Assembly: GCA_007121535.1 (NCBI GenBank)
Contig: SKKK01000186.1
Coordinates: forward strand, 1-56,728
Direction of reading: 5' to 3'
DNA: 56,728 nt
Source: Planctomycetaceae bacterium
GTDB taxonomy: Bacteria; Planctomycetota; Planctomycetia; Pirellulales; Pirellulaceae
Shown here: positions 1 through 56,728 of the stretch, one piece after another
Layout: the number at the start of each line of letters is the position of its first letter
How positions within the stretch are numbered: the first letter of the stretch is position 1
Position numbers and translations under genes: made by a program
The notes under the pieces: model-generated
The model's database searches: none
What the model was told of the DNA's origin: nothing
The model's input: the letters and a program-made list of their open reading frames with translations, nothing else

Positions 1-2623
1 AACCGGCGGTAACGACCGACTTGCCGTCCGGAGCAAAAGCCCCGCCGAAAACGGGTCCGCCATGCTCCAGGAACGGAGCTTGCGGCCGAGCGGTTTCCAC
101 GGACCAGACGAGGGCCGATCCATCTTGACTGGTTGTCAAGATCTTGCGTTCGTCGGGTGAGAAACTGGCGGACCAGACCCACCAATCGTGGCCGCGCAAG
201 ACCGTGGATTCGCCGCTTTCCAGGTCCCAAAGTCGAGCGGTATTGTCGTACGAGCCGGTCAGCAATTGCTTCCCGTCGTGCGAGAAAACCACGGACAGTA
301 CTGCGTCGCCATGACCGCGAAGCGACGGGGTATCTGCGGGCTGGCCCGTCCGGATATCGAAGATTTGGAGGTAATCCGGCGAATGATTGGTGCCGACGGC
401 CAGATAACGGCCATCCGGCGAGAAGGCCGCCGCGAACACATAACTGGCCTCGGTGGAAATCATCGATTGCAATTCGCCCGATTCGGTCTCCCAAATGCGG
501 ATCATACCGTCCCAGCCACCGGTAACGAAGTATCGTTCGTCCGGCGAGAAAGCCACGGTTTCGATCGGCTGCCGGTTGTCGACTTCACGGACGTGCTGCT
601 GGCACAGATACATCAACCGGCCCCACTCCCAATCGCGCAGCGCGGGTGGACAGTCGTCGAGCAGTTCCCTTGCACGCTGGAAGGCGTTTTCCTCGATTTT
701 GGCCGCTGCCAGACCGATGCGAGCGACGTAGGCTTCCCGCTCGGCATGCTGTCGCTGCCGGGCCTCGGCCGCTTCCGCATCTCGTGCCTGGGTGGCAGCG
801 GCTTCCGCTCTTTTCCGCTCGACCCTCTGGTCGGCCTCGGCTGCTCGAGCCGCCTTGGCGGCGATTCGTTCACCCTCGGCCGCCTCGTCTGCTCGCTCGC
901 GTTCCCGGATCGCTTGTTCGCGTTCTTCTTCCGCCTCCTCTTGCGCCACAATCGCGGCCTGCTCTGCCAAAACAGCCCTATCGCGTTCGTTGCGAATCCA
1001 GAAGAACGCCACGCCAACGACGATCAAGACGGCCGCCACCAGAGTCCCGGCCAGGCGCTTGGCGGCTTGCAATCGTTTCTGTCGCGAATCTCGCTCCTGC
1101 TGTGCGACGTGAACTCGCTGTATTACGGGAGCGTGCGAAGGTTCGCTAGCATCCAACAGCGTGGCGGCCAAGTCGTAGTCGCCTTTGCGGAGCGCGCTCG
1201 AAGCATAGGCCAAGCCGGCCTCGACGATGCCTTCTTGAGCGCGATGGTTGCCGGACCAAAGGGCATAGGCCTCGCGGAAACCGAACAGCGCACGCGCGAA
1301 TACCTGGTAGTCATCATCCTGCAACGCCTGCTCCAAGCCTTGCTCGGCACGGTCCGACAGAAGAATGCTCTCCGAATGTGCGTGGTAGTCCCGAATGGCG
1401 GCCTGGAATTCACCGACGCTGGGATAACGGTCTTCCGGCCGGGTTTCCAACGCCCGCAGCGCGATCTCCAGCAGCTCTCCCGATTCCTCGGTGGCTGCGA
1501 GTTCGTTGCGAGCCGCTGCGGTCAGACAATCCATCACCGTGGGACCCGCGTGCGGTGGTCGGCCAGTGACGATCTCGTACAGGATCGCGCCCAGCAGGTA
1601 GATGTCGCTGGCAATGCCGATCTTGGCCGATTCGCCAGCGGCCATTTCCGGAGCCATGTAGGCCGGGGTTCCCGCCACCGTGGCGTTTTCGGCCACTTCG
1701 TCCACGGTGATCGCCAAACCCCAGTCCATCAGCATCACTTCGCCGAAGTCCCCCAGCATCACGTTTTCGGGCTTCAGATCGCGATGCAGCACACCACGCG
1801 AATGGGCAAAGGCGACCGCGTCGGCCACCTTCATGAGAATCTCCAGGTTTTCCGTGGTCGACTTTTCACGCAGATCGGAATCCCAAGGCCGACCCTTCAC
1901 CCGCTTCATCGAGTAGAACAGCGCGCCGTTTTGGTCTTTGCCCAAATCGTAGATGGGGACGATGTGCGGGTGTTCCAGTTCCCCGGTAACGACCGCTTCG
2001 CTCAGGAATTTCTGCCGAGAATGAAGATCGGTCTGCTTGTCGGACCGCAACGTCTTGACCGCCACAGTGCGGTTGATGGACGTCTGGCGGGCTGCCGACA
2101 CCAGCCCCATCCCGCCTTGTCCCAGCATGTCCAACACTTCGTAATCAGGCTGCTGGTCTTTCAACGAGTCGCCGCGCTGCACGATCCTCGACTGGACCAC
2201 AACGTTCGTCGATGCCTCGACGGTCCCCAAGCCTGACCTGAGCGACATCGTGATGTTGGCGTTCGGGGCGCAGTGGTCCTGCCACAGCGTCACAACGCGT
2301 TGCGCAAGATCCTGGGAAGCGTCCGGCAGCGGCGCATCGGCGGCCGACGGATATTCGATCGTGGCCGACTGGGGGACGACGGTCCCGGTCGTATCCCGCG
2401 GTTTCTGTTCCTGCGGATTCTCGGCTGGCCTGTCGGGCAGGTCATCGACCGGATCAGCGGACGGGGATGGCGACGACGCCGATGATGGACCCCCGTTTAC
2501 TTTCAGCGCGAATGGAAAGTTTGCCAACCACTCGGCAGGCAATTCGAACCGGCACACCGGGCAGATGCCCGCCAACGCATCGTTTTCACTTATCTTGGCA
2601 TTACAGCAAGGACATGTCGACAT
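1..2623 (-). CDS. Ser/Thr protein kinase with WD40 repeats (3' end outside window)
   Basis: This is a membrane-anchored bacterial Hanks-type kinase; 874 codons are in the window and the gene runs off the left edge. In order it has an N-terminal CPCC...CPVC zinc-ribbon-like pair (residues 4-24), then a kinase domain (about 155-410) with the glycine loop LGQGGMG, the VAVK lysine, HRDLKPEN and a DWG in place of DFG. A charged region is followed by one membrane segment (about 520-541), a Glu/Ala-rich coiled coil, and at least five WD40-like repeats (FSPDG...LWD pattern). The ATG is 9 bases after the stop of the giant surface protein, so the two are almost certainly co-transcribed. Kinase before membrane before beta-propeller is a common planctomycete layout in which the propeller probably senses or binds something outside the cytoplasm. 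Substrates are unknown. Confidence 0.95.
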   Translation of the reverse strand, partial: MSTCPCCNAKISENDALAGICPVCRFELPAEWLANFPFALKVNGGPSSASSPSPSADPVDDLPDRPAENPQEQKPRDTTGTVVPQSATIEYPSAADAPLPDASQDLAQRVVTLWQDHCAPNANITMSLRSGLGTVEASTNVVVQSRIVQRGDSLKDQQPDYEVLDMLGQGGMGLVSAARQTSINRTVAVKTLRSDKQTDLHSRQKFLSEAVVTGELEHPHIVPIYDLGKDQNGALFYSMKRVKGRPWDSDLREKSTTENLEILMKVADAVAFAHSRGVLHRDLKPENVMLGDFGEVMLMDWGLAITVDEVAENATVAGTPAYMAPEMAAGESAKIGIASDIYLLGAILYEIVTGRPPHAGPTVMDCLTAAARNELAATEESGELLEIALRALETRPEDRYPSVGEFQAAIRDYHAHSESILLSDRAEQGLEQALQDDDYQVFARALFGFREAYALWSGNHRAQEGIVEAGLAYASSALRKGDYDLAATLLDASEPSHAPVIQRVHVAQQERDSRQKRLQAAKRLAGTLVAAVLIVVGVAFFWIRNERDRAVLAEQAAIVAQEEAEEEREQAIRERERADEAAEGERIAAKAARAAEADQRVERKRAEAAATQARDAEAAEARQRQHAEREAYVARIGLAAAKIEENAFQRARELLDDCPPALRDWEWGRLMYLCQQHVREVDNRQPIETVAFSPDERYFVTGGWDGMIRIWETESGELQSMISTEASYVFAAAFSPDGRYLAVGTNHSPDYLQIFDIRTGQPADTPSLRGHGDAVLSVVFSHDGKQLLTGSYDNTARLWDLESGESTVLRGHDWWVWSASFSPDERKILTTSQDGSALVWSVETARPQAPFLEHGGPVFGGAFAPDGKSVVTAG

Positions 2624-2632
2624 ATTCAATTC

Positions 2633-5600
2633 TCACTGGTCTGGCTTGGGATCGGCGTCGAAAGGATTGTCCAACATCCGCTCTTCCTCGGTGGCAGCGG
2701 GTAGGGTCAAGGGAGATGCTGGCGCGTCCGTTATCGCTTCGCCGATCCTTTTTGTCTGACGGGTTCCTCGTTCGACCAGACGTCGCCAACGAGCGCCCCG
2801 TGTAAACCGTCGAGGTTCCGCCTGCTCCATCGCCTGCTTGACCTTCGCAGGCCAGCGTTCGCGAGCCCGGCTTGCCTGCCAGGCAGCCGACGCGGCGATC
2901 GCCGAGGCGGTTGTCAGGGGAGGCAGCGTCCCGTCCGTTTCCTCGGACCGAGCCTCGGAAGACGCCTCGTCCACAGATTCCGCCGACGGGGCTCCGCTTC
3001 CGGCGGATTCCGCCTCGGCCTCGCGTTCGGGCGCTGCGTCGGCGTCGAAATCGGCATCGTGAGTCAACGGATTCGAGCCCGGTCCGGGTTCGCGCACCGG
3101 ATCGCCGATCGAACGGCCCGACTTGTAGAATTCCAGCAGCTTTCGCGGCGGGAAGCCAATCTCACGCAAATAAATGCGATACCGTCCGTTCGGTAGCCCC
3201 TCTTCAACAAACCGTTCGAACAGGCCTTCCAAATCCTCCAGAGCATCATCGGGCAGCAAGTGCGGCTCACCTTCTTCACCCAGCGGACCCACCTGGACGA
3301 TCACCAGGTCTCGAGTCGCCGTCAGGGACACCTCGACGGCCGTCTGGATCTCTTCTGTGCGAACGATCGTGGGCGGATTGGCTTGCATGGCCACCGGCCT
3401 GCTCTCGATCGTGATCGGCAGCAACGGGACCGGCGGCTGGAATTGGATCGCCTGCGGCGTGAAGGTGATCTGTCCGGCCGGGATCACTGAAACGGCCTTG
3501 GCCGTCGTCGAGGACAGATCTTGAATTTCACCATCCTCGGTCGCCCGCCCCTCCAAGCGAATGCTCTGGTCGCTTGTCAGGGTGACGATGACAGGCAGTT
3601 CATTTTGCCCTTCCGTGACCAGTTGCAACAGGAAGGCGATCGGATACTCATGGGCCAATTCCTCCATGACGATCGCGCCGCTGCCGTCGCCGGAACTGAT
3701 CACCACCCACGTATCGTCACCGGTTTCGCTTGTGAACAACCGAATGACATCTCCTCCAGTGACCATCTGGGGAGGGCCTGGCGCGTCGGCATCCGCCCAC
3801 TGGACCGTCAGGAAAGAAGTTCCTTCTGCGATACCCACCAGCCGTTGCACGCGGTCACCACCGCTGCCGAAGGGAACTCCAGGGTCTTTTTCGTCCACGT
3901 TCAATCGAAGCGGCAGCTTGGAAATCACGCTGGTAGCCGTACGAAGGACGCCGCCGTCATGTATCGAAAGCACGCCGGTCGTCTGCACCGTCAAGGTGCC
4001 CAATTCGCGGCCCGAACCGCCATCCCCCACGCTGTCGCCAAAGAACACACCACGCCTGCCCGCTTGGATCTCAAGCGATGGATAAGCGTGCGGCTGGCTG
4101 TCGATCGTCCCGGTGAATACGACGCCGTGAACGGCGACCAACCGCGCATCACTTTCCAGCACGACGTCGGCGTTCATACGGAGGTCCGGAAGGGAAGGCG
4201 AGGCGAAACCGCCGGTGCTCAACTCGATCGGCCCCTCGGGCGAGCTGAGGACAATCCCGCCTGCGATGCTGCCGACGGCGCCCAAGTCGATCGTTGATGA
4301 CACCGTGACCGAACCCCGTAGCGTGGTGGTGCCGGAGCCTACCATCTGCAACAGATTCGCAGCGGAAACATCATACAGCGACACGTTCCTGGCGCTCGCG
4401 ACGATCAGATCCCCCGGCATGTCTACGAAGTCACCGATGCTTACGTCTCCCGCACCGGCGGACAGCAGCAGCAAATCGCCTCCTTCCACCGGTCCGGACC
4501 ACGTGATGGTTCCACCGCCCAGCGAAGTGTCGACACCGACCATACCCAGCAAACGGATCGGTCCCGCGAAATGAACGTCACCGAAAAACGAGGTGATGTT
4601 CGCGCCCAGGACGACCGGTCCACCGCCGCCTTGGATGACCGAACCCGAAGCGATCAGATAGGCGCCCGGCTCGATCGTCAACGTCCCCGTGTGAACGAAC
4701 TGGATCCCGTCGTCGAAAACGGTGACCGGTCCCGCGACTTCAATATCTCCTGCTTCCAAAACGGCGAGTCCGCCGAGTGGATTGGCGCCGCCTACTTCGT
4801 CGGAAAACATGACGCTCCCCGTCCCGGCCAAGATCGCGAGACGGTTGGTATGACCCGCCAAGCTGTCGACGGATGCGTTGAAAAGAACGTCCCCTCCGGC
4901 ACTTTCGACTTGTACCGGCGCCGGGCCGCCGGCCAGTACGATCGGAGAATTCAGCCTGATGGTCCCACCGGCCGTCGTCAAGGTGGACACGAGCACGATT
5001 TCTGCATCTGTCTGAAGCGTCAGATCACCAACGGTAGCCGATGCCTCGATCACGGTCAGCGTCCCGTTGGCGGATAGCCAAATGACACCACCCGTCGCGT
5101 TCAGGCTGCCCAGTTGAATCGAATCGGTGACATGGTCGCCAAGCGTGATCGACACGCCCGCCAGGTGGGCCGTGCCGGCCACGATCAGCGATGCCTGGTC
5201 GGTGTTGGTCAGCGCCCCGGCCGATTCCAGCACCAAGCTGTCGGCGGTATTGAAACCGGTCAGGCTGGTATCCGCATCTTCTTGGATCGCCACCGCCCCG
5301 GAGGCGTTGAAGTTCAGCGTGCCGAACAGAACCGTGCCCGAGTCGCCCAGGGTGATCGTACCCGTCGCTCCGGCGCCAAGGGCTGTGAATTCGGCGTCGC
5401 CTCCGACGCTCAGCAGGGCGTCCGCGTCATTAGCCAACGTAATCGATGCGCCCGTCAGGGAAGCCGTATCGGCCACGGTCAACGACGTCTCTGCGACGGC
5501 GCTCAGCGCCTGGGGCGACACCAGCACCAGGCTGCCCGCCGTATTGACACCGGATAGTTCGGTGCCTGCGTCTTCTTGGATCATCACCGCGCCGGAGGCA

Positions 5601-8600
5601 TTGAAGGTCAACGTGCCGAAGAGGACCATGCCCGCATCGCCGATCGTGATCGTCCCTGCCGCTCCGGCGCCCGTGGCCGTCAGGCTGGCGGCGCCGCCGA
5701 TGCTCAGCAGGTCACCCACGCTGTCGGCCAACGTGATCGACGTCCCCGTCAATTGGGCCGCACTGGCCGCGGTCAACTCCGTCTGGTCGGCGGCGGTCAA
5801 CGCCCCGGTGGACACCAGCACCAGGCTGCCGGCCGTGTTGATGCCGACCAATTCGGTATTCGAATTCTCGTGGATCGCCACCGCCCCTGCGGCGTTGAAA
5901 GTCAACGAGCCGAAGTGAACCATACCAAGGTCACCGATGGTGATCGTCCCAGCCGCCCCGGCGCCCGTGGCCGTCAAGCCGGCATGACCGCCCACGTCCA
6001 GCAGGGCGTCTGCTTCGTCAGCCAGCGTGATCGAGGTGCCCGTCAAGCTGGCCGCATTCAGAACCGTCACGGACGTGCTGGCCGTGCCGGTAATCGCATC
6101 GCCCGCGGTCAAGATCAGGCTGTTTGTCGATACTGTCCCCAGTCGCATGCCGCTTGCCGACGTCAGTTGTGCGGTACCTGCCGAAACGTCCAAGGCGCCG
6201 CCGAATTGGTTGCCGGCCTCGGTCAACGTCAGATCGCTGGCGCCGACGAAAAACGAGACGGCATCGGCGATCGTCAAGGCGGCGGTCTGCGTGACGGCAC
6301 TACCCGTAACGCTCAACGTTCGAGCGGCCACCGGTGCGTCGAATTGCACGTTCTGGGCCTGGACGCTCAGGCCGCCATCGCCGATGTCGATCGCCCCGCT
6401 GAACCTTACCGTGTCCCCCGAGGCTTGGCCGTCCAGCATCAAGTTGGCGTCGAAGCCCGAACCCAAGTCGGTGATGTCGATCGTATCGTCGTTCGTCCCA
6501 CCCGCGTTCAATGCCAGGGTAACCGTCGGATTGGCGAAGGTGATGGACGGAGCGTGGTCCGATTCTACGGTCGTCTGCCCGGGCAAGCCCGAATCGCTGA
6601 CCGTGATGGTCTCGCCCGTGGTGCTGAAGTTGACCGTGGTGGTTCCCACATTCAAACTGGACGCGACCGTCTCGACCGATTCGAACGAAATGGACGCGTT
6701 ACCAGTCAGGGCGATGCTACCCGCTTGCTCGTCCGTGATATCGAACTGCTGGGACGCGAACGTGCCGCCCGAAAGGCCCAACTGGTTGTCCCCCACGCCG
6801 CCGTCATACAGCACGCTGCGCGAATAAAGATCGCCCGAAAAGTCCAGGGTGACCGCATCATCACCCGGCCCGCTGCGCAGCACGATCGAACCTGTGAAGG
6901 AAGCCAGCGGGACGATCACCTCGTCCGTCGCGTATATCGGCAATCCCGCAACATCGCTGACCAGCACCCGTCCCGAATTGCCGATTTCCAAGTCGGAACC
7001 GACCAAGCGAATGGTCCAGTTGTCGTCGGTCGGCGTATTGATATCCGTCACGATCAGATCGTTTCCGGACAGGCTGATCAATGTGTCTGCCAGCACAATC
7101 GACACGATGGCCGTTCTCGTCTGGCTATCATCCTCGCCGTCATTGACCACAAACTGGATCTCGCGGTCGACCGAGTCCGGGTTTTCAGGTTTCGTGTTTT
7201 CGTAAGTGATGTTGGCCACCAGGGCCTGAACCGCCTCCGGCGTAGCTGCGTCGTTCAGGCTGACGATCAGAGGCGTACCAGCCGCACCGCCGAGTGCCGT
7301 GCCGATCAGGGTGCCTCCGAACGTGACGTTCACACTGTCGAAACCGATCTGGCCGGCCGCGTCGCCCTGGTGGCGTATGGACAACACGTCTTCACCGACA
7401 ACCGGATTGACGATCGTCACCCGGACATATCCTTCGTCGAAGTTCGGCGAGTCGTCGTCGGTGACCTTTGCATCAGGAGCGATAACCGTCGGACCGCCCC
7501 CCGCGACGACGCTCCGCGACGTGTCGTTGCCATCGCTCGAATCTTCCAGATCGACCTCCGGTGGATCGTTGACCGCCACGACCTCGACCGTCGAGACAAT
7601 GTTCAAGATCGTGGTATCCTGACCGCCGTCGTCCGTTCCGCCGCTGTCCTGGATCGATGTCAGCGTCACCGTGCGGGTGTCGCCCAACGGGTTGTTGCTT
7701 GCGTTTTCATACTGCAGACCGTCGATCAGCGCTTCGGCCTCGTCTACGTCCATGTCGCCCGACTTGGTCAGCGTCACCGTTGCGGTTCCATCGGACAAAG
7801 TTACGTGGTAAGAGATGGCATTCGTCGCAGTGGTCCCGCTCCTGTTCTGGGTCAACCTCACTTCGGTCCCATCCACTATCAGCTTCTCTTGCGCCGCGTT
7901 CTCCAATCCCGAGATAGTCAATGTCAGGGTCTTCACCCGATCCGCTGCTTCCACCACGTCGATCGTCGTATCGCTGTACAGCGTCACCGGCGGTTCTTTT
8001 TCCGTAAACGTCGGGTCGTCGCCCGTCGCCGTCAGAGTGGGCGGATCGTTCACGCCGACGACCGTGACCGTCGACGCGACGTCCAGCGTCGTAGTGTCCT
8101 GTCCGCCGTCGTCCGTGCCGCCGCTGTCTTGGATCGAAACCAGCGTCACCGTACGGGTGTCGCCCAACGGGTCGTTGCTGGTGTTTTCATACGCCAGACC
8201 ATCGACCAGCGCTTCGGCCTCGGCTACCGTCATGTCGCCCGTCTTGGTCAGCGTCACGGTAGCCGTCCCGCCGGATACCGTCACGCTGTAGTCGATCCCA
8301 TTGGCCGCCGTCGTCCCGTTGGCGCCATCGACCAGCGCCACACTCGTGCCATCCACAACCAGGATCTCGTCGGGCCCGTTCTCCAGGTCCGAGACGGTCA
8401 GCACCAGGGTCTTTACCCGATCCCCTTCTTCCACCACGTCGATCGATGTATCGCTGTACAACGTCACCGGCGGTTCTTTTTCCGTAAACGTCGGGTCGTC
8501 GCCGGTCGCCGTCAGGGTGGGCGGATCGTTGACGCCGACGATCGTGACCGTCGACGCGACGTCCAGCGTCGTGGTGTCCTGTCCGCCATCGTCCGTACCG

Positions 8601-11170
8601 CCGCTGTCCTGAATCGATGTCAGCGTCACCGTCCGGGTGTCGCCCGAGGGGTCGTTGCTTGTGTTTTCATACTGCAAACCGTTGACCAGCGCTTCGGCCT
8701 CGTCTACGTCCATGTCGCCCGTCTTGGTCAGCGTCACGGTAGCCGTCCCGCCGGACACCGACACGCTGTAGTGGATCTCATTCGCGGAAGTCGTTCCGCT
8801 GGTACCGTCGACCAGCGTTACGCTCGTGCCATCTACGACCAGGATCTCGTCGTCCCCGTTCTCAAGCCCCGAGACGGTCAGCTCCAGGGTCTTCACCAGA
8901 TCCCCTGCTTCCACCACGTCGATCGACGTATCGCTGTAAAGGACGACAGGCCCTCCGCCCTCGATGAACGTCGGATCAAGGGCCATCGCTATCAGGGTGG
9001 GCGGATCGTTCACCGGCGTGACGCTGACCTGCGCCGTGACGGGGGGCGTCGAGACGGCTCCGCTGTTGTCTCGAGCGACCACCGCAAAGGCATCCAGGGT
9101 GCCGTATTCGTTCAAGGCCGGCGTCCAGTAGGCGTTGTTCGACGCGTCGATCGTGTCGTTCGTGCCAGCCTCGAAGGCCGTCGCTGAACCGGCGTCGACA
9201 CCGATCTTCAACGTGCCGCTTGCCACCGACTGGACGACGAAGGCCGTCACCGTCCCGTCCACATCCGCTTCGTCCCCCTGGTCTGACAAAGCGGCGAAGG
9301 TGATCTCCACCTGGGTGTCCTCCAACGTCGTGGCGACGGGGGCGGCAAACTCGGTCAGCGTGGGTGGGGTGTTGGCTTCGGTCAACAGAACGTCGCCATC
9401 GATATACTCGATGCGAAAAACGGTGTCTCCCACCGTGAAGATGTCGCCATGATCCAGATCCGCCGTTCCGTCCGCGTTTTTGAAGACACCGTCGAGCGTT
9501 GAAGATGCGCCCGTCGTATCCACGATCTTAAAAACGTCGCCACTGCCGGCGGCAGGGACACTGTCAAGTGTCAGCACCAAATGTGCGCCGCCCAGCGTCA
9601 CCGTACGATCGTCCCCGTTGACGATCAATTGGTCGAAGTTGTTTGTCCCGTTCAGGTTGACCAGAAAGCGTGAGTTGGGTGCAAAGGTCATCGATCCAGC
9701 GATTTCGAAGGTCCCCGTATCCGTCAATCCCGGCGACAGATCGCCTTGCACGGTCAACGTGCCACCCGAAAATGCATCGCCCGAGACATTCTCGGTGATC
9801 ACGGTCCCCTTCAACACCAAATCCAGAGGGCCGTTCGACGAGGTGATGGCCTGATTCAGGATGATCGCGTCGTCGGCATCGAGAGTCAGGATCGGTCCAT
9901 CCTCGTTACCGCCATCTTCCGCCTTGGTGATCTGGGCATCGACCGTGATGACGCCGGGTGTGGTCGTTCCCCCACTAGCCGTCACGATGGTGACGTTCGA
10001 TCCGGCGTTCAAGGCGGCGATGATGTCCGCTGCGTCCAAGGTCGTTGTCGTGTCGTCGTCGGTGGGAGCAAAATTCACGGGGCCCGGATCCCCGTTACCA
10101 CTGGACGTGATGTTGGCCGTCGTATCGGTGATGGTGATGTCCTCGGGGTCCAGCAGCCAAAGGCCTGCCGTGCCCGATGGCGCGGACAGATCGGGCGTCG
10201 TGGCGACCAGCAACTGGTGGCCGGAAGTCTCGATCAAGCCGCCATCCCCCGCCAGACTTCCACCGCGGGCGGTCAGCGTGCCGGACACGCGAGTCACGCC
10301 ATCGGACCACACCACGATCGTGCCACCGTCGCCGCGGGTCATCCCGTCAGCGCTGACCGAAACGTCGCTGCCAACATAGGTGGCCCAGGCGTTGCGGATC
10401 GAGGGATTGGCGCCCAACAGATCGCCCCCGATCAGTACGCGACCTCCGCCGCCGTCACCCGAGGCGTCGATCCTCGCGTCGCCGTACAGCCCGACTCGAT
10501 CACCCAACAGGAATACCTGGCCCCCGACCCCGCTATCCAGCGGGTTCGAGACGTCGATCGTTCCCGAAACCAACAACGTCCCCTCGGCACCCGCATCCAG
10601 AAGCACATCCGCGCCATGACTGGTGATGCGCCCCTCGACCAGGATCGACCCGGCCGTGGCGTACAAATTGCCGCCGTTCAGGTCCAGATCTCCACTAAAT
10701 ATCAACGTGTCGTTCGGACCGGCGATCAGAGAAAAATCCGTGGTCTGCAGTTCTCCGAAACCGGTCACCAGGATCTCGTAGCCAAGCGTTGCGTCCAGCG
10801 GGTTACTACCGGAGAAATCGATCCGCAACGACTCGACACCGGCCGCGTCCTGTACTCGCACTGAGGACACCGAAGACAAATGGACGGGCTCGCTGGGTTC
10901 GCCCTCGATCGAAAGCTCCAGATACTCGCCCTGCCGCGCCGCGTGAAAACTGTTCGCGGCGCCATCATCCGCCGGTGGACTCGCGTCGATCACCAAATGG
11001 CGAAACGGTTCGACCCACGGAACCGTATCGACGCTCAGCACACGGCGATCTTCCAATTCGCGGACGAACAGCGAGGGGAACAGCGCAGCACGATGCCGCC
11101 GTGCTGTCTGCCGGTTGGCACGTTTCCGTCGCGACCGCAAAACTGCTTGAAGCCAAGAGGCTATTCCCAT
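2633..11170 (-). CDS. Giant haemagglutinin/cadherin-like repeat surface protein (2845 aa)
   Basis: This is a very large putative cell-surface or secreted protein. The basic N-terminus leads to LEDRRVLS (residues 39-46), which resembles the LEPR-type export motif seen at the start of planctomycete giant proteins. Residues of about 100-340 read like the filamentous-haemagglutinin family: glycine-rich strands, GGTIVVWSDG, GDGGLIETSG and LLDPEDITI. From about 600 to 1250 there are cadherin-like segments marked by VNDPP, including three 160-residue tandem copies. From about 1700 to 2000 there are three 98-residue copies beginning SLTGTSITLA. A charged Glu/Ser/Ala-rich tail ends the protein. AAGGAG stands upstream of the ATG. 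No autotransporter or sortase signal was recognised. A role in adhesion or the envelope is inferred from the repeats; the kinase that follows may respond to the same surface process. Confidence 0.93.
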   Translation of the reverse strand: MGIASWLQAVLRSRRKRANRQTARRHRAALFPSLFVRELEDRRVLSVDTVPWVEPFRHLVIDASPPADDGAANSFHAARQGEYLELSIEGEPSEPVHLSSVSSVRVQDAAGVESLRIDFSGSNPLDATLGYEILVTGFGELQTTDFSLIAGPNDTLIFSGDLDLNGGNLYATAGSILVEGRITSHGADVLLDAGAEGTLLVSGTIDVSNPLDSGVGGQVFLLGDRVGLYGDARIDASGDGGGGRVLIGGDLLGANPSIRNAWATYVGSDVSVSADGMTRGDGGTIVVWSDGVTRVSGTLTARGGSLAGDGGLIETSGHQLLVATTPDLSAPSGTAGLWLLDPEDITITDTTANITSSGNGDPGPVNFAPTDDDTTTTLDAADIIAALNAGSNVTIVTASGGTTTPGVITVDAQITKAEDGGNEDGPILTLDADDAIILNQAITSSNGPLDLVLKGTVITENVSGDAFSGGTLTVQGDLSPGLTDTGTFEIAGSMTFAPNSRFLVNLNGTNNFDQLIVNGDDRTVTLGGAHLVLTLDSVPAAGSGDVFKIVDTTGASSTLDGVFKNADGTADLDHGDIFTVGDTVFRIEYIDGDVLLTEANTPPTLTEFAAPVATTLEDTQVEITFAALSDQGDEADVDGTVTAFVVQSVASGTLKIGVDAGSATAFEAGTNDTIDASNNAYWTPALNEYGTLDAFAVVARDNSGAVSTPPVTAQVSVTPVNDPPTLIAMALDPTFIEGGGPVVLYSDTSIDVVEAGDLVKTLELTVSGLENGDDEILVVDGTSVTLVDGTSGTTSANEIHYSVSVSGGTATVTLTKTGDMDVDEAEALVNGLQYENTSNDPSGDTRTVTLTSIQDSGGTDDGGQDTTTLDVASTVTIVGVNDPPTLTATGDDPTFTEKEPPVTLYSDTSIDVVEEGDRVKTLVLTVSDLENGPDEILVVDGTSVALVDGANGTTAANGIDYSVTVSGGTATVTLTKTGDMTVAEAEALVDGLAYENTSNDPLGDTRTVTLVSIQDSGGTDDGGQDTTTLDVASTVTVVGVNDPPTLTATGDDPTFTEKEPPVTLYSDTTIDVVEAADRVKTLTLTISGLENAAQEKLIVDGTEVRLTQNRSGTTATNAISYHVTLSDGTATVTLTKSGDMDVDEAEALIDGLQYENASNNPLGDTRTVTLTSIQDSGGTDDGGQDTTILNIVSTVEVVAVNDPPEVDLEDSSDGNDTSRSVVAGGGPTVIAPDAKVTDDDSPNFDEGYVRVTIVNPVVGEDVLSIRHQGDAAGQIGFDSVNVTFGGTLIGTALGGAAGTPLIVSLNDAATPEAVQALVANITYENTKPENPDSVDREIQFVVNDGEDDSQTRTAIVSIVLADTLISLSGNDLIVTDINTPTDDNWTIRLVGSDLEIGNSGRVLVSDVAGLPIYATDEVIVPLASFTGSIVLRSGPGDDAVTLDFSGDLYSRSVLYDGGVGDNQLGLSGGTFASQQFDITDEQAGSIALTGNASISFESVETVASSLNVGTTTVNFSTTGETITVSDSGLPGQTTVESDHAPSITFANPTVTLALNAGGTNDDTIDITDLGSGFDANLMLDGQASGDTVRFSGAIDIGDGGLSVQAQNVQFDAPVAARTLSVTGSAVTQTAALTIADAVSFFVGASDLTLTEAGNQFGGALDVSAGTAQLTSASGMRLGTVSTNSLILTAGDAITGTASTSVTVLNAASLTGTSITLADEADALLDVGGHAGLTATGAGAAGTITIGDLGMVHFGSLTFNAAGAVAIHENSNTELVGINTAGSLVLVSTGALTAADQTELTAASAAQLTGTSITLADSVGDLLSIGGAASLTATGAGAAGTITIGDAGMVLFGTLTFNASGAVMIQEDAGTELSGVNTAGSLVLVSPQALSAVAETSLTVADTASLTGASITLANDADALLSVGGDAEFTALGAGATGTITLGDSGTVLFGTLNFNASGAVAIQEDADTSLTGFNTADSLVLESAGALTNTDQASLIVAGTAHLAGVSITLGDHVTDSIQLGSLNATGGVIWLSANGTLTVIEASATVGDLTLQTDAEIVLVSTLTTAGGTIRLNSPIVLAGGPAPVQVESAGGDVLFNASVDSLAGHTNRLAILAGTGSVMFSDEVGGANPLGGLAVLEAGDIEVAGPVTVFDDGIQFVHTGTLTIEPGAYLIASGSVIQGGGGPVVLGANITSFFGDVHFAGPIRLLGMVGVDTSLGGGTITWSGPVEGGDLLLLSAGAGDVSIGDFVDMPGDLIVASARNVSLYDVSAANLLQMVGSGTTTLRGSVTVSSTIDLGAVGSIAGGIVLSSPEGPIELSTGGFASPSLPDLRMNADVVLESDARLVAVHGVVFTGTIDSQPHAYPSLEIQAGRRGVFFGDSVGDGGSGRELGTLTVQTTGVLSIHDGGVLRTATSVISKLPLRLNVDEKDPGVPFGSGGDRVQRLVGIAEGTSFLTVQWADADAPGPPQMVTGGDVIRLFTSETGDDTWVVISSGDGSGAIVMEELAHEYPIAFLLQLVTEGQNELPVIVTLTSDQSIRLEGRATEDGEIQDLSSTTAKAVSVIPAGQITFTPQAIQFQPPVPLLPITIESRPVAMQANPPTIVRTEEIQTAVEVSLTATRDLVIVQVGPLGEEGEPHLLPDDALEDLEGLFERFVEEGLPNGRYRIYLREIGFPPRKLLEFYKSGRSIGDPVREPGPGSNPLTHDADFDADAAPEREAEAESAGSGAPSAESVDEASSEARSEETDGTLPPLTTASAIAASAAWQASRARERWPAKVKQAMEQAEPRRFTRGARWRRLVERGTRQTKRIGEAITDAPASPLTLPAATEEERMLDNPFDADPKPDQ
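5172..6053. repeat. Three in-frame tandem repeats of 294 bp
   Basis: A 294-base period is visible from the CGTGATCGA blocks at 6026, 5732, 5438 and 5144. Each unit encodes a 98-residue module (SLTGTSITLA...GTITIGD...LTFNASGAV...NTAGSLVLVS) in the giant surface protein, and the fourth block starts a diverged unit. The modules look like beta-helical haemagglutinin-type rungs. Confidence 0.88.
7561..9000. repeat. Three in-frame tandem repeats of 480 bp
   Basis: The same GGATCGTT...GACCGTCGACGCGACGTCCAG text recurs at an exact 480-base spacing near 7561, 8041 and 8521, and the unit borders 9001 as well. Each unit encodes a 160-residue cadherin-like module (VNDPP...YSDTSIDVVE...GTATVTLTK...YENTSNDP). 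Units 2 and 3 are the closest to each other. The array lies inside the giant surface protein and keeps its frame. Confidence 0.9.
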
Positions 11171-11319
11171 CCGTCGGACTCCTTCTCCTCGGTCTTGCTC
11201 GGTTCCTGACAGGGCGAATGATCAGTACTTTTTGATTCCATCAGTTAGGCAATCCAGAGAGCCTGTACCGTTACCGACGCCCATTCTGATGAATCGGGTA
11301 ATTCATGGACGACAAAAAA

Positions 11320-11380
11320 GAATGATTACAACAACGATCGAGGCAGGCAAACGCAACAACCTCTATTGTAGTAATCATTC
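11320..11380. repeat. Inverted repeat in the divergent intergenic region
   Basis: The 301 bases between the giant protein and the next, divergent gene (11171-11471) contain 15-base arms, GAATGATTACAACAA at 11320 and its near-perfect complement at 11366-11380, separated by 31 bases. It could be an operator shared by the two divergent genes or a remnant of a mobile element. No clear promoter boxes were assigned in this stretch. Confidence 0.5.
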
Positions 11381-11471
11381 CGGATAAGTCATCTATTTTG
11401 GCTCACGCTGTCGACACGGCGCATGCATCCTTGCCCAAGGGCATAGAGATACGGCTTGGAAAGCTCACGAA

Positions 11472-12335
11472 ATGGAAAGGCGTTCGCGAATCACCATGAA
11501 TTCTTCAACCGGGTCCCACGCCAAACCGTGCGGTTTTGCTCGAACGGTCGAATTTCGCAAGTGGGGGTTGGTGCGGACGCTGACCGTGTCGGTCTCGCTC
11601 TGGCTGGCCGCTGTCGCTTGCGGTACCGAACTACCTGGACAGTTGCTTGGCGGACAAGGCGACCGGGTTGACCTTTTGCCGGTCCCATCCCATCAACGGT
11701 TCGCTGAGGATGCAGCGAGGCCGTCGAGCGGTCCCCCGCACCGTTCTATTTCGACTCCGGCTTCGGTGCTGACGACTTCGCGTCGCCCGGGGGCAGAGGA
11801 GATTCCGCCGGAAATCGCAGAAGAAATTCCATTGGGAACGGCGGTCGAGCTGGACGTTTCGCCCTTCCTGATCGACTTTCGCCAGCGACCGATCACCGAT
11901 GTGAAAACGAATATCCAACCGCGCTCGCCAAACGTTCCCGACAACGTGTCCGAGACGCGATTGGACGAGTTGGGAGACATCTCGTATGACTCGGTTCTGG
12001 TGCGTCGCTGGATGGGGCTCAGATACTGTTGGGACGCGCCCGTGCTGTACCACAATCCCCTGTATTTCGAAGAAGTCAATCTGGAGCGTTACGGGTACGG
12101 ACCGCGGGGTCTTCGGATCGCCCAGCCGGTGATCTCCGGTGCCCACTTCTTCGCCACCGTGCCCACGCTGCCGTACCAGATGGCAACCCATCGGCCTCGG
12201 CAGCCCGTGTACACCTTGGGACACTACCGACCGGGTAGCCCCGCTCCCTACCGCACGCACTACCCCCCGTTTAGCGTGCCTGGCAGCCTCGCGGAAGCCG
12301 CTGTGATCGTCGGCCTGGTCGCATTGATCCCATAA
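11472..12335 (+). CDS. Planctomycete-type exported protein of unknown function
   Basis: This protein has 287 residues. A basic start is followed by a hydrophobic stretch at about 33-52 (LVRTLTVSVSLWLAAVACG), which fits a signal peptide. The middle is a Pro-rich linker, and the C-terminal half is rich in Tyr, His and Pro (NPLYFEE, RYGYGPRG, AHFFATVPTLPYQM, YTLGHYRPG). This wording matches a paralogous family I recall from Pirellulaceae genomes, for which no function is known to me. ATG at 11496 is an alternative start. It is likely periplasmic or envelope-associated. Confidence 0.75.
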   Translation: MERRSRITMNSSTGSHAKPCGFARTVEFRKWGLVRTLTVSVSLWLAAVACGTELPGQLLGGQGDRVDLLPVPSHQRFAEDAARPSSGPPHRSISTPASVLTTSRRPGAEEIPPEIAEEIPLGTAVELDVSPFLIDFRQRPITDVKTNIQPRSPNVPDNVSETRLDELGDISYDSVLVRRWMGLRYCWDAPVLYHNPLYFEEVNLERYGYGPRGLRIAQPVISGAHFFATVPTLPYQMATHRPRQPVYTLGHYRPGSPAPYRTHYPPFSVPGSLAEAAVIVGLVALIP

Positions 12336-12438
12336 GCTGCAGAATACACACAATCGTTAAAGTCAACCGAGCGTTGCAGACGATTTGAGACCGGTAGGGC
12401 GTAGTTTTCTGGTATCCGTTCCGTGGTGGCTCATATCG

Positions 12439-13410
12439 ATGAACAAGGCTTGCTGGCACAGATGGGGATGCTTGCTGATGGCCGCAATGTGCTTGGGCTG
12501 CGCGACCGTCCCGGCCGCTCCAAGTCCACCTGCACCGGCGGCACCGCCCGTCACTACCGGTCCAGCGACGATCGTCGTGGGTCAGGATCCATGCTGCCCC
12601 AAGCAGACGTTACCGGAATTCCTGGGGATTACGGGATTGTTCCAGGCGGGCGGGGCGCTGGTGACGCGCATCCGATCCCGGTTGGGCATGCGTTTTCCGG
12701 GATTGGAGGGGCGGCCTCCCATGTTGCCCATCACCGATCCTGCCAACCTCGATTCACCGAATCCCGCTGTCTCGGCGGCTGCGGAAATCAAAGCCCAGGA
12801 AGATGCGGCCGATCAAAAGATCAAGGGACTCCGCTACCTGGCGACCATCGGCTGTGGAGGTTGCTATCCGGATGTCGAACAAGCGTTGCTGGCAGGCCTG
12901 GATGACTGTACGGAAGCCGTCCGTTACGAAGCGGCATCAGGCCTGCGTAGTACGGCGGGCAACCCGTGCCATTTCTGTCGCAGCGACAGTTGCTGTAGTC
13001 CGGCCGTACAAGAAAAGCTTCGAGAGGTTGCCTACGGGACGGACGATCACACGGGATGTCACACGGAACCCTCGGCTCGAGTGCGGCGAATGGCCCGGCT
13101 TGCCTTGGCTGGCTGCGGCCCGGTCGCGGAACGCCCCATGCCGCTCGAAGGGCCGGGTGACCCGGACCTGCTCGAAGGTGTCGAGCCACTGGCTCCGGTG
13201 GAATTCACCAACAGCCCCACCAACCCCTCGCGAGCAACGGCCATCCCGGCGGCCAATCGGCAGCCCTTGACACCGACCCATCCGTCGCACACGTCGCATG
13301 CGCCGCACACGTCGCATGCGCCTTGTCGAAGCTGCGCTCCGACCTCTTACCTGGAAGCTCTGCCCGGTTCCTCGGCTTCGGCAGAAGCCCATTTTTTTCC
13401 GAGCAGGTAG
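12439..13410 (+). CDS. Putative lipoprotein with Cys-rich HEAT-like segment
   Basis: This protein has 323 residues from the chosen ATG. That start puts a basic n-region and the hydrophobic stretch GCLLMAAMCLGC at the N-terminus, where LGC is a plausible lipobox. An in-frame ATG at 12385 would add 18 residues before the signal and is less likely. Residues of about 130-240 hold short helical segments with several Cys pairs (CGGCYPDVEQALLAGLDD, CHFCRSDSCC, GCHTEPSARVRRMARLAL), which read like HEAT-type repeats with a cysteine cluster. The C-terminus is Pro/Ser/His-rich and includes a duplicated HTSHAP motif. The function is unknown; it probably lies in the envelope. Confidence 0.75.
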   Translation: MNKACWHRWGCLLMAAMCLGCATVPAAPSPPAPAAPPVTTGPATIVVGQDPCCPKQTLPEFLGITGLFQAGGALVTRIRSRLGMRFPGLEGRPPMLPITDPANLDSPNPAVSAAAEIKAQEDAADQKIKGLRYLATIGCGGCYPDVEQALLAGLDDCTEAVRYEAASGLRSTAGNPCHFCRSDSCCSPAVQEKLREVAYGTDDHTGCHTEPSARVRRMARLALAGCGPVAERPMPLEGPGDPDLLEGVEPLAPVEFTNSPTNPSRATAIPAANRQPLTPTHPSHTSHAPHTSHAPCRSCAPTSYLEALPGSSASAEAHFFPSR

Positions 13411-13546
13411 CTTGTTATACTGGATTGGGTGCGGGTGCGATGGGCACTTGCACGAAACCCAGAAGTCGGTCGTCGGATGTTCGCATCGACTTGGCTCGAC
13501 GGACACCTACCGATACTCTACGAAAACCAGCCCGTAAGGATCGAAG

Positions 13547-16500
13547 ATGCCTCTGCGGACCGAAGCCCCCAACGTATCGTCTCGCCGCACGGTTCCACAA
13601 CGGCGTGGGGTTGCCGCTGCGGAAGCGACGGCCAATTGGAAGACCGGCAGCGCAGCAAAGCGGTCGGGCGCTCGCCGTGGCCGCACCTCATTGCGGCGTA
13701 CCATGGGGCTCGTCCTGCTCGGACTGCTGTTCCTCGGTTCGGCCGCTTCGCTGGTTTATTACGTGATCTTGTCTCCCGCCAAGACACCGATGGTGGCGGC
13801 GATCGCACTGGACTACCGCTGGCCTCTGCCCCCCAACGCCTGGACTCGTGAGGATGTCGACGGGCTGACGGACGCCCTGGGCGGCGAAACGGTGTCGATC
13901 ACCGAAGTGGCCCTTCAAGGGCCATCCAGCTTGAAAGAATTGTCTCGGCAACTGGTCGCCGCGTCCGGTCGGGTTCGGAGAGGCGGGACCGTGATGGTTT
14001 ACGTCAGCGCCCACGCGGCGGTCGATGGGGCGGGGGAACCCTGTCTGCTGCTGCCCGAGTCCGATCCGCTGGACAGCGCCACCTGGTTCCGCTTGAGTGA
14101 TTTGCTGACGGAGCTGAAATCGGTCCAACAGCGCTACGACTGCCGCCATCTTCTGATCCTGGACACCCATCGCCAACACACGAATTGGAGCATCGGACTG
14201 CTGGACGATTTGTCGCAGCGCATCGAAGCCACCGTCCGGCGAGCCGAGGCGCCGAATCTGATGGTCCTGACGTCCGCGTCGTCCGGCCAAGTGGGTTGGA
14301 CCTCGCTGCCCTTGCAAGGATCGGCGTTCGGTTATTGGCTGCGCTACGGCCTGGCTGGTGAGGCGGATACGAACGGTGACGGCCAGGTCAGTGGCCGCGA
14401 GCTGGCGGCCTATCTCCAGCGAAACGTCGATCGCTGGGCTCAGACGCATCGTGCCAGCCGACAAGTGCCGTTGCTGATCCCGGCGGACGCTCCGGATTTT
14501 CCCCTGACCTGGTCGCTCAACCCCCGCGCCCTGGAACGTCTGCGCCGTGCTGACGATTCGCACGCGGTCGAATCGGGTTCGCTGTCGAGGGACAGAATCG
14601 CTTGGCTCTGGAACCAACATGACGAATTGGCCACGTTGCTGCCCGGACACTATGCCCCGCACCGCTGGCACCAGATCCAACACGATTTGTTGTGGCTGGA
14701 GCAGGCGGCGCTGGCGGGCCGAGGCTATCACGAGGTTGTCGAGCGAATGAGTTCGCGATTAGAGGGCGACATACATTCGTTGCTGGAGCAGGTCCGCGAA
14801 TTGGATGCGTCGGCGATCGCTTCACCGATCCGTTTGACTGCGGCGTTGACCGGCGACCGGTCGCTGGCCAATGCGGAAATGACCGTTGGGACGCCACCGC
14901 TGGCCGAATACTTGGGAATACCGCCTGGAGCGGCGCGAGACGCTGGGGACTCGCCCTTCGGCCAGCTCTTGACGCGCCATCGGCCTGTCCAGTTATCGCC
15001 CGACGACCCACTGATCGAGCAGGTGTTGGATCTTCACGAGTACGCTGCCACACTGGCCGTGCCCCGCGAGTTGCCGGACGCAGCCGCCGACTCGAGGGCG
15101 CATCGGGTGATCCGCCCGATGCTCGAGCCGCCGGATCAAGCTCGGCGAACGATCGAAGATCGGCTGTTCGAGGGCGGTTCGTCCGCCACTGAACTGGCGC
15201 GTCAGGTGGTCGACGTCCAACGGCAATATCGGCAACTGGACGTCCAGCAGGCGACGTTAGCTCGGGGCTACCAGGTGCGAGATCGCGTTTGGGCTGCCTT
15301 TCCCTATCTTGCAGCCTGGTCCTGCCGACCTGTGAATCGAGATCTCTCGTCAAACGCCGAGACGGATTCGACGGGAGAGCCATCCGACCTGGATGCACCG
15401 CAGCGGGTGGATGCCTTGTCTGCCTTGACGAACCAACTGGACCGCGCGTTGCAACAAGTCGAACGGGACAGGGGCCGAGACGAGGAATCACCGGATGCAT
15501 TGGCTGCCATCGATACGCTGGCGACCGATGCCAGCGACCAACTGGACGCTCTGCTGGGGTTGCTGGAGGATCAGGCGCGGCGAGTGGCATTGCCCGGACC
15601 GGCCAGCCCGCATTTGCTGAACGAACTGGAGGGTCTGCTGGCGACACCGTTGGTATCCGCCGAGCTACGAGCGACACTGTATTCGCGATATCTGACGGCG
15701 GCGGGCGAGGTGGATCGTGTCGCGGTTCCGCAGGCCGACGACGGGACCGTGGCGGAGACGCAGGAACAGGCGTCCGTCCCGTCAGCAGCAGAAATTGTCG
15801 ACGTGCCCGAGCCAGGGTCATGTCCGCCCGCCCGCTTGGTGGCCGCTCTGCTACCGGGAGACAACGAGCGATGGCTGATCGAGGCGGAACGCGACCTTTC
15901 CGCGTTCGGTGAAACGCTGCGTCAAACGCTTCGGCACGCGGTGCCGTCGGCAGGCAGGATTCCGGCCGACGATCTGCCGATCGATGCCAGCAGCCCGCCG
16001 CGCCGCGAAGATGCGGAGACGGTCGACCCGACCGATCCCTGGCAGCACGACCGTCGTTTGCGGCGGCTGGTCGCACTGGCCAGCCATGGTGTCCGCGATC
16101 CCTTCCAGCCCATGCGTCGACGTGCGCTGCAGGAATTACTGCTGTGGCATGCCAAACAATCGGTCGACGATTTCTGGGGAGTCATCGATCCGGACCGCCC
16201 ACCGTACTTCGAAACCGTCGCGCAGGCACACCTGGACAATGCGGTTCGTTTGGGTTCGCCCGCCCCCCCGATCGCGCGCGAGATCCGGCGACTGGGCGAT
16301 CTGTTGGACCGGCGCAAACAGGCAGCTAGGACGGGGGTGCAGACCCTGTCAACCGACCTGTTGCTGATCGACGAGCATGCGGATCTGACCGCACAAGTCG
16401 GCATCCGCGCGACGCCCCAGACGCCCGACCTTCCCGCAGGAATCGCCACGGTGCGGCTTCGCGACCAACTGGGTCCCCTTCCCGGCACCGATCGTTCGGT

Positions 16501-18415
16501 ACCGTTGCCGCCGGGGGACGAAGACGAAGTTGCCGACCAGCAGACGGTGGCGATTTCGTTGACGGACCAGGACCTGACCGGACGCGGGCCGGGAATGCAG
16601 GCGGTCCTCTGGTTTCGCGGCCACGAGTTTGCCGCGCCCCTGATGTTGCGTCATCTGCATGGACCGCGCATCGAGCTGACTCGGCATCACTACGTTTCCA
16701 GTCGGATCACGCTGGTTGGTACCGAAGCGAGGACGACGTCGATCGTGTTCATCTTGGACTGTTCCCAAAGTATGCGCGACCCGATCGCCGTGGAAGCGCC
16801 CGAAATCGCGGGAACTCCGGCCCGTGCTAGCAAAATGCGAGTGGCCATCGACGCCTTGCGCGGGCTGCTGGAACGTTTCGGCGAACGGGGTGATGCGCGG
16901 ATCGGCGTCCGTTTCTTCGGGCATCGCGTCGGCTGGCGGACGGATGTGCCGGATAGCCTGGCGCGGCGCGAAGACTATCCGGAACCCATCTCGCCGACGT
17001 TGCTTCCGTACGCTGACGTCGAATTGGCGCTGCCGTTGGGCCGCTTTGATTCCGTCACGGCGGGTACCGTTGTCCGCCGACTGGAGGCCCTGCAACCCTG
17101 GGGCGAGACCCCGCTGTATCTGTCGCTCCGCCAGGCCTTGCAGGATTTCGGACCGTTGGATGCTCACACCGACCGGCGCGTGGTCGTGATCACCGACGGC
17201 ATCAACTACCAGTTCAATCCGTCCCCGGAATTCGCGCCGTCACGCGCCGAGATCGAACGGGCGTACGCCGAACACGGAGTTCAGATCGACATCCTCGGCT
17301 TCGGGATCCCGGACGACGAGCACGCGACCGCCGTGCGCGAGTTCACGGCGCTGGCAGATCGCACCGGTGGCACCTTCACCTACGCCACCAACGCCTCTGC
17401 GCTTATTCGCGGACTCCAGCAACAGCTCAGCAGGACCACGTTTCGCGTGCTGGACGGGGAAACCGTGCTCGGGCAAGCTGAACTGGGTGGGACGGTGCGG
17501 CTGGACCCCGTGCCGGAGGGCGTGATCGAGGTCGGTCAGGTGCGAGAGCCGGTACAGCTAGAGGGTGGCGAACACCTGCAAGTGCGGCACAGCCGAGCGA
17601 GGCAACGGGTACTCACGTTGCCCTATGACGAGGGCTCGCCACGCTTCGCGCCTTTGATTGCACCTGGCTCGGCCACGGCCACCAATTACCGCGTGGGACT
17701 GCATCGAGCGATCCGATCCGGTCACGCGGTGACCTTTCCCATCTCGTTCCAGACGGCCGACGAAACGATTCCGGTTCGGCCGGGACACGTCTGGATCGAA
17801 ATCACACCGGTCGGCCGCGACCGGGCCGCCGTTGCCGAGAGCTACGTCTTTTTCGACGCCAACTACGAACCGGATCTGCCCGTGCCCCTGATGCACTGCC
17901 GATGTTCCGATTGGCCCGCCGAAGCAACGCAAGCCGAAGTGCGCGTATGGTGTCTGCCCCGGGCGATCGAGTCCGCAGAAGTGGTTGCCTTCAACGCAGT
18001 CGCCGACCGGTTGCCACCGACGGAAGACGGTTTCCCGGTCAAGCGAAGCAACGGGGTTTCCTACCAGGTCCGGCAGATCGCGCCGAATGTCACCGGCGAC
18101 CCGCTCCGCATCCGCGTGGTGCAGCGGCACGATTCCGGCATACCGATCCACGCGCTCAAGCTCGACCTGGCGCCGCCGGCCCATCATGTTGTCCGCCGGT
18201 TCGACGTGCAGCAAGGCGTCGTGCTGCACGATTTCCAGTACGATGCCAATGGCTCGCCACCCGCGGATTCGATCACGCTGCGCTGGCAAACCCGTGACGA
18301 GCTGACCGCACCTGCCTGGCAACTCGAACGTCCCGTGACCCTGGGCATTCGCCAGCAAGACGAAGTCGTCCTCCCGCCCCAGATCCTCGATTTCGGCGAT
18401 TCGGCCACGCGCTGA
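13547..18415 (+). CDS. Membrane-anchored caspase-like / von Willebrand A domain protein
   Basis: This protein has 1622 residues. An N-terminal cytoplasmic tail of about 52 residues precedes one membrane segment (about 53-75). Next comes a caspase-like (peptidase C14-type) fold: the conserved His strand reads VYVSAHA, but the strand that should carry the catalytic Cys reads LILDTH, so the nucleophile appears lost. An EF-hand-like loop, DTNGDGQVSGREL, sits at about 273-285. After a long helical, Glu/Arg-rich middle comes a complete vWA domain starting about 1066, with DCSQS, GETPLYLSL and ITDG forming a MIDAS metal site. A beta-rich C-terminus ends the protein. AAGGATCGAAG lies just before the ATG. 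This is probably an inactive protease-fold scaffold that binds Ca2+ and partner proteins; the role is unknown. Confidence 0.9.
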   Translation: MPLRTEAPNVSSRRTVPQRRGVAAAEATANWKTGSAAKRSGARRGRTSLRRTMGLVLLGLLFLGSAASLVYYVILSPAKTPMVAAIALDYRWPLPPNAWTREDVDGLTDALGGETVSITEVALQGPSSLKELSRQLVAASGRVRRGGTVMVYVSAHAAVDGAGEPCLLLPESDPLDSATWFRLSDLLTELKSVQQRYDCRHLLILDTHRQHTNWSIGLLDDLSQRIEATVRRAEAPNLMVLTSASSGQVGWTSLPLQGSAFGYWLRYGLAGEADTNGDGQVSGRELAAYLQRNVDRWAQTHRASRQVPLLIPADAPDFPLTWSLNPRALERLRRADDSHAVESGSLSRDRIAWLWNQHDELATLLPGHYAPHRWHQIQHDLLWLEQAALAGRGYHEVVERMSSRLEGDIHSLLEQVRELDASAIASPIRLTAALTGDRSLANAEMTVGTPPLAEYLGIPPGAARDAGDSPFGQLLTRHRPVQLSPDDPLIEQVLDLHEYAATLAVPRELPDAAADSRAHRVIRPMLEPPDQARRTIEDRLFEGGSSATELARQVVDVQRQYRQLDVQQATLARGYQVRDRVWAAFPYLAAWSCRPVNRDLSSNAETDSTGEPSDLDAPQRVDALSALTNQLDRALQQVERDRGRDEESPDALAAIDTLATDASDQLDALLGLLEDQARRVALPGPASPHLLNELEGLLATPLVSAELRATLYSRYLTAAGEVDRVAVPQADDGTVAETQEQASVPSAAEIVDVPEPGSCPPARLVAALLPGDNERWLIEAERDLSAFGETLRQTLRHAVPSAGRIPADDLPIDASSPPRREDAETVDPTDPWQHDRRLRRLVALASHGVRDPFQPMRRRALQELLLWHAKQSVDDFWGVIDPDRPPYFETVAQAHLDNAVRLGSPAPPIAREIRRLGDLLDRRKQAARTGVQTLSTDLLLIDEHADLTAQVGIRATPQTPDLPAGIATVRLRDQLGPLPGTDRSVPLPPGDEDEVADQQTVAISLTDQDLTGRGPGMQAVLWFRGHEFAAPLMLRHLHGPRIELTRHHYVSSRITLVGTEARTTSIVFILDCSQSMRDPIAVEAPEIAGTPARASKMRVAIDALRGLLERFGERGDARIGVRFFGHRVGWRTDVPDSLARREDYPEPISPTLLPYADVELALPLGRFDSVTAGTVVRRLEALQPWGETPLYLSLRQALQDFGPLDAHTDRRVVVITDGINYQFNPSPEFAPSRAEIERAYAEHGVQIDILGFGIPDDEHATAVREFTALADRTGGTFTYATNASALIRGLQQQLSRTTFRVLDGETVLGQAELGGTVRLDPVPEGVIEVGQVREPVQLEGGEHLQVRHSRARQRVLTLPYDEGSPRFAPLIAPGSATATNYRVGLHRAIRSGHAVTFPISFQTADETIPVRPGHVWIEITPVGRDRAAVAESYVFFDANYEPDLPVPLMHCRCSDWPAEATQAEVRVWCLPRAIESAEVVAFNAVADRLPPTEDGFPVKRSNGVSYQVRQIAPNVTGDPLRIRVVQRHDSGIPIHALKLDLAPPAHHVVRRFDVQQGVVLHDFQYDANGSPPADSITLRWQTRDELTAPAWQLERPVTLGIRQQDEVVLPPQILDFGDSATR

Positions 18416-18440
18416 CAAACACGAGCATCCCGTGAATGCC

Positions 18441-19772
18441 TTATGGGTTGATACTCTCGATCACCGCTTTGATCTCGGCCCGGTTGGGCCACGGCTGGCT
18501 TCCCCGGACGTTGCGGTCGAGCAGTCGGCCGTAGATCGCGCCGATGCCGCGGGTCGCCCAACGCGGGATCTCCGTCAGGATGTCGTCGTCGGAACGGAAG
18601 TCCTTTTGCGGCCAGACGCCGTCCCGCCGTCGAAAACGGTCTTCACTCATCATCGGCCGGTCGGCAAACACCTCCAATCCGGCGTCGATCGCGCTGTCGC
18701 TGGTCATCGTGGCCCAATGCTCCCAGCCCGCGTATTGCTCGTTGCCCGGGCGGAGCGTATTCCAGGCGATCCCACGAGCCAGGTACTCGCCCCTGTTCGC
18801 AGGTTCCGGATCCCTTCCCCGCCCGATATCGCTGTCGGAATAGCGGGCGCCCAGCCAGTGATGCCAGCCGCCGACTTGCGGGACGAGATCGTCCAACCAC
18901 CATTGGATTTTCGCCTGATCGGCCCAGAATTCCACATCCCAGCCGATGCCCATGGACCAGCCGGGGACGGGGCCAAGCCGAGCGGCCAAATAGCGGTTGA
19001 TGCGCCGGCTGTGCTCGCCGTCGTACCCTCCCGGCAGATTGGAAAAGTCTTCGCTGCCGCCCTTGCCCCACATCCAAAGATGCAGCCAACCGCCTCGCTC
19101 CGACCACTCGGACGCTGCCGCTTCGAGTGCCGCAAAGGTTCTGACATCAGGCGTCGCGGGTGCGGTGCGCAGACTGGCGGTCGAACCGACCTCGAACCAA
19201 CCGTGGCCGACCGTGGGAATATGGCCGCCATTAAAGCCATGGTTCTCGTGAAACTCGGCGATGTAAGCTTGCATCGCGGCCAGGTCGTCATGCCAATGGC
19301 CTACGTCCGGCATCATGATCAGAATCGGCGTGCATTTGACCAACTGGCCATCGGGTCCTTTCTGATGTGCCCAAGCGGTTCGTTCGTCCGGGATTTGCCC
19401 GCTCCAGCCGATCCGGTTCGGGTTGCTGGATGGCGCTACGTCGACGATCAGTTCCAAGCCGTCGAGTGCCGCGATCGGCGAACGCGTCTTGCCGGTCCAG
19501 CGGCCCGGCAATGACCCGCCGAAACGGTAGACGTAAGTGTCGTTCGAACCGGAGTACCACAGCAGGCTGGTGCGATGCACCTCGCCGCTCTCGTGCGTCC
19601 AGACGCACGAGCCTTCCACATCCCACTTGGCGACACCGTCGGCAGCTCCCGCCGCTTCGATCGGGAAGTCGACCCAGTGGTACAATTCGATTTCTTGGGA
19701 CGGCTTTGCCCAACCGGAAAGGGTTCCGCTGGCGAAAACGATACCGGCCAGTAGCCACGAGATGCGATTCAT
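18441..19772 (-). CDS. Secreted DUF5060-like / glycosidase-like protein
   Basis: This protein has 443 residues. The ATG at 19772 is preferred because GGAGG stands upstream and a signal peptide follows directly (SWLLAGIVFASGTLSGWA); an upstream in-frame ATG at 19859 would bury the signal. The N-terminal about 100 mature residues (LYHWVDFPIEA...YVYRFGGSLPGRWTGKT) resemble the DUF5060 beta-sandwich found before glycoside hydrolase barrels. The rest has many Trp and acidic residues (LHLWMWG, WDVEFWADQAKIQWW, GARYSD), consistent with a sugar-binding barrel. It converges with the caspase-like gene with only 25 bases between the stops. The family call is tentative. Confidence 0.72.
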   Translation of the reverse strand: MNRISWLLAGIVFASGTLSGWAKPSQEIELYHWVDFPIEAAGAADGVAKWDVEGSCVWTHESGEVHRTSLLWYSGSNDTYVYRFGGSLPGRWTGKTRSPIAALDGLELIVDVAPSSNPNRIGWSGQIPDERTAWAHQKGPDGQLVKCTPILIMMPDVGHWHDDLAAMQAYIAEFHENHGFNGGHIPTVGHGWFEVGSTASLRTAPATPDVRTFAALEAAASEWSERGGWLHLWMWGKGGSEDFSNLPGGYDGEHSRRINRYLAARLGPVPGWSMGIGWDVEFWADQAKIQWWLDDLVPQVGGWHHWLGARYSDSDIGRGRDPEPANRGEYLARGIAWNTLRPGNEQYAGWEHWATMTSDSAIDAGLEVFADRPMMSEDRFRRRDGVWPQKDFRSDDDILTEIPRWATRGIGAIYGRLLDRNVRGSQPWPNRAEIKAVIESINP

Positions 19773-19930
19773 GCTGGTAATTCCTCCGCTGGATAAAATC
19801 GTCGTCAGTTCGTCCAAAAAACGAGCAGCCTGCTTCGACACCGTAACCAACCCGCCCACGTGGTTCGGTCTCTCCGCGACCGATGCGGTCTTGTTACGAC
19901 CTGTTAGCAGTATAGTCGATTTTGAACGGG

Positions 19931-19980
19931 ACGACCCCTTTCGCCCGATTCCACCAAGAAATATCTGGCCGGGTGCTTAT
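19931..19980. repeat. Dispersed element, copy A (half element)
   Basis: It contains only the CGACCCC-TTTCGCCCGATTCC-ACCAAGAAATATCTGGCCGGGTGCTTA half of the hairpin element found in full at 43679-43787. It lies just upstream of the helicase operon and directly abuts sequence related, on the minus strand, to the lyase gene at 39825-43631. Confidence 0.75.
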
Positions 19981-20176
19981 CCGAATCCGGGACATCGGCG
20001 TGAAACTCAAGGTAATACCCATGGTTCCCCTTCGTATCGACGATGAGTACTGCGACTTGGCCCGCGGTTGTATATACATCGACGATTTGAGATACTGTTC
20101 TCCGCTGGTCGAGCACGGTTGGCTGATCGTGACGTCGTTCGGCCAGCAATTGCCAACCGCGAAAGTGAAAGGTGCG
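19981..20176. other. Helicase-operon leader carrying an antisense lyase-gene remnant
   Basis: This stretch is nearly identical to 36626-36829, the region upstream of the helicase remnant. On the minus strand near 19985-20035 it can be read as [15 protein letters not shown], which resembles HELLLEFHADDPDFD of the exo-lyase-like protein. The defence operon therefore seems to start inside a fragment of an older lyase-like gene. In frame with the helicase there is an ATG at 20021 behind AAGG, so translation could begin earlier than I chose. Confidence 0.5.
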
Positions 20177-23100
20177 ATGCCCCGAATATTCGACAACATC
20201 GATCAGTCATTGCTCCCGGCTTTGGCCGAGACGCTGCAGGTATCCAACCGTGCCGACTTCTGCGTGGGCTACTTCAATTTGCGTGGTTGGCGGCACTTGG
20301 ATTCTTACGTGGACCAGTGGTCGGGTCAGGACGATCACTGCTGTCGCCTGCTCGTAGGCATGCAGCGACTGCCGCAACAAGAGTTGCGGGACGCATTGCG
20401 ATTGGTCAAAGAGAACGGCCTCGACAACCAGACTGCGTTGCGCGTGAAGCGGGATCTTGCCGAGGAGTTTCGAAATCAGCTAACGGTCGGATGCCCAACG
20501 AACACGGACGAGATTGGACTGCGGCGTCTGGCCAGCCAAATCAAAGCCAGAAAAGTTCGCGTCAAGCTATTCTTGCGCCATCCACTTCACGCCAAGTTGT
20601 ACCTGTTGTTTCGGTCTGATCGGATCAATCCGATCGTCGGGTACCTCGGCAGCAGCAATCTGACCATGGCCGGGCTGGCAGGACAGGGCGAGTTGAATGT
20701 CGACGTCCTGGACCATGATGCAACGCAAAAGCTCGCAGTCTGGTTCCAGCAGCGTTGGGACGACCGTTGGTGCATCGACATCTCGAAGGATTTGGTCGAG
20801 ATCATCGACCAGAGCTGGGCGCGGCCGGACAGGGTGCCTCCGTACCATATCTATTTGAAGATGGCGTACCATTTATCCCAAGATGCCCGTGCCGGCTTAA
20901 CGGAGTTCCGTATCCCTGCCGATTTCCAAAACAAACTGTTCGAGTACCAGACGGCAGCGGTCAAGATCGCGGCGCATCACCTGAACCGGTACCGCGGGGT
21001 GTTGGTCGGTGATGTGGTTGGGCTCGGAAAGACGCTGATGGCCACGGCGCTGGCGAGAATCTTCGAGGACGACCACGGGCTGAGCACACTGATCATTTGC
21101 CCGAAAAACCTTGTGAAAATGTGGCAGTTCCACGTCGACCACTACCGACTGCACGCCAAAGTCCTTCCGATCAGTCGGGCGATCAGGGAACTGCCCAACG
21201 TACCCGCGCGTTTCCGGCTGGTACTGATCGACGAGAGCCACAATCTTCGGAATCGTGATGGCAAGACGTACCGGGCCATCCACGAATACATCCAGACCAG
21301 CGAAAGCCGCTGCATTCTGCTGACGGCCACGCCCTACAACAAAACGTTTCTGGACTTGTCGAGCCAGCTTCGTCTGTTCGTCCCGGACGACAAGGACATC
21401 GGGCTTCGGCCTGAACAACTGTTGCGGCAAATCGGCGAAACCGAGTTTATCCGTCGGCACCAATGTCCCGTTCGTTCCTTGGCGGCTTTCGAAAAGAGCG
21501 AGTTTTCGGAGGATTGGCAGGAACTCATGCGGCTGTACCTGGTTCGCCGCACGCGCAGCTTCATCCAAGACAACTATGCGGAAGTCGAATGCACCGGTTG
21601 CGGCAGCGGTGTCAAGGCTACCGATTCGAAATGCGCCGCATGCGGCAGGGCCAAACCGAAAGACGGGCGTCGCTTTCTGACATTTGAAGACGGCTCGCGC
21701 TCGTATTTTCCAACCCGCAGGCCTCGGACCGTGGCCTTTTCGATCGATGATGACGATCCGGACGACCAATACGCTCGTCTCTATTCCGATGAAGCCGTTC
21801 GGATCATCAACAACCTGGGACTGCCCCGGTATGGTCTGGGCAACTACGTCGCCCCCGACCCGAAACATCCACCCACGCAATCCGAGGCGCGGCAACTGGC
21901 AGGTCTTTCTCGCGCAGGTAAACGGCTGATGGGTTTTTGCCGCACCAACCTGTTCAAGAGATTGGAGAGCAGCGGACAAGCCTTCATTCAGTCGGTCGAG
22001 CGACACATTCTTCGCAATTACGTCTTTTTGCACGCGATCACGAACGACGAACGATTACCCATCGGGACGCAGGATGCGGAAATGCTCGATCCGCGCTACT
22101 ACGACGCCGACGCGGAAACTGGTGACCTGTTCGGCACGAATAACGATGATACTGTGGTGGAAGAGCCCCTCACTAGCCTGCGCTCGGAAAGCGACTACGA
22201 GGCCCGCGCGGCTGAAGTCTACGCCCAATACGCCGGGCCATACAAGCGTCGTTTCGGCTGGCTTCAACCGGGGCTGTTCATCGACGGTTTGGAACGCGAC
22301 CTGCGCAAGGATGCACGAGCACTGATTCGGTTTCTCAAAAAGTGCGGGCCCTGGGATGCGTCGCAGGATACGAAGCTCGCCGCTCTTCGACAATTGCTCG
22401 TATCGCAGTATCCCGATGAAAAGGTGCTTGTATTCACGCAATTTGCCGACACCGTTCGATACCTTGAACAACACCTGCAGTCCCCGGGCATCGGCCGATT
22501 GGTCGGAGTGACCGGCGACACGTCGGATCCGACGATGGTCGCCTGGCGATTCAGTCCGGACAGTAACGAGTACCGCGAACAATTGCGCCCGGAAGACGAA
22601 TTGCGGGTACTGATCGCCACCGACGTGTTGAGCGAAGGGCAGAACCTGCAGGACTGCTGTGTGGTCGTCAACTACGACCTGCCGTGGGCGATCATACGTC
22701 TGATCCAGCGAGCCGGGCGTGTTGACCGAATCGGCCAGAAGTCGGAGAGCATCCATTGCCATTCGTTTCTTCCGGCCGACGGCGTCGAGCGGATCATCCG
22801 GCTTCGCTCGAGAGTGAAGCGGCGGCTGCAAGAGAATGCCGAGGTGGTCGGGACGGACGAGGCGTTTTTCGAGGGCGACGAAAGCGAAGCGACCATCTTG
22901 GATCTGTACAACGAAAAGGCGGGCATCCTGGACGGTGAAGACGAAACCGAAGTCGATCTCTCGTCCTACGCGTACCAGATCTGGAAGAATGCTATCGAAG
23001 TCGATGCGACGCTGCAGAAAACCATTCCGGCGCTTCCCTCGGTGGTCTACTCCACAAAGGATCACGTACCGTCAGATAAAGAACCGGAAGGCGTGCTGGC

Positions 23101-23629
23101 GTACGTCCGTACAGCCGAGGGAAACGATGCGCTCGCGTGGATCAACCGGAAAGGGGAAAGCGTGACCGAATCGCAGTACGCTATTTTGAAAGCAGCGGCC
23201 TGCCCGCCGGACACTCCGGCGCTGGAACGACATCACAAGCACCACGATCTGGTACGAGACGCCGTCAAATTCATCGCCACCGAAGAACGCTCGACCGGCG
23301 GCCAGCTTGGGCGTCCCTCCGGTGCTCGTTTCCGGACCTACGAGCGGCTCAAACGATTCATCGACGAAATCGAAGAAAAAATGCCCCTGTTCGATTCCGG
23401 CACGCTTCGGCGGGCCGTCGACCAGATCTATCGCCACCCGCTACGGCAGTCGGCGACCGATACGCTTAATCGTCAACTGCGCAGTGGCGCCGGCGACGAC
23501 GAACTCGCCAATATCGTGGTCGCTCTGTACGAAGCAGACCATCTGTGCATCGTCCAAGAGGAAGAACATTCTCAAGAGGCTCAGATCATCTGCTCGCTGG
23601 GGCTTCGGCAATCGGAAGGAGGCAACTAG
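20177..23629 (+). CDS. PLD-nuclease-like / SNF2 family helicase of a defence operon
   Basis: This protein has 1150 residues from ATG 20177, chosen for the AAAGG five bases upstream and because MPRIFDNI is, as I recall, a typical start in this family. An earlier ATG at 20021 remains possible. The N-terminal part has a phospholipase-D-type HxK motif at about 137 (HAKLYLLF...GSSNLTMAG). The helicase has Walker A VVGLGKT (about 279), DESH (about 351), TATP (about 383), a CTGC...CAAC zinc ribbon (about 472-490), then the second RecA lobe ([11 protein letters not shown]) ending in [11 protein letters not shown] (about 845). It is expected to translocate on double-stranded DNA using ATP. It is two bases upstream of the methyltransferase in one operon. 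DISARM and related systems also pair SNF2 helicases with methyltransferases, but the other DISARM genes are absent here. Confidence 0.93.
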
Positions 23630-23631
23630 AG

Positions 23632-26600
23632 ATGACGCTGAATCTCGCGCGTGTGCGAAAATGCCTGAAAGACTGCGATCTCGTCGGACTGTTCACCCAG
23701 GAACTCGGTTGGGACCGCCACGCCGGCGATTTGTTGGTGAACGTCGGGCACGAAGAATACCCGTTGTCGGTAATCGCGGAAAAACGCCGGATGTTTGCGT
23801 ACGAGTGTCCGGCCCGAGATGGTGAAGGAATTCCCGATTATGGCACGCGTCGAAAGATCGAACGCCAAGTCGCGCGCACGGTGCACGAGCACCTGATCGT
23901 TTTCACCGACGCCGACCGCAGCACGCAGCTCTGGCAGTGGGTGAAACGCGAACCCGCTCGCCCCACTGCTTGCCGCGAACATACCTACCACATTTCGCAG
24001 CCCGGCGATGCGCTGATCCAGAAGCTGGCCGCCATCGAGTTCACCCTGGAAGAAGAGGAGGGCTTGACCGTCGTCGACGTGGCTGGCCGCACCCGAGCCG
24101 CATTCGACATGGACCGCGTGACGCGCCGGTTTTACGATCGCTTCAAGACCGAGCACACCGCGTTCTTGAAGTTCATCAAAGGGATCTCAACCGAAGACAA
24201 CCGCCAGTGGTATGCCTCGCTGATGTTGAACCGGCTGATGTTCGTCTATTTCATCCAGAAGAAGGGATTCCTGGACGGCGATCCCGACTATCTGCGCAAC
24301 CGGCTGCGGATGATGCGGCAACTTCGTGGCAAGGACAAATTCCTGTCCTTTTATCGACACTTCTTATTGCGATTGTTCCACGAGGGACTGGGCAGTCCCA
24401 ACCGGAACGTGGAATTGGATGAACTGCTTGGGAATGTGCCGTTCATGAACGGCGGTCTGTTCGACGTCCACGAATTGGAAGAGCACAACCCGGACATCGC
24501 CATCGCCGACAACGCTTTCGAGAAACTCTTCGATTTCTTCGATGCCTATAGCTGGCACCTTGATGAACGGCCTCTGCGGAACGACAACGAAATCAACCCG
24601 GACGTCCTGGGCTACATTTTCGAAAAATACGTCAACCAGAAACAAATGGGCGCCTACTACACCAAGGAGGACATCACCGATTACATCGCCAAAAATACGA
24701 TCATCCCCTGTGTGTTTGCCAAGGCACAGCGCGATTGCCCGGTGGGCTTTGAGTCTGACTCGCCGGTCTGGGCGCTCTTGTCAGATGATCCGGATCGCTA
24801 CATCTACCCGGCCGTCCGACACGGAGTGCTCGGCGAAGAAGGCAATGTCATCCCATTGCCCGAAGCCATTGCTTCGGGTGTTGACGATGTGTCACGGCGC
24901 GAGCGATGGAACGAGCCGGCCGAATCCCCGTACGCGCTACCTACGGAGACGTGGCGGGAACACGTGGCTCGACGCACGCGATGCCTGGAGATCCGCGACA
25001 AACTGGCCGCAGGCAAAGTGCATGAAATCGATGATCTGATCACTCTGAACCTGGACATCTGCCAGTTCGCCCTGGACGCGATCCAGAACTGCGAAGGTCC
25101 GGCGGTACTCCGCGCCTTCTACTACGCCATCGCCGGCCGCATGCCGGAGAAATCGAACCAGCACTTTCGACCGGGCATCAGCGTGCTCGACCCGACATGC
25201 GGATCCGGCGCGTTCCTTTTTGCCGCCCTTAATATCCTGGAACCCCTGTATGACGCGTGCCTGCAGCGAATGCAGAGCTTTCTGGAAGAGGAGAAACCGC
25301 CGACCGTCCCCTCGATCGCAGACGAAATCAAGGCCACGATCGCCGCGGGCGAAAGCGCAACGGTGGAATTCAAGTCGACGGCGCGCTGGGACGTACACCA
25401 GAAGTGCCCGAACAAGGTGATGGAACGCGTGATCGTTGAATCGGTGGCCGCCTTCTTGAACACCAAAGGCGGTACGCTCTTGATCGGTGTCGAGGATAAC
25501 GGCGTCATCTTCGGTCTCGAATCCGATTATCGGGTATGGGGCAAGAAAGGCAACCGCGATCTGTTCGAGAACTGGCTGCTGACGCGGCTCACCGACCACT
25601 TCGGCAAGAGCAGCGCCACGCTACTCGCCGTAGATTTCGGTCGCATCGACGGCAAGGAGGTTTGCCGCGTCATCGTGCAACCCTCGCCGACGGCCGTCTA
25701 TCTCAAAGAAGGAAACACCGATCGCTTTTGGGTGCGCGTGGGCAACTCCAAACGCGAACTGTCCACCTCGGACGCGGTCAAATACATCAAGCAGCGGTTC
25801 GACGACCAACCATCACCGCCGCCTTACGTACCCCTGGTCGCGCCGGCTACGATGGTGACCGGCCGCGTCCGCCATCGACAGTTCCAGCGAATCCTGGCTC
25901 AAGCGGCCGATCATCCCAACCAACGGTACTTCATTCTTAAGTCGATCATCATTGGGAATCTATTCGGCGTCGACATCATGGAAGAGGCCGTCGAGATCTG
26001 CAAGCTGCGACTCTTTCTGAAGCTGGTTGCGCAGGTCGAGACGGCAAACCAGATCGAACCGCTGCCCGATATCGACTTCAACATCCGTGCCGGCAACACG
26101 CTGGTTGGCTTCACGTCGCTCGAAGATGTCGAACGAGCCATGACCCGGGATCTTTCCGGACAAAAGCGTCTGCTGACCGGCGATGATAGGCAAGCCTTGG
26201 ACGATATTCGCGAACGAGCACACGTCGCAGATCGCGCGTACCAACTCTTTAGGCAACAACAAACGAAACTGGGCGGTGCGGTAAGCTACGAAGACAAGCA
26301 AGAACTCCGCCGACGCCTGACAGAACTCAGCAGCGAACTCGACGCGTATCTTGCCCATGATTACGGCGTCGATCCTACCAAACTGAAGGTTTATACATCA
26401 TGGAAGAATTCGCATCAGCCGTTCCATTGGCTCGCGGAGTTCTACGGCAGTATGAAAGAAGGTGGATTCGACGTCGTCATTGGGAATCCCCCATACGTTG
26501 AATATAGCAAGGTGCGACGGACGTACAGGATTCGAAAATTTGCAACTGAGTTATGTGGCAATCTCTATGCTATGTGCACAGAGCGCAGCCTAGAAGTTCT

Positions 26601-27531
26601 TCCCAATGGAGGTAGATTCGGGTTCATCGTGCAGGCGCCTATCGTGTCAACTCAACGAATGAAGAATGTCAGGACCGTGCTACGAAAAAATTGCGATCTG
26701 CTGCTTTGTTCCACCTACGACGATCGCCCAAGTAAGCTGTTTGATGGAATGCACCATTGTCGCCTTGCGATTCTTCTAGCACGAGTGGGCAGGTCGGCAA
26801 GACAATGCAGCATTGCCACCACTCGGTATCACAAATGGTACAAAGAGGAACGCGCTCACGTTTTTCCGACAGTTCGCTACATTTTTCTTCCAAAGAACTT
26901 TTGCAGCGACATTATCCCGAAGTTTCGATCGCAAGATGAGATCGAAATATACAGAATCGTACGGAATATGCCGAGGAGCCTTGGTGAAATGTTTAGTTCG
27001 GTCGAAACGGATCATCGCATCTTCTACAAGATAACCGGTGTCGGGCATTGGTTTACATTCACCCTCAGCCCACCGAAGTTCTGGCGTGATGGACGGGAGG
27101 AGAGTTCGACTCGAGAGAGTAGCGTTTCGTTTTCCAGCCCATTACATCGCGACACAGCGTATTGTTGCTTATATAGCACATTACATTACTGGCTTTATCA
27201 AATTCGAACGAACTGCCGCGATTTCAATCCGTCAGATCTGGGGCATTTACCGATTCCCGAATCTGTTTTTCGAGGCGTGGGCGACTTTCGAACGCTGTCC
27301 AAGAAGATAATGAATCGCCTCATGGAGACATCCACTGTCGGTTCTGCGACATATGCAGTTGGTGGGGCTGTAACGTACCAGCGATTCACACCGAAACTCG
27401 CCAAGGAATTCTTTGATAAAACCGACGAAATCCTCGCTAGGGAGATCGGATTATCCGACAGGCAACTTGACTTCATCCTCAACTATGACATCAAATACCG
27501 CCTAGGGCAGGATAGCGAAGGGAGCACCTGA
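23632..27531 (+). CDS. Eco57I-like N6-adenine methyltransferase with inserted AlbA_2 domain
   Basis: This protein has 1299 residues; GGAGG precedes the ATG. Residues 1-175 form a conserved N-terminal domain (LFTQELGWDR, LSVIAEKRR, HEHLIVF, FTLEEEEGLT) also present in the sigma-like protein four kilobases downstream. The methyltransferase core has GAYYTKEDI (about 340), SAM-binding DPTCGSGAF (about 518), GVDIMEEAVEICKLRL, and the catalytic NPPY (about 952). Between motif I and GVDIMEEA lies an AlbA_2/Schlafen-type insert at about 566-723 (ATVEFKSTARWD, LLIGVEDNG, RFWVRVGNSKREL). The C-terminal about 340 residues probably recognise the target sequence; their coding region is visibly richer in A/T than the rest, suggesting an exchanged specificity domain. 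It probably marks host DNA and may also take part in cleavage. Confidence 0.93.
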   Translation: MTLNLARVRKCLKDCDLVGLFTQELGWDRHAGDLLVNVGHEEYPLSVIAEKRRMFAYECPARDGEGIPDYGTRRKIERQVARTVHEHLIVFTDADRSTQLWQWVKREPARPTACREHTYHISQPGDALIQKLAAIEFTLEEEEGLTVVDVAGRTRAAFDMDRVTRRFYDRFKTEHTAFLKFIKGISTEDNRQWYASLMLNRLMFVYFIQKKGFLDGDPDYLRNRLRMMRQLRGKDKFLSFYRHFLLRLFHEGLGSPNRNVELDELLGNVPFMNGGLFDVHELEEHNPDIAIADNAFEKLFDFFDAYSWHLDERPLRNDNEINPDVLGYIFEKYVNQKQMGAYYTKEDITDYIAKNTIIPCVFAKAQRDCPVGFESDSPVWALLSDDPDRYIYPAVRHGVLGEEGNVIPLPEAIASGVDDVSRRERWNEPAESPYALPTETWREHVARRTRCLEIRDKLAAGKVHEIDDLITLNLDICQFALDAIQNCEGPAVLRAFYYAIAGRMPEKSNQHFRPGISVLDPTCGSGAFLFAALNILEPLYDACLQRMQSFLEEEKPPTVPSIADEIKATIAAGESATVEFKSTARWDVHQKCPNKVMERVIVESVAAFLNTKGGTLLIGVEDNGVIFGLESDYRVWGKKGNRDLFENWLLTRLTDHFGKSSATLLAVDFGRIDGKEVCRVIVQPSPTAVYLKEGNTDRFWVRVGNSKRELSTSDAVKYIKQRFDDQPSPPPYVPLVAPATMVTGRVRHRQFQRILAQAADHPNQRYFILKSIIIGNLFGVDIMEEAVEICKLRLFLKLVAQVETANQIEPLPDIDFNIRAGNTLVGFTSLEDVERAMTRDLSGQKRLLTGDDRQALDDIRERAHVADRAYQLFRQQQTKLGGAVSYEDKQELRRRLTELSSELDAYLAHDYGVDPTKLKVYTSWKNSHQPFHWLAEFYGSMKEGGFDVVIGNPPYVEYSKVRRTYRIRKFATELCGNLYAMCTERSLEVLPNGGRFGFIVQAPIVSTQRMKNVRTVLRKNCDLLLCSTYDDRPSKLFDGMHHCRLAILLARVGRSARQCSIATTRYHKWYKEERAHVFPTVRYIFLPKNFCSDIIPKFRSQDEIEIYRIVRNMPRSLGEMFSSVETDHRIFYKITGVGHWFTFTLSPPKFWRDGREESSTRESSVSFSSPLHRDTAYCCLYSTLHYWLYQIRTNCRDFNPSDLGHLPIPESVFRGVGDFRTLSKKIMNRLMETSTVGSATYAVGGAVTYQRFTPKLAKEFFDKTDEILAREIGLSDRQLDFILNYDIKYRLGQDSEGST

Positions 27532-27532
27532 A

Positions 27533-28210
27533 ATGACGGCGCAAGACCGAATCCGGCGCATTCTCGAAGACCTCGAGGCTGTGCGCGAAAACTTGCTCGC
27601 CTTGTCCGATGACATCTGGCTCAGTATCGAACACAACGATTCGGACGCTCTTGAAGAGGGCGTTCAGTTCAAGCGGACGTACAACGAGAAGATGGCGGCG
27701 TTCGACGCGCTGGCGACCGAACTATCGGCGCTGGTCCAGCAGTTTACCGAGGTGCGACTCGAGGCCGGTGAGCAGACCGGCGCGGAGGACGAGTCGGAGA
27801 ATGTCAGGATCATTCAAGAGTTGAACCGCGACGAGCCGCATGGTATCGGGGAAGATTTCACATACAAGCGGCCCTACGGCTTCATCCTCGATGGCCAAGC
27901 GGCGACCGGGATAACGACGTGGCGGCGGTTGCATGAGCTGCTCTGCCGACAACTCCTTCGTCGCGATACGGATCGATTCCGCGCATTGAAGGAGCACGCA
28001 CAGTTTATCAGCAACCGCGGTCACCACGCCTTCACCGACTCACCCGAGCAGCTTCGTCACGCTTCCCAAGTGGGCGAAGGCATGTACGCCGAGGTGAACC
28101 TGTCGGCCAACTCGATCCGTGACTTGATGCGCAGATTGCTTTCGGTATTCGAGATCCCGGAGAATCGCCTGCAAATCTTCTTGCGCGAGGACCGTGACGC
28201 AGGTGCATAG
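27533..28210 (+). CDS. Helical defence-operon protein of unknown function
   Basis: This protein has 225 residues and starts one base after the methyltransferase stop. It is mostly charged helices: DRIRRILEDLEAVRENLLALSDDIW, then a likely coiled coil (KMAAFDALATELSALVQQF), an acidic linker, and a compact C-terminal half (YKRPYGFILDG, TTWRRLHELLCRQLLRRD, RGHHAFTDSPEQLR). The last about 30 residues (IRDLMRRLLSVFEIP...LQIFLREDRDAG) are preserved in the deleted second locus at 36980-37076, so the gene is a regular member of this operon type. I recognise no enzyme motif. It may be an adaptor between helicase and methyltransferase. Confidence 0.85.
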   Translation: MTAQDRIRRILEDLEAVRENLLALSDDIWLSIEHNDSDALEEGVQFKRTYNEKMAAFDALATELSALVQQFTEVRLEAGEQTGAEDESENVRIIQELNRDEPHGIGEDFTYKRPYGFILDGQAATGITTWRRLHELLCRQLLRRDTDRFRALKEHAQFISNRGHHAFTDSPEQLRHASQVGEGMYAEVNLSANSIRDLMRRLLSVFEIPENRLQIFLREDRDAGA

Positions 28211-28246
28211 ATAGGGGTACGATTCTCCAATCGTGAATGAAATCCG

Positions 28247-29620
28247 ATGAGCGAAATCACCAAGTATCTGAATCAACATCGATTCACAGATCTCTTCATC
28301 GAGATTCTGGGTTGGGATCGTGCTTCCGGCCACGTCAGTTTCGCAGTAGACGGACGCAGCGTCCGTCTATCGGTGATCTCGCAAAAAAGGGGCCTTCAAG
28401 TCTTGCATGTCACGACCAATCATCTGACATTGATCGATCGTGGCCTTCTTCGGCGTATGCAGCGCACCGTTTCTAAATTGATTCATGAGCACGTCCTGAT
28501 CTGCTCGTGCGAAGTCCCAAGAAAGCAAGTCTGGCTTTGGGCCGTGCGTCGGGAGGACGGTCGCCGTCTTCGCCACCGTGAGCATCCGTTCTTCTCCGAT
28601 TCACCGCCGCCTCGCTTGCTGAACCGTCTGGAACTCCTTCGGTTCACCTTGGATGAAGAGGAAGACATCACCCTGATCGATGCGTTTCGGCGAGTGCGTG
28701 ATGTGCTGGACACCAAGGCCGAACTGAACTTGTTCGCCAACAAGCCCTGGTATGCCGCCCGAAGCGACGAACTAGCTCGAGCGATGCAGGAGGGCGGCGA
28801 CGACGAGCTGAGTGCCTTCCTTCAATTTCATCGTCCGTTGGTCACCTGGGCTGTTCGTCCGTTGCTGCACCTGTACCACGGATGCCAGGAGGACGCCGAA
28901 CAGTCCGGGATGATTGGACTCTTACACGCGGCTCGACGGTTTCAGCCTGATCGGGGCTTTCAGTTTTCAAGCTATGCTACCCGGTGCATCCAGGGATACT
29001 GCAAACAAGACGCACCGCTTTGGTTCAGTCCCATCCGCGTACCAACGAACGCCTTTTGGCCGTGTTCCAAGCTGAAGCGAAAGCTCCAGCGGGTCCTGGC
29101 CGGTGGCGGTCCGCAAGCCGTAGCTGCCTATCTTCGGCGACTGCGGCAACATGATGCCAACCTGACAGAGGCATGGAACCGGGTTCAGATCGTCGAAAAC
29201 GTTCGGTCTTTGTCGCACCCAAGCGAGCCCGAGTATTGGCAGGCGAGACGTCTCATCGATCCCAATGGATTTCTCACCGACGATCTAGCCCGCAGGGAAC
29301 TCGCGGCCGCGGTGGACGATGCAGTGTCGCAGCTTCGACCACGCGATGCCGCGTTCGTCCGACTTAAGTACGGATTCGCGGGCGACGAACTGACACTCGA
29401 AGAAATCGGCAGGCAGCACGGCGTATCACGAGAGCGAGTAAGACAACGATTGCTCAGGGTCCTTCCGAAATTGGAAAGAATCCTAGCGGGATTGGGTGTG
29501 CGAGCGACGGAAGACCGGCGTACAGAAGAAGAACTGGAGGAAAACGGGTCGATTGCCGATGCCCCAAGCCATTTTCAGTTCGACGTGGAGACCAGTGTGC
29601 CATGCGCAAATGGAACGTAG
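28247..29620 (+). CDS. Sigma-70-like protein fused to the methyltransferase-type N-domain
   Basis: This protein has 457 residues. Residues 1-157 align by eye with the N-terminus of the methyltransferase in the same operon: LFIEILGWDRASG versus LFTQELGWDRHAG, LSVISQKRG versus LSVIAEKRR, IHEHVLI versus VHEHLIV, RFTLDEEEDITLID versus EFTLEEEEGLTVVD. Residues of about 185-265 are sigma-70 region 2 (DAEQSGMIGLLHAARRF, DRGFQFSSYATRCIQGY), followed by IRVP. Residues of about 352-412 are region 4 with a textbook helix-turn-helix (LTLEEIGRQHGVSRERVRQ). Region 1.2 is absent, a region 3 is unclear, and the tail is acidic. It lies 36 bases after the 225-residue gene, and its last 19 bases overlap the DprA-like gene. 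It may redirect RNA polymerase, or may use sigma folds to recognise DNA within the defence complex. Confidence 0.88.
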   Translation: MSEITKYLNQHRFTDLFIEILGWDRASGHVSFAVDGRSVRLSVISQKRGLQVLHVTTNHLTLIDRGLLRRMQRTVSKLIHEHVLICSCEVPRKQVWLWAVRREDGRRLRHREHPFFSDSPPPRLLNRLELLRFTLDEEEDITLIDAFRRVRDVLDTKAELNLFANKPWYAARSDELARAMQEGGDDELSAFLQFHRPLVTWAVRPLLHLYHGCQEDAEQSGMIGLLHAARRFQPDRGFQFSSYATRCIQGYCKQDAPLWFSPIRVPTNAFWPCSKLKRKLQRVLAGGGPQAVAAYLRRLRQHDANLTEAWNRVQIVENVRSLSHPSEPEYWQARRLIDPNGFLTDDLARRELAAAVDDAVSQLRPRDAAFVRLKYGFAGDELTLEEIGRQHGVSRERVRQRLLRVLPKLERILAGLGVRATEDRRTEEELEENGSIADAPSHFQFDVETSVPCANGT

Positions 29621-30288
29621 CGATGGAAATGTCGTCAGGTGATGCCGCGTATCCTTGTGCATTACGCGAGCGAGGACTGTCCGACAGGTATCCGCACATC
29701 TGGGCATACGGCGATTTGACGCTGTTGTCGCAGCCATTGCTTTCCTTCTTCTGTTCCGCCCAGTGCCCCGGAAGCCTGATCCTCGACGCCTACGACCTTG
29801 CAAGAGAACTGCGAGACGCTGCGGTCCCGGTCATTAGCGGCTTTCACTCGCCTATCGAAAAAGAGTGTTTCGATCTGCTTGTGGGCGGCTCACAACCAGT
29901 TATTGTTTCCCCCGCCCGCGGTATCGCGCGGATGCGCGTTCCCAGTGGATGGCGCGAGCACTTGGAAGCCGGAAGATTATTGATTTTGTCAACGTTTGCC
30001 CCGGAAAACCAGACGCCACGTACTGCCCTGGCTCGGCGTCGCAACGAATTCGTCGCCGCATTGTCGCAGGAGTGTTTCGTTGCCCACGCTGCAGCCCGCA
30101 GTAAAACGCTGGATTTTTGCCGACAGCAACTTGCGGCCAAGAAGAGAATACTCACCATCGATCGCCCCGAGAACGAGCCACTAATGAATCTAGGTGCCGA
30201 CGGCCTAACGGTCAACCAGATCGTCCAACGGTGGTCGAACCCAACCCCAGCAACCGAAAAGCGCGTCAGTAAGCAGCCACAGCCATGA
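29602..30288 (+). CDS. DprA-like DNA-processing protein
   Basis: This protein has 228 residues. It shows a DprA/Smf Rossmann core: AVPVISGFHSPIEKECFDLL, a second strand VIVSPARG, LILSTFAP, the ARRRNEFVAALSQ helix, and a C-terminal TIDRPENEPLMNLGA. It lacks the long winged-helix tail and the N-terminal SAM-like part of competence DprA, so it is a short, defence-type version. DprA proteins bind single-stranded DNA and load recombinase. It overlaps the sigma-like gene by 19 bases and is last in the operon. A broken homologue closes the second, deleted locus (38770-39044), which suggests it is a constant part of the system. Confidence 0.82.
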   Translation: MRKWNVAMEMSSGDAAYPCALRERGLSDRYPHIWAYGDLTLLSQPLLSFFCSAQCPGSLILDAYDLARELRDAAVPVISGFHSPIEKECFDLLVGGSQPVIVSPARGIARMRVPSGWREHLEAGRLLILSTFAPENQTPRTALARRRNEFVAALSQECFVAHAAARSKTLDFCRQQLAAKKRILTIDRPENEPLMNLGADGLTVNQIVQRWSNPTPATEKRVSKQPQP

Positions 30289-30396
30289 CCCCGCATCCGC
30301 TTCTCATATTTCCATTCGCGTCGCAAAGCCCCATTCCATCCGAGTTCCCCAAAAACTCACGGCCGCCTTGCACGAATGACCGTTCTAGACCAAGAT

Positions 30397-31491
30397 TTAA
30401 CCTTGAGACTCAGTTCCCCTAACGTGCAATTTCCTCGAACGTCGTGGTGTACTCGCACTGTTACGAATCGCGAGTATATGCCGGCCAACATGTTCCGCCA
30501 ATTTCACGGGTACTGCATTGCCAATCTGGATCGCGATGTGCTTGTTGGAGCCATAGAAGACGTATTCATCATCGAATGTTTGCAAACTCGCCGCTTCCCG
30601 AAGCGAGATTGCGCGATCTTGCGATGGATGACCATACCGTCCGTTGGAAATGCTGTGACAGCGTCCGGTGAGTGCCGGAGCCGGCTTATCCCACCACATT
30701 CGTCCATAGACATCGGAATGGCCGTGGTAGTCAGAGCTATGGCACTCCAGGACTAAATGAGCGGGCCAAGACCGCCGATCCCCACCGTTTTTCGGAGTAC
30801 AACGCAGTCTCTCCATGTTGATTGCGGAGATGTCGGCCGAGACATGATTGGCTATCGACGGATGCTGCTGTCCGGCGCGAATCCGAGGATACTGGCAAAT
30901 GGTTTCGCGAACGGTTCGAAACGGCAGCAGTCCGGGACCGCAAATCTTTGGGGGAAGCGAAGGCGTAATTCCACGCATCGCAATGAGTATGTATCTCCGC
31001 CGATTCTGGGGAACGCCATACGACTTGGCGTCGACAATTCCCTCCTCATATTCATAGCCGCAATCTTCAAGGGTTCTGATGAAGCGCCGATAGGTGCTGT
31101 ACCCCGGCACCCTTCTGATACCCGGAACATTCTCGATGAAGACTTGGCCCGGCAAGAACTCTCGGACGAACTCGGAGAACGAGCCGAGTAGTGTGCCGAC
31201 AGGCCCTTTGTCCGATCGCTTCCTTTGCTGGGAAAACGGCTGGCAAGGTGCACACCCGGCAAAGAGCAAGTCGTCAGACTCGACGTTTTTCGAGTATTGC
31301 AGGATTTGTTGGTACCGGACGTCGCGAACATCCACTGTCAGGAAGGAAACCGACGGATTGTTACGCACGTACGTCTGACGGCACCGGTCATCGGAGTCGA
31401 GCCCCAGGACGACGGAAACCCCGGAATTTAATAGTCCTCTCGTGAGCCCTCCGGCTCCACAGAAGAAATCCACCGCAATCATTGCCGCCAT
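30397..31491 (-). CDS. DNA (cytosine-5) methyltransferase
   Basis: This protein has 364 residues, normal for a stand-alone C5 methylase. Motif I is DFFCGAGG (8-15). Motif IV is APCQPFS, with catalytic Cys83. Motif VI is ENV (120-122) and motif VIII is QNRRR (162-166). A target-recognition stretch follows, then motifs IX/X (RECH-like ISLREAASLQTFDD, IQIGNAVP). It transfers a methyl group from SAM to cytosine C5. It is the last gene of the ATPase-receiver-methylase operon, starting six bases after the receiver gene stop, and converges with the DprA-like gene. ATG at 31482 is an alternative start. The Vsr endonuclease 3.4 kb away fits repair of T:G mismatches made by 5-methylcytosine deamination. 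Confidence 0.95.
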   Translation of the reverse strand: MAAMIAVDFFCGAGGLTRGLLNSGVSVVLGLDSDDRCRQTYVRNNPSVSFLTVDVRDVRYQQILQYSKNVESDDLLFAGCAPCQPFSQQRKRSDKGPVGTLLGSFSEFVREFLPGQVFIENVPGIRRVPGYSTYRRFIRTLEDCGYEYEEGIVDAKSYGVPQNRRRYILIAMRGITPSLPPKICGPGLLPFRTVRETICQYPRIRAGQQHPSIANHVSADISAINMERLRCTPKNGGDRRSWPAHLVLECHSSDYHGHSDVYGRMWWDKPAPALTGRCHSISNGRYGHPSQDRAISLREAASLQTFDDEYVFYGSNKHIAIQIGNAVPVKLAEHVGRHILAIRNSASTPRRSRKLHVRGTESQG

Positions 31492-31497
31492 CCCGTC

Positions 31498-32613
31498 TTA
31501 CGATCTATCCCATGCCTGAATAACCGCATCAACCCAACCTTGATTGTCGCACGGCGGTGCTCCGGGTCGGCCCGTAACCTGCAAGTAGTTCCACGCCACC
31601 TGTTCGCGAAACGGACTGTCAATCGACGCTACGCGCACGAATCCTTTGCCTTCATCCGCAAAATCACCGATATTCTCCAACGCGACCAACACCAAATCGC
31701 GCAGATTCACCGCCATCGACGGAAAAATGTTCGGATACTCGGGCAGCAAAAGGTAACCGTCGGCATAACACTCGTTCAGCAACGCAGGAAGTTTGTTCTT
31801 GAGTTTGGAGGCGCCCGTATTCGACGCCAGGTTGGCCCCCTTCGTGAAGAACAGTCTCCAGTCGCAACACGCGGCAACGAGAGCTGATTTAACCTTTGGC
31901 CCTTGACTTCGGACCATGTCGCACGTGGGCGTTATGACGACACGATACGCTGTAGGATCGGTTGGAGACTTCTCTCGTTCTCGAATAAGATCTGCCATCA
32001 TCAGGTCCGGTTCGAGTGGAGGAATAATGTACTTTTCCCAATTGGCCAACCGGCGATCCTCGGCGATGACGTCATGATCCAACACGGCGGCGATTCGTCG
32101 ACGGGCCGCCCTCATGAGCATATCGCGTCGAACCTCTTCATCTGTTTCTCCGGCAAATACGTGGACGGAAACATCTTTGAGGACCTGCTGGAGAGTTTCC
32201 AGTATTCGGTCTTCGACGGCATGAATTCCGTTCACGTGGGAGGAAAACCCGCCAACAATGCCTATCACTTCCTGATCCGTGCCGGGCCCTTTCGCCACCA
32301 AGCGGACAAACGGATGCTCCGAGGGTAGTTGATGCTCGATGCTCTCGGCACGTGCCGTGTAAACCACGATCGGGCAAAAACGTCGGGCCCACACTTCCTC
32401 CCAAATGCCAGATCCGGGGAATTGCGTCCGATCCGATTCGTCGAGCGCCAAATCGAGGATGACGACGTCGGGTTTCGTTCGGGAAAGACGATCAATGGCC
32501 CGGTTGAAGTCGTGCTCAATGCTGAACTCGACGGGTGAAAGCCGTTCCTCCGCAAGTTCTTTCACGGTATCGGCCAAGTCGGAATCGTCTTCGATCATCA
32601 GAAGGTTGAGCAT
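31498..32613 (-). CDS. Receiver-domain protein with unknown C-terminal domain
   Basis: This protein has 371 residues. Residues 1-120 are a canonical response-regulator receiver: acidic pair Asp9/Asp10, phosphoacceptor Asp54 (VVILDLALDE), Thr86 (VYTARAE) and Lys108 (VAKGPG). The remaining about 250 residues contain no DNA-binding helix-turn-helix that I recognise. They include ARRRIAAVLDHD, YRVVITPTCDMV, AACCDWR and a long helical end. It is 27 bases after the ATPase gene and 6 before the C5 methylase, so the three form one operon. Phosphotransfer from the neighbouring kinase-like ATPase is likely; the C-terminal domain may be the effector of this module. Confidence 0.85.
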   Translation of the reverse strand: MLNLLMIEDDSDLADTVKELAEERLSPVEFSIEHDFNRAIDRLSRTKPDVVILDLALDESDRTQFPGSGIWEEVWARRFCPIVVYTARAESIEHQLPSEHPFVRLVAKGPGTDQEVIGIVGGFSSHVNGIHAVEDRILETLQQVLKDVSVHVFAGETDEEVRRDMLMRAARRRIAAVLDHDVIAEDRRLANWEKYIIPPLEPDLMMADLIREREKSPTDPTAYRVVITPTCDMVRSQGPKVKSALVAACCDWRLFFTKGANLASNTGASKLKNKLPALLNECYADGYLLLPEYPNIFPSMAVNLRDLVLVALENIGDFADEGKGFVRVASIDSPFREQVAWNYLQVTGRPGAPPCDNQGWVDAVIQAWDRS

Positions 32614-32640
32614 CGCGTGGTTCCCAGTTTGTGGTATTTG

Positions 32641-34791
32641 CTACTTCTTCAGAGGAACGTCGAACACAAAGGTGGCCCCGCCTAGACCGCCTTGAGGGAG
32701 GTATTTCATTTGACCGCCGTAGGCGGCAACGAGTTCCGAAGCGATCGTCAGCCCCATTCCGATCCCGTTCGGTTTTCGGGTAACGCCGGCCAAGAAGATC
32801 TTATACCAGTATTCTTCCGGAACCCCCGGGCCGGAATCCTCGATGGTCACTTCGGCTCGCTGTTTGCGCCGTACCCTGGTCAGCCGGATCGCCAATTGCC
32901 GCTTTCCGTCTCGCGTCTGTCCCAACCAGTAGAATGCATTATCGAGCAGATTTAGCAGGATGGCATCCATCTCGCCCGGATCCACCGCAACTCCGCAACT
33001 ACCAGTGGGAAATCGAATGATGTCGATATTCAGCTTCTTCGTTTCGGCCGATTTTGCGTCAAGAAGTCTCGCGACTCGATCAACCAAATCGCAACTCCTT
33101 CTTCCCCGTCTGAACGACCGATTGGCCAGCGGGGCGAAGGTCTCAGCCAATTGAGCGAGCGAGGCGATCGCGTTTTCGGCACGTCCCACATTTCGCGTCA
33201 TCTTTTCCGTTACTTCGTATTCCTCCGCAAATTCGCGGAAGGCGCGCACGAATGCGTTAATTGTCGTGGTCCGGTTTCGCACCTCGTGCACAAGGAACTC
33301 GGCAATGGTTCCAACAGTCGCGAGTTGGCTGTAGTAGATGAAGCGCCGCTCGATTTCTTTTCGGGTCTTGGCGAGGTTTCGCTCATGTTTCTTGACAAAC
33401 TGGAGGGCATCCTTGGCAGACGCGCCCTCGTCCGCGGCTTCAACTACTTCGTCGACCAGATCCTCTGCGGAAAGGCCGTCGAATATCTCGGCCATCGGTT
33501 TCTCGACCGCTGCTTGGTCTATGCGATCGGCCTGCCGTTCGTTTTCGAGCGTCGCCACGGCACAAACGAGGATATGCTCGAATGCGCGAACCTCCGGCAA
33601 ATCGACGAGCCTTTCGCGGTCGCTTGTATCCTTGATCTTGGGATTCCGATCGGCCGTAATCGTGGCGTAGCCCACGAGTTGGCTTGTGCCAAGGCGCTTG
33701 CCGACGTCGCTAATCCGACGCCGATCCAGACCTAGCCAATCACGAGAGTTCTCGGATTTGGGTAGTACGAGAATCCCGTCGCGATAGACCGAAATCCCTT
33801 TGTAGGCACCGATTGACTGGCGGATTGTGCGTTTGTCCAAATCGTAGTGGTCGGCGATGTCCCGTACCCCAACGAGATCGACGTCCCACGCCCGAATCTC
33901 GAAGGAGAAGGGACCGCAGCCCGGATTCTCCAGACCGACGACTCTTCTCGGCGCCGTCCTTTCCTCGCGCATCGTTTCCCACTGCAACTCGCCGGCGATG
34001 CTCCGTCTGACCTTCTTGGAACCGATCGGTCGAAATGAATAGCACCACTTCAGACTGCCGGCTTCATCGACCGTACCTTCGAGGGCATATTTGGGGAACT
34101 TGAGGAACTCTTGCGGCGTGATCCGAGTTGGAGTGGTATCGCCCTCATTACGCGACAGCCATATTGAAAACCCTTCTACCGTCTTGAACGGTGACACCAT
34201 TCGCGACAGGTGATCCTGCAACTCGTCCACACGATCCTCGTCCCACTCCGATTTCAAGTCGTAGATCCGGATTCGCGTGCCCGTGCGTTTGACGGCCGGG
34301 CTCGCTGTTGCTTCATTTACTTCCACCGTACACGACGAGAGGTCGTCGGATTCGGCGAGTTCGTCCCAGTCGACCTGCACTTCCCAACAAGGTTCGCTCT
34401 TGGCCTTCGTCAGCATTTCCAGACGGTTTCCCAAACGCGCGGCAGAGAGTCGACCAAGGCCTTTCTCACCCGAGGCACGCCGCGCACGAGGTCCCTTGCC
34501 AGAGGTGGGGCGGGTCAGTCGAAACGGTGTGCCTACCATGCACCACACATCCCGAATGATCTCCAGACTCATGCCCTCGCCATCATCTTGAATCTCGATG
34601 AACTCCCCCGAATCATCCGATCCGAAGCGAACATCCACGCGCTTTGCAAAGGCATCGTACGAGTTCTTGACGAGTTCGGTGATGGCCACCAAGTCGTTCG
34701 TGACCAAATCCGATCCCAACGCGGAGAAGACCCGCGGGTGAAATGCGAGGGGAATCGACTTGCCCTTCGTGCTCCGACTCGTTTTCGACAT
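32641..34791 (-). CDS. Double-GHKL ATPase / histidine-kinase-like sensor
   Basis: This protein has 716 residues from ATG 34791 (GGAAG upstream; ATG 34803 is the alternative). The N-terminal part is a GHKL ATPase of the Hsp90/MutL/MORC style: ELVKNSYDA as N-box (about 36-44), DDGEGM, and a glycine-rich GEKGLGRLS lid. The C-terminal half is a standard histidine kinase: phospho-accepting H-box FLVHEVRNR (about 500), N-box LLNLLDNAF (about 617), DSGPGVP and GIGMGL. There are no membrane segments, so it acts in the cytoplasm. Having both ATPase types in one chain, with a receiver, a C5 methylase and Vsr as neighbours, resembles the MORC/MutL-like ATPases reported in restriction-modification loci. 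It may sense unmodified or damaged DNA. Confidence 0.88.
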   Translation of the reverse strand: MSKTSRSTKGKSIPLAFHPRVFSALGSDLVTNDLVAITELVKNSYDAFAKRVDVRFGSDDSGEFIEIQDDGEGMSLEIIRDVWCMVGTPFRLTRPTSGKGPRARRASGEKGLGRLSAARLGNRLEMLTKAKSEPCWEVQVDWDELAESDDLSSCTVEVNEATASPAVKRTGTRIRIYDLKSEWDEDRVDELQDHLSRMVSPFKTVEGFSIWLSRNEGDTTPTRITPQEFLKFPKYALEGTVDEAGSLKWCYSFRPIGSKKVRRSIAGELQWETMREERTAPRRVVGLENPGCGPFSFEIRAWDVDLVGVRDIADHYDLDKRTIRQSIGAYKGISVYRDGILVLPKSENSRDWLGLDRRRISDVGKRLGTSQLVGYATITADRNPKIKDTSDRERLVDLPEVRAFEHILVCAVATLENERQADRIDQAAVEKPMAEIFDGLSAEDLVDEVVEAADEGASAKDALQFVKKHERNLAKTRKEIERRFIYYSQLATVGTIAEFLVHEVRNRTTTINAFVRAFREFAEEYEVTEKMTRNVGRAENAIASLAQLAETFAPLANRSFRRGRRSCDLVDRVARLLDAKSAETKKLNIDIIRFPTGSCGVAVDPGEMDAILLNLLDNAFYWLGQTRDGKRQLAIRLTRVRRKQRAEVTIEDSGPGVPEEYWYKIFLAGVTRKPNGIGMGLTIASELVAAYGGQMKYLPQGGLGGATFVFDVPLKK

Positions 34792-34864
34792 GAATTCTTC
34801 CACCGCGTCAGCTCAGATTGCCGTCCTGGAACCGGCTGGGTTGCCAATCTACGTTCATGTTCAC

Positions 34865-34892
34865 ATTATAACGGGTTAGTGGATCAACGCAA
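34865..34892 (-). promoter_or_regulatory. Predicted sigma-70-type promoter of the ATPase-receiver-methylase operon
   Basis: Read on the minus strand, TTGCGT and a perfect TATAAT are 16 bases apart, placed about 75 bases before the ATPase start. The 130-base gap is shared with the divergent vsr gene, so both could be controlled from here. Confidence 0.55.
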
Positions 34893-34922
34893 TATTGTAT
34901 CAACCGCTGGAGAAATCCTTCG

Positions 34923-35339
34923 ATGGCCGACCGTTTTTCCACCCGGAAACGTCAACGGATAATGCAAACGGTCCGAACCCGGGACACCGCACCGGAGCAA
35001 GCCTTGAAAGCAGCGTTGCGTGACTTGGGGGTCGTTTTCGAGCAGAATACCACGCAGCTACCAGGCACACCGGACTTTTTTTTCCCGGACTGCGCTACCG
35101 TCGTATTCGTTCACGGATGCTTCTGGCACGGTCATCAAGCGTGCCCAAAGGGCAGGAATCGTCCCAAGACCAACAAGCGATTCTGGCAAAACAAGCTCCG
35201 GGAGAACCTCCGACGAGACCGTCGTGTCGCTCGAGAGCTGCGCGCGATGGGCCTCAGCGTGTATACGGTATGGGAGTGCGAGATCAAGCAGTTCGGGTTA
35301 CCGACAAGGTTGCGAAGTCGACTGCTTGCCCGCGACTGA
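34923..35339 (+). CDS. vsr: Very short patch repair (Vsr) endonuclease
   Basis: This protein has 138 residues, the usual Vsr length. The motifs are in order: MQTVRTRDTAPE, then GTPDFFF with catalytic Asp51, then VFVHGCFWHGHQACPKGRNRPKTN carrying the His/Cys structural zinc ligands, FWQNKLRENLRRD, and a VWECE strand near the end. Vsr nicks DNA at T:G mismatches that arise when 5-methylcytosine deaminates and works next to C5 methylases. It is divergent from the operon ending in the C5 methylase. Vsr-fold proteins can also serve as restriction nucleases, and since no other nuclease is seen in this module, that is a real alternative. Confidence 0.93.
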   Translation: MADRFSTRKRQRIMQTVRTRDTAPEQALKAALRDLGVVFEQNTTQLPGTPDFFFPDCATVVFVHGCFWHGHQACPKGRNRPKTNKRFWQNKLRENLRRDRRVARELRAMGLSVYTVWECEIKQFGLPTRLRSRLLARD

Positions 35340-35370
35340 TGCGGGCAATTGGTACTTGAACCAGGCACAT

Positions 35371-35637
35371 TCAGCTATTGTGATATCCATACCGGGAGTC
35401 AGTTGCGTTGCACACGTCAATACGGAGGGTGGGGGCCGGAGTATAAGTTGTGATGCCGAGCTGGCATGGGCCTATTTTGCAGAAAGCAGCCCAGAAGTGA
35501 CCTCGCATCCGCCCCAGTACTGGAGCGATCCATCCAGGTCTCTCGTGCACTGTTCCCAGTTTCTGGGCTTCACGTAAACCGTGGTTGATCAGGCTCTTCA
35601 TTTTACAGTTAAGAGTGGCGGAAGCAAGTCGTGTCAT
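35371..35637 (-). CDS. Small ORF overlapping the UPF0175 stop; possible decayed partner
   Basis: This ORF has 88 residues, and its ATG overlaps the stop of the UPF0175 gene as ATGA, the coupling expected for a toxin partner. The sequence (MTRLASATLNCKMKSL...) shows no PIN-domain or DUF3368 features, which are the usual UPF0175 partners. The 294 bases between vsr and the UPF0175 gene hold nothing else I can recognise. It may be a short unknown protein, or a toxin gene destroyed by deletion. Confidence 0.35.
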   Translation of the reverse strand: MTRLASATLNCKMKSLINHGLREAQKLGTVHERPGWIAPVLGRMRGHFWAAFCKIGPCQLGITTYTPAPTLRIDVCNATDSRYGYHNS

Positions 35638-35894
35638 ATCTCGTCACTCCGCGCGTGCTCCGTTTTCCATTCGTCCTCAGTCATCTCGAAATAGGGGATC
35701 CCCAGCCGGGCGGCATAAGGGACAAATGCCCATCGCGTCATCCCAAGCAATTCGGCAGCCTTGCCGCTCGAGATCCGTGCTTGCCGATACAGTTCGAGCA
35801 CCAACAATTCCCGTGCTGCTTGCGGCGCGGGTACGTTCGATTGGTGCAAGAGGGACATCAATTCGTCCTCAAGTTCCAGGGTTAAGGTACTCAT
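35634..35894 (-). CDS. UPF0175 family antitoxin-like protein
   Basis: This protein has 86 residues. It begins STLTLELEDELMSLL and carries the family core AARELLVLELYRQARISSGKAAELLGMTRWAF, a ribbon-helix/helix-turn-helix-like DNA-binding segment, then GIPYFEMTEDEW. Proteins of this family usually precede a PIN-domain DUF3368 toxin and repress their own operon. No such toxin is present here. ATG 35894 is preferred since it puts the beta strand at the N-terminus; ATG 35912 would add six residues. Confidence 0.85.
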   Translation of the reverse strand: MSTLTLELEDELMSLLHQSNVPAPQAARELLVLELYRQARISSGKAAELLGMTRWAFVPYAARLGIPYFEMTEDEWKTEHARSDEI

Positions 35895-36075
35895 CGCACA
35901 TCGCATCTCCAAACGCCCAAACGAATCGTCGTGCCTAAATCGTGGTCTTTCTAGTCAAGCCAAGGCCGCAAGGTGCCTCGCGGAGGTTCCCATTGATCTC
36001 CATGGTATCGCACCGCACGGGTGTCGGGAAGACGTCGGCTTGATCTCTTGTCCACGGGCGGCATGACGATGCGTT

Positions 36076-36579
36076 TAAGCACCCGGCCTGATATTTGTTG
36101 TTGGAATCGGGAGAAAGGCGGCGGGAGTCGTTTTCGGGTGACCCGCTTCCCATGTGGTCAATCGTTGGCCGAAAATGACTCCCGACCCCGTCGCGTTCCC
36201 TCGGTGGCGCGACGACGGATGATGCGGAAGTGGATCGACGACGATTCACACCGTTTGCTTCATCCAGACCCCAACCCACAATTCACGGCCGCCAGGGGGC
36301 GAAGTAATCGGAGAGTTCCGGGGCGTCGTATTCGTCTTGCCAGGAGGGGCGCGGATGGAAGGGGAGGCGGGGTTCGGCCGGACGCTGGCGCTGGTCGTCC
36401 TCTTTGAATCGAGCCCAGATCCGGTCGTGCAGTTGCGGCTCCTCGCCAGCCGCGGCCATGATGATCGGCAGATTGACCATGTAGAACCAGCACAACGGGC
36501 TCTGCCGCGACAATCCGGCCGTTTCGCCCGTCCAGTGCTGCGGATCGGCCGATACCATGCGAAAGGCGTCCCGCGAACT
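36076..36579. repeat. Segment duplicated from 39567-40120, with dispersed element copy B
   Basis: The segment matches 39567-40120 almost base for base over its coding part (36283-36579 versus 39825-40120). It begins with the dispersed element (CACCCGGCCTGATATTTG...GAGTCGTTTTCGGGTGACCCGC) at 36076-36158. The palindromic insert present at 39650-39700 is missing here. The matching stops at GCGAAAGGCGTCCCGCGA near 36579. The non-coding part (35913-36282) has no gene. Confidence 0.85.
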
Positions 36580-36675
36580 TCGAATTGAACAGCCGCTGGC
36601 GTTGGAAATCAGCATTGACTGTACCGATGCTATTCGAATCCGCGGCATCGGCGTGAAATTCAAGGTAATAACCAT
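36283..36675 (-). pseudogene. Remnant of an exo-rhamnogalacturonan-lyase-like gene
   Basis: 36283-36579 encodes an intact C-terminus ([16 protein letters not shown]...SDYFAPWRP) almost identical to that of the large lyase-like protein. Upstream, in another frame, 36590-36675 reads [12 protein letters not shown]...GTVNADFQ, similar to LLEFHADDPDFD...AAIQADFQ from the middle of the same family. About 360 codons between the two motifs are missing and the frames do not match, so this is a deletion-fusion pseudogene. Confidence 0.75.
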
Positions 36676-36829
36676 GGTTCCCCTTCGTATCGACGATGGG
36701 TACTGCGAATTCGCCCGCGGTTGTATGTACATCGACGATTTGAGATACTGTTCTCCGCTGGTCGAGCACGGTTGGCTGATCGTGACGTCGTTCGGCCAGC
36801 AATTGCCAACCGCGAAAGCTAAAGGTGCG

Positions 36830-36979
36830 ATGCCCAGAATATTCGACAACATCGATCAGTCATTGCTTTCGGCTTTGGCCGAGACACTGCAGGTTTCAAA
36901 CCGTGCCGACTTCTGCGTGGGCTACTTCAACTTGCGTGGTTGGCGGCACTTGGATTCCTACGTGGACCAGTGGTCGGGT
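36830..36979 (+). pseudogene. Helicase remnant (5' end only) of a second defence operon
   Basis: The first 50 codons ([38 protein letters not shown]...) are nearly identical to the PLD-SNF2 helicase at 20177, and the 200 bases upstream match as well. Homology stops at TGGTCGGGTC (36980), the point matching 20327, and passes directly into the end of the 225-residue gene. Confidence 0.9.
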
Positions 36980-37076
36980 CCGTGACTTGATCCGCAGATT
37001 GCTTTCGGTATTGGACAACCCGGCGGATCGCCTGCAAATCTTATTGCGTGAAGACCGTGACGCAGGACACGATTGA
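36980..37076 (+). pseudogene. 3' remnant of the 225-residue operon gene
   Basis: The sequence encodes [29 protein letters not shown], matching RDLMRRLLSVFEIPENRLQIFLREDRDAG at 28118-28205. The shared bases TC at the junction with the helicase remnant suggest a simple deletion equal to about 7.8 kb of the intact operon. Its TGA overlaps the ATG of the following HipA-like gene. Confidence 0.88.
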
Positions 37077-37945
37077 TGTGTAAGGCAAACCAAGTCAACT
37101 CGACACCCGCCCCTTGGCGGCCCACAACGTTCGTGCGTCACGAACAGTCCCTTGACACAAGCATGGGCACGGCACGAATCGTGACGGATGCGGGTCCAGC
37201 GTACATCAAGGCCCTGGGCAATCGGCAGGGCCCCCACCCATTGGCCTGCGAGTGGGTCGCTACACACTTGGCGGATTGGCTGGGGCTGCCGACCTTCGAT
37301 TGTGCAATCATCGAAATCGACGCAGAGATTGACCAGATCCCGTTTTTCCGGGGTGGCATGGCTGCGTCGGGACCGGCTTTCGTGACGCGGGCGGCTTCCG
37401 GCCACACATGGGGCGGATCCCCCGAGGAATTGGGGCGTCTGGTGAATCCAAACGACGCGGGAAAGCTGGTTGTGTTCGACACGTGGGTCAAAAACTGTGA
37501 CCGCCATCCTCCCGATTTGACGGTCCGGCGGCCGAACTACGATAATGTATTCTTGGAGGACGTTGACGATGGAACAGGTAGCACCAAGTCGCGGCTGGTG
37601 GCGATGGACCACACGCACTGTTTCACGTGCGGTCGCGACCTCGACGAGCGGGTTGCCTACATCGATAAAGTAAACGATGATCGGCTTTATGGATTGTTTC
37701 CGGGATTCAAGCCCCGGGTTCGACAGGACGATATCGAAGCCGCGATTGGCCGACTGAGTGAATTAGACCAAGCGGCAGTCTTCGAAATCGTGGCATCGAT
37801 TCCGGACGCGTGGGAAGTTAGTTCGAAAGCGGCTATGGCGCTGGTGAAGCTTATCTGCCGGCGAGCGGATTTTGTTGCAGACACGATCCTTAAATTCGTT
37901 GGCAGGCAGTGCTGGCCCGTCCAGTTATTCGACAATCGGCAGTGA
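37076..37945 (+). CDS. HipA-like kinase-fold protein (HipA_2 type)
   Basis: This protein has 289 residues. It shows the HipA family pattern: AYIKALGN (ATP-binding Lys), HPLACEWVATHLADWLGLPTFD, FDTWVKNCDRHPPDL (catalytic-loop region) and LVAMDHTHCF (metal-binding Asp). Its ATG overlaps the stop of the truncated upstream gene, so it was translationally coupled to the 225-residue protein in the ancestral operon. The next gene is DUF3037; I recall HipA_2 and DUF3037 genes as frequent neighbours. There is no HipB-like helix-turn-helix gene, so it is not a classical HipBA pair. A protein-kinase role in defence is inferred. Confidence 0.85.
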   Translation: MCKANQVNSTPAPWRPTTFVRHEQSLDTSMGTARIVTDAGPAYIKALGNRQGPHPLACEWVATHLADWLGLPTFDCAIIEIDAEIDQIPFFRGGMAASGPAFVTRAASGHTWGGSPEELGRLVNPNDAGKLVVFDTWVKNCDRHPPDLTVRRPNYDNVFLEDVDDGTGSTKSRLVAMDHTHCFTCGRDLDERVAYIDKVNDDRLYGLFPGFKPRVRQDDIEAAIGRLSELDQAAVFEIVASIPDAWEVSSKAAMALVKLICRRADFVADTILKFVGRQCWPVQLFDNRQ

Positions 37946-37959
37946 CGGAGGGAATTACG

Positions 37960-38769
37960 ATGAAACCAAAACGCGGCTACTACAGCCTGATTCAGTTCTG
38001 TCCGGACCCGTCTCGTCTCGAGATGGTCAACGTGGGCGTGGTGTTGCTTTGCCCCGATGCAAACTTCATCGCCGCACGCACGTCGGCAAACAATCGGCGG
38101 GCCGAGAAACTGGTGGGACGCGGGGAGCTGGATCGGCATGCTTTGAATTCGGCGAAGCAGGCCATCGAGCATCGTCTCGACGTGGACCGAGCCTCTTTCC
38201 AGTCGCACGAGGACCTGATGGCATTCGTCAACACACGCGGGAACAACCTGAAGCTGACAGCCCCGCGGCCGGTAAAGGTGTTCGACCCAGCGGCCGACCT
38301 CGACAAGTTGTTCTCCGAACTCGTGGGCGGTCGTTCGCGTACACAACCGGTCGAGCCCCCGGCCCCTCAACTTGAAGAGGTCTTCCGAGGTTTGCACCAG
38401 CAGGGCCGTGCCCGGTTGAACCTTCGCATCGAAGTGCCCGTATTGGGTCGGTCACTTCGCATTCCGTACGCCTATCAGAATGGTGTCTTGAATCTTGTGC
38501 GGCCTCAGAGGTTCTCGAACAAGGAGGGCGTTGCGATGGAGTCGGCAATGCGACTGGCCATGGAAGGGGACTTGCTGCAACGCCACGGCCAAGACGCAGG
38601 GGGCGAGAAGAAGCTGATTGTCGTTTCCTTGTTCTCCCCCAACGGCGAAAAAAACGGCGTTGCCAAACGCGTTGGCCAGTTGTTGCAAGAGTACGACGTA
38701 ACCAACGTGCCCGAGAACGAGATCGGCGAATTTGTGACCCGTGTCGAACGAGACGCCCACGTGGTTTAG
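37960..38769 (+). CDS. DUF3037 family protein
   Basis: This protein has 269 residues. The start follows GGAGGGAATTACG. The N-terminus YYSLIQFCPDPSRLEMVNVGVVLLCPD is typical of DUF3037, and the rest is alpha/beta with charged helices and a final domain (KLIVVSLFSPNGEKN...EYDVTNVPENEIGEFV). It is 14 bases behind the HipA-like gene. The biochemical function is not known to me. Its association with HipA-like kinases suggests it is a partner or substrate in a defence or toxin-like module. Confidence 0.85.
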   Translation: MKPKRGYYSLIQFCPDPSRLEMVNVGVVLLCPDANFIAARTSANNRRAEKLVGRGELDRHALNSAKQAIEHRLDVDRASFQSHEDLMAFVNTRGNNLKLTAPRPVKVFDPAADLDKLFSELVGGRSRTQPVEPPAPQLEEVFRGLHQQGRARLNLRIEVPVLGRSLRIPYAYQNGVLNLVRPQRFSNKEGVAMESAMRLAMEGDLLQRHGQDAGGEKKLIVVSLFSPNGEKNGVAKRVGQLLQEYDVTNVPENEIGEFVTRVERDAHVV

Positions 38770-39044
38770 CCAGGCGGTTTCGTGAGGCCCCGGTTACCGT
38801 GATAGGCGGCTTCCATTCCCCGATGGAAAAGGAGTTGGCCCAACAGAGAAACCATTTCGTCGCTCGCCTGGCCAACGAAGTCTTCATCGCCCACGCCGCC
38901 ACCGGAAGCAAAACCCTGGCATTCTGTGAGCATTTGCTCAGCCAGAACAAACCGCTCTTCACCATCGATCGCCCGGAAAACGCCGCCCTACTGAACCGCG
39001 GCTGCAAGCCGCTGGCTGAGATTGATGCTCTTAACAACCAGTAA
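38770..39044 (+). pseudogene. Truncated DprA-like gene
   Basis: The sequence reads VTVIGGFHSPMEKE, then jumps to LAQQRNHFVARLANEVFIAHAATGSKTLAFC...TIDRPENAALLNRGC. The intact DprA-like protein at 29602 has about 60 residues (second Rossmann strand and LILSTFAP) between these points and about 70 before them. Both the 5' end and an internal piece are therefore gone. It directly follows DUF3037, as DprA directly follows the sigma-like gene in the intact operon. Confidence 0.85.
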
Positions 39045-39182
39045 GTTCAGTTTGAAAATGTTACGCGTCTCACCTGACCACCGGCCGCCGCGTCGGAAAA
39101 AGTGTGACTTCCAAGCTAGATGATGGGGACACGATGGAACGGATGACCACGTCGCTTGGTCTGTTTGGGCCTGCGGTGGATC

Positions 39183-39410
39183 GCCCCGAAGGGGCCGGGA
39201 CAAATCAGCCCGGGGCAGAGCGCAGCGCCGCCCCGGGATGGTGGAGCGAATTGGTCCGAAAGCCCTGAAAGGGCGGCACAAACCAATTCACCGATTGTGC
39301 CGCCCTTTCAGCGCTAATTCGTTACGATGGTTCGTTACCCAGGGCGACGGCGACGCTCGCACAACTCGCGTCGCCTTGCCCTGGGCTGACCTGTCGTGCC
39401 CCTTCGGGGC
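39183..39410. repeat. Palindromic intergenic element
   Basis: Imperfect 32-base outer arms (GCCCCGAAGGGGC...CAGCCCGGGG at 39183 and its complement at 39379-39410) enclose a CCCGGGGC...GCCCCGGG hairpin and GAAAGGGCGGCACA/TGTGCCGCCCTTTC arms. The gene-free stretch 39045-39824 holds this element, dispersed element copy C and no credible ORF. Similar GC-rich palindromes are frequent in planctomycete intergenic DNA. Confidence 0.7.
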
Positions 39411-39566
39411 GTGGGCAGGGGTTTCGCCTTGCCCGTTTCCTCCAACCGTAATCGAGTGCTTCCCAACGGAAAGACGATGACCTATGAACCGCATGCTGGC
39501 CTTGCCCTCAAGAATACCGCCCCGCCCTGACTTCGACCACCTCGGCCAGGCCGAATGAGTTCGTAG

Positions 39567-39760
39567 TAAGCAGCCGGCCAGATATTTCTTGGTGGAATCG
39601 GGCGAAAGGGGTCGGGAGTCGTTTTCGGGTGACCCGCTTCCCATGTGGCCCCCGAGCGCCGAGCGGAGGCCGATCGGGTCCCGCTCAGCGCTCGGGACCC
39701 ACACAATCGTCGGCCGAAAACGACTCCGGACCCCCGTCACGTAGGTTGACGCGACGACGG
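39567..39760. repeat. Dispersed element, copy C
   Basis: It runs GCCGGCCAGATATTTCTTGG, GGGGTCGGGAGTCGTTTTCGG, an inner CCCGAGCGCCGAGCGG/CGCTCAGCGCTCGGG palindrome, and back out through CCGAAAACGACTCCGGACCCC. It lies 65 bases beyond the stop of the large lyase-like gene. Confidence 0.8.
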
Positions 39761-39824
39761 ATGATGCGGAAGTGGATCGAAGACGATTTACAGCGTTTGC
39801 CTAATCCAGCCGCCAACCTACATT

Positions 39825-42800
39825 TCACGGCCGCCAGGGGGCGAAGTAATCGGAGAGTTCCGGGGCGTCGTATTCGTCCTGCCAGGAGGGGCGCGGATGG
39901 AAGGGAAGGCGAGGTTCGGCCGGACGCTGGCGCTGGTCGTCCTCTTTGAATCGAGCCCAGATCCGGTCGTGCAGATGCGGCTCGTCGCCGGCCGCGGCCA
40001 TGATGATGGGCAGGTTGACCATGTAAAACCAGCACAACGGGCTCTGCCGCGACAATCCGGCCGTTTCGCCCGTCCAATGCTGCGGATCGGCCGATACCAT
40101 GCGAAAGGCGTCTCGCGAGCTGGTGCCGGGATCGGACATGTCGGCAAGGATCAGGTCGCGGAAGCGGTCATCTTCGCGCGCATGCAGCGCGGCAAAACCG
40201 GCCAGCAGGCCCAGCGAAGCCGAACCATGTTGCAGCCGGTCGCCCGGTTGCAGCGTGGCTCGAGCACTGCGGACGACAGCCGCCCGCAAGGCTTCATCCC
40301 CGGTCGCCTGGTAGTACTCGTACACGCCATGCATGGCGCCGAAATTGTGGAAGAACATCCTGGTCGTGTTGACGCCTTCGCTTAAATCCGTGGGCCGGCC
40401 TTGGTCGTCCACCAAGCGAAAGTCGGCGTAGCTCCACAACCCGTCGGGGACGATCATGGTATGCAGGTAGCTGCGAATCAGATCGCCGAAGGCCGGATCA
40501 CCGGTCATTTCCCAACGAGTGAAAAGGCCGACAATCCGGCCGCTGTGATCCGCGCGACGGGGCGGGTTCCTCCTGATTTCGGCGAAATAATCGCTCAGCT
40601 TCATCATGACGTCACGGCTGCGCTCCTCGCCGGACAGATAGTAATGCAGACGGTACTCGGCGAACGTGGTCTGACGTTCCTCATGATTGCCGTCGCTCCA
40701 GTGCTGCACGCCATGGCGAGTGCCCTTGCCGAAGAAGCGGCCCGACTGGCGAGTGACCACGTCGCGGGCGTGCCGCGCCAGCGCCTCGCCCATGAAGAAG
40801 ACGTCGCGGCGGCCGGTACGCAGATACTCCTGCTGGAAATACAACCCCGGAAGTCCCTCGGTGTTGGTCCAGCCCCAGCGCCCGTTGTCGAACAGCCAGT
40901 CTTGCTGCGGATAGAAATCGAGGATCAACCTGGCATCGCGGCTCAACCGGCCCCGCGCTTCGGGTGGCGATTCCAGATAGGCTTGCAGCGTTTCCGGCTC
41001 GATCTTCCAACCATACCCGCCGCTACGAAAACGGTGCTGCACGTCGCCGAAATCCCAGATTCCATACCAGTTCCAGTATCGCTGGTGAAAAAGCCAGAAA
41101 TCGGTGAAGCGATCGAGATTCTTCGTAATGTTCGGGAAGTTGTCGAAGTCGGGCAGCGGTAGGGTTACGCCCGTGTCGCGGTATCGTGCCAGTCCGGAAT
41201 AGATCAGCGGCGGGCTTTGGAAGTCGGCTTGGATCGCAGCGACGGTGTCGAAGTCCGGGTCGTCGGCATGAAACTCCAGCAGCAGCTCGTGGGTTCGCGA
41301 CGTGCCCGCAAAAGGATCATGCGGTGCGCCTTCGCCACCGTAGTAGTGCGTTTCCACCCAGCGATTGTCTGCCCCGGCACTCTCGCCTTGAGCCAGGTGA
41401 GGATAGTCGGAATAACGCCGCACGTCCATCAAAGGCTGGCAAGCGGGCCACAACCAAGCCGTCAAGGCGCTGGTGTTCGGCGAGTACTCGAGGGCCTTCG
41501 GAAACGACTGCCACATGTCTCGCAGCGCCAGCGTCAGGCCGCGGTCGCCGTCGCGCACGTCGATCCAGCCTTGGGCGCGGTGCTGCGTTTCCACCAATCG
41601 CGGCTGACCTTCCCGGACTTGGACCAGCCGGTAGTGCATCGGGCTAGATTGGCAAAGGACGACCTTGTCATCGGCGGGCAGGCTGACGGGTCCGCTCTGG
41701 CCGCCGGCCGTCACCCTTGCCGTTCTAGATGCAAGCTTGACGGGAAAACGCAAACCTATCCCCTGGACGAACGTGTTCCGAGGATCGTGCTGCGTGAACT
41801 CGGCCGAATGCGTCAGTCGCAATCGGGACCGGTTCGCGAAAGCTTCCACTCGCAGGTCCACGCGCGTAGGTTGCTGGCTTGTGGCCCATCCCTGGAGTCG
41901 GACGACCGCGTGCAACGGACCGGACTGTTCGACATCCATGCTCTCGATCACCACGGGCCCCGGATCCGGTTTCCCGGCCGGATGCGTGGTCCGCGCGCGG
42001 TAGGGTTCGGAAGTCCGAAGAAAATCGACGAATGCGGTCGGGCCGCTGCAATCCGGCTGCCAGACCGATCGGCCTGCCATCACAGCCGACGGCATCCAGT
42101 GTTCGCCCAAAGCCAAATCGACTTGTAGCGGCCCCGTATCGAGTCGCAGTCGGCTGGGCTGGCCGCTATCGGTGGTTTCCAACACCGCGACGCTTACGAC
42201 CGGCAGATGGTTTCGTGTCGCGTTCTGCCGACTCCCGTCCCCGTAGCGCAGAGTGAATTCCAACGGCGGACCGTCGCGCAACGTGACCTGAAACGTCTCG
42301 ATACCTTGGTCATTCACCTGGGCTCGAGCTGCGTCCCCAGCATTCTCGTCCTCCGTGTCGTCCAGTGCGCCGTCCAGCGCAAAGACAAGCTGCAGCCACT
42401 TGACGCTGCCGTCCGGCCAAAAGGCCAACGGGTGAGTTTGGACCGGGTACACGCCGCCGGGACCGCTCAACTCCACAGCCGTTCCGGGCTGAAACGAACC
42501 TTGCGACAGAGGAATCCCGCCGCGAACATAAGGCGACTTGCCGTCTTGGGCCGGAGGCGTCGGTCGGGAAGGTAGCTCGTTATCCCATAGATCGGCCGGT
42601 CCTGTTGGCCGCTGGCCGATCAGCGGCCCATCGGCCTGCCACAAACCTTCCAAAAGGTTATCCGGCTTCGCGTCAGGATGCTCGCCCCGATAGAATACCC
42701 ACGTGGTCGCATGATGTCGTCCGAAAACCTGCTCGGCGGCGGAACCGTGCAGGGGACAGAATGCTGGCGCGGTCTCCGGATAAAGCAGAATCCTCGCCTC

Positions 42801-43631
42801 GCCGCCGTCCGCCGCATCGACCTCCAGCGTTTTCGGCGCCGCTTCCGCCATGTTCCGCAGAGCGAACAACACGCCGCCGGATGCGTCGTAGACACTGGTC
42901 CAGCCCGCCGCCACGATGCCGTGCTGGTGCGTCAGCTCGGGCGTCGTACCGCTTTCGGCGCGCCAGATCCGGAAGTGATGCGGTGAATCCTGTTCGACGG
43001 CAAAATAGCGGAATTCGTTGCGATCAGGATGGGGCAGAATCCCCATGCGCCCGGGAAACTCGTAATAGTAACGCGTATCCCACTGCAGCCCCTGATCGCC
43101 TCCCTGCGCGACGCGTTTTCGCCAGTCGAGAGCCAGTGGCAGACGCAGCACCACGTCGCGCAGAAAACGGTCGTGAAAGTCGCCTTCGGCTGTCAGATCG
43201 ACGTCGATGTCCAAGTGCGCGGCGTCCGATTTCGCCACCAACCGAATCGTGAACCGCAGATGGTCGCCGTCATCAAATTGAAGTTCTCCCAGCAGCGTGG
43301 CGGCGAATCGATGGTCATCGGCCTGATGCTCGACACGGTCCACCGAGTACCGAGCATCGATGAATTGCCGGTTGGATACGAAATCGGTCACGCCGTCATA
43401 GGCCGCGGTCTCCATCAATCGGGCGCTCAGCAACGGGCTTTCATTGCCGTCTACCAAGCGGTGGCCATCCTTCTCGACCCACCGAAGCGTGGCGTTGCTG
43501 CCGGTGTCCATGGCGAACCGGATCCGCCCCGTATCGACCTCGATCCCATCGGTCGTCTCGGTGACGGTAATCGCCCAGGCGCCGCGTGTCAGAAGAACGA
43601 CGATCCCGATGCAGATGAATGCTGTCTTCAC
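39825..43631 (-). CDS. Exo-rhamnogalacturonan-lyase-like protein (PcRGLX/YetA-type RIFT barrel)
   Basis: This protein has 1268 residues from the GTG at 43631, chosen because GGGGG stands upstream and the signal peptide KTAFICIGIVVLLTRGAWA follows at once. A longer frame to 43880 would read through the dispersed element. The N-terminal third is beta-rich with RIFT-barrel wording, the middle repeats it (GIPLSQGSFQPG...SVKWLQLVFALD), and the C-terminal part is an alpha/alpha-toroid-like domain (FGKGTRHGVQHWSDGNHEERQTTFAEYRLHYYLSG). This matches my recollection of PcRGLX/YetA-like proteins, which act on rhamnogalacturonan or related acidic polysaccharides. It is likely periplasmic. Its C-terminal 99 codons are duplicated at 36283-36579. 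Confidence 0.82.
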   Translation of the reverse strand: MKTAFICIGIVVLLTRGAWAITVTETTDGIEVDTGRIRFAMDTGSNATLRWVEKDGHRLVDGNESPLLSARLMETAAYDGVTDFVSNRQFIDARYSVDRVEHQADDHRFAATLLGELQFDDGDHLRFTIRLVAKSDAAHLDIDVDLTAEGDFHDRFLRDVVLRLPLALDWRKRVAQGGDQGLQWDTRYYYEFPGRMGILPHPDRNEFRYFAVEQDSPHHFRIWRAESGTTPELTHQHGIVAAGWTSVYDASGGVLFALRNMAEAAPKTLEVDAADGGEARILLYPETAPAFCPLHGSAAEQVFGRHHATTWVFYRGEHPDAKPDNLLEGLWQADGPLIGQRPTGPADLWDNELPSRPTPPAQDGKSPYVRGGIPLSQGSFQPGTAVELSGPGGVYPVQTHPLAFWPDGSVKWLQLVFALDGALDDTEDENAGDAARAQVNDQGIETFQVTLRDGPPLEFTLRYGDGSRQNATRNHLPVVSVAVLETTDSGQPSRLRLDTGPLQVDLALGEHWMPSAVMAGRSVWQPDCSGPTAFVDFLRTSEPYRARTTHPAGKPDPGPVVIESMDVEQSGPLHAVVRLQGWATSQQPTRVDLRVEAFANRSRLRLTHSAEFTQHDPRNTFVQGIGLRFPVKLASRTARVTAGGQSGPVSLPADDKVVLCQSSPMHYRLVQVREGQPRLVETQHRAQGWIDVRDGDRGLTLALRDMWQSFPKALEYSPNTSALTAWLWPACQPLMDVRRYSDYPHLAQGESAGADNRWVETHYYGGEGAPHDPFAGTSRTHELLLEFHADDPDFDTVAAIQADFQSPPLIYSGLARYRDTGVTLPLPDFDNFPNITKNLDRFTDFWLFHQRYWNWYGIWDFGDVQHRFRSGGYGWKIEPETLQAYLESPPEARGRLSRDARLILDFYPQQDWLFDNGRWGWTNTEGLPGLYFQQEYLRTGRRDVFFMGEALARHARDVVTRQSGRFFGKGTRHGVQHWSDGNHEERQTTFAEYRLHYYLSGEERSRDVMMKLSDYFAEIRRNPPRRADHSGRIVGLFTRWEMTGDPAFGDLIRSYLHTMIVPDGLWSYADFRLVDDQGRPTDLSEGVNTTRMFFHNFGAMHGVYEYYQATGDEALRAAVVRSARATLQPGDRLQHGSASLGLLAGFAALHAREDDRFRDLILADMSDPGTSSRDAFRMVSADPQHWTGETAGLSRQSPLCWFYMVNLPIIMAAAGDEPHLHDRIWARFKEDDQRQRPAEPRLPFHPRPSWQDEYDAPELSDYFAPWRP

Positions 43632-43678
43632 AATTTCCCCCTTTGTTGAATCATGGTGGCGGTGTACGTGGACCCAAC

Positions 43679-43787
43679 GGGGTCGGGAGTCGTTTTCGAG
43701 CAACGATTCACCACATGGAAAGCGGGTTCTCCGAAAACGACTCCCGACCCCTTTCGCCCGATTCCACCAAGAAATATCTGGCCGGGC
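43679..43787. repeat. Dispersed element, copy D (complete hairpin)
   Basis: This is the clearest copy: 20-base perfect arms GGGGTCGGGAGTCGTTTTCG (43679-43698) and its complement (43732-43751) around a 33-base loop, followed by TTTCGCCCGATTCC-ACCAAGAAATATCTGGCCGGG. It ends six bases from the stop of the HAD gene and separates it from the start of the lyase-like gene. Such a hairpin could also act as a terminator. Confidence 0.88.
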
Positions 43788-43792
43788 ATTTG

Positions 43793-44470
43793 TCACCCAG
43801 CGACTCGTAGACCCAGCAACCGTTGCACCGCCGGCACGTCCAGCATCTCCAAACGATCGATGACCAAATCGGCTTCGCACAATGCCTCAGCCGTACGCCC
43901 CGAACTGACCAACCCGACGCAGCGCATCCCGGCTGCACGGGCTGCCGCGATCCCTAACGGAGCATCCTCGATCACCATGCAGCGAGCCGCCGATACTCCC
44001 AGCCGCTCGGCAGCCAACAAGAACACCTGCGGGTCCGGCTTGCCTCGCGTGACATCATCGCCCGTGATGGCAACCTGGAACACGTCACGGCGACCGATCT
44101 GGTCCAAAACAACCTGGACGTTTTCACGCGGAGCCGACGAACCGAGCGCCAAACGAAAGCCGGCTTGGTGCAATCGGTCGATCAAAGCCACTGCGCCCGA
44201 CATCATAGGAAAATCTCGCCTCAGCAGATCGCGAAACAAGGCTTCCTTTCTGGCGTCCAACGTGGCGATCACCCGATCCTCTGTGATCCGATCGCCCCAC
44301 AACTGACGGATCACCTCGCGACTGGTGCGGCCGAACGTGCGAGCAAAATCATGCTCGTCCATCACCAACCCCCACTCGTCACACATCATCCGCCAGCTAT
44401 CGAAATGCGCCTGGTACGAGTCCACCAGCACGCCATCCATGTCGAAAATCACACCGCTCGCTTCAGTCAT
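43793..44470 (-). CDS. HAD-superfamily phosphatase / phosphoglucomutase-like
   Basis: This protein has 225 residues. Motif I is VIFDMDGVLVDS with nucleophile Asp10 and acid/base Asp12. A helical cap follows, then motif II ALGSSAPRE, Lys in TRGKPDPQVF, and motif IV VIEDAPLGI. The family includes beta-phosphoglucomutases and small sugar-phosphate phosphatases; the sequence alone does not separate these. It is cytoplasmic and oriented like the lyase-like gene downstream, but the hairpin element lies between them, so a shared transcript is doubtful. Confidence 0.92.
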   Translation of the reverse strand: MTEASGVIFDMDGVLVDSYQAHFDSWRMMCDEWGLVMDEHDFARTFGRTSREVIRQLWGDRITEDRVIATLDARKEALFRDLLRRDFPMMSGAVALIDRLHQAGFRLALGSSAPRENVQVVLDQIGRRDVFQVAITGDDVTRGKPDPQVFLLAAERLGVSAARCMVIEDAPLGIAAARAAGMRCVGLVSSGRTAEALCEADLVIDRLEMLDVPAVQRLLGLRVAG

Positions 44471-44552
44471 TCCCCGTTCCTTGGCTCAGCCCTTCGCGAT
44501 TCGACCTTCGCCACGAAAGACAAACCGTTCAATTTATGAACCCGCTCAATAC

Positions 44553-44676
44553 CTTTGAAGTTGCGCGTAGCCGAATTCCCGAGCATTCGGGGCGCTGGCG
44601 AGCGTGGCGTCCTGGTCACGACCGCCCGAATTCTCGGGAATTCGGCTACTTTCCGCAGCAATGCGCAACTTCAAAG
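44553..44676. repeat. Nested inverted repeats
   Basis: Outer arms CTTTGAAGTTGCGC (44553-44566) and its exact complement (44663-44676) enclose perfect 17-base inner arms GTAGCCGAATTCCCGAG (44567-44583) and complement (44633-44649). The stretch 44471-44924 has no gene; its second half contains degraded GTTTTCG/CGAAAACG pieces like the dispersed element. Confidence 0.85.
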
Positions 44677-44924
44677 CACAATTCCTGTCCCCTACACACT
44701 CCGCCCCGCATCGTAACCGAGGTTCCCCATCGAGTCCAGGGGACGAACACTTTCGGCCGCCCAGTGAGGATGATCGTTTTCGTTGCCTCGGAGACCGATT
44801 TCACCGAAAACGAATCCGCACCCGTTGGCAAGATCCCCGCCTCGTTCGATAATCGAGCCAGCGAAGGTGCTACCGCGGGAGGGCGGCTCCTGAAGTATCC
44901 AACAAGTCCGAGGAAGATCAGCGG

Positions 44925-46232
44925 ATGAAGACGCTGCCGACGATCGTGCAGGCCCATCAACAGATTCGCAGCGGGCAAATCAGTCCGCTGGAATTGGTCG
45001 ACGCGTGCTTGCAGCGAATCGAACGTCTGGATGATCGGCTGAACGCCTGGGTACAGGTTCACGCGGAAGACGCGCGCGGTCAAGCAGAACACCAGCAAGA
45101 TTTATTGGCTCGGGGCATCGACTTGGGGCCGTTACAAGGCATCCCGCTGGGGATCAAGGATGTGATCGACGTGGCCGGCTGGCCCACCGAAGCGGGTTCG
45201 ACGTTGCTGGCGGGGCAGGTGGCCGAGCAGGACGCGGCGGTGGTCGCCCGACTGCGCCAAAGCGGGGCGATCCTGCTGGGCAAGACGGTCACCACCGAGT
45301 TCGCTTGCTTCGATCCGGCGGGAACCCGAAATCCCTGGAACTTGCAGCATTCGCCGGGCGGTTCCAGCAGCGGCAGCGCGGCCGCCGTCGCGGCTGGAAT
45401 GTGCCTGGGCGCGTTGGGTTCTCAGACAGGCGGTTCGATCGTTCGCCCCGCCTCGTACTGTGGAGTCGCCGGATTGAAGCCGACACGCCATCGCGTCGAT
45501 CTGCAGGGCGTGGTGCCGGTCAGCCGCCATCTGGACCACGTCGGACCGATCGCAACGTGCGCGGCCGATCTGAACTTGTTGCTGGCAGCGATCAGCGATT
45601 GGCAGGCGCCGGTCGAGCCGCCCGATCAGCCGCCACGCCTGATGGTGATTCACGACTACTTCCTGGAACAGTGCGATCCGGCGGTGCGGCAAGTCACGTT
45701 GGCGGCCCTGGATCGACTGCAACAGGCCGGGGCAGAATTGGCTCGTACCCCGTTGCCGGAATCGTTCCGCAACGTCCACGCCATGCATCGCTGCATCATG
45801 GCGGTGGAAGCTGCCGAGGTGCATTTCGCATCGTTCGCTCAGCACCGCGAAGCCTACTCGCCCAACATCACCGCCCTGCTGGAGGAAGGTCTCAGCACCT
45901 TCGCCATCGATTACTCGCTGTCGCTGCGTCACCAAGAAGTCTTTCGCCAGCAGGTGAAGCAAATGTTGGGCGATGAGGGCGTAGCGATCGCTCCTGCGAC
46001 CAACACACCGGCGCCTGCCGGGTTGGACAGCACGGGCGATCCGGCTTTTCAGTCGCCGTGGACCTATGCGGGCTTGCCCGCGGTAACGATCCCCTGCGGG
46101 TTGAGCCTCGATCAACTTCCGTGCGGCCTGCAACTGGTTGCCCCGGAAGACCGCGAAGATTTGTTATTGAACGTCGCTCGATGGTGCGAGCGGGCGTTGG
46201 ACTTTCACGAACAACCACCGATTCTCCTGTAA
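44925..46232 (+). CDS. Amidase signature family enzyme
   Basis: This protein has 435 residues. The catalytic triad of the amidase signature family is visible: Lys78 in LGIKDV, the cis-Ser in the GGSSSGS loop (145-151) and nucleophile Ser171 in SQTGGSIVRPA. The family hydrolyses amides and includes GatA, which is longer and works with GatB/GatC; neither is here, so a catabolic or detoxifying amidase is more likely. No signal peptide is seen. The gene is followed 15 bases later by the DJ-1/PfpI gene, with which it forms a probable operon. Confidence 0.92.
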   Translation: MKTLPTIVQAHQQIRSGQISPLELVDACLQRIERLDDRLNAWVQVHAEDARGQAEHQQDLLARGIDLGPLQGIPLGIKDVIDVAGWPTEAGSTLLAGQVAEQDAAVVARLRQSGAILLGKTVTTEFACFDPAGTRNPWNLQHSPGGSSSGSAAAVAAGMCLGALGSQTGGSIVRPASYCGVAGLKPTRHRVDLQGVVPVSRHLDHVGPIATCAADLNLLLAAISDWQAPVEPPDQPPRLMVIHDYFLEQCDPAVRQVTLAALDRLQQAGAELARTPLPESFRNVHAMHRCIMAVEAAEVHFASFAQHREAYSPNITALLEEGLSTFAIDYSLSLRHQEVFRQQVKQMLGDEGVAIAPATNTPAPAGLDSTGDPAFQSPWTYAGLPAVTIPCGLSLDQLPCGLQLVAPEDREDLLLNVARWCERALDFHEQPPILL

Positions 46233-46247
46233 AGAAAGGAACCCGGG

Positions 46248-46829
46248 ATGTCTGCGAAAAAGATTTTGATGCTGGTCGGCGACTACGTCGAGGATTACGA
46301 GGTGATGGTGCCATTTCAAGCGTTGCAGATGGTCGGACACACGGTCCATGCCGTTTGCCCCGGAAAGAAGTCGGGCGAGACGGTTCGCACGGCCGTCCAT
46401 GACTTTGACGGCGCCCAGACGTACAGCGAAAAACCCGGTCACCAATTCGCGTTGAACGCCACGTTCGACGAGATCCGCGCCGAGGACTACGACGCGTTGG
46501 TCGTGCCGGGCGGCCGAGCGCCGGAGTACCTGCGTTTGGATCATCGGGTCATCGAGATCGTGCAGCACTTTGCGGCCTCCGACAAGCCCATCGCCGCCAT
46601 CTGCCACGGTCCTCAACTTTTGGCCGCCGCCGGAATCCTGAGCGGCGCGCAATGCGCCGCCTATCCCGCCGTCGGCCCCGACATCGTCACCGCAGGCGGA
46701 ACGTGGCAAGACGTCGGCTTTCAACACGCCCACGTCCACAAGAACCTAGTCACCGCCGCCGCCTGGCCCGCCCACCCCGATTGGCTCAGCAAGTTCCTGG
46801 ACCTGCTGGGCACCCGCATCACCCTCTGA
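46248..46829 (+). CDS. DJ-1/PfpI family protein
   Basis: This protein has 193 residues, the normal family length. Features are ILMLVGDYVEDYEV with the conserved Glu, LVVPGGRAPEYL, and the nucleophile elbow AAICHG with Cys119 and His120. Members include glyoxalase III-type deglycases, chaperones and a few proteases; the substrate cannot be read from sequence. AAAGGA lies before the ATG, and it is the second gene of the amidase operon. Confidence 0.93.
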   Translation: MSAKKILMLVGDYVEDYEVMVPFQALQMVGHTVHAVCPGKKSGETVRTAVHDFDGAQTYSEKPGHQFALNATFDEIRAEDYDALVVPGGRAPEYLRLDHRVIEIVQHFAASDKPIAAICHGPQLLAAAGILSGAQCAAYPAVGPDIVTAGGTWQDVGFQHAHVHKNLVTAAAWPAHPDWLSKFLDLLGTRITL

Positions 46830-46867
46830 CACAACGCCCTCAGCATTCGGCCAGCGATCGTGTGGGG

Positions 46868-47028
46868 CCCGAGCGCTGAGCGGGACCCGGCCGGCCGCCC
46901 GTTCGGCGCTCGGGGGCCACATGCGAAGCTGAGCACCCGAAAACCCCCGTGGGGGCCACATGGGAAGCGGGTCGCCCGAAAACGACGCCCGACGCCTTTC
47001 GTCCGATTCCACCTAGAAGTATCACTCG
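46868..47028. repeat. Dispersed element, copy E (diverged)
   Basis: It begins with the CCCGAGCGCTGAGCGGG...CGGCGCTCGGG palindrome also present in copy C. It continues to GGGAAGCGGGTCGCCCGAAAACGACGCCCGACGCC-TTTCGTCCGATTCC-ACCTAGAAGTATCACT. It fills most of the 370-base gene-free gap 46830-47199 before pdxJ. Confidence 0.75.
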
Positions 47029-47199
47029 TTGGCCAACATATGGCCCCAAGATCCACCATCGCATCGACCGCCGTCTTGTGGTAAGCTGATCGATCAACGC
47101 AAGGTCGCGGCGTTCTGACCGCCCAGGCCTCCACGGCCAAATGCCCGAAAGGCTTTTTGTTCTGATGTTTCCGCAACGATTGGAATCGAGAATTTCACG

Positions 47200-47910
47200 A
47201 TGCCCGAATTGGGAGTAAATATCGATCACGTGGCCACCGTCAGGCAGGCGCGAAAGACTTACGAGCCGGATCCGGTTTGGGCGGCAGCGCTGGCTGAATT
47301 AGGGGGTGCCGATGGTATCACGATCCATCTGCGCGAAGATCGACGTCACATCCAGGACCGAGACCTGCGCATCCTCCGCGAAACGGTCACGATCAAGCTG
47401 AACCTGGAACTTGCCTGCGTCGACGAAATCATCGAAATCGCCTGCCAGGTTCTGCCCGATCAGGCGACATTGGTTCCTGAACGCCGCGAAGAGATCACCA
47501 CCGAAGGCGGGTTGGACGTGGTGGGCAATCGGGATGCCGTCCGGCGAGCGAGCGAGCGGCTGGCGGCGGCAGGGATCGTCGTCAGCCTGTTCTTGGACCC
47601 CAGCCCGCAGCAGATCGAAGCCGCAGCGGATCTCGGGGTGCAGGCAGTCGAATTGCACACGGGGCAATACGCATCAGCTCGCGGCCCGGAGCTGCAACAA
47701 CAGCTTGAACAACTGATCGATGCCGGCCGTTGCGTGCGTCAGGCGGGGATGGCCCTGCATGCGGGACACGGGCTGAACTATCACAACGTCGTACCGGTCG
47801 CGTGCATCAAGGACATGCACGAATTGAATATCGGACACAGCATCATCTCACGCGCGATCATGACCGGACTGGAACGAGCCGTCCGCGAGATGAAGCAGTT
47901 GATCGAGTGA
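47200..47910 (+). CDS. pdxJ: Pyridoxine 5'-phosphate synthase
   Basis: This protein has 236 residues. It opens with the family signature [15 protein letters not shown], followed by [59 protein letters not shown] and [10 protein letters not shown], all PdxJ hallmarks including the active-site His and Glu residues. It condenses 1-deoxy-D-xylulose 5-phosphate with 3-amino-2-oxopropyl phosphate to make vitamin B6. It is cytoplasmic and a TIM barrel. It stands alone on the plus strand. Confidence 0.98.
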
Positions 47911-48020
47911 AAGGGCTTTGCCGGTTTACCTGATTTGAGGGATCGCTATTGCGTATTCACGCGGTCGATCGGTCCGCCGCCGCTCGGCCATTCCGGAACG
48001 TTTCTGGCGAGACAGCGACG

Positions 48021-48305
48021 ATGCCAAAGCACAAAGCATCATGTCGGCAGTCGGACTGGCATCGACTCGGGCCACTTGCTTGGCTCATCGCAGCGCCGAT
48101 GCCGATCATTGGCATGGTCGTCGGCCTGCATTACGCCATGGAAGCTCTTGGAAGGCAGGGCCCGGAGGTCTGCGGCTTGGGCGTCCTACCCTATCTGTTT
48201 GCAGGTCTTGTTGGGGGATCGCTCGGCGGGGCCATCGTTGGTGCGGTGGTCGCCGAGTTCGTCGGTTGGCTAAGGCGTCGGCGGAGTGGGAGGAAAAGGG
48301 ATTGA
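48021..48305 (+). CDS. Small membrane protein of unknown function
   Basis: This protein has 94 residues from ATG 48021; an in-frame ATG at 47949 would add 24 residues without features. Two hydrophobic stretches (GPLAWLIAAPMPIIGMVVGL and YLFAGLVGGSLGGAIVGAVVAEFVGWL) predict two membrane helices, the second Gly-rich. The C-terminus is strongly basic (RRRRSGRKRD). Its last 36 bases overlap the 3' end of the opposite-strand lipoprotein gene. Confidence 0.6.
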   Translation: MPKHKASCRQSDWHRLGPLAWLIAAPMPIIGMVVGLHYAMEALGRQGPEVCGLGVLPYLFAGLVGGSLGGAIVGAVVAEFVGWLRRRRSGRKRD

Positions 48306-48974
48306 GTCTGTTTTTTCCGCTTCTTCGAGCCCATCGCCTGCATCGACAGGAGCCGCTTCCGCAGGCGGCTGCGAGAACTTGGCGGTAGCCGCGACGGCGT
48401 AACCCTGGTGTCGATGGGCTTCGAAATTCCTGTCGGCAACCTCCAATCGGACTTCGAACAGGCGACCTTCGACGATGGTTTGCAGGTATTGCCGAGCCAC
48501 CAGCGTACCGCGCCGTCGCCCCAGTCCCACGAACTCGATCCATGTCCTGCCACCCAAACCAACCAGCGCGGGCGGCGATTTGAATTGCCCCTCGGACAAA
48601 GACTCCGTGATCGACTGGATCACGGACGATGCGTTCGTCGGGTTCAGATCTTGAATAGGATCGAAGGGCGATTCCTGGACCGAAATCAGAACGCGAGGCA
48701 ATTGGTTCAAACTGCTGCCTGATGGATGAAAACCGACCAAATAGTCGCTGCCCGGTCTGCTGAACACCCAGTCTTTCGGAGGAGCCAGTTCCAACCTGCC
48801 CTGCTCCAGAGGAGGCATATATCCATCAATCATCTGAGTGTAATCGAACTCACTCGATGCGATTGGTGATTCGTCGGGAGCTGTGGAAGGGCCGTTGGGG
48901 CCACAACCGACCAAGCAGCACAGCAAATGGCCGCAAAACAACCAGTGAAGCAGCAGCGATCGGCATCCCCTCAT
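48270..48974 (-). CDS. Putative lipoprotein
   Basis: This protein has 234 residues. ATG 48974 gives a direct lipoprotein signal (CRSLLLHWLFCGHLLCCLVGC, lipobox LVGC); the same frame is open upstream to 49187 but that would put 71 residues before it. The mature part starts with an acidic linker, then LELAPPKDWVFSRPGSDYLVGFHP, GRTWIEFVGLGRRRGTLVARQYL and ARLEVADR-like strands, suggesting one compact domain. It ends in an acidic/Pro-rich tail. The function is unknown; it is probably attached to a membrane on the periplasmic side. Confidence 0.75.
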   Translation of the reverse strand: MRGCRSLLLHWLFCGHLLCCLVGCGPNGPSTAPDESPIASSEFDYTQMIDGYMPPLEQGRLELAPPKDWVFSRPGSDYLVGFHPSGSSLNQLPRVLISVQESPFDPIQDLNPTNASSVIQSITESLSEGQFKSPPALVGLGGRTWIEFVGLGRRRGTLVARQYLQTIVEGRLFEVRLEVADRNFEAHRHQGYAVAATAKFSQPPAEAAPVDAGDGLEEAEKTDSIPFPPTPPTP

Positions 48975-49036
48975 TCCAGTTGGCTTCCCCAATGGAGACA
49001 AAATTTTGTCCGCCACCCCCGCATGGCACTGTAAAC

Positions 49037-49366
49037 TCATGACTCGTCGATCGGCTGTTTTATCTTCTGGACAAAGTGTGGCGTCTTGCCCGATTGGCTT
49101 AATGAGCTGGCCTTCTTTTCCGCCGCCTTCTTTGCGTCGTGATCGAACGTATCGACCAGCTTCATCGCCTGATTGTACACTCCCCACATGACGCGCATCC
49201 GGACTTCGACCGGTTCTTTTGTGCGGCTCTTCCTCTTTGCTGGCGCCTTTTTCGTGGTCGCTCGCTTGGTCGCCTTCTTCTTTACGGGTTCGGCCGCCGC
49301 TCCCAACCTCTCCGCCGCTTCGTGTGCTTCGCGTAATTCCTTACGATTTACTACTTTACGTGCCAT
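49037..49366 (-). CDS. Lys/Arg-rich small protein, possibly nucleic-acid binding
   Basis: This protein has 109 residues. After MARKVVNRKELREAHEAAERLGAA comes a histone-tail-like run, VKKKATKRATTKKAPAKRK, then a folded-looking segment VRMRVMWGVYNQAMKLVDTFDHDAKKAAEKKASSL. The KKA/KRA repeats resemble Lys-rich tails of bacterial histone-H1-like proteins, but the rest is not Hc1/Hc2. I recall similar conserved hypothetical proteins in planctomycetes. Nucleic-acid binding is inferred from the charge only. Confidence 0.75.
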   Translation of the reverse strand: MARKVVNRKELREAHEAAERLGAAAEPVKKKATKRATTKKAPAKRKSRTKEPVEVRMRVMWGVYNQAMKLVDTFDHDAKKAAEKKASSLSQSGKTPHFVQKIKQPIDES

Positions 49367-49700
49367 GTTGTCCGCCCGTTATCCAGAGCTTTGAATCCCA
49401 CCCAACCCGACAGATTCCTCGTCAGCCCTTCAGCATAACCGATTTCATCTTGCAAAACCAGTTGCCATCGACGCCCAAGCGGGAATAGGCAGCGAAGGCC
49501 CTAAATGACCCTGTTTACCTGGATTTCCCATCCGAGATTGTTTTCAAAATCGAAACCTCCTTGCGTGAAAGTTGCAAAGTGATCGTCTTGGTGCGGTTTT
49601 TATTGGAGCAGCCTGCTTGCAGCACGCCAGAGGTTTAGCTGGGGGTTATGGTTTCGACGTGGGCACATCATGGACAGATTCATCAGTCTGAGGACCGCTT
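49367..49700. other. Gene-free stretch upstream of the debranching enzyme gene
   Basis: There is no credible ORF, repeat or strong hairpin in these 334 bases. CTGAGGA just before 49701 serves as the ribosome binding site of the next gene. A promoter is expected here but no convincing -35/-10 pair was found. Confidence 0.5.
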
Positions 49701-51812
49701 ATGTTAATGCGTTATCCACAAGTCGAGTCGGACTTTAAGTTGATGCCTTCGTACGGGGCCATTGCGTCGGAAAGTGGTGTCGAGTTCTTGGTTTACAGCC
49801 ATTCAGCCACGGCGATGCGTTTGTTGCTGTACGATCAGGTCGACGACTTAGAGCCGGCCGAGGTCATCGATTTGGACCCGAAAGGCGACCGTTGGGGAGA
49901 CGTTTGGCGAGGTTTTGTTCGCGGGATCGGGCACGGGCAACTGTACCACCTGCAGGCGGATGGCCCTTTCGATCCGGATCGAGGTCATTGGTTTGACGGT
50001 TCACGGCGATTGATCGACCCTTACGCTCACGCGTTGGCGGGCGATTTTCAACCTGCGACGGACGGCATCCTGCGACCTCCCAAGTGCGTGGTTATCGCCG
50101 ACGAATTCGATTGGGAGGGCGATCGCTGTCTGAACTATGATCTGGCGGATTCCGTGATCTATGAAGTACACGTGCGAGGCTTCACGCAACACGCCAGCAG
50201 CAGCGTGGCTCATCCGGGCACCTACCTGGGCATGGTGGAGAAGATCCCGCACTTGAAGAGTTTGGGGATCACGGCGATCGAGCTGATGCCGGTGCACGAG
50301 TATCCGATGCTGGCGCCCCACGGCCGACCTCAGCAGCGTTCGAACTACTGGGGTTATGACCCGATGGCCTTCTTCTCGCCACACCGGGGATATGCGCTCA
50401 GCCGCGAGCCGGGCGCGCAGGTCGCGGAGTTCAAGACGATGGTCAAGGAGATGCATCGAGCCGGGATCGAAGTGATCTTGGACGTGGTATTCAACCATAC
50501 CTGCGAAGGCAACGAGCATGGTCCGGTGCTGAGCTTCAAAGGTCTGGAAAACCATACCTACTACCTGTTGGACCAGAACGGAAAGTACTATCGGAACTAC
50601 TCGGGTTGTGGCAACACGGTGAACTGCAATCATCCGGTCGTCCGCCGCATGATCTTGGATTGTTTGCGACACTGGGTTTTGAGCTACCACGTGGACGGTT
50701 TCCGCTTCGACCTGGCGTCGATCCTCAGCCGCGGACGCGACGGGAATCTGAACGGCAGTTCGCCGTTGGTGGAAGAGATTGCGGAAGATCCGGTGTTGGC
50801 CAAGACGAAGATCATCGCCGAGGCTTGGGACGCGGCCGGGGCGTATCAGGTAGGTTCTTTTTGGGGGATCCGCTGGGCCGAATGGAACGGCCGATACCGG
50901 GATGACGTCCGCCGCTTCTGGCGCGGCGACGGGTACATGCTGGGCGCGATGGCGACTCGGTTGGCCGGTTCCAGCGATCTGTACGAACATAGCGGCCGAA
51001 CGCCTGAAGCAAGCGTTAATCTGATCACCACGCACGATGGCTTCACCTTGAACGATCTGGTTAGCTACCGGTACAAGCACAACGATGCCAACGGCGAAGA
51101 CAATCGCGACGGCGACAACCACAATTGCAGTGAAAACTACGGCTGGGAAGGTGAATTGCACGATGCCGATCTGGACGTGAGCGTCGCCGCCGAGATCGAA
51201 GAGACCCGCATCCGTCAGATCAAGAACCTGATGGCCACGCTGTTGCTGAGCCAGGGCGTCCCGATGTTGCTGGCCGGGGACGAGTGCCGCAGGACTCAGC
51301 GCGGCAACAACAATGCCTACTGCCAGGACAACGACGTGTCGTGGTTCGATTGGAATCTGGTTCATCGCCATCGCGAACTGCTGCGTTTCTGTCGCGTGTT
51401 GATCCGCTTCCGCCGCGAACAACCCACGATCCGCCGCCGACGCTTCCCGCGCGGTGATGGGAACGGCGCCAATGGATTGCCCGAGGTGGGTTGGTACAGC
51501 ATGAAGGGCGACGTGGTCGATTGGCACAGCGATCAGAATGCGTTGATCTGCTATTGGGCAGCCCTGCCTGCCAACGAGGATACCGAGGGATTATCGCGCG
51601 ATGTGATGATCGTGATGAACGCGACTACCAATTCGCACGTGTTCACGCTGCCAAACATCGCCATGGGTCGAACTTGGCGGTTGTTCGTCGATACTGCGGC
51701 CCGGCCGCCCGCCGACATCTACCCGAGCTGCAAAGGGCCGGTGGCACCCGAATCCGGCAGACTGATCCTCAGGCCGCGATCGCTTCGCTGCTACGTGTCG
51801 GAAGGCCCTTGA
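49701..51812 (+). CDS. glgX: Glycogen debranching enzyme (GH13 isoamylase/GlgX type)
   Basis: This protein has 703 residues, typical for GlgX/TreX. An N-terminal CBM48-like beta domain (SYGAIASESGVEFLVYSHSA) leads to the TIM barrel: VIYEVHVRGFT, VILDVVFNHTCEGNE, the nucleophile strand VDGFRFDLASIL, the acid/base IIAEAWDAAG and TTHDGFTLNDLVSY with the transition-state Asp. A C-terminal beta domain ends in RPRSLRCYV. It hydrolyses alpha-1,6 branches of glycogen or limit dextrin in the cytoplasm. There are no glg neighbours; it appears to be a single-gene unit. Confidence 0.96.
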   Translation: MLMRYPQVESDFKLMPSYGAIASESGVEFLVYSHSATAMRLLLYDQVDDLEPAEVIDLDPKGDRWGDVWRGFVRGIGHGQLYHLQADGPFDPDRGHWFDGSRRLIDPYAHALAGDFQPATDGILRPPKCVVIADEFDWEGDRCLNYDLADSVIYEVHVRGFTQHASSSVAHPGTYLGMVEKIPHLKSLGITAIELMPVHEYPMLAPHGRPQQRSNYWGYDPMAFFSPHRGYALSREPGAQVAEFKTMVKEMHRAGIEVILDVVFNHTCEGNEHGPVLSFKGLENHTYYLLDQNGKYYRNYSGCGNTVNCNHPVVRRMILDCLRHWVLSYHVDGFRFDLASILSRGRDGNLNGSSPLVEEIAEDPVLAKTKIIAEAWDAAGAYQVGSFWGIRWAEWNGRYRDDVRRFWRGDGYMLGAMATRLAGSSDLYEHSGRTPEASVNLITTHDGFTLNDLVSYRYKHNDANGEDNRDGDNHNCSENYGWEGELHDADLDVSVAAEIEETRIRQIKNLMATLLLSQGVPMLLAGDECRRTQRGNNNAYCQDNDVSWFDWNLVHRHRELLRFCRVLIRFRREQPTIRRRRFPRGDGNGANGLPEVGWYSMKGDVVDWHSDQNALICYWAALPANEDTEGLSRDVMIVMNATTNSHVFTLPNIAMGRTWRLFVDTAARPPADIYPSCKGPVAPESGRLILRPRSLRCYVSEGP

Positions 51813-51816
51813 TGCA

Positions 51817-51857
51817 AAGAAAAAGGGCCTCGGGCCGGGAGGGCAGCACGAGGCCCC
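51817..51857 (-). terminator. Rho-independent terminator of the DUF1571 gene
   Basis: Stem GGGCCTCG (51825-51832) pairs with CGAGGCCC (51849-51856). Read on the minus strand it is followed by TTTTTCTTT. It stands 33 bases beyond the DUF1571 stop and could also slow plus-strand transcripts from the debranching gene. Confidence 0.8.
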
Positions 51858-51889
51858 AAGGGGGAATCAGAGGAGATCGACCGACGCGT

Positions 51890-52774
51890 TTAACGGAATC
51901 GGTATTCCGGGTTGGTTACGTCGAAGTCTCTGTCGGTCAGGCCCACGTTGAACTTCAGGTTCAGGTAGGTGTACTCTTCCAATACGGGTGGCTTTTCGCC
52001 GGGCCTCTCGGGAAACCCGTAGGCAACGTAACGGACGGGAACCTGGTGTTCATCGTCGATGAAGACCTGAGCCAAATGAAACTCGATGTTCGGACCGGGT
52101 TCATTGTACTGAATCTGGAGGATCGTGCATGGGCGACCGTTGATCCTGGCATTCTGATGGAAACTGACCTCGACGTTCGTATTGCCCGACCTCTTTTCCT
52201 GCTCGCCCCGCTCGATCAGTTTCAGGACCAGGTTTTCGAGGCCGACATCGGTGATGGGATACAACTGGCCGCGCATGGCGATGATCCCGTTGGGTCGCAA
52301 CCAAACCGTCGGCAGGTACTTGCCCGCCGTGCCACCCTCGCGAGCGATCATCTTGTTGTCATTCTGGCCTTCGACGAACAGCACCTCGCGGCCCTGAACG
52401 TTGGAAGGTCTGAGAAAATACATGTAGACACTGAAGGGCGTCACCACTCGGCCATCCACAACCTGTCGATTGCGGATCTTCGTGAACATGTATTCGTAGT
52501 CGCCCAGCCGTCCGTTGACTCGCTCGCGCTTCACCAACGTGCATGTGTAGTCGCGAATGTCATTTCGGATCGTCGCCAGACCTTGGCGCGCCAAGTCAAG
52601 GGCTGGGTCCAACGGGTGGGACGGAACCGTCGGGCTTGTGGAACGAGCTACCCTCATAAGGGGCTCGGAAAGATGATCTCGACTGATGGGGGCGTCCTCC
52701 GCCAGGAGGAACATGCTGCTGGGGGCTAGCAGCAGGGCAAGCAGGGCGCATGCGCTCACTAAAATCCATTTCAT
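51890..52774 (-). CDS. DUF1571 exported protein
   Basis: This protein has 294 residues. The signal peptide WILVSACALLALLLAPSSMFLLA is followed by a linker and the DUF1571 core: IRDYTCTLVKRERVNGRLGDYEYMFTKIRNR, FSVYMYFLRPSNVQGREVLFVEG, and PCTILQIQYNEP...FHLAQVFIDDEHQVPVRYVAYGFPE. The fold resembles LolA/LppX-type beta sheets, so lipid or hydrophobic-ligand binding in the periplasm is possible. DUF1571 proteins are widespread in planctomycetes; no activity is known to me. A clear terminator follows the gene. Confidence 0.92.
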   Translation of the reverse strand: MKWILVSACALLALLLAPSSMFLLAEDAPISRDHLSEPLMRVARSTSPTVPSHPLDPALDLARQGLATIRNDIRDYTCTLVKRERVNGRLGDYEYMFTKIRNRQVVDGRVVTPFSVYMYFLRPSNVQGREVLFVEGQNDNKMIAREGGTAGKYLPTVWLRPNGIIAMRGQLYPITDVGLENLVLKLIERGEQEKRSGNTNVEVSFHQNARINGRPCTILQIQYNEPGPNIEFHLAQVFIDDEHQVPVRYVAYGFPERPGEKPPVLEEYTYLNLKFNVGLTDRDFDVTNPEYRFR

Positions 52775-53018
52775 TAACTCGGTCTCCTCGAACCAGGAGA
52801 GGCTTCATCCAGTATGTATGGGGTACCAGACGCCCTCTCGACTCAATCACGGGCAATCAGACGACTCGCCTAATTGTATCGCCCTGCTGACTGGCAGATA
52901 ATCAGTTTTCACGATAGCCTTGCCAGCAATTGCCCGGGTTGATTTTGACGGCATACTGAGCAATCAGTACGATCCATAACAGTTTACACGGAATGCACGA
53001 ACGAAGGGAGACGATTTT

Positions 53019-53672
53019 GTGAAAGTTGCGCAGATGCTGTTGGATGTTGTCGTTTCACAGATGTTTGGAGAAAACGCATTTATCGCTCGATTGGAGGGAA
53101 GAGACGATTGTCTGGTCGTCGATCCGGGATTCGATGCGGATCGGATCGTCCAGCGGATCGAACAACTGGGTTTGACTCCCGCAGCGATCTTGAACACGCA
53201 TGGACACGCGGATCACATCGCCGGCAATCGGGAGTTGAAGCAGCGCTGGCCCGATTGCCCCTTGGTCATCGGGGCGGACGAGGCTTCCAAATTGACTGAT
53301 CCGGAAGGCAACCTGTCCGGTTCCTATGGGATCGGTTTGACCAGCCCACCCGCCGACCGGCATCTGCGGGATGGCGATACGTTTCAGGCTGCGGGGATCG
53401 AACTGGAGGTTTTGGCGACGCCCGGCCATAGCCGCGGCCACATCGTCTTTGTCTACAAAGGCGCTTCCCCATGGATTGTCTTCGGCGGCGATGTCCTGTT
53501 CCAAGGCAGCGTGGGTCGAGCTGATTTTCCCGACAGCGACCCGCAGACACTGGTAGAATCAATTCGCCAAAAGATGTACTCTCTGCCCGATGATACCATC
53601 GTGTTGCCGGGGCACGGGGAGTCGACGACGATCGGCCAAGAGAAACAGTTCAACCCGTTCGTGCGTGCCTGA
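53019..53672 (+). CDS. Metallo-beta-lactamase-fold hydrolase, glyoxalase II-like
   Basis: This protein has 217 residues and starts at GTG 53019 with AAGGGAG upstream. Metal ligands are THGHADH (His61, His63, Asp65, His66), TPGHS (His136), GGDVLF (Asp near 157) and LPGHGEST (His near 202), a complete two-metal site. Proteins of this length and wording are usually hydroxyacylglutathione-hydrolase-like thioesterases. The GSVGRADFPDSD loop also fits that group. It is cytoplasmic and stands alone. Confidence 0.95.
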   Translation: MKVAQMLLDVVVSQMFGENAFIARLEGRDDCLVVDPGFDADRIVQRIEQLGLTPAAILNTHGHADHIAGNRELKQRWPDCPLVIGADEASKLTDPEGNLSGSYGIGLTSPPADRHLRDGDTFQAAGIELEVLATPGHSRGHIVFVYKGASPWIVFGGDVLFQGSVGRADFPDSDPQTLVESIRQKMYSLPDDTIVLPGHGESTTIGQEKQFNPFVRA

Positions 53673-53761
53673 GCACGTGGTCGTTCCGGTGCAGCACGGC
53701 GTTACCTGCCGCTTTTTCGGCCCACACAGTAGCCTCTCGCCCCCCTCCGTAAGAGAGGGAC

Positions 53762-54057
53762 GCAACGGGTTCGGGGGTCGTTTTTCGACTAACCCGGATT
53801 ATTCATCAGCCGCAGGGCGCTAGCCCCGGTTACCGTAACGGCTGCACCAACCGGATGCTAGCGCGTCTGGGCTGATCTGCGCGGCGCTTTGGGCAAGATG
53901 GCCGTAACACGTTGGCATTAAAATACTTAGGGAGACACACGCCAACTTGATGAATAATCCGGGCTAACGATCTACCACAAGGGAAGCGGATCACCCGAAG
54001 ACGACTCACGACCCCTTCCGCCCGATTCCACCAAGACATACTTGGCCGGGTGCTTAC
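53762..54057. repeat. Dispersed element, copy F, split by a second inverted-repeat element
   Basis: The outer element arms (GGGGGTCGTTTTTCG and CGAAGACGACTCACGACCCC, then CCGATTCCACCAAGACATACTTGGCCGGGTGCTTA) are separated by a 175-base insert. The insert is bounded by 19-base inverted repeats, CTAACCCGGATTATTCATCA (53789-53808) and TGATGAATAATCCGGGCTAA (53948-53967). Inside lies a GCGCTAGC-containing palindrome. The element's terminal TTA supplies the stop codon of the oxidoreductase gene. No gene lies in 53673-54053. Confidence 0.8.
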
Positions 54058-55424
54058 AGCTCGGTCCAGTAGCCGGGGCTGGGAATGGGGTAGCGGCCGT
54101 GCTGATCGGGCAGGACGGGCGGCGGTGTGTCGTAGTCCATTTGATCCAGGTCGGGGCACCATTGGAAATCCGAGTTGTAGGTCTGGTCCCAATCGGTGAT
54201 GTTCCCGGAGTGGACGGCGGCTCGCCCCATGATATCGGCCATATTGGACAGACCGGCGCTCTTGGCCTCGTTGCACGGTTTGTCGTTGCGGATGGCGTCC
54301 AGCAGCACGCTCCATTGGGTGTGATAGGGATTGTGCGGCTCCGGCTCGGGCTGCCAAACAACATTCGCGTCGTCAATCCGTTGATCTCGATAGATCCGCA
54401 CGGTCGGCGCGTGGATGTTCCCTGAAAACTGAGCGGCGGCTTTGGTGCCATGCACATAGGTGGCGAATTCGTTGTGGCATCGCGACAGATAGCGGGCATT
54501 GACGATCGCCTTGGCGCCATCGGCAAAGGTGTACTCGATATGGTACGAATCCAAGTTTTGCGACGGGTCGTCGTTGTTGGGCGCCCGGCCGCCGATGCCG
54601 TGAGCCATGGTCGGCATCGCATCGGCCAACCAGCAGACCTCGTCGATCTGGTGGATGGTCATTTCGGCGAACAGGCCCCCGGAAACCCAAAAGAAACGGA
54701 TGAAGTTGCGGAACTGCCAGAGCAGTTCGCTTTCGTTTTCAGGCTTCTGGCCCATGGGGCCGACCGGTTGCATGCGATAGGCGCGAACCAGTCGGATGTC
54801 CCCCAACGCTCCGTCGCGAATGCGGTCGATCAGTTGCTGGCGGGCCAGCGAATGACGGCACATCAAGCCGGCGGCGATCTTCAGGTTCTTTTGATCGGCC
54901 TTTTCTTGAGCCGCGATAATGCGTCGCACACCGGGCGAATCGCAACCAAAGGATTTCTCCATGAAGACGTGCACGCCTTTTTCGATGGCGTATTCCAATT
55001 GCACGGGCCGCCAAGCGACGTATCCGGTCAGCATGGCCACGTCGCCGGGGCGCAGGCTATCGATGGCCTTCTTGTAACCGTCGAATCCGACAAACTGCCG
55101 TTCGGGCGGCACATCGATCTTGTCCCCGAAGCGAGTCTGCAAGGCTTTCATGGAACCGGCCAAACGGTTGCCCTGGACGTCGGTGGCCGCGTGCAGTTTG
55201 ATGGGTCCATCCGAGGCACCGATGGCGTCACGCACGGCGCCGTTGCCGCGTCCGCCGGCGCCGATCAGGGCCAGGCGAATCGTGTTGTCTTCGCCCGCGT
55301 GCACTCGCGGGACCACGGCGCCCGCCAACGCGGTCGCCGCCGCGACTTTTCCGCCGGTCTGCAGAAAATCGCGTCGATTCGATTTGCCGCTGTTGCGTGA
55401 TGATGACGGTAAATTCTGATTCAT
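54054..55424 (-). CDS. Gfo/Idh/MocA family oxidoreductase, Tat-exported
   Basis: This protein has 456 residues. ATG 55424 is chosen for TTTAGGAG upstream and because it places the twin-arginine signal NRRDFLQTGG, followed by AAATALAGAVVPRVHA, at the N-terminus. The NAD(P)-binding motif is LALIGAGGRGNG. The usual EKP reads MEKSFG. The C-terminal domain (GGLFAEMTIHQIDEV, ARYLSRCHNEFATYVHGTKAA) is typical of the large planctomycete subfamily. Sugar or polyol substrates are likely but cannot be named. The stop codon lies in the dispersed element. Confidence 0.93.
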   Translation of the reverse strand: MNQNLPSSSRNSGKSNRRDFLQTGGKVAAATALAGAVVPRVHAGEDNTIRLALIGAGGRGNGAVRDAIGASDGPIKLHAATDVQGNRLAGSMKALQTRFGDKIDVPPERQFVGFDGYKKAIDSLRPGDVAMLTGYVAWRPVQLEYAIEKGVHVFMEKSFGCDSPGVRRIIAAQEKADQKNLKIAAGLMCRHSLARQQLIDRIRDGALGDIRLVRAYRMQPVGPMGQKPENESELLWQFRNFIRFFWVSGGLFAEMTIHQIDEVCWLADAMPTMAHGIGGRAPNNDDPSQNLDSYHIEYTFADGAKAIVNARYLSRCHNEFATYVHGTKAAAQFSGNIHAPTVRIYRDQRIDDANVVWQPEPEPHNPYHTQWSVLLDAIRNDKPCNEAKSAGLSNMADIMGRAAVHSGNITDWDQTYNSDFQWCPDLDQMDYDTPPPVLPDQHGRYPIPSPGYWTEL

Positions 55425-55560
55425 GACGATACTCCTAAAGGGTTGGCAATCAAACAACTGAGCGGAATGGCGCTAGCCACCGTTCCCGAAACGTCAACGA
55501 AACGGCGGCGAGCGCCCTGCCGCTGGCACGGAAACCCGACCGCTATTCCATTGGCACTTC

Positions 55561-56604
55561 TCACGGAAGAGTTGTCCAGTAGTCGAAGACCAAGACGTCC
55601 TCGACGTGCGGCACAACCAGCTTGACAAAAGCCTCGTGAGCCGGGTGCGGAAGATAGATGGCGCGGCCGGCTTCGTCGCGAAACGTGACCAGGAAACAAT
55701 GGGTAAAGCCCTTCGATTTGCCCTCGATGCTGACGTCCGTCCCATACTCGAAATCGATGATCGCGTCGATCTTCTCGGGCAGGGCGGCGAAAGCCTTTTC
55801 GATTTCCCGGACCTTCTCGGCGGTTGTGTCCTCCTTGAACTTGAACAGCACGACGTGCCGCATCACACGCTGTGGACGGTGATCCTGTCCGCAAAGCACC
55901 TGGACGATGCTGTCGGCGACCAGCCGATTGCCTGCGGCGTTCAGGTGCACACCGTCGGTGGTCAACACGCCTTGTTCTGCATTCTCCGGGTTGTGCTGCT
56001 TCAGATGCTTCAGGAACTGTTTCCGCAGGTCGACCAGCGGGCAAGACAAATCGGCCGCCACTTTCCGGCTGATCGCAGCATACTGGTCCAACATCGAATC
56101 CATGGGATTCGTCCCATCGTTCCGTTCGCCGATCACGCTGGGCGTACATAAGACCACGCGAGCGCCCGCCTGTTGGCAGCGACCGATGATGTCGCGTAAA
56201 CCGGCTTCGTAGTCCTCCTTGGTCGTCCCGGCATCCCGGTTCCAATGCCAGACGTCGTTGATCCCGATGTAGATCACGACGATCGTCGGCTCGTTGTCCA
56301 ACACGTCGCTCTGCAGCCGCTTCTGCAAATCGGGAACCTTATTTCCGCTGATCCCGGCGCCGATGATTTCGATTTCCAAGTCTGCGTGATGCCGGGCGAT
56401 CCCCTGTTCGATCAGCGTCACATAGCCGCCCTCGCGGACACCGCCGGCAGTGATCGAATCGCCCAAAAAGACGATCCGGTCGCCCTTTTGCAGGGCTGAT
56501 GACGGCGAGTCTTCGGCCGCTACGCTCGGCGGCTGGTAGCAGAGGTTGGCTGCCAGCAGGGCGACGATGGCCAGGATCAGGTGTTGTCGATTCATACTCT
56601 TCAT
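55561..56604 (-). CDS. SGNH/GDSL esterase fused to a Dabb (stress-response A/B barrel) domain
   Basis: This protein has 347 residues with AAGGAG before the ATG. A signal peptide (LILAIVALLAANLCYQPPSVAA) precedes the SGNH hydrolase: FLGDSIT with Ser50, GAGISGNKV, IGINDVW and DGVHLNAAG supplying the catalytic Asp/His. From about 245 the chain becomes a Dabb domain (MRHVVLFKFKEDTTAEKVREIEKAFAALPEKI...THCFLVTFRDE...YLPHPAHEAFVKLV). SGNH enzymes of this type deacetylate or de-esterify polysaccharides. The added Dabb domain may dimerise or bind a ligand. It is upstream of the Gfo/Idh/MocA gene on the same strand, with 136 bases between. Confidence 0.93.
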   Translation of the reverse strand: MKSMNRQHLILAIVALLAANLCYQPPSVAAEDSPSSALQKGDRIVFLGDSITAGGVREGGYVTLIEQGIARHHADLEIEIIGAGISGNKVPDLQKRLQSDVLDNEPTIVVIYIGINDVWHWNRDAGTTKEDYEAGLRDIIGRCQQAGARVVLCTPSVIGERNDGTNPMDSMLDQYAAISRKVAADLSCPLVDLRKQFLKHLKQHNPENAEQGVLTTDGVHLNAAGNRLVADSIVQVLCGQDHRPQRVMRHVVLFKFKEDTTAEKVREIEKAFAALPEKIDAIIDFEYGTDVSIEGKSKGFTHCFLVTFRDEAGRAIYLPHPAHEAFVKLVVPHVEDVLVFDYWTTLP

Positions 56605-56688
56605 GGCAAGCTTTACTCCTTAGTTGTAAGAAATCGTGTAGTGCGTTGTCCAGGCGAAATCTTGGGGTCGCGATGAGTGAGCGGCACG

Positions 56689-56728
56689 GCGCTAGCCGCC
56701 GTTGGCGTCCAGAACCGGCGGCTAGCGC
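56689..56728. repeat. GCGCTAGCCGCC palindrome
   Basis: Perfect 12-base arms GCGCTAGCCGCC (56689-56700) and GGCGGCTAGCGC (56717-56728) lie at the right edge of the window. A related GGCGCTAGCC piece occurs near 55470 and another inside copy F, so this is a small repeat family of its own. Confidence 0.7.

Follow-up and report, generated by a model that had tools for sequence, protein, structure and literature searches.

A sigma-70-type protein with a methyltransferase-type N-terminal domain in a planctomycete restriction operon

What might a sigma-type protein do inside a restriction operon, and from where did it take its N-terminal domain? The question is raised by a planctomycete DNA stretch of 56,728 nucleotides, whose full length is called the window below and in which an initial annotation had reported a sigma-70-like protein, here named SIG, sharing its N-terminal domain with the restriction methyltransferase of the same operon. 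A sigma factor seated on the docking domain of a restriction enzyme would directly wire a DNA-defence complex to RNA polymerase. The operon lies on the + strand in the order PLD-SNF2 helicase, methyltransferase, ORF225, SIG and DprA-like gene, and its features are the following:

20177..23629, + strand, PLD nuclease domain and SNF2-type helicase (Pfam PLDc_2, SNF2-rel_dom and Helicase_C; PADLOC C3a139 'HKD+Snf2', E 1e-41)
23632..27531, + strand, type IIG-like adenine methyltransferase (PADLOC PDLC03628, 1061 bits; Pfam Eco57I and SLFN_AlbA_2)
27533..28210, + strand, ORF225, a conserved 225-aa protein with relatives about 60-70% identical in other PLD-SNF2 or SIG loci
28247..29620, + strand, SIG, 457 aa with an ATG start, composed of a methyltransferase-type N-domain (1-158) and a sigma-70 body (about 170-412)
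28247..28720, + strand, shared N-domain of SIG (residues 1-158)
28892..29476, + strand, sigma regions 2 to 4 of SIG (residues 216-410, corresponding to E. coli RpoD 403-599 by phmmer against PDB chains)
29602..30288, + strand, DprA-like protein (Pfam DNA_processg_A, E 6.4e-13; PADLOC PsyrA, E 2e-18)

The helicase carries the motifs HAK (at residue 138), GSSNL, GLGKT and DESH, and the methyltransferase has the shared N-domain (residues about 1-160), an AlbA_2 insert and the motifs DPTCG and NPPY. ORF225 has no match above cut-off in Pfam and none in PADLOC or NCBIfam. The DprA-like frame has possible starts at 29602, 29623 and 29629, the first ATG overlapping the end of SIG.

Domain make-up of SIG

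Residues 1-155 of SIG are 31% identical to the methyltransferase of the operon (156 columns, BLASTP E 6e-26, single pair), and the PADLOC type IIG model PDLC03628, which is independent of this comparison, matches residues 4-158 at E 3.9e-19, with SIG covering only positions 8-160 of the 1100 of the model. The adenine methyltransferase domain is missing from the chain, and the Pfam scan found no methyltransferase family in SIG. Because circularity was to be avoided, two separate profiles were built, one from nine fusion N-domains (A5) and one from 12 methyltransferase N-domains (A6), and their comparison by hhalign gave a probability of 100 and an E value of 1.4e-39 over 157 columns. On sequence grounds, the N-domains of SIG and of the type IIG-like methyltransferase in the operon are homologous; the similarity first noticed by eye is thus significant also between profiles. 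Of the blocks that had been matched, LGWDR, LSVISQKR/LSVIAEKR and FTLDEEEDITLID/FTLEEEEGLTVVD are found in SIG and methyltransferase, but the last letter of HEHxxI is not shared, since SIG has HEHVLI and the methyltransferase HEHLIV.

The AF2 model of SIG residues 1-170 (pLDDT 89.5, pTM 0.87) is composed, in order, of two helices, three strands, two helices, three strands and three helices. Foldseek returned 0 matches between this fold and solved structures at E 0.001, and the best PDB chain by sequence, at E 0.14, is not meaningful. With VIA the best Z was 6.3, for a racemase, and a putative restriction endonuclease domain (9y1l) reached Z 5.0. The weak structure rows include SSO0001 and Uma2-like entries, which we take to be PD-(D/E)XK folds, amid racemases and pyrophosphatases; no D...(D/E)xK motif is conserved in the N-domain alignment, as judged by eye. 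The lack of a structural match is no evidence against any particular fold.

The sigma-70 regions 2 and 4 described for the rest of the protein are borne out: Pfam Sigma70_r2 matches residues 213-253 with 35.2 bits (cut-off 24), Sigma70_r4 matches residues 360-409 with 41 bits (cut-off 24.1), TIGR02937 matches residues 187-412, and no non-sigma Pfam family passes its cut-off. The protein ends, from residue 422, in a low-confidence tail. In the model of full-length SIG (pLDDT 79.8) the pTM is 0.47, so that the placement of the N-domain relative to the sigma body is unreliable; the 50 Foldseek rows shown for this model are all sigma or polymerase-complex entries. The body belongs with the sigma-70 factors of RpoD/RpoS type. 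It has regions 2 and 4, the -35 helix, D403 and Q406 in common with RpoD and RpoS and differs from them by the methyltransferase-type domain, which stands in place of region 1.1, and by the change of E407, W433, T440 and, in most copies, W434.

These residues, numbered as in E. coli RpoD through the alignment of SIG 216-410 to RpoD 403-599, were compared between 10 SIG rows and 17 sigma rows chosen by motif from the fetched loci, which their residues divide into 14 of RpoD type and three of a different type. D403, Q406 and E407 are core-binding residues. The first two have equivalents in all SIG rows (10/10 each; comparison rows 17/17 for D403 and 14/17 for Q406, with E in three), whereas the E407 equivalent is found in 0/10 SIG rows and 17/17 comparison rows. 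W433 and W434 form the -10 melting dyad of housekeeping sigma factors, which marks the housekeeping types and not the whole family; W433 is kept in 0/10 SIG and 14/17 comparison rows, W434 in 4/10 and 17/17, respectively. The window SIG has R and C at the two positions, and residue 434 is non-aromatic in four copies (window, L065, G504 and G775). T440 has no equivalent in SIG (0/10), F427 is kept in 10/10 and Y430 in 7/10, and the -35 helix RER[VI]RQ is kept in all eight SIG rows that reach region 4 (8/8). The three comparison rows of the other type also lack W433, T440 and Q406. With D403, Q406 and the -35 helix kept, contact with RNA polymerase and reading of the -35 element by SIG look possible, and promoter melting looks altered, most so in the four copies with a non-aromatic residue 434.

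Distribution, descent and gene neighbourhood

The fusion is not confined to the window: counting it, 11 SIG-type copies were found in 10 genomes, nine of which are therefore others. Whole SIG compared with 60 relatives gave one further fusion (G025) among the matches listed, and the comparison with 392 phylum genomes at E 1e-18 yielded four methyltransferase N-domains and no other fusion. The N-domain profile A1 matched 16 of 397 class genomes, in which copy types were assigned by reading frames. SIG-type copies are present in seven of the 16: G000 (the window), G025, G504, G579 (two copies), G589, G775 and G662 (N-domain piece only). A methyltransferase N-domain is present in 11: G000, G052, G497, G498, G504, G516, G567, G576, G708, G736 and G763, the last being our own assignment of a divergent contig-edge frame beside a helicase and the other ten being confirmed by blastp to the window methyltransferase. 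An unbroken SIG occurs together with a methyltransferase N-domain only in G000 and G504, that is in 2 of the 11 class-sample genomes, which makes SIG an accessory. These counts suggest that SIG truly belongs to a PLD-SNF2 / type IIG methyltransferase / DprA-like system, as an optional component.

A collection covering 84,980 species, scanned for peptide patterns, gave nine loci, one of which (L073) is an ordinary sigma factor and eight of which are of SIG type:

L065, Candidatus Anammoximicrobium (genome label G777)
L066 and L072, Gemmatales KatS3mg105 (counted as the copies of G579)
L067, Planctomycetales (counted as the copy of G504)
L068, Schlesneria (counted as the copy of G589)
L069, Pirellulaceae (genome label G778)
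L070, Planctomycetota UWPOB_PLANC2 (genome label G779)
L071, Planctomycetota LacPavin (counted as the copy of G775)

Loci titled without the phylum name are presumably also planctomycetes; the scan detects only copies with one of two peptide patterns, so that restriction of the fusion to planctomycetes is not established. Profile A5 matched 12 of 392 phylum and 13 of 396 order genomes, with no new SIG among them; frames were read in G120, G232, G430 and G966 (methyltransferases, whole or broken) and the others were assigned by frame length and score. No fusion was found in viral contigs, two of which were matched by the methyltransferase query. Whole SIG matched two plasmid records (E 1e-8) and six phage records (E 1e-5), all from residue 156 at least, which is the sigma part, and a phage or plasmid origin of SIG was rejected on this basis.

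In the tree of N-domains, the SIG domains (9 rows) are split from the methyltransferase domains (19 rows, that of the window included) with support 100/100, the window SIG pairing with the SIG of L065 and the window methyltransferase with the methyltransferase of L065. In the tree of sigma bodies, eight SIG rows stand apart from 17 other sigma rows, again at 100/100, with long branches flagged. The separate SIG clade rules out a recent duplication of the N-terminus of the operon's own methyltransferase; the domain belongs to the methyltransferase "of its own operon", as it had been put, by place and not by origin. The two trees fit one old fusion followed by joint inheritance.

In six SIG copies the frame stays open across both domains; five of the six stand beside a PLD-SNF2 helicase, and the five unbroken copies other than that of the window are 36-57% identical to it. 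L065 adds one gene to the window order (SNF2, methyltransferase, AlbA_2/HATPase_c_4 protein, ORF225, SIG, DprA-like), L069 has SNF2, methyltransferase, DprA-like and SIG, L068 (= L052) has SIG, ORF225 and DprA-like on a 4.4-kb contig, and in L070 SIG directly follows SNF2 at the contig end. All five genes are present in G504, where SIG is encoded on the other strand from its four companions and a stop lies near the start of the methyltransferase frame, so that an unbroken SIG there accompanies a possibly damaged methyltransferase. In G504 and G579 SIG is divergent from the DprA-like gene, a placement that is common for regulators. Despite the varying gene order, SIG adjoins ORF225 or the DprA-like gene in the window, L065, L067, L068, L069 and L072.

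The SIG frame of L069 (9944-13429) extends in frame to 1162 aa with a long C-terminal region, which matches the PADLOC candidate defence family PDC-M33A (E 3.3e-15) and shows, by eye, the GHKL-like motifs E...N..DA and DLG..GLGK; it has no Pfam family and no PDB chain at E 0.1 (phmmer). By our own reading of these motifs the region may be a GHKL ATPase. No ATG precedes the N-domain in this frame, whose first M is residue 158, so that the start codon must be another.

Five of the 11 copies, in four genomes, are broken: in G579 one copy lacks about the first 50 residues and the other has a frame change, in G775 an in-frame stop lies between regions 2 and 4, the SIG of G025 stops after region 2 and that of G662 is a fragment. 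At E 1e-40 over nine genomes, the helicase was found in G504, G777, G778 and G779 and not in G025, G579, G589, G662 and G775, and the methyltransferase was found in G504, G777 and G778 and not in G025, G579, G589, G662, G775 and G779. The DprA-like protein (ten genomes, E 1e-15) was found in G000, G504, G579, G589, G777 and G778 and not in G025, G662, G775 and G779. A helicase is present in 5/6 genomes with unbroken SIG versus 0/4 with broken SIG (Fisher P 0.048, uncorrected for kinship and draft state); the genomes are mostly draft MAGs, in which contigs may be missing and frame breaks false. Next to the broken copies of G579, ORF225 and the DprA-like gene are still present, hence decay is not bound to the loss of every partner. 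The linkage of SIG to the PLD-SNF2, Eco57I-type and DprA-like gene set is supported, but a fusion always beside PLD-SNF2 and Eco57I-type genes, a point that was to be checked, is not what we find: the four broken-copy genomes and G589, whose copy is unbroken, match neither at E 1e-40, and in G779 (L070) the helicase is present and the methyltransferase was not found.

Several smaller observations concern the partners. The AlbA_2 (Schlafen-type) domain lies inside the methyltransferase in the window (residues 575-711) and in L069, and L065 has a separate AlbA_2 and HATPase_c_4 protein (7312-9045) beside the methyltransferase. ORF225 is about 60-70% identical between distant planctomycetes (the window, L027 5962-6933, L060 14598-15350 and L061 14058-15161) and also occurs in G040, G736 and G516, genomes where SIG was not found. 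A small helix-turn-helix gene stands just before the helicase in L065 (68-292), a SIG system, and in L060 (5456-5623), which has no SIG and where the gene matches Pfam HTH_17/MerR; among the searched loci only these two have such a gene.

Described defence systems and the possible role of SIG

The claim that no described defence system has a dedicated sigma-like subunit was too strong, in view of MzaA of the MZA system and of ECF sigma genes near conflict systems. MzaA, like SIG, is sigma-70-like, and it is a named subunit of an anti-phage system (mzaABCDE). Z1 and AIPR are MZA partners; the Pfam scan of nine proteins, SIG and its eight neighbours, found neither of them beside SIG. The MzaA model NF041931 is the top NCBIfam match of SIG, and MzaA its only sigma-type PADLOC match, with a score on NF041931 of 78.5 bits against a cut-off of 800. 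In a control, 246/246 phylum genomes matched this model at E 1e-15 and 0/246 exceeded the cut-off; RpoD-like proteins across the phylum reach about 355-390 bits. Scoring below the cut-off and far below the RpoD-like proteins, SIG was rejected as an MZA member. In PMC9523054, mzaA is called a sigma factor and AIPR is mentioned as well.

Type IIG R-M systems (PDLC03628) have the same N-domain and the same gene neighbourhood, here with a PLD-SNF2 partner, and SIG is without the methyltransferase part. To the controller (C) proteins of type II R-M systems, described as helix-turn-helix activators or repressors in the excerpt of PMC3874152, the likeness is in the proposed role of a dedicated regulator inside an R-M operon; the build is different, a sigma body with a methyltransferase N-domain and not an R-M C-type helix-turn-helix. 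ECF sigma genes lie beside EACC2/caspase conflict systems (excerpt of PMC8195603), where a sigma factor is coupled to a conflict system as in SIG, but as a separate ECF gene, and the excerpt mentions no restriction-enzyme domain. BrxL of BREX has a SIGMA-HTH-like domain, so that here, too, a defence protein contains a DNA-binding fold of sigma-like type (PMC12839542); in the portion consulted, this domain consists of three helices of an AAA+ protein and, unlike SIG, has no sigma regions 2 to 4. No paper on a fusion of a restriction-methyltransferase domain with a sigma body was found in the open-licence literature, most subscription papers lying outside this scope. A sigma-like subunit or regulator in defence is thus already known, and it is the build of SIG that is undescribed within the open-licence literature searched.

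We favour, with a probability of about 0.5, the reading of SIG as a sigma-type regulator that is dedicated to this system, though optional in it, and linked to the restriction complex via the shared docking domain. The N-domain would bind one partner in both SIG and methyltransferase, perhaps the helicase-nuclease, ORF225 or the DprA-like protein, and, having this domain in common, the two would compete for it; free SIG would join RNA polymerase core and switch transcription of the operon or of a small regulon, and the switch would follow the state of the restriction complex. The role would be that of a type II C protein, taken by a sigma factor for which the docking domain of the methyltransferase serves as sensor of the complex, and a defence island could in this way sense the state of its own restriction complex. 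The N-domain homology with clear sigma regions, the 11 copies in 10 genomes with one clade for the N-domain and one for the sigma body, the D403/Q406 equivalents (10/10) and RER[VI]RQ (8/8) all argue for this reading, as do the PLD-SNF2 gene with 5/6 unbroken copies, the broken copies lying in genomes without a helicase or methyltransferase match, the adjacency to ORF225 or the DprA-like gene that persists as gene order varies, the opposite strand in G504 and the divergent placement from the DprA-like gene in G504 and G579. It is weakened by the change of E407 (10/10), W433 (10/10) and W434 (6/10), which makes normal promoter melting doubtful, and by a search for a common promoter upstream of five SIG-bearing operons, whose best two-hexamer total mismatch of 12 was no better than the 11 or 12 of 12 mononucleotide-shuffle sets, five sequences giving low power. 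Moreover, most class-sample systems of this kind are without SIG (2/11 have an unbroken one), so that the system can exist without it, the long in-frame extension in L069 suits a signalling or adaptor protein equally, and in G504 the unbroken SIG accompanies a methyltransferase that may be damaged.

The loss of E407, W433 and T440 in 10/10 rows, with the -35 helix kept in 8/8, also suits a protein that starts no transcription and whose sigma body attaches to RNA polymerase core and/or -35-like DNA, while the N-domain brings the PLD-SNF2 helicase-nuclease to promoters, or replaces the methyltransferase in the complex there, with cutting or marking of active or phage-held promoters as the outcome. 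We regard such an adaptor, which would be a new way of target choice, as possible though somewhat unlikely. The docking domain common to SIG and methyltransferase speaks for it, and in L070 SIG directly follows the helicase in a genome where the methyltransferase was not found, but this locus is at a contig end. The helicase matches RapA, a polymerase-associated SNF2 protein, with 56.4 bits in NCBIfam, a match that says little because DrmD (131 bits) and DpdE (103 bits) outscore it; and W433 and T440 are likewise missing in 3/17 comparison rows (non-RpoD type), so that such losses alone do not mean a lost sigma function. A rather unlikely, more far-reaching form is a restriction system that reads transcription, in which a sigma-derived, non-melting SIG would swap with the methyltransferase and steer the PLD-SNF2 protein to promoter-bound or phage-held RNA polymerase; the choice between self and non-self would then rest on what is transcribed as well as on methylation. 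Conceivably the sigma body could also give DNA specificity, standing in for a target-recognition domain. It is quite unlikely that SIG is an abortive-infection effector, made on infection to sequester RNA polymerase core, or a phage-modified core, and stop phage and host transcription: D403 and Q406 are kept while the -10 residues are lost, as such a sink would allow, but the change of E407, which has a role in core binding, should weaken its grip, and the -35 helix would be unneeded. A HipA-like kinase and DUF3037 at the place of SIG in a decayed operon copy look as if the site took effectors or toxins, but that copy may come from a chance deletion and insertion. That SIG is a relic, an old fusion with no present role that is carried along and decaying, is very unlikely; 5/11 copies are indeed broken, but the breakage occurs where helicase and methyltransferase were not found, and the five other unbroken copies, 36-57% identical to that of the window, have retained both domains and share the key residues. 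With six unbroken and five broken copies, 11 in all, material for comparison is at hand.

Other features of the window

A decayed second copy of the operon lies at 36628-39044. Its first part, 36628-36980, corresponds to the helicase start at 19974-20327 with 94% identity; joined to it without a gap is 36979-37066, which matches the ORF225 end at 28116-28203 with 90% identity. Next come a HipA-like kinase at 37073-37945 (Pfam HipA_2 E 4.9e-14), a DUF3037 gene at 37909-38769 (E 2.2e-16) and, at 38799-39044, a DprA-like frame that is shortened and scores below cut-off (E 8e-4), the kinase and the DUF3037 gene thus taking the place that SIG has between ORF225 and the DprA-like gene.

Between the two copies, at 30397-35339, the opposite strand encodes a C5-methyltransferase, a response-regulator-like protein and a protein with BbrUII-type and histidine-kinase-type ATPase domains, and the + strand a Vsr gene; the group resembles a restriction cluster linked to a two-component system. 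Near 19932, 36076, 39567, 43702, 46956 and 53966 there is a dispersed repeat of about 40-110 bp, present in both orientations.
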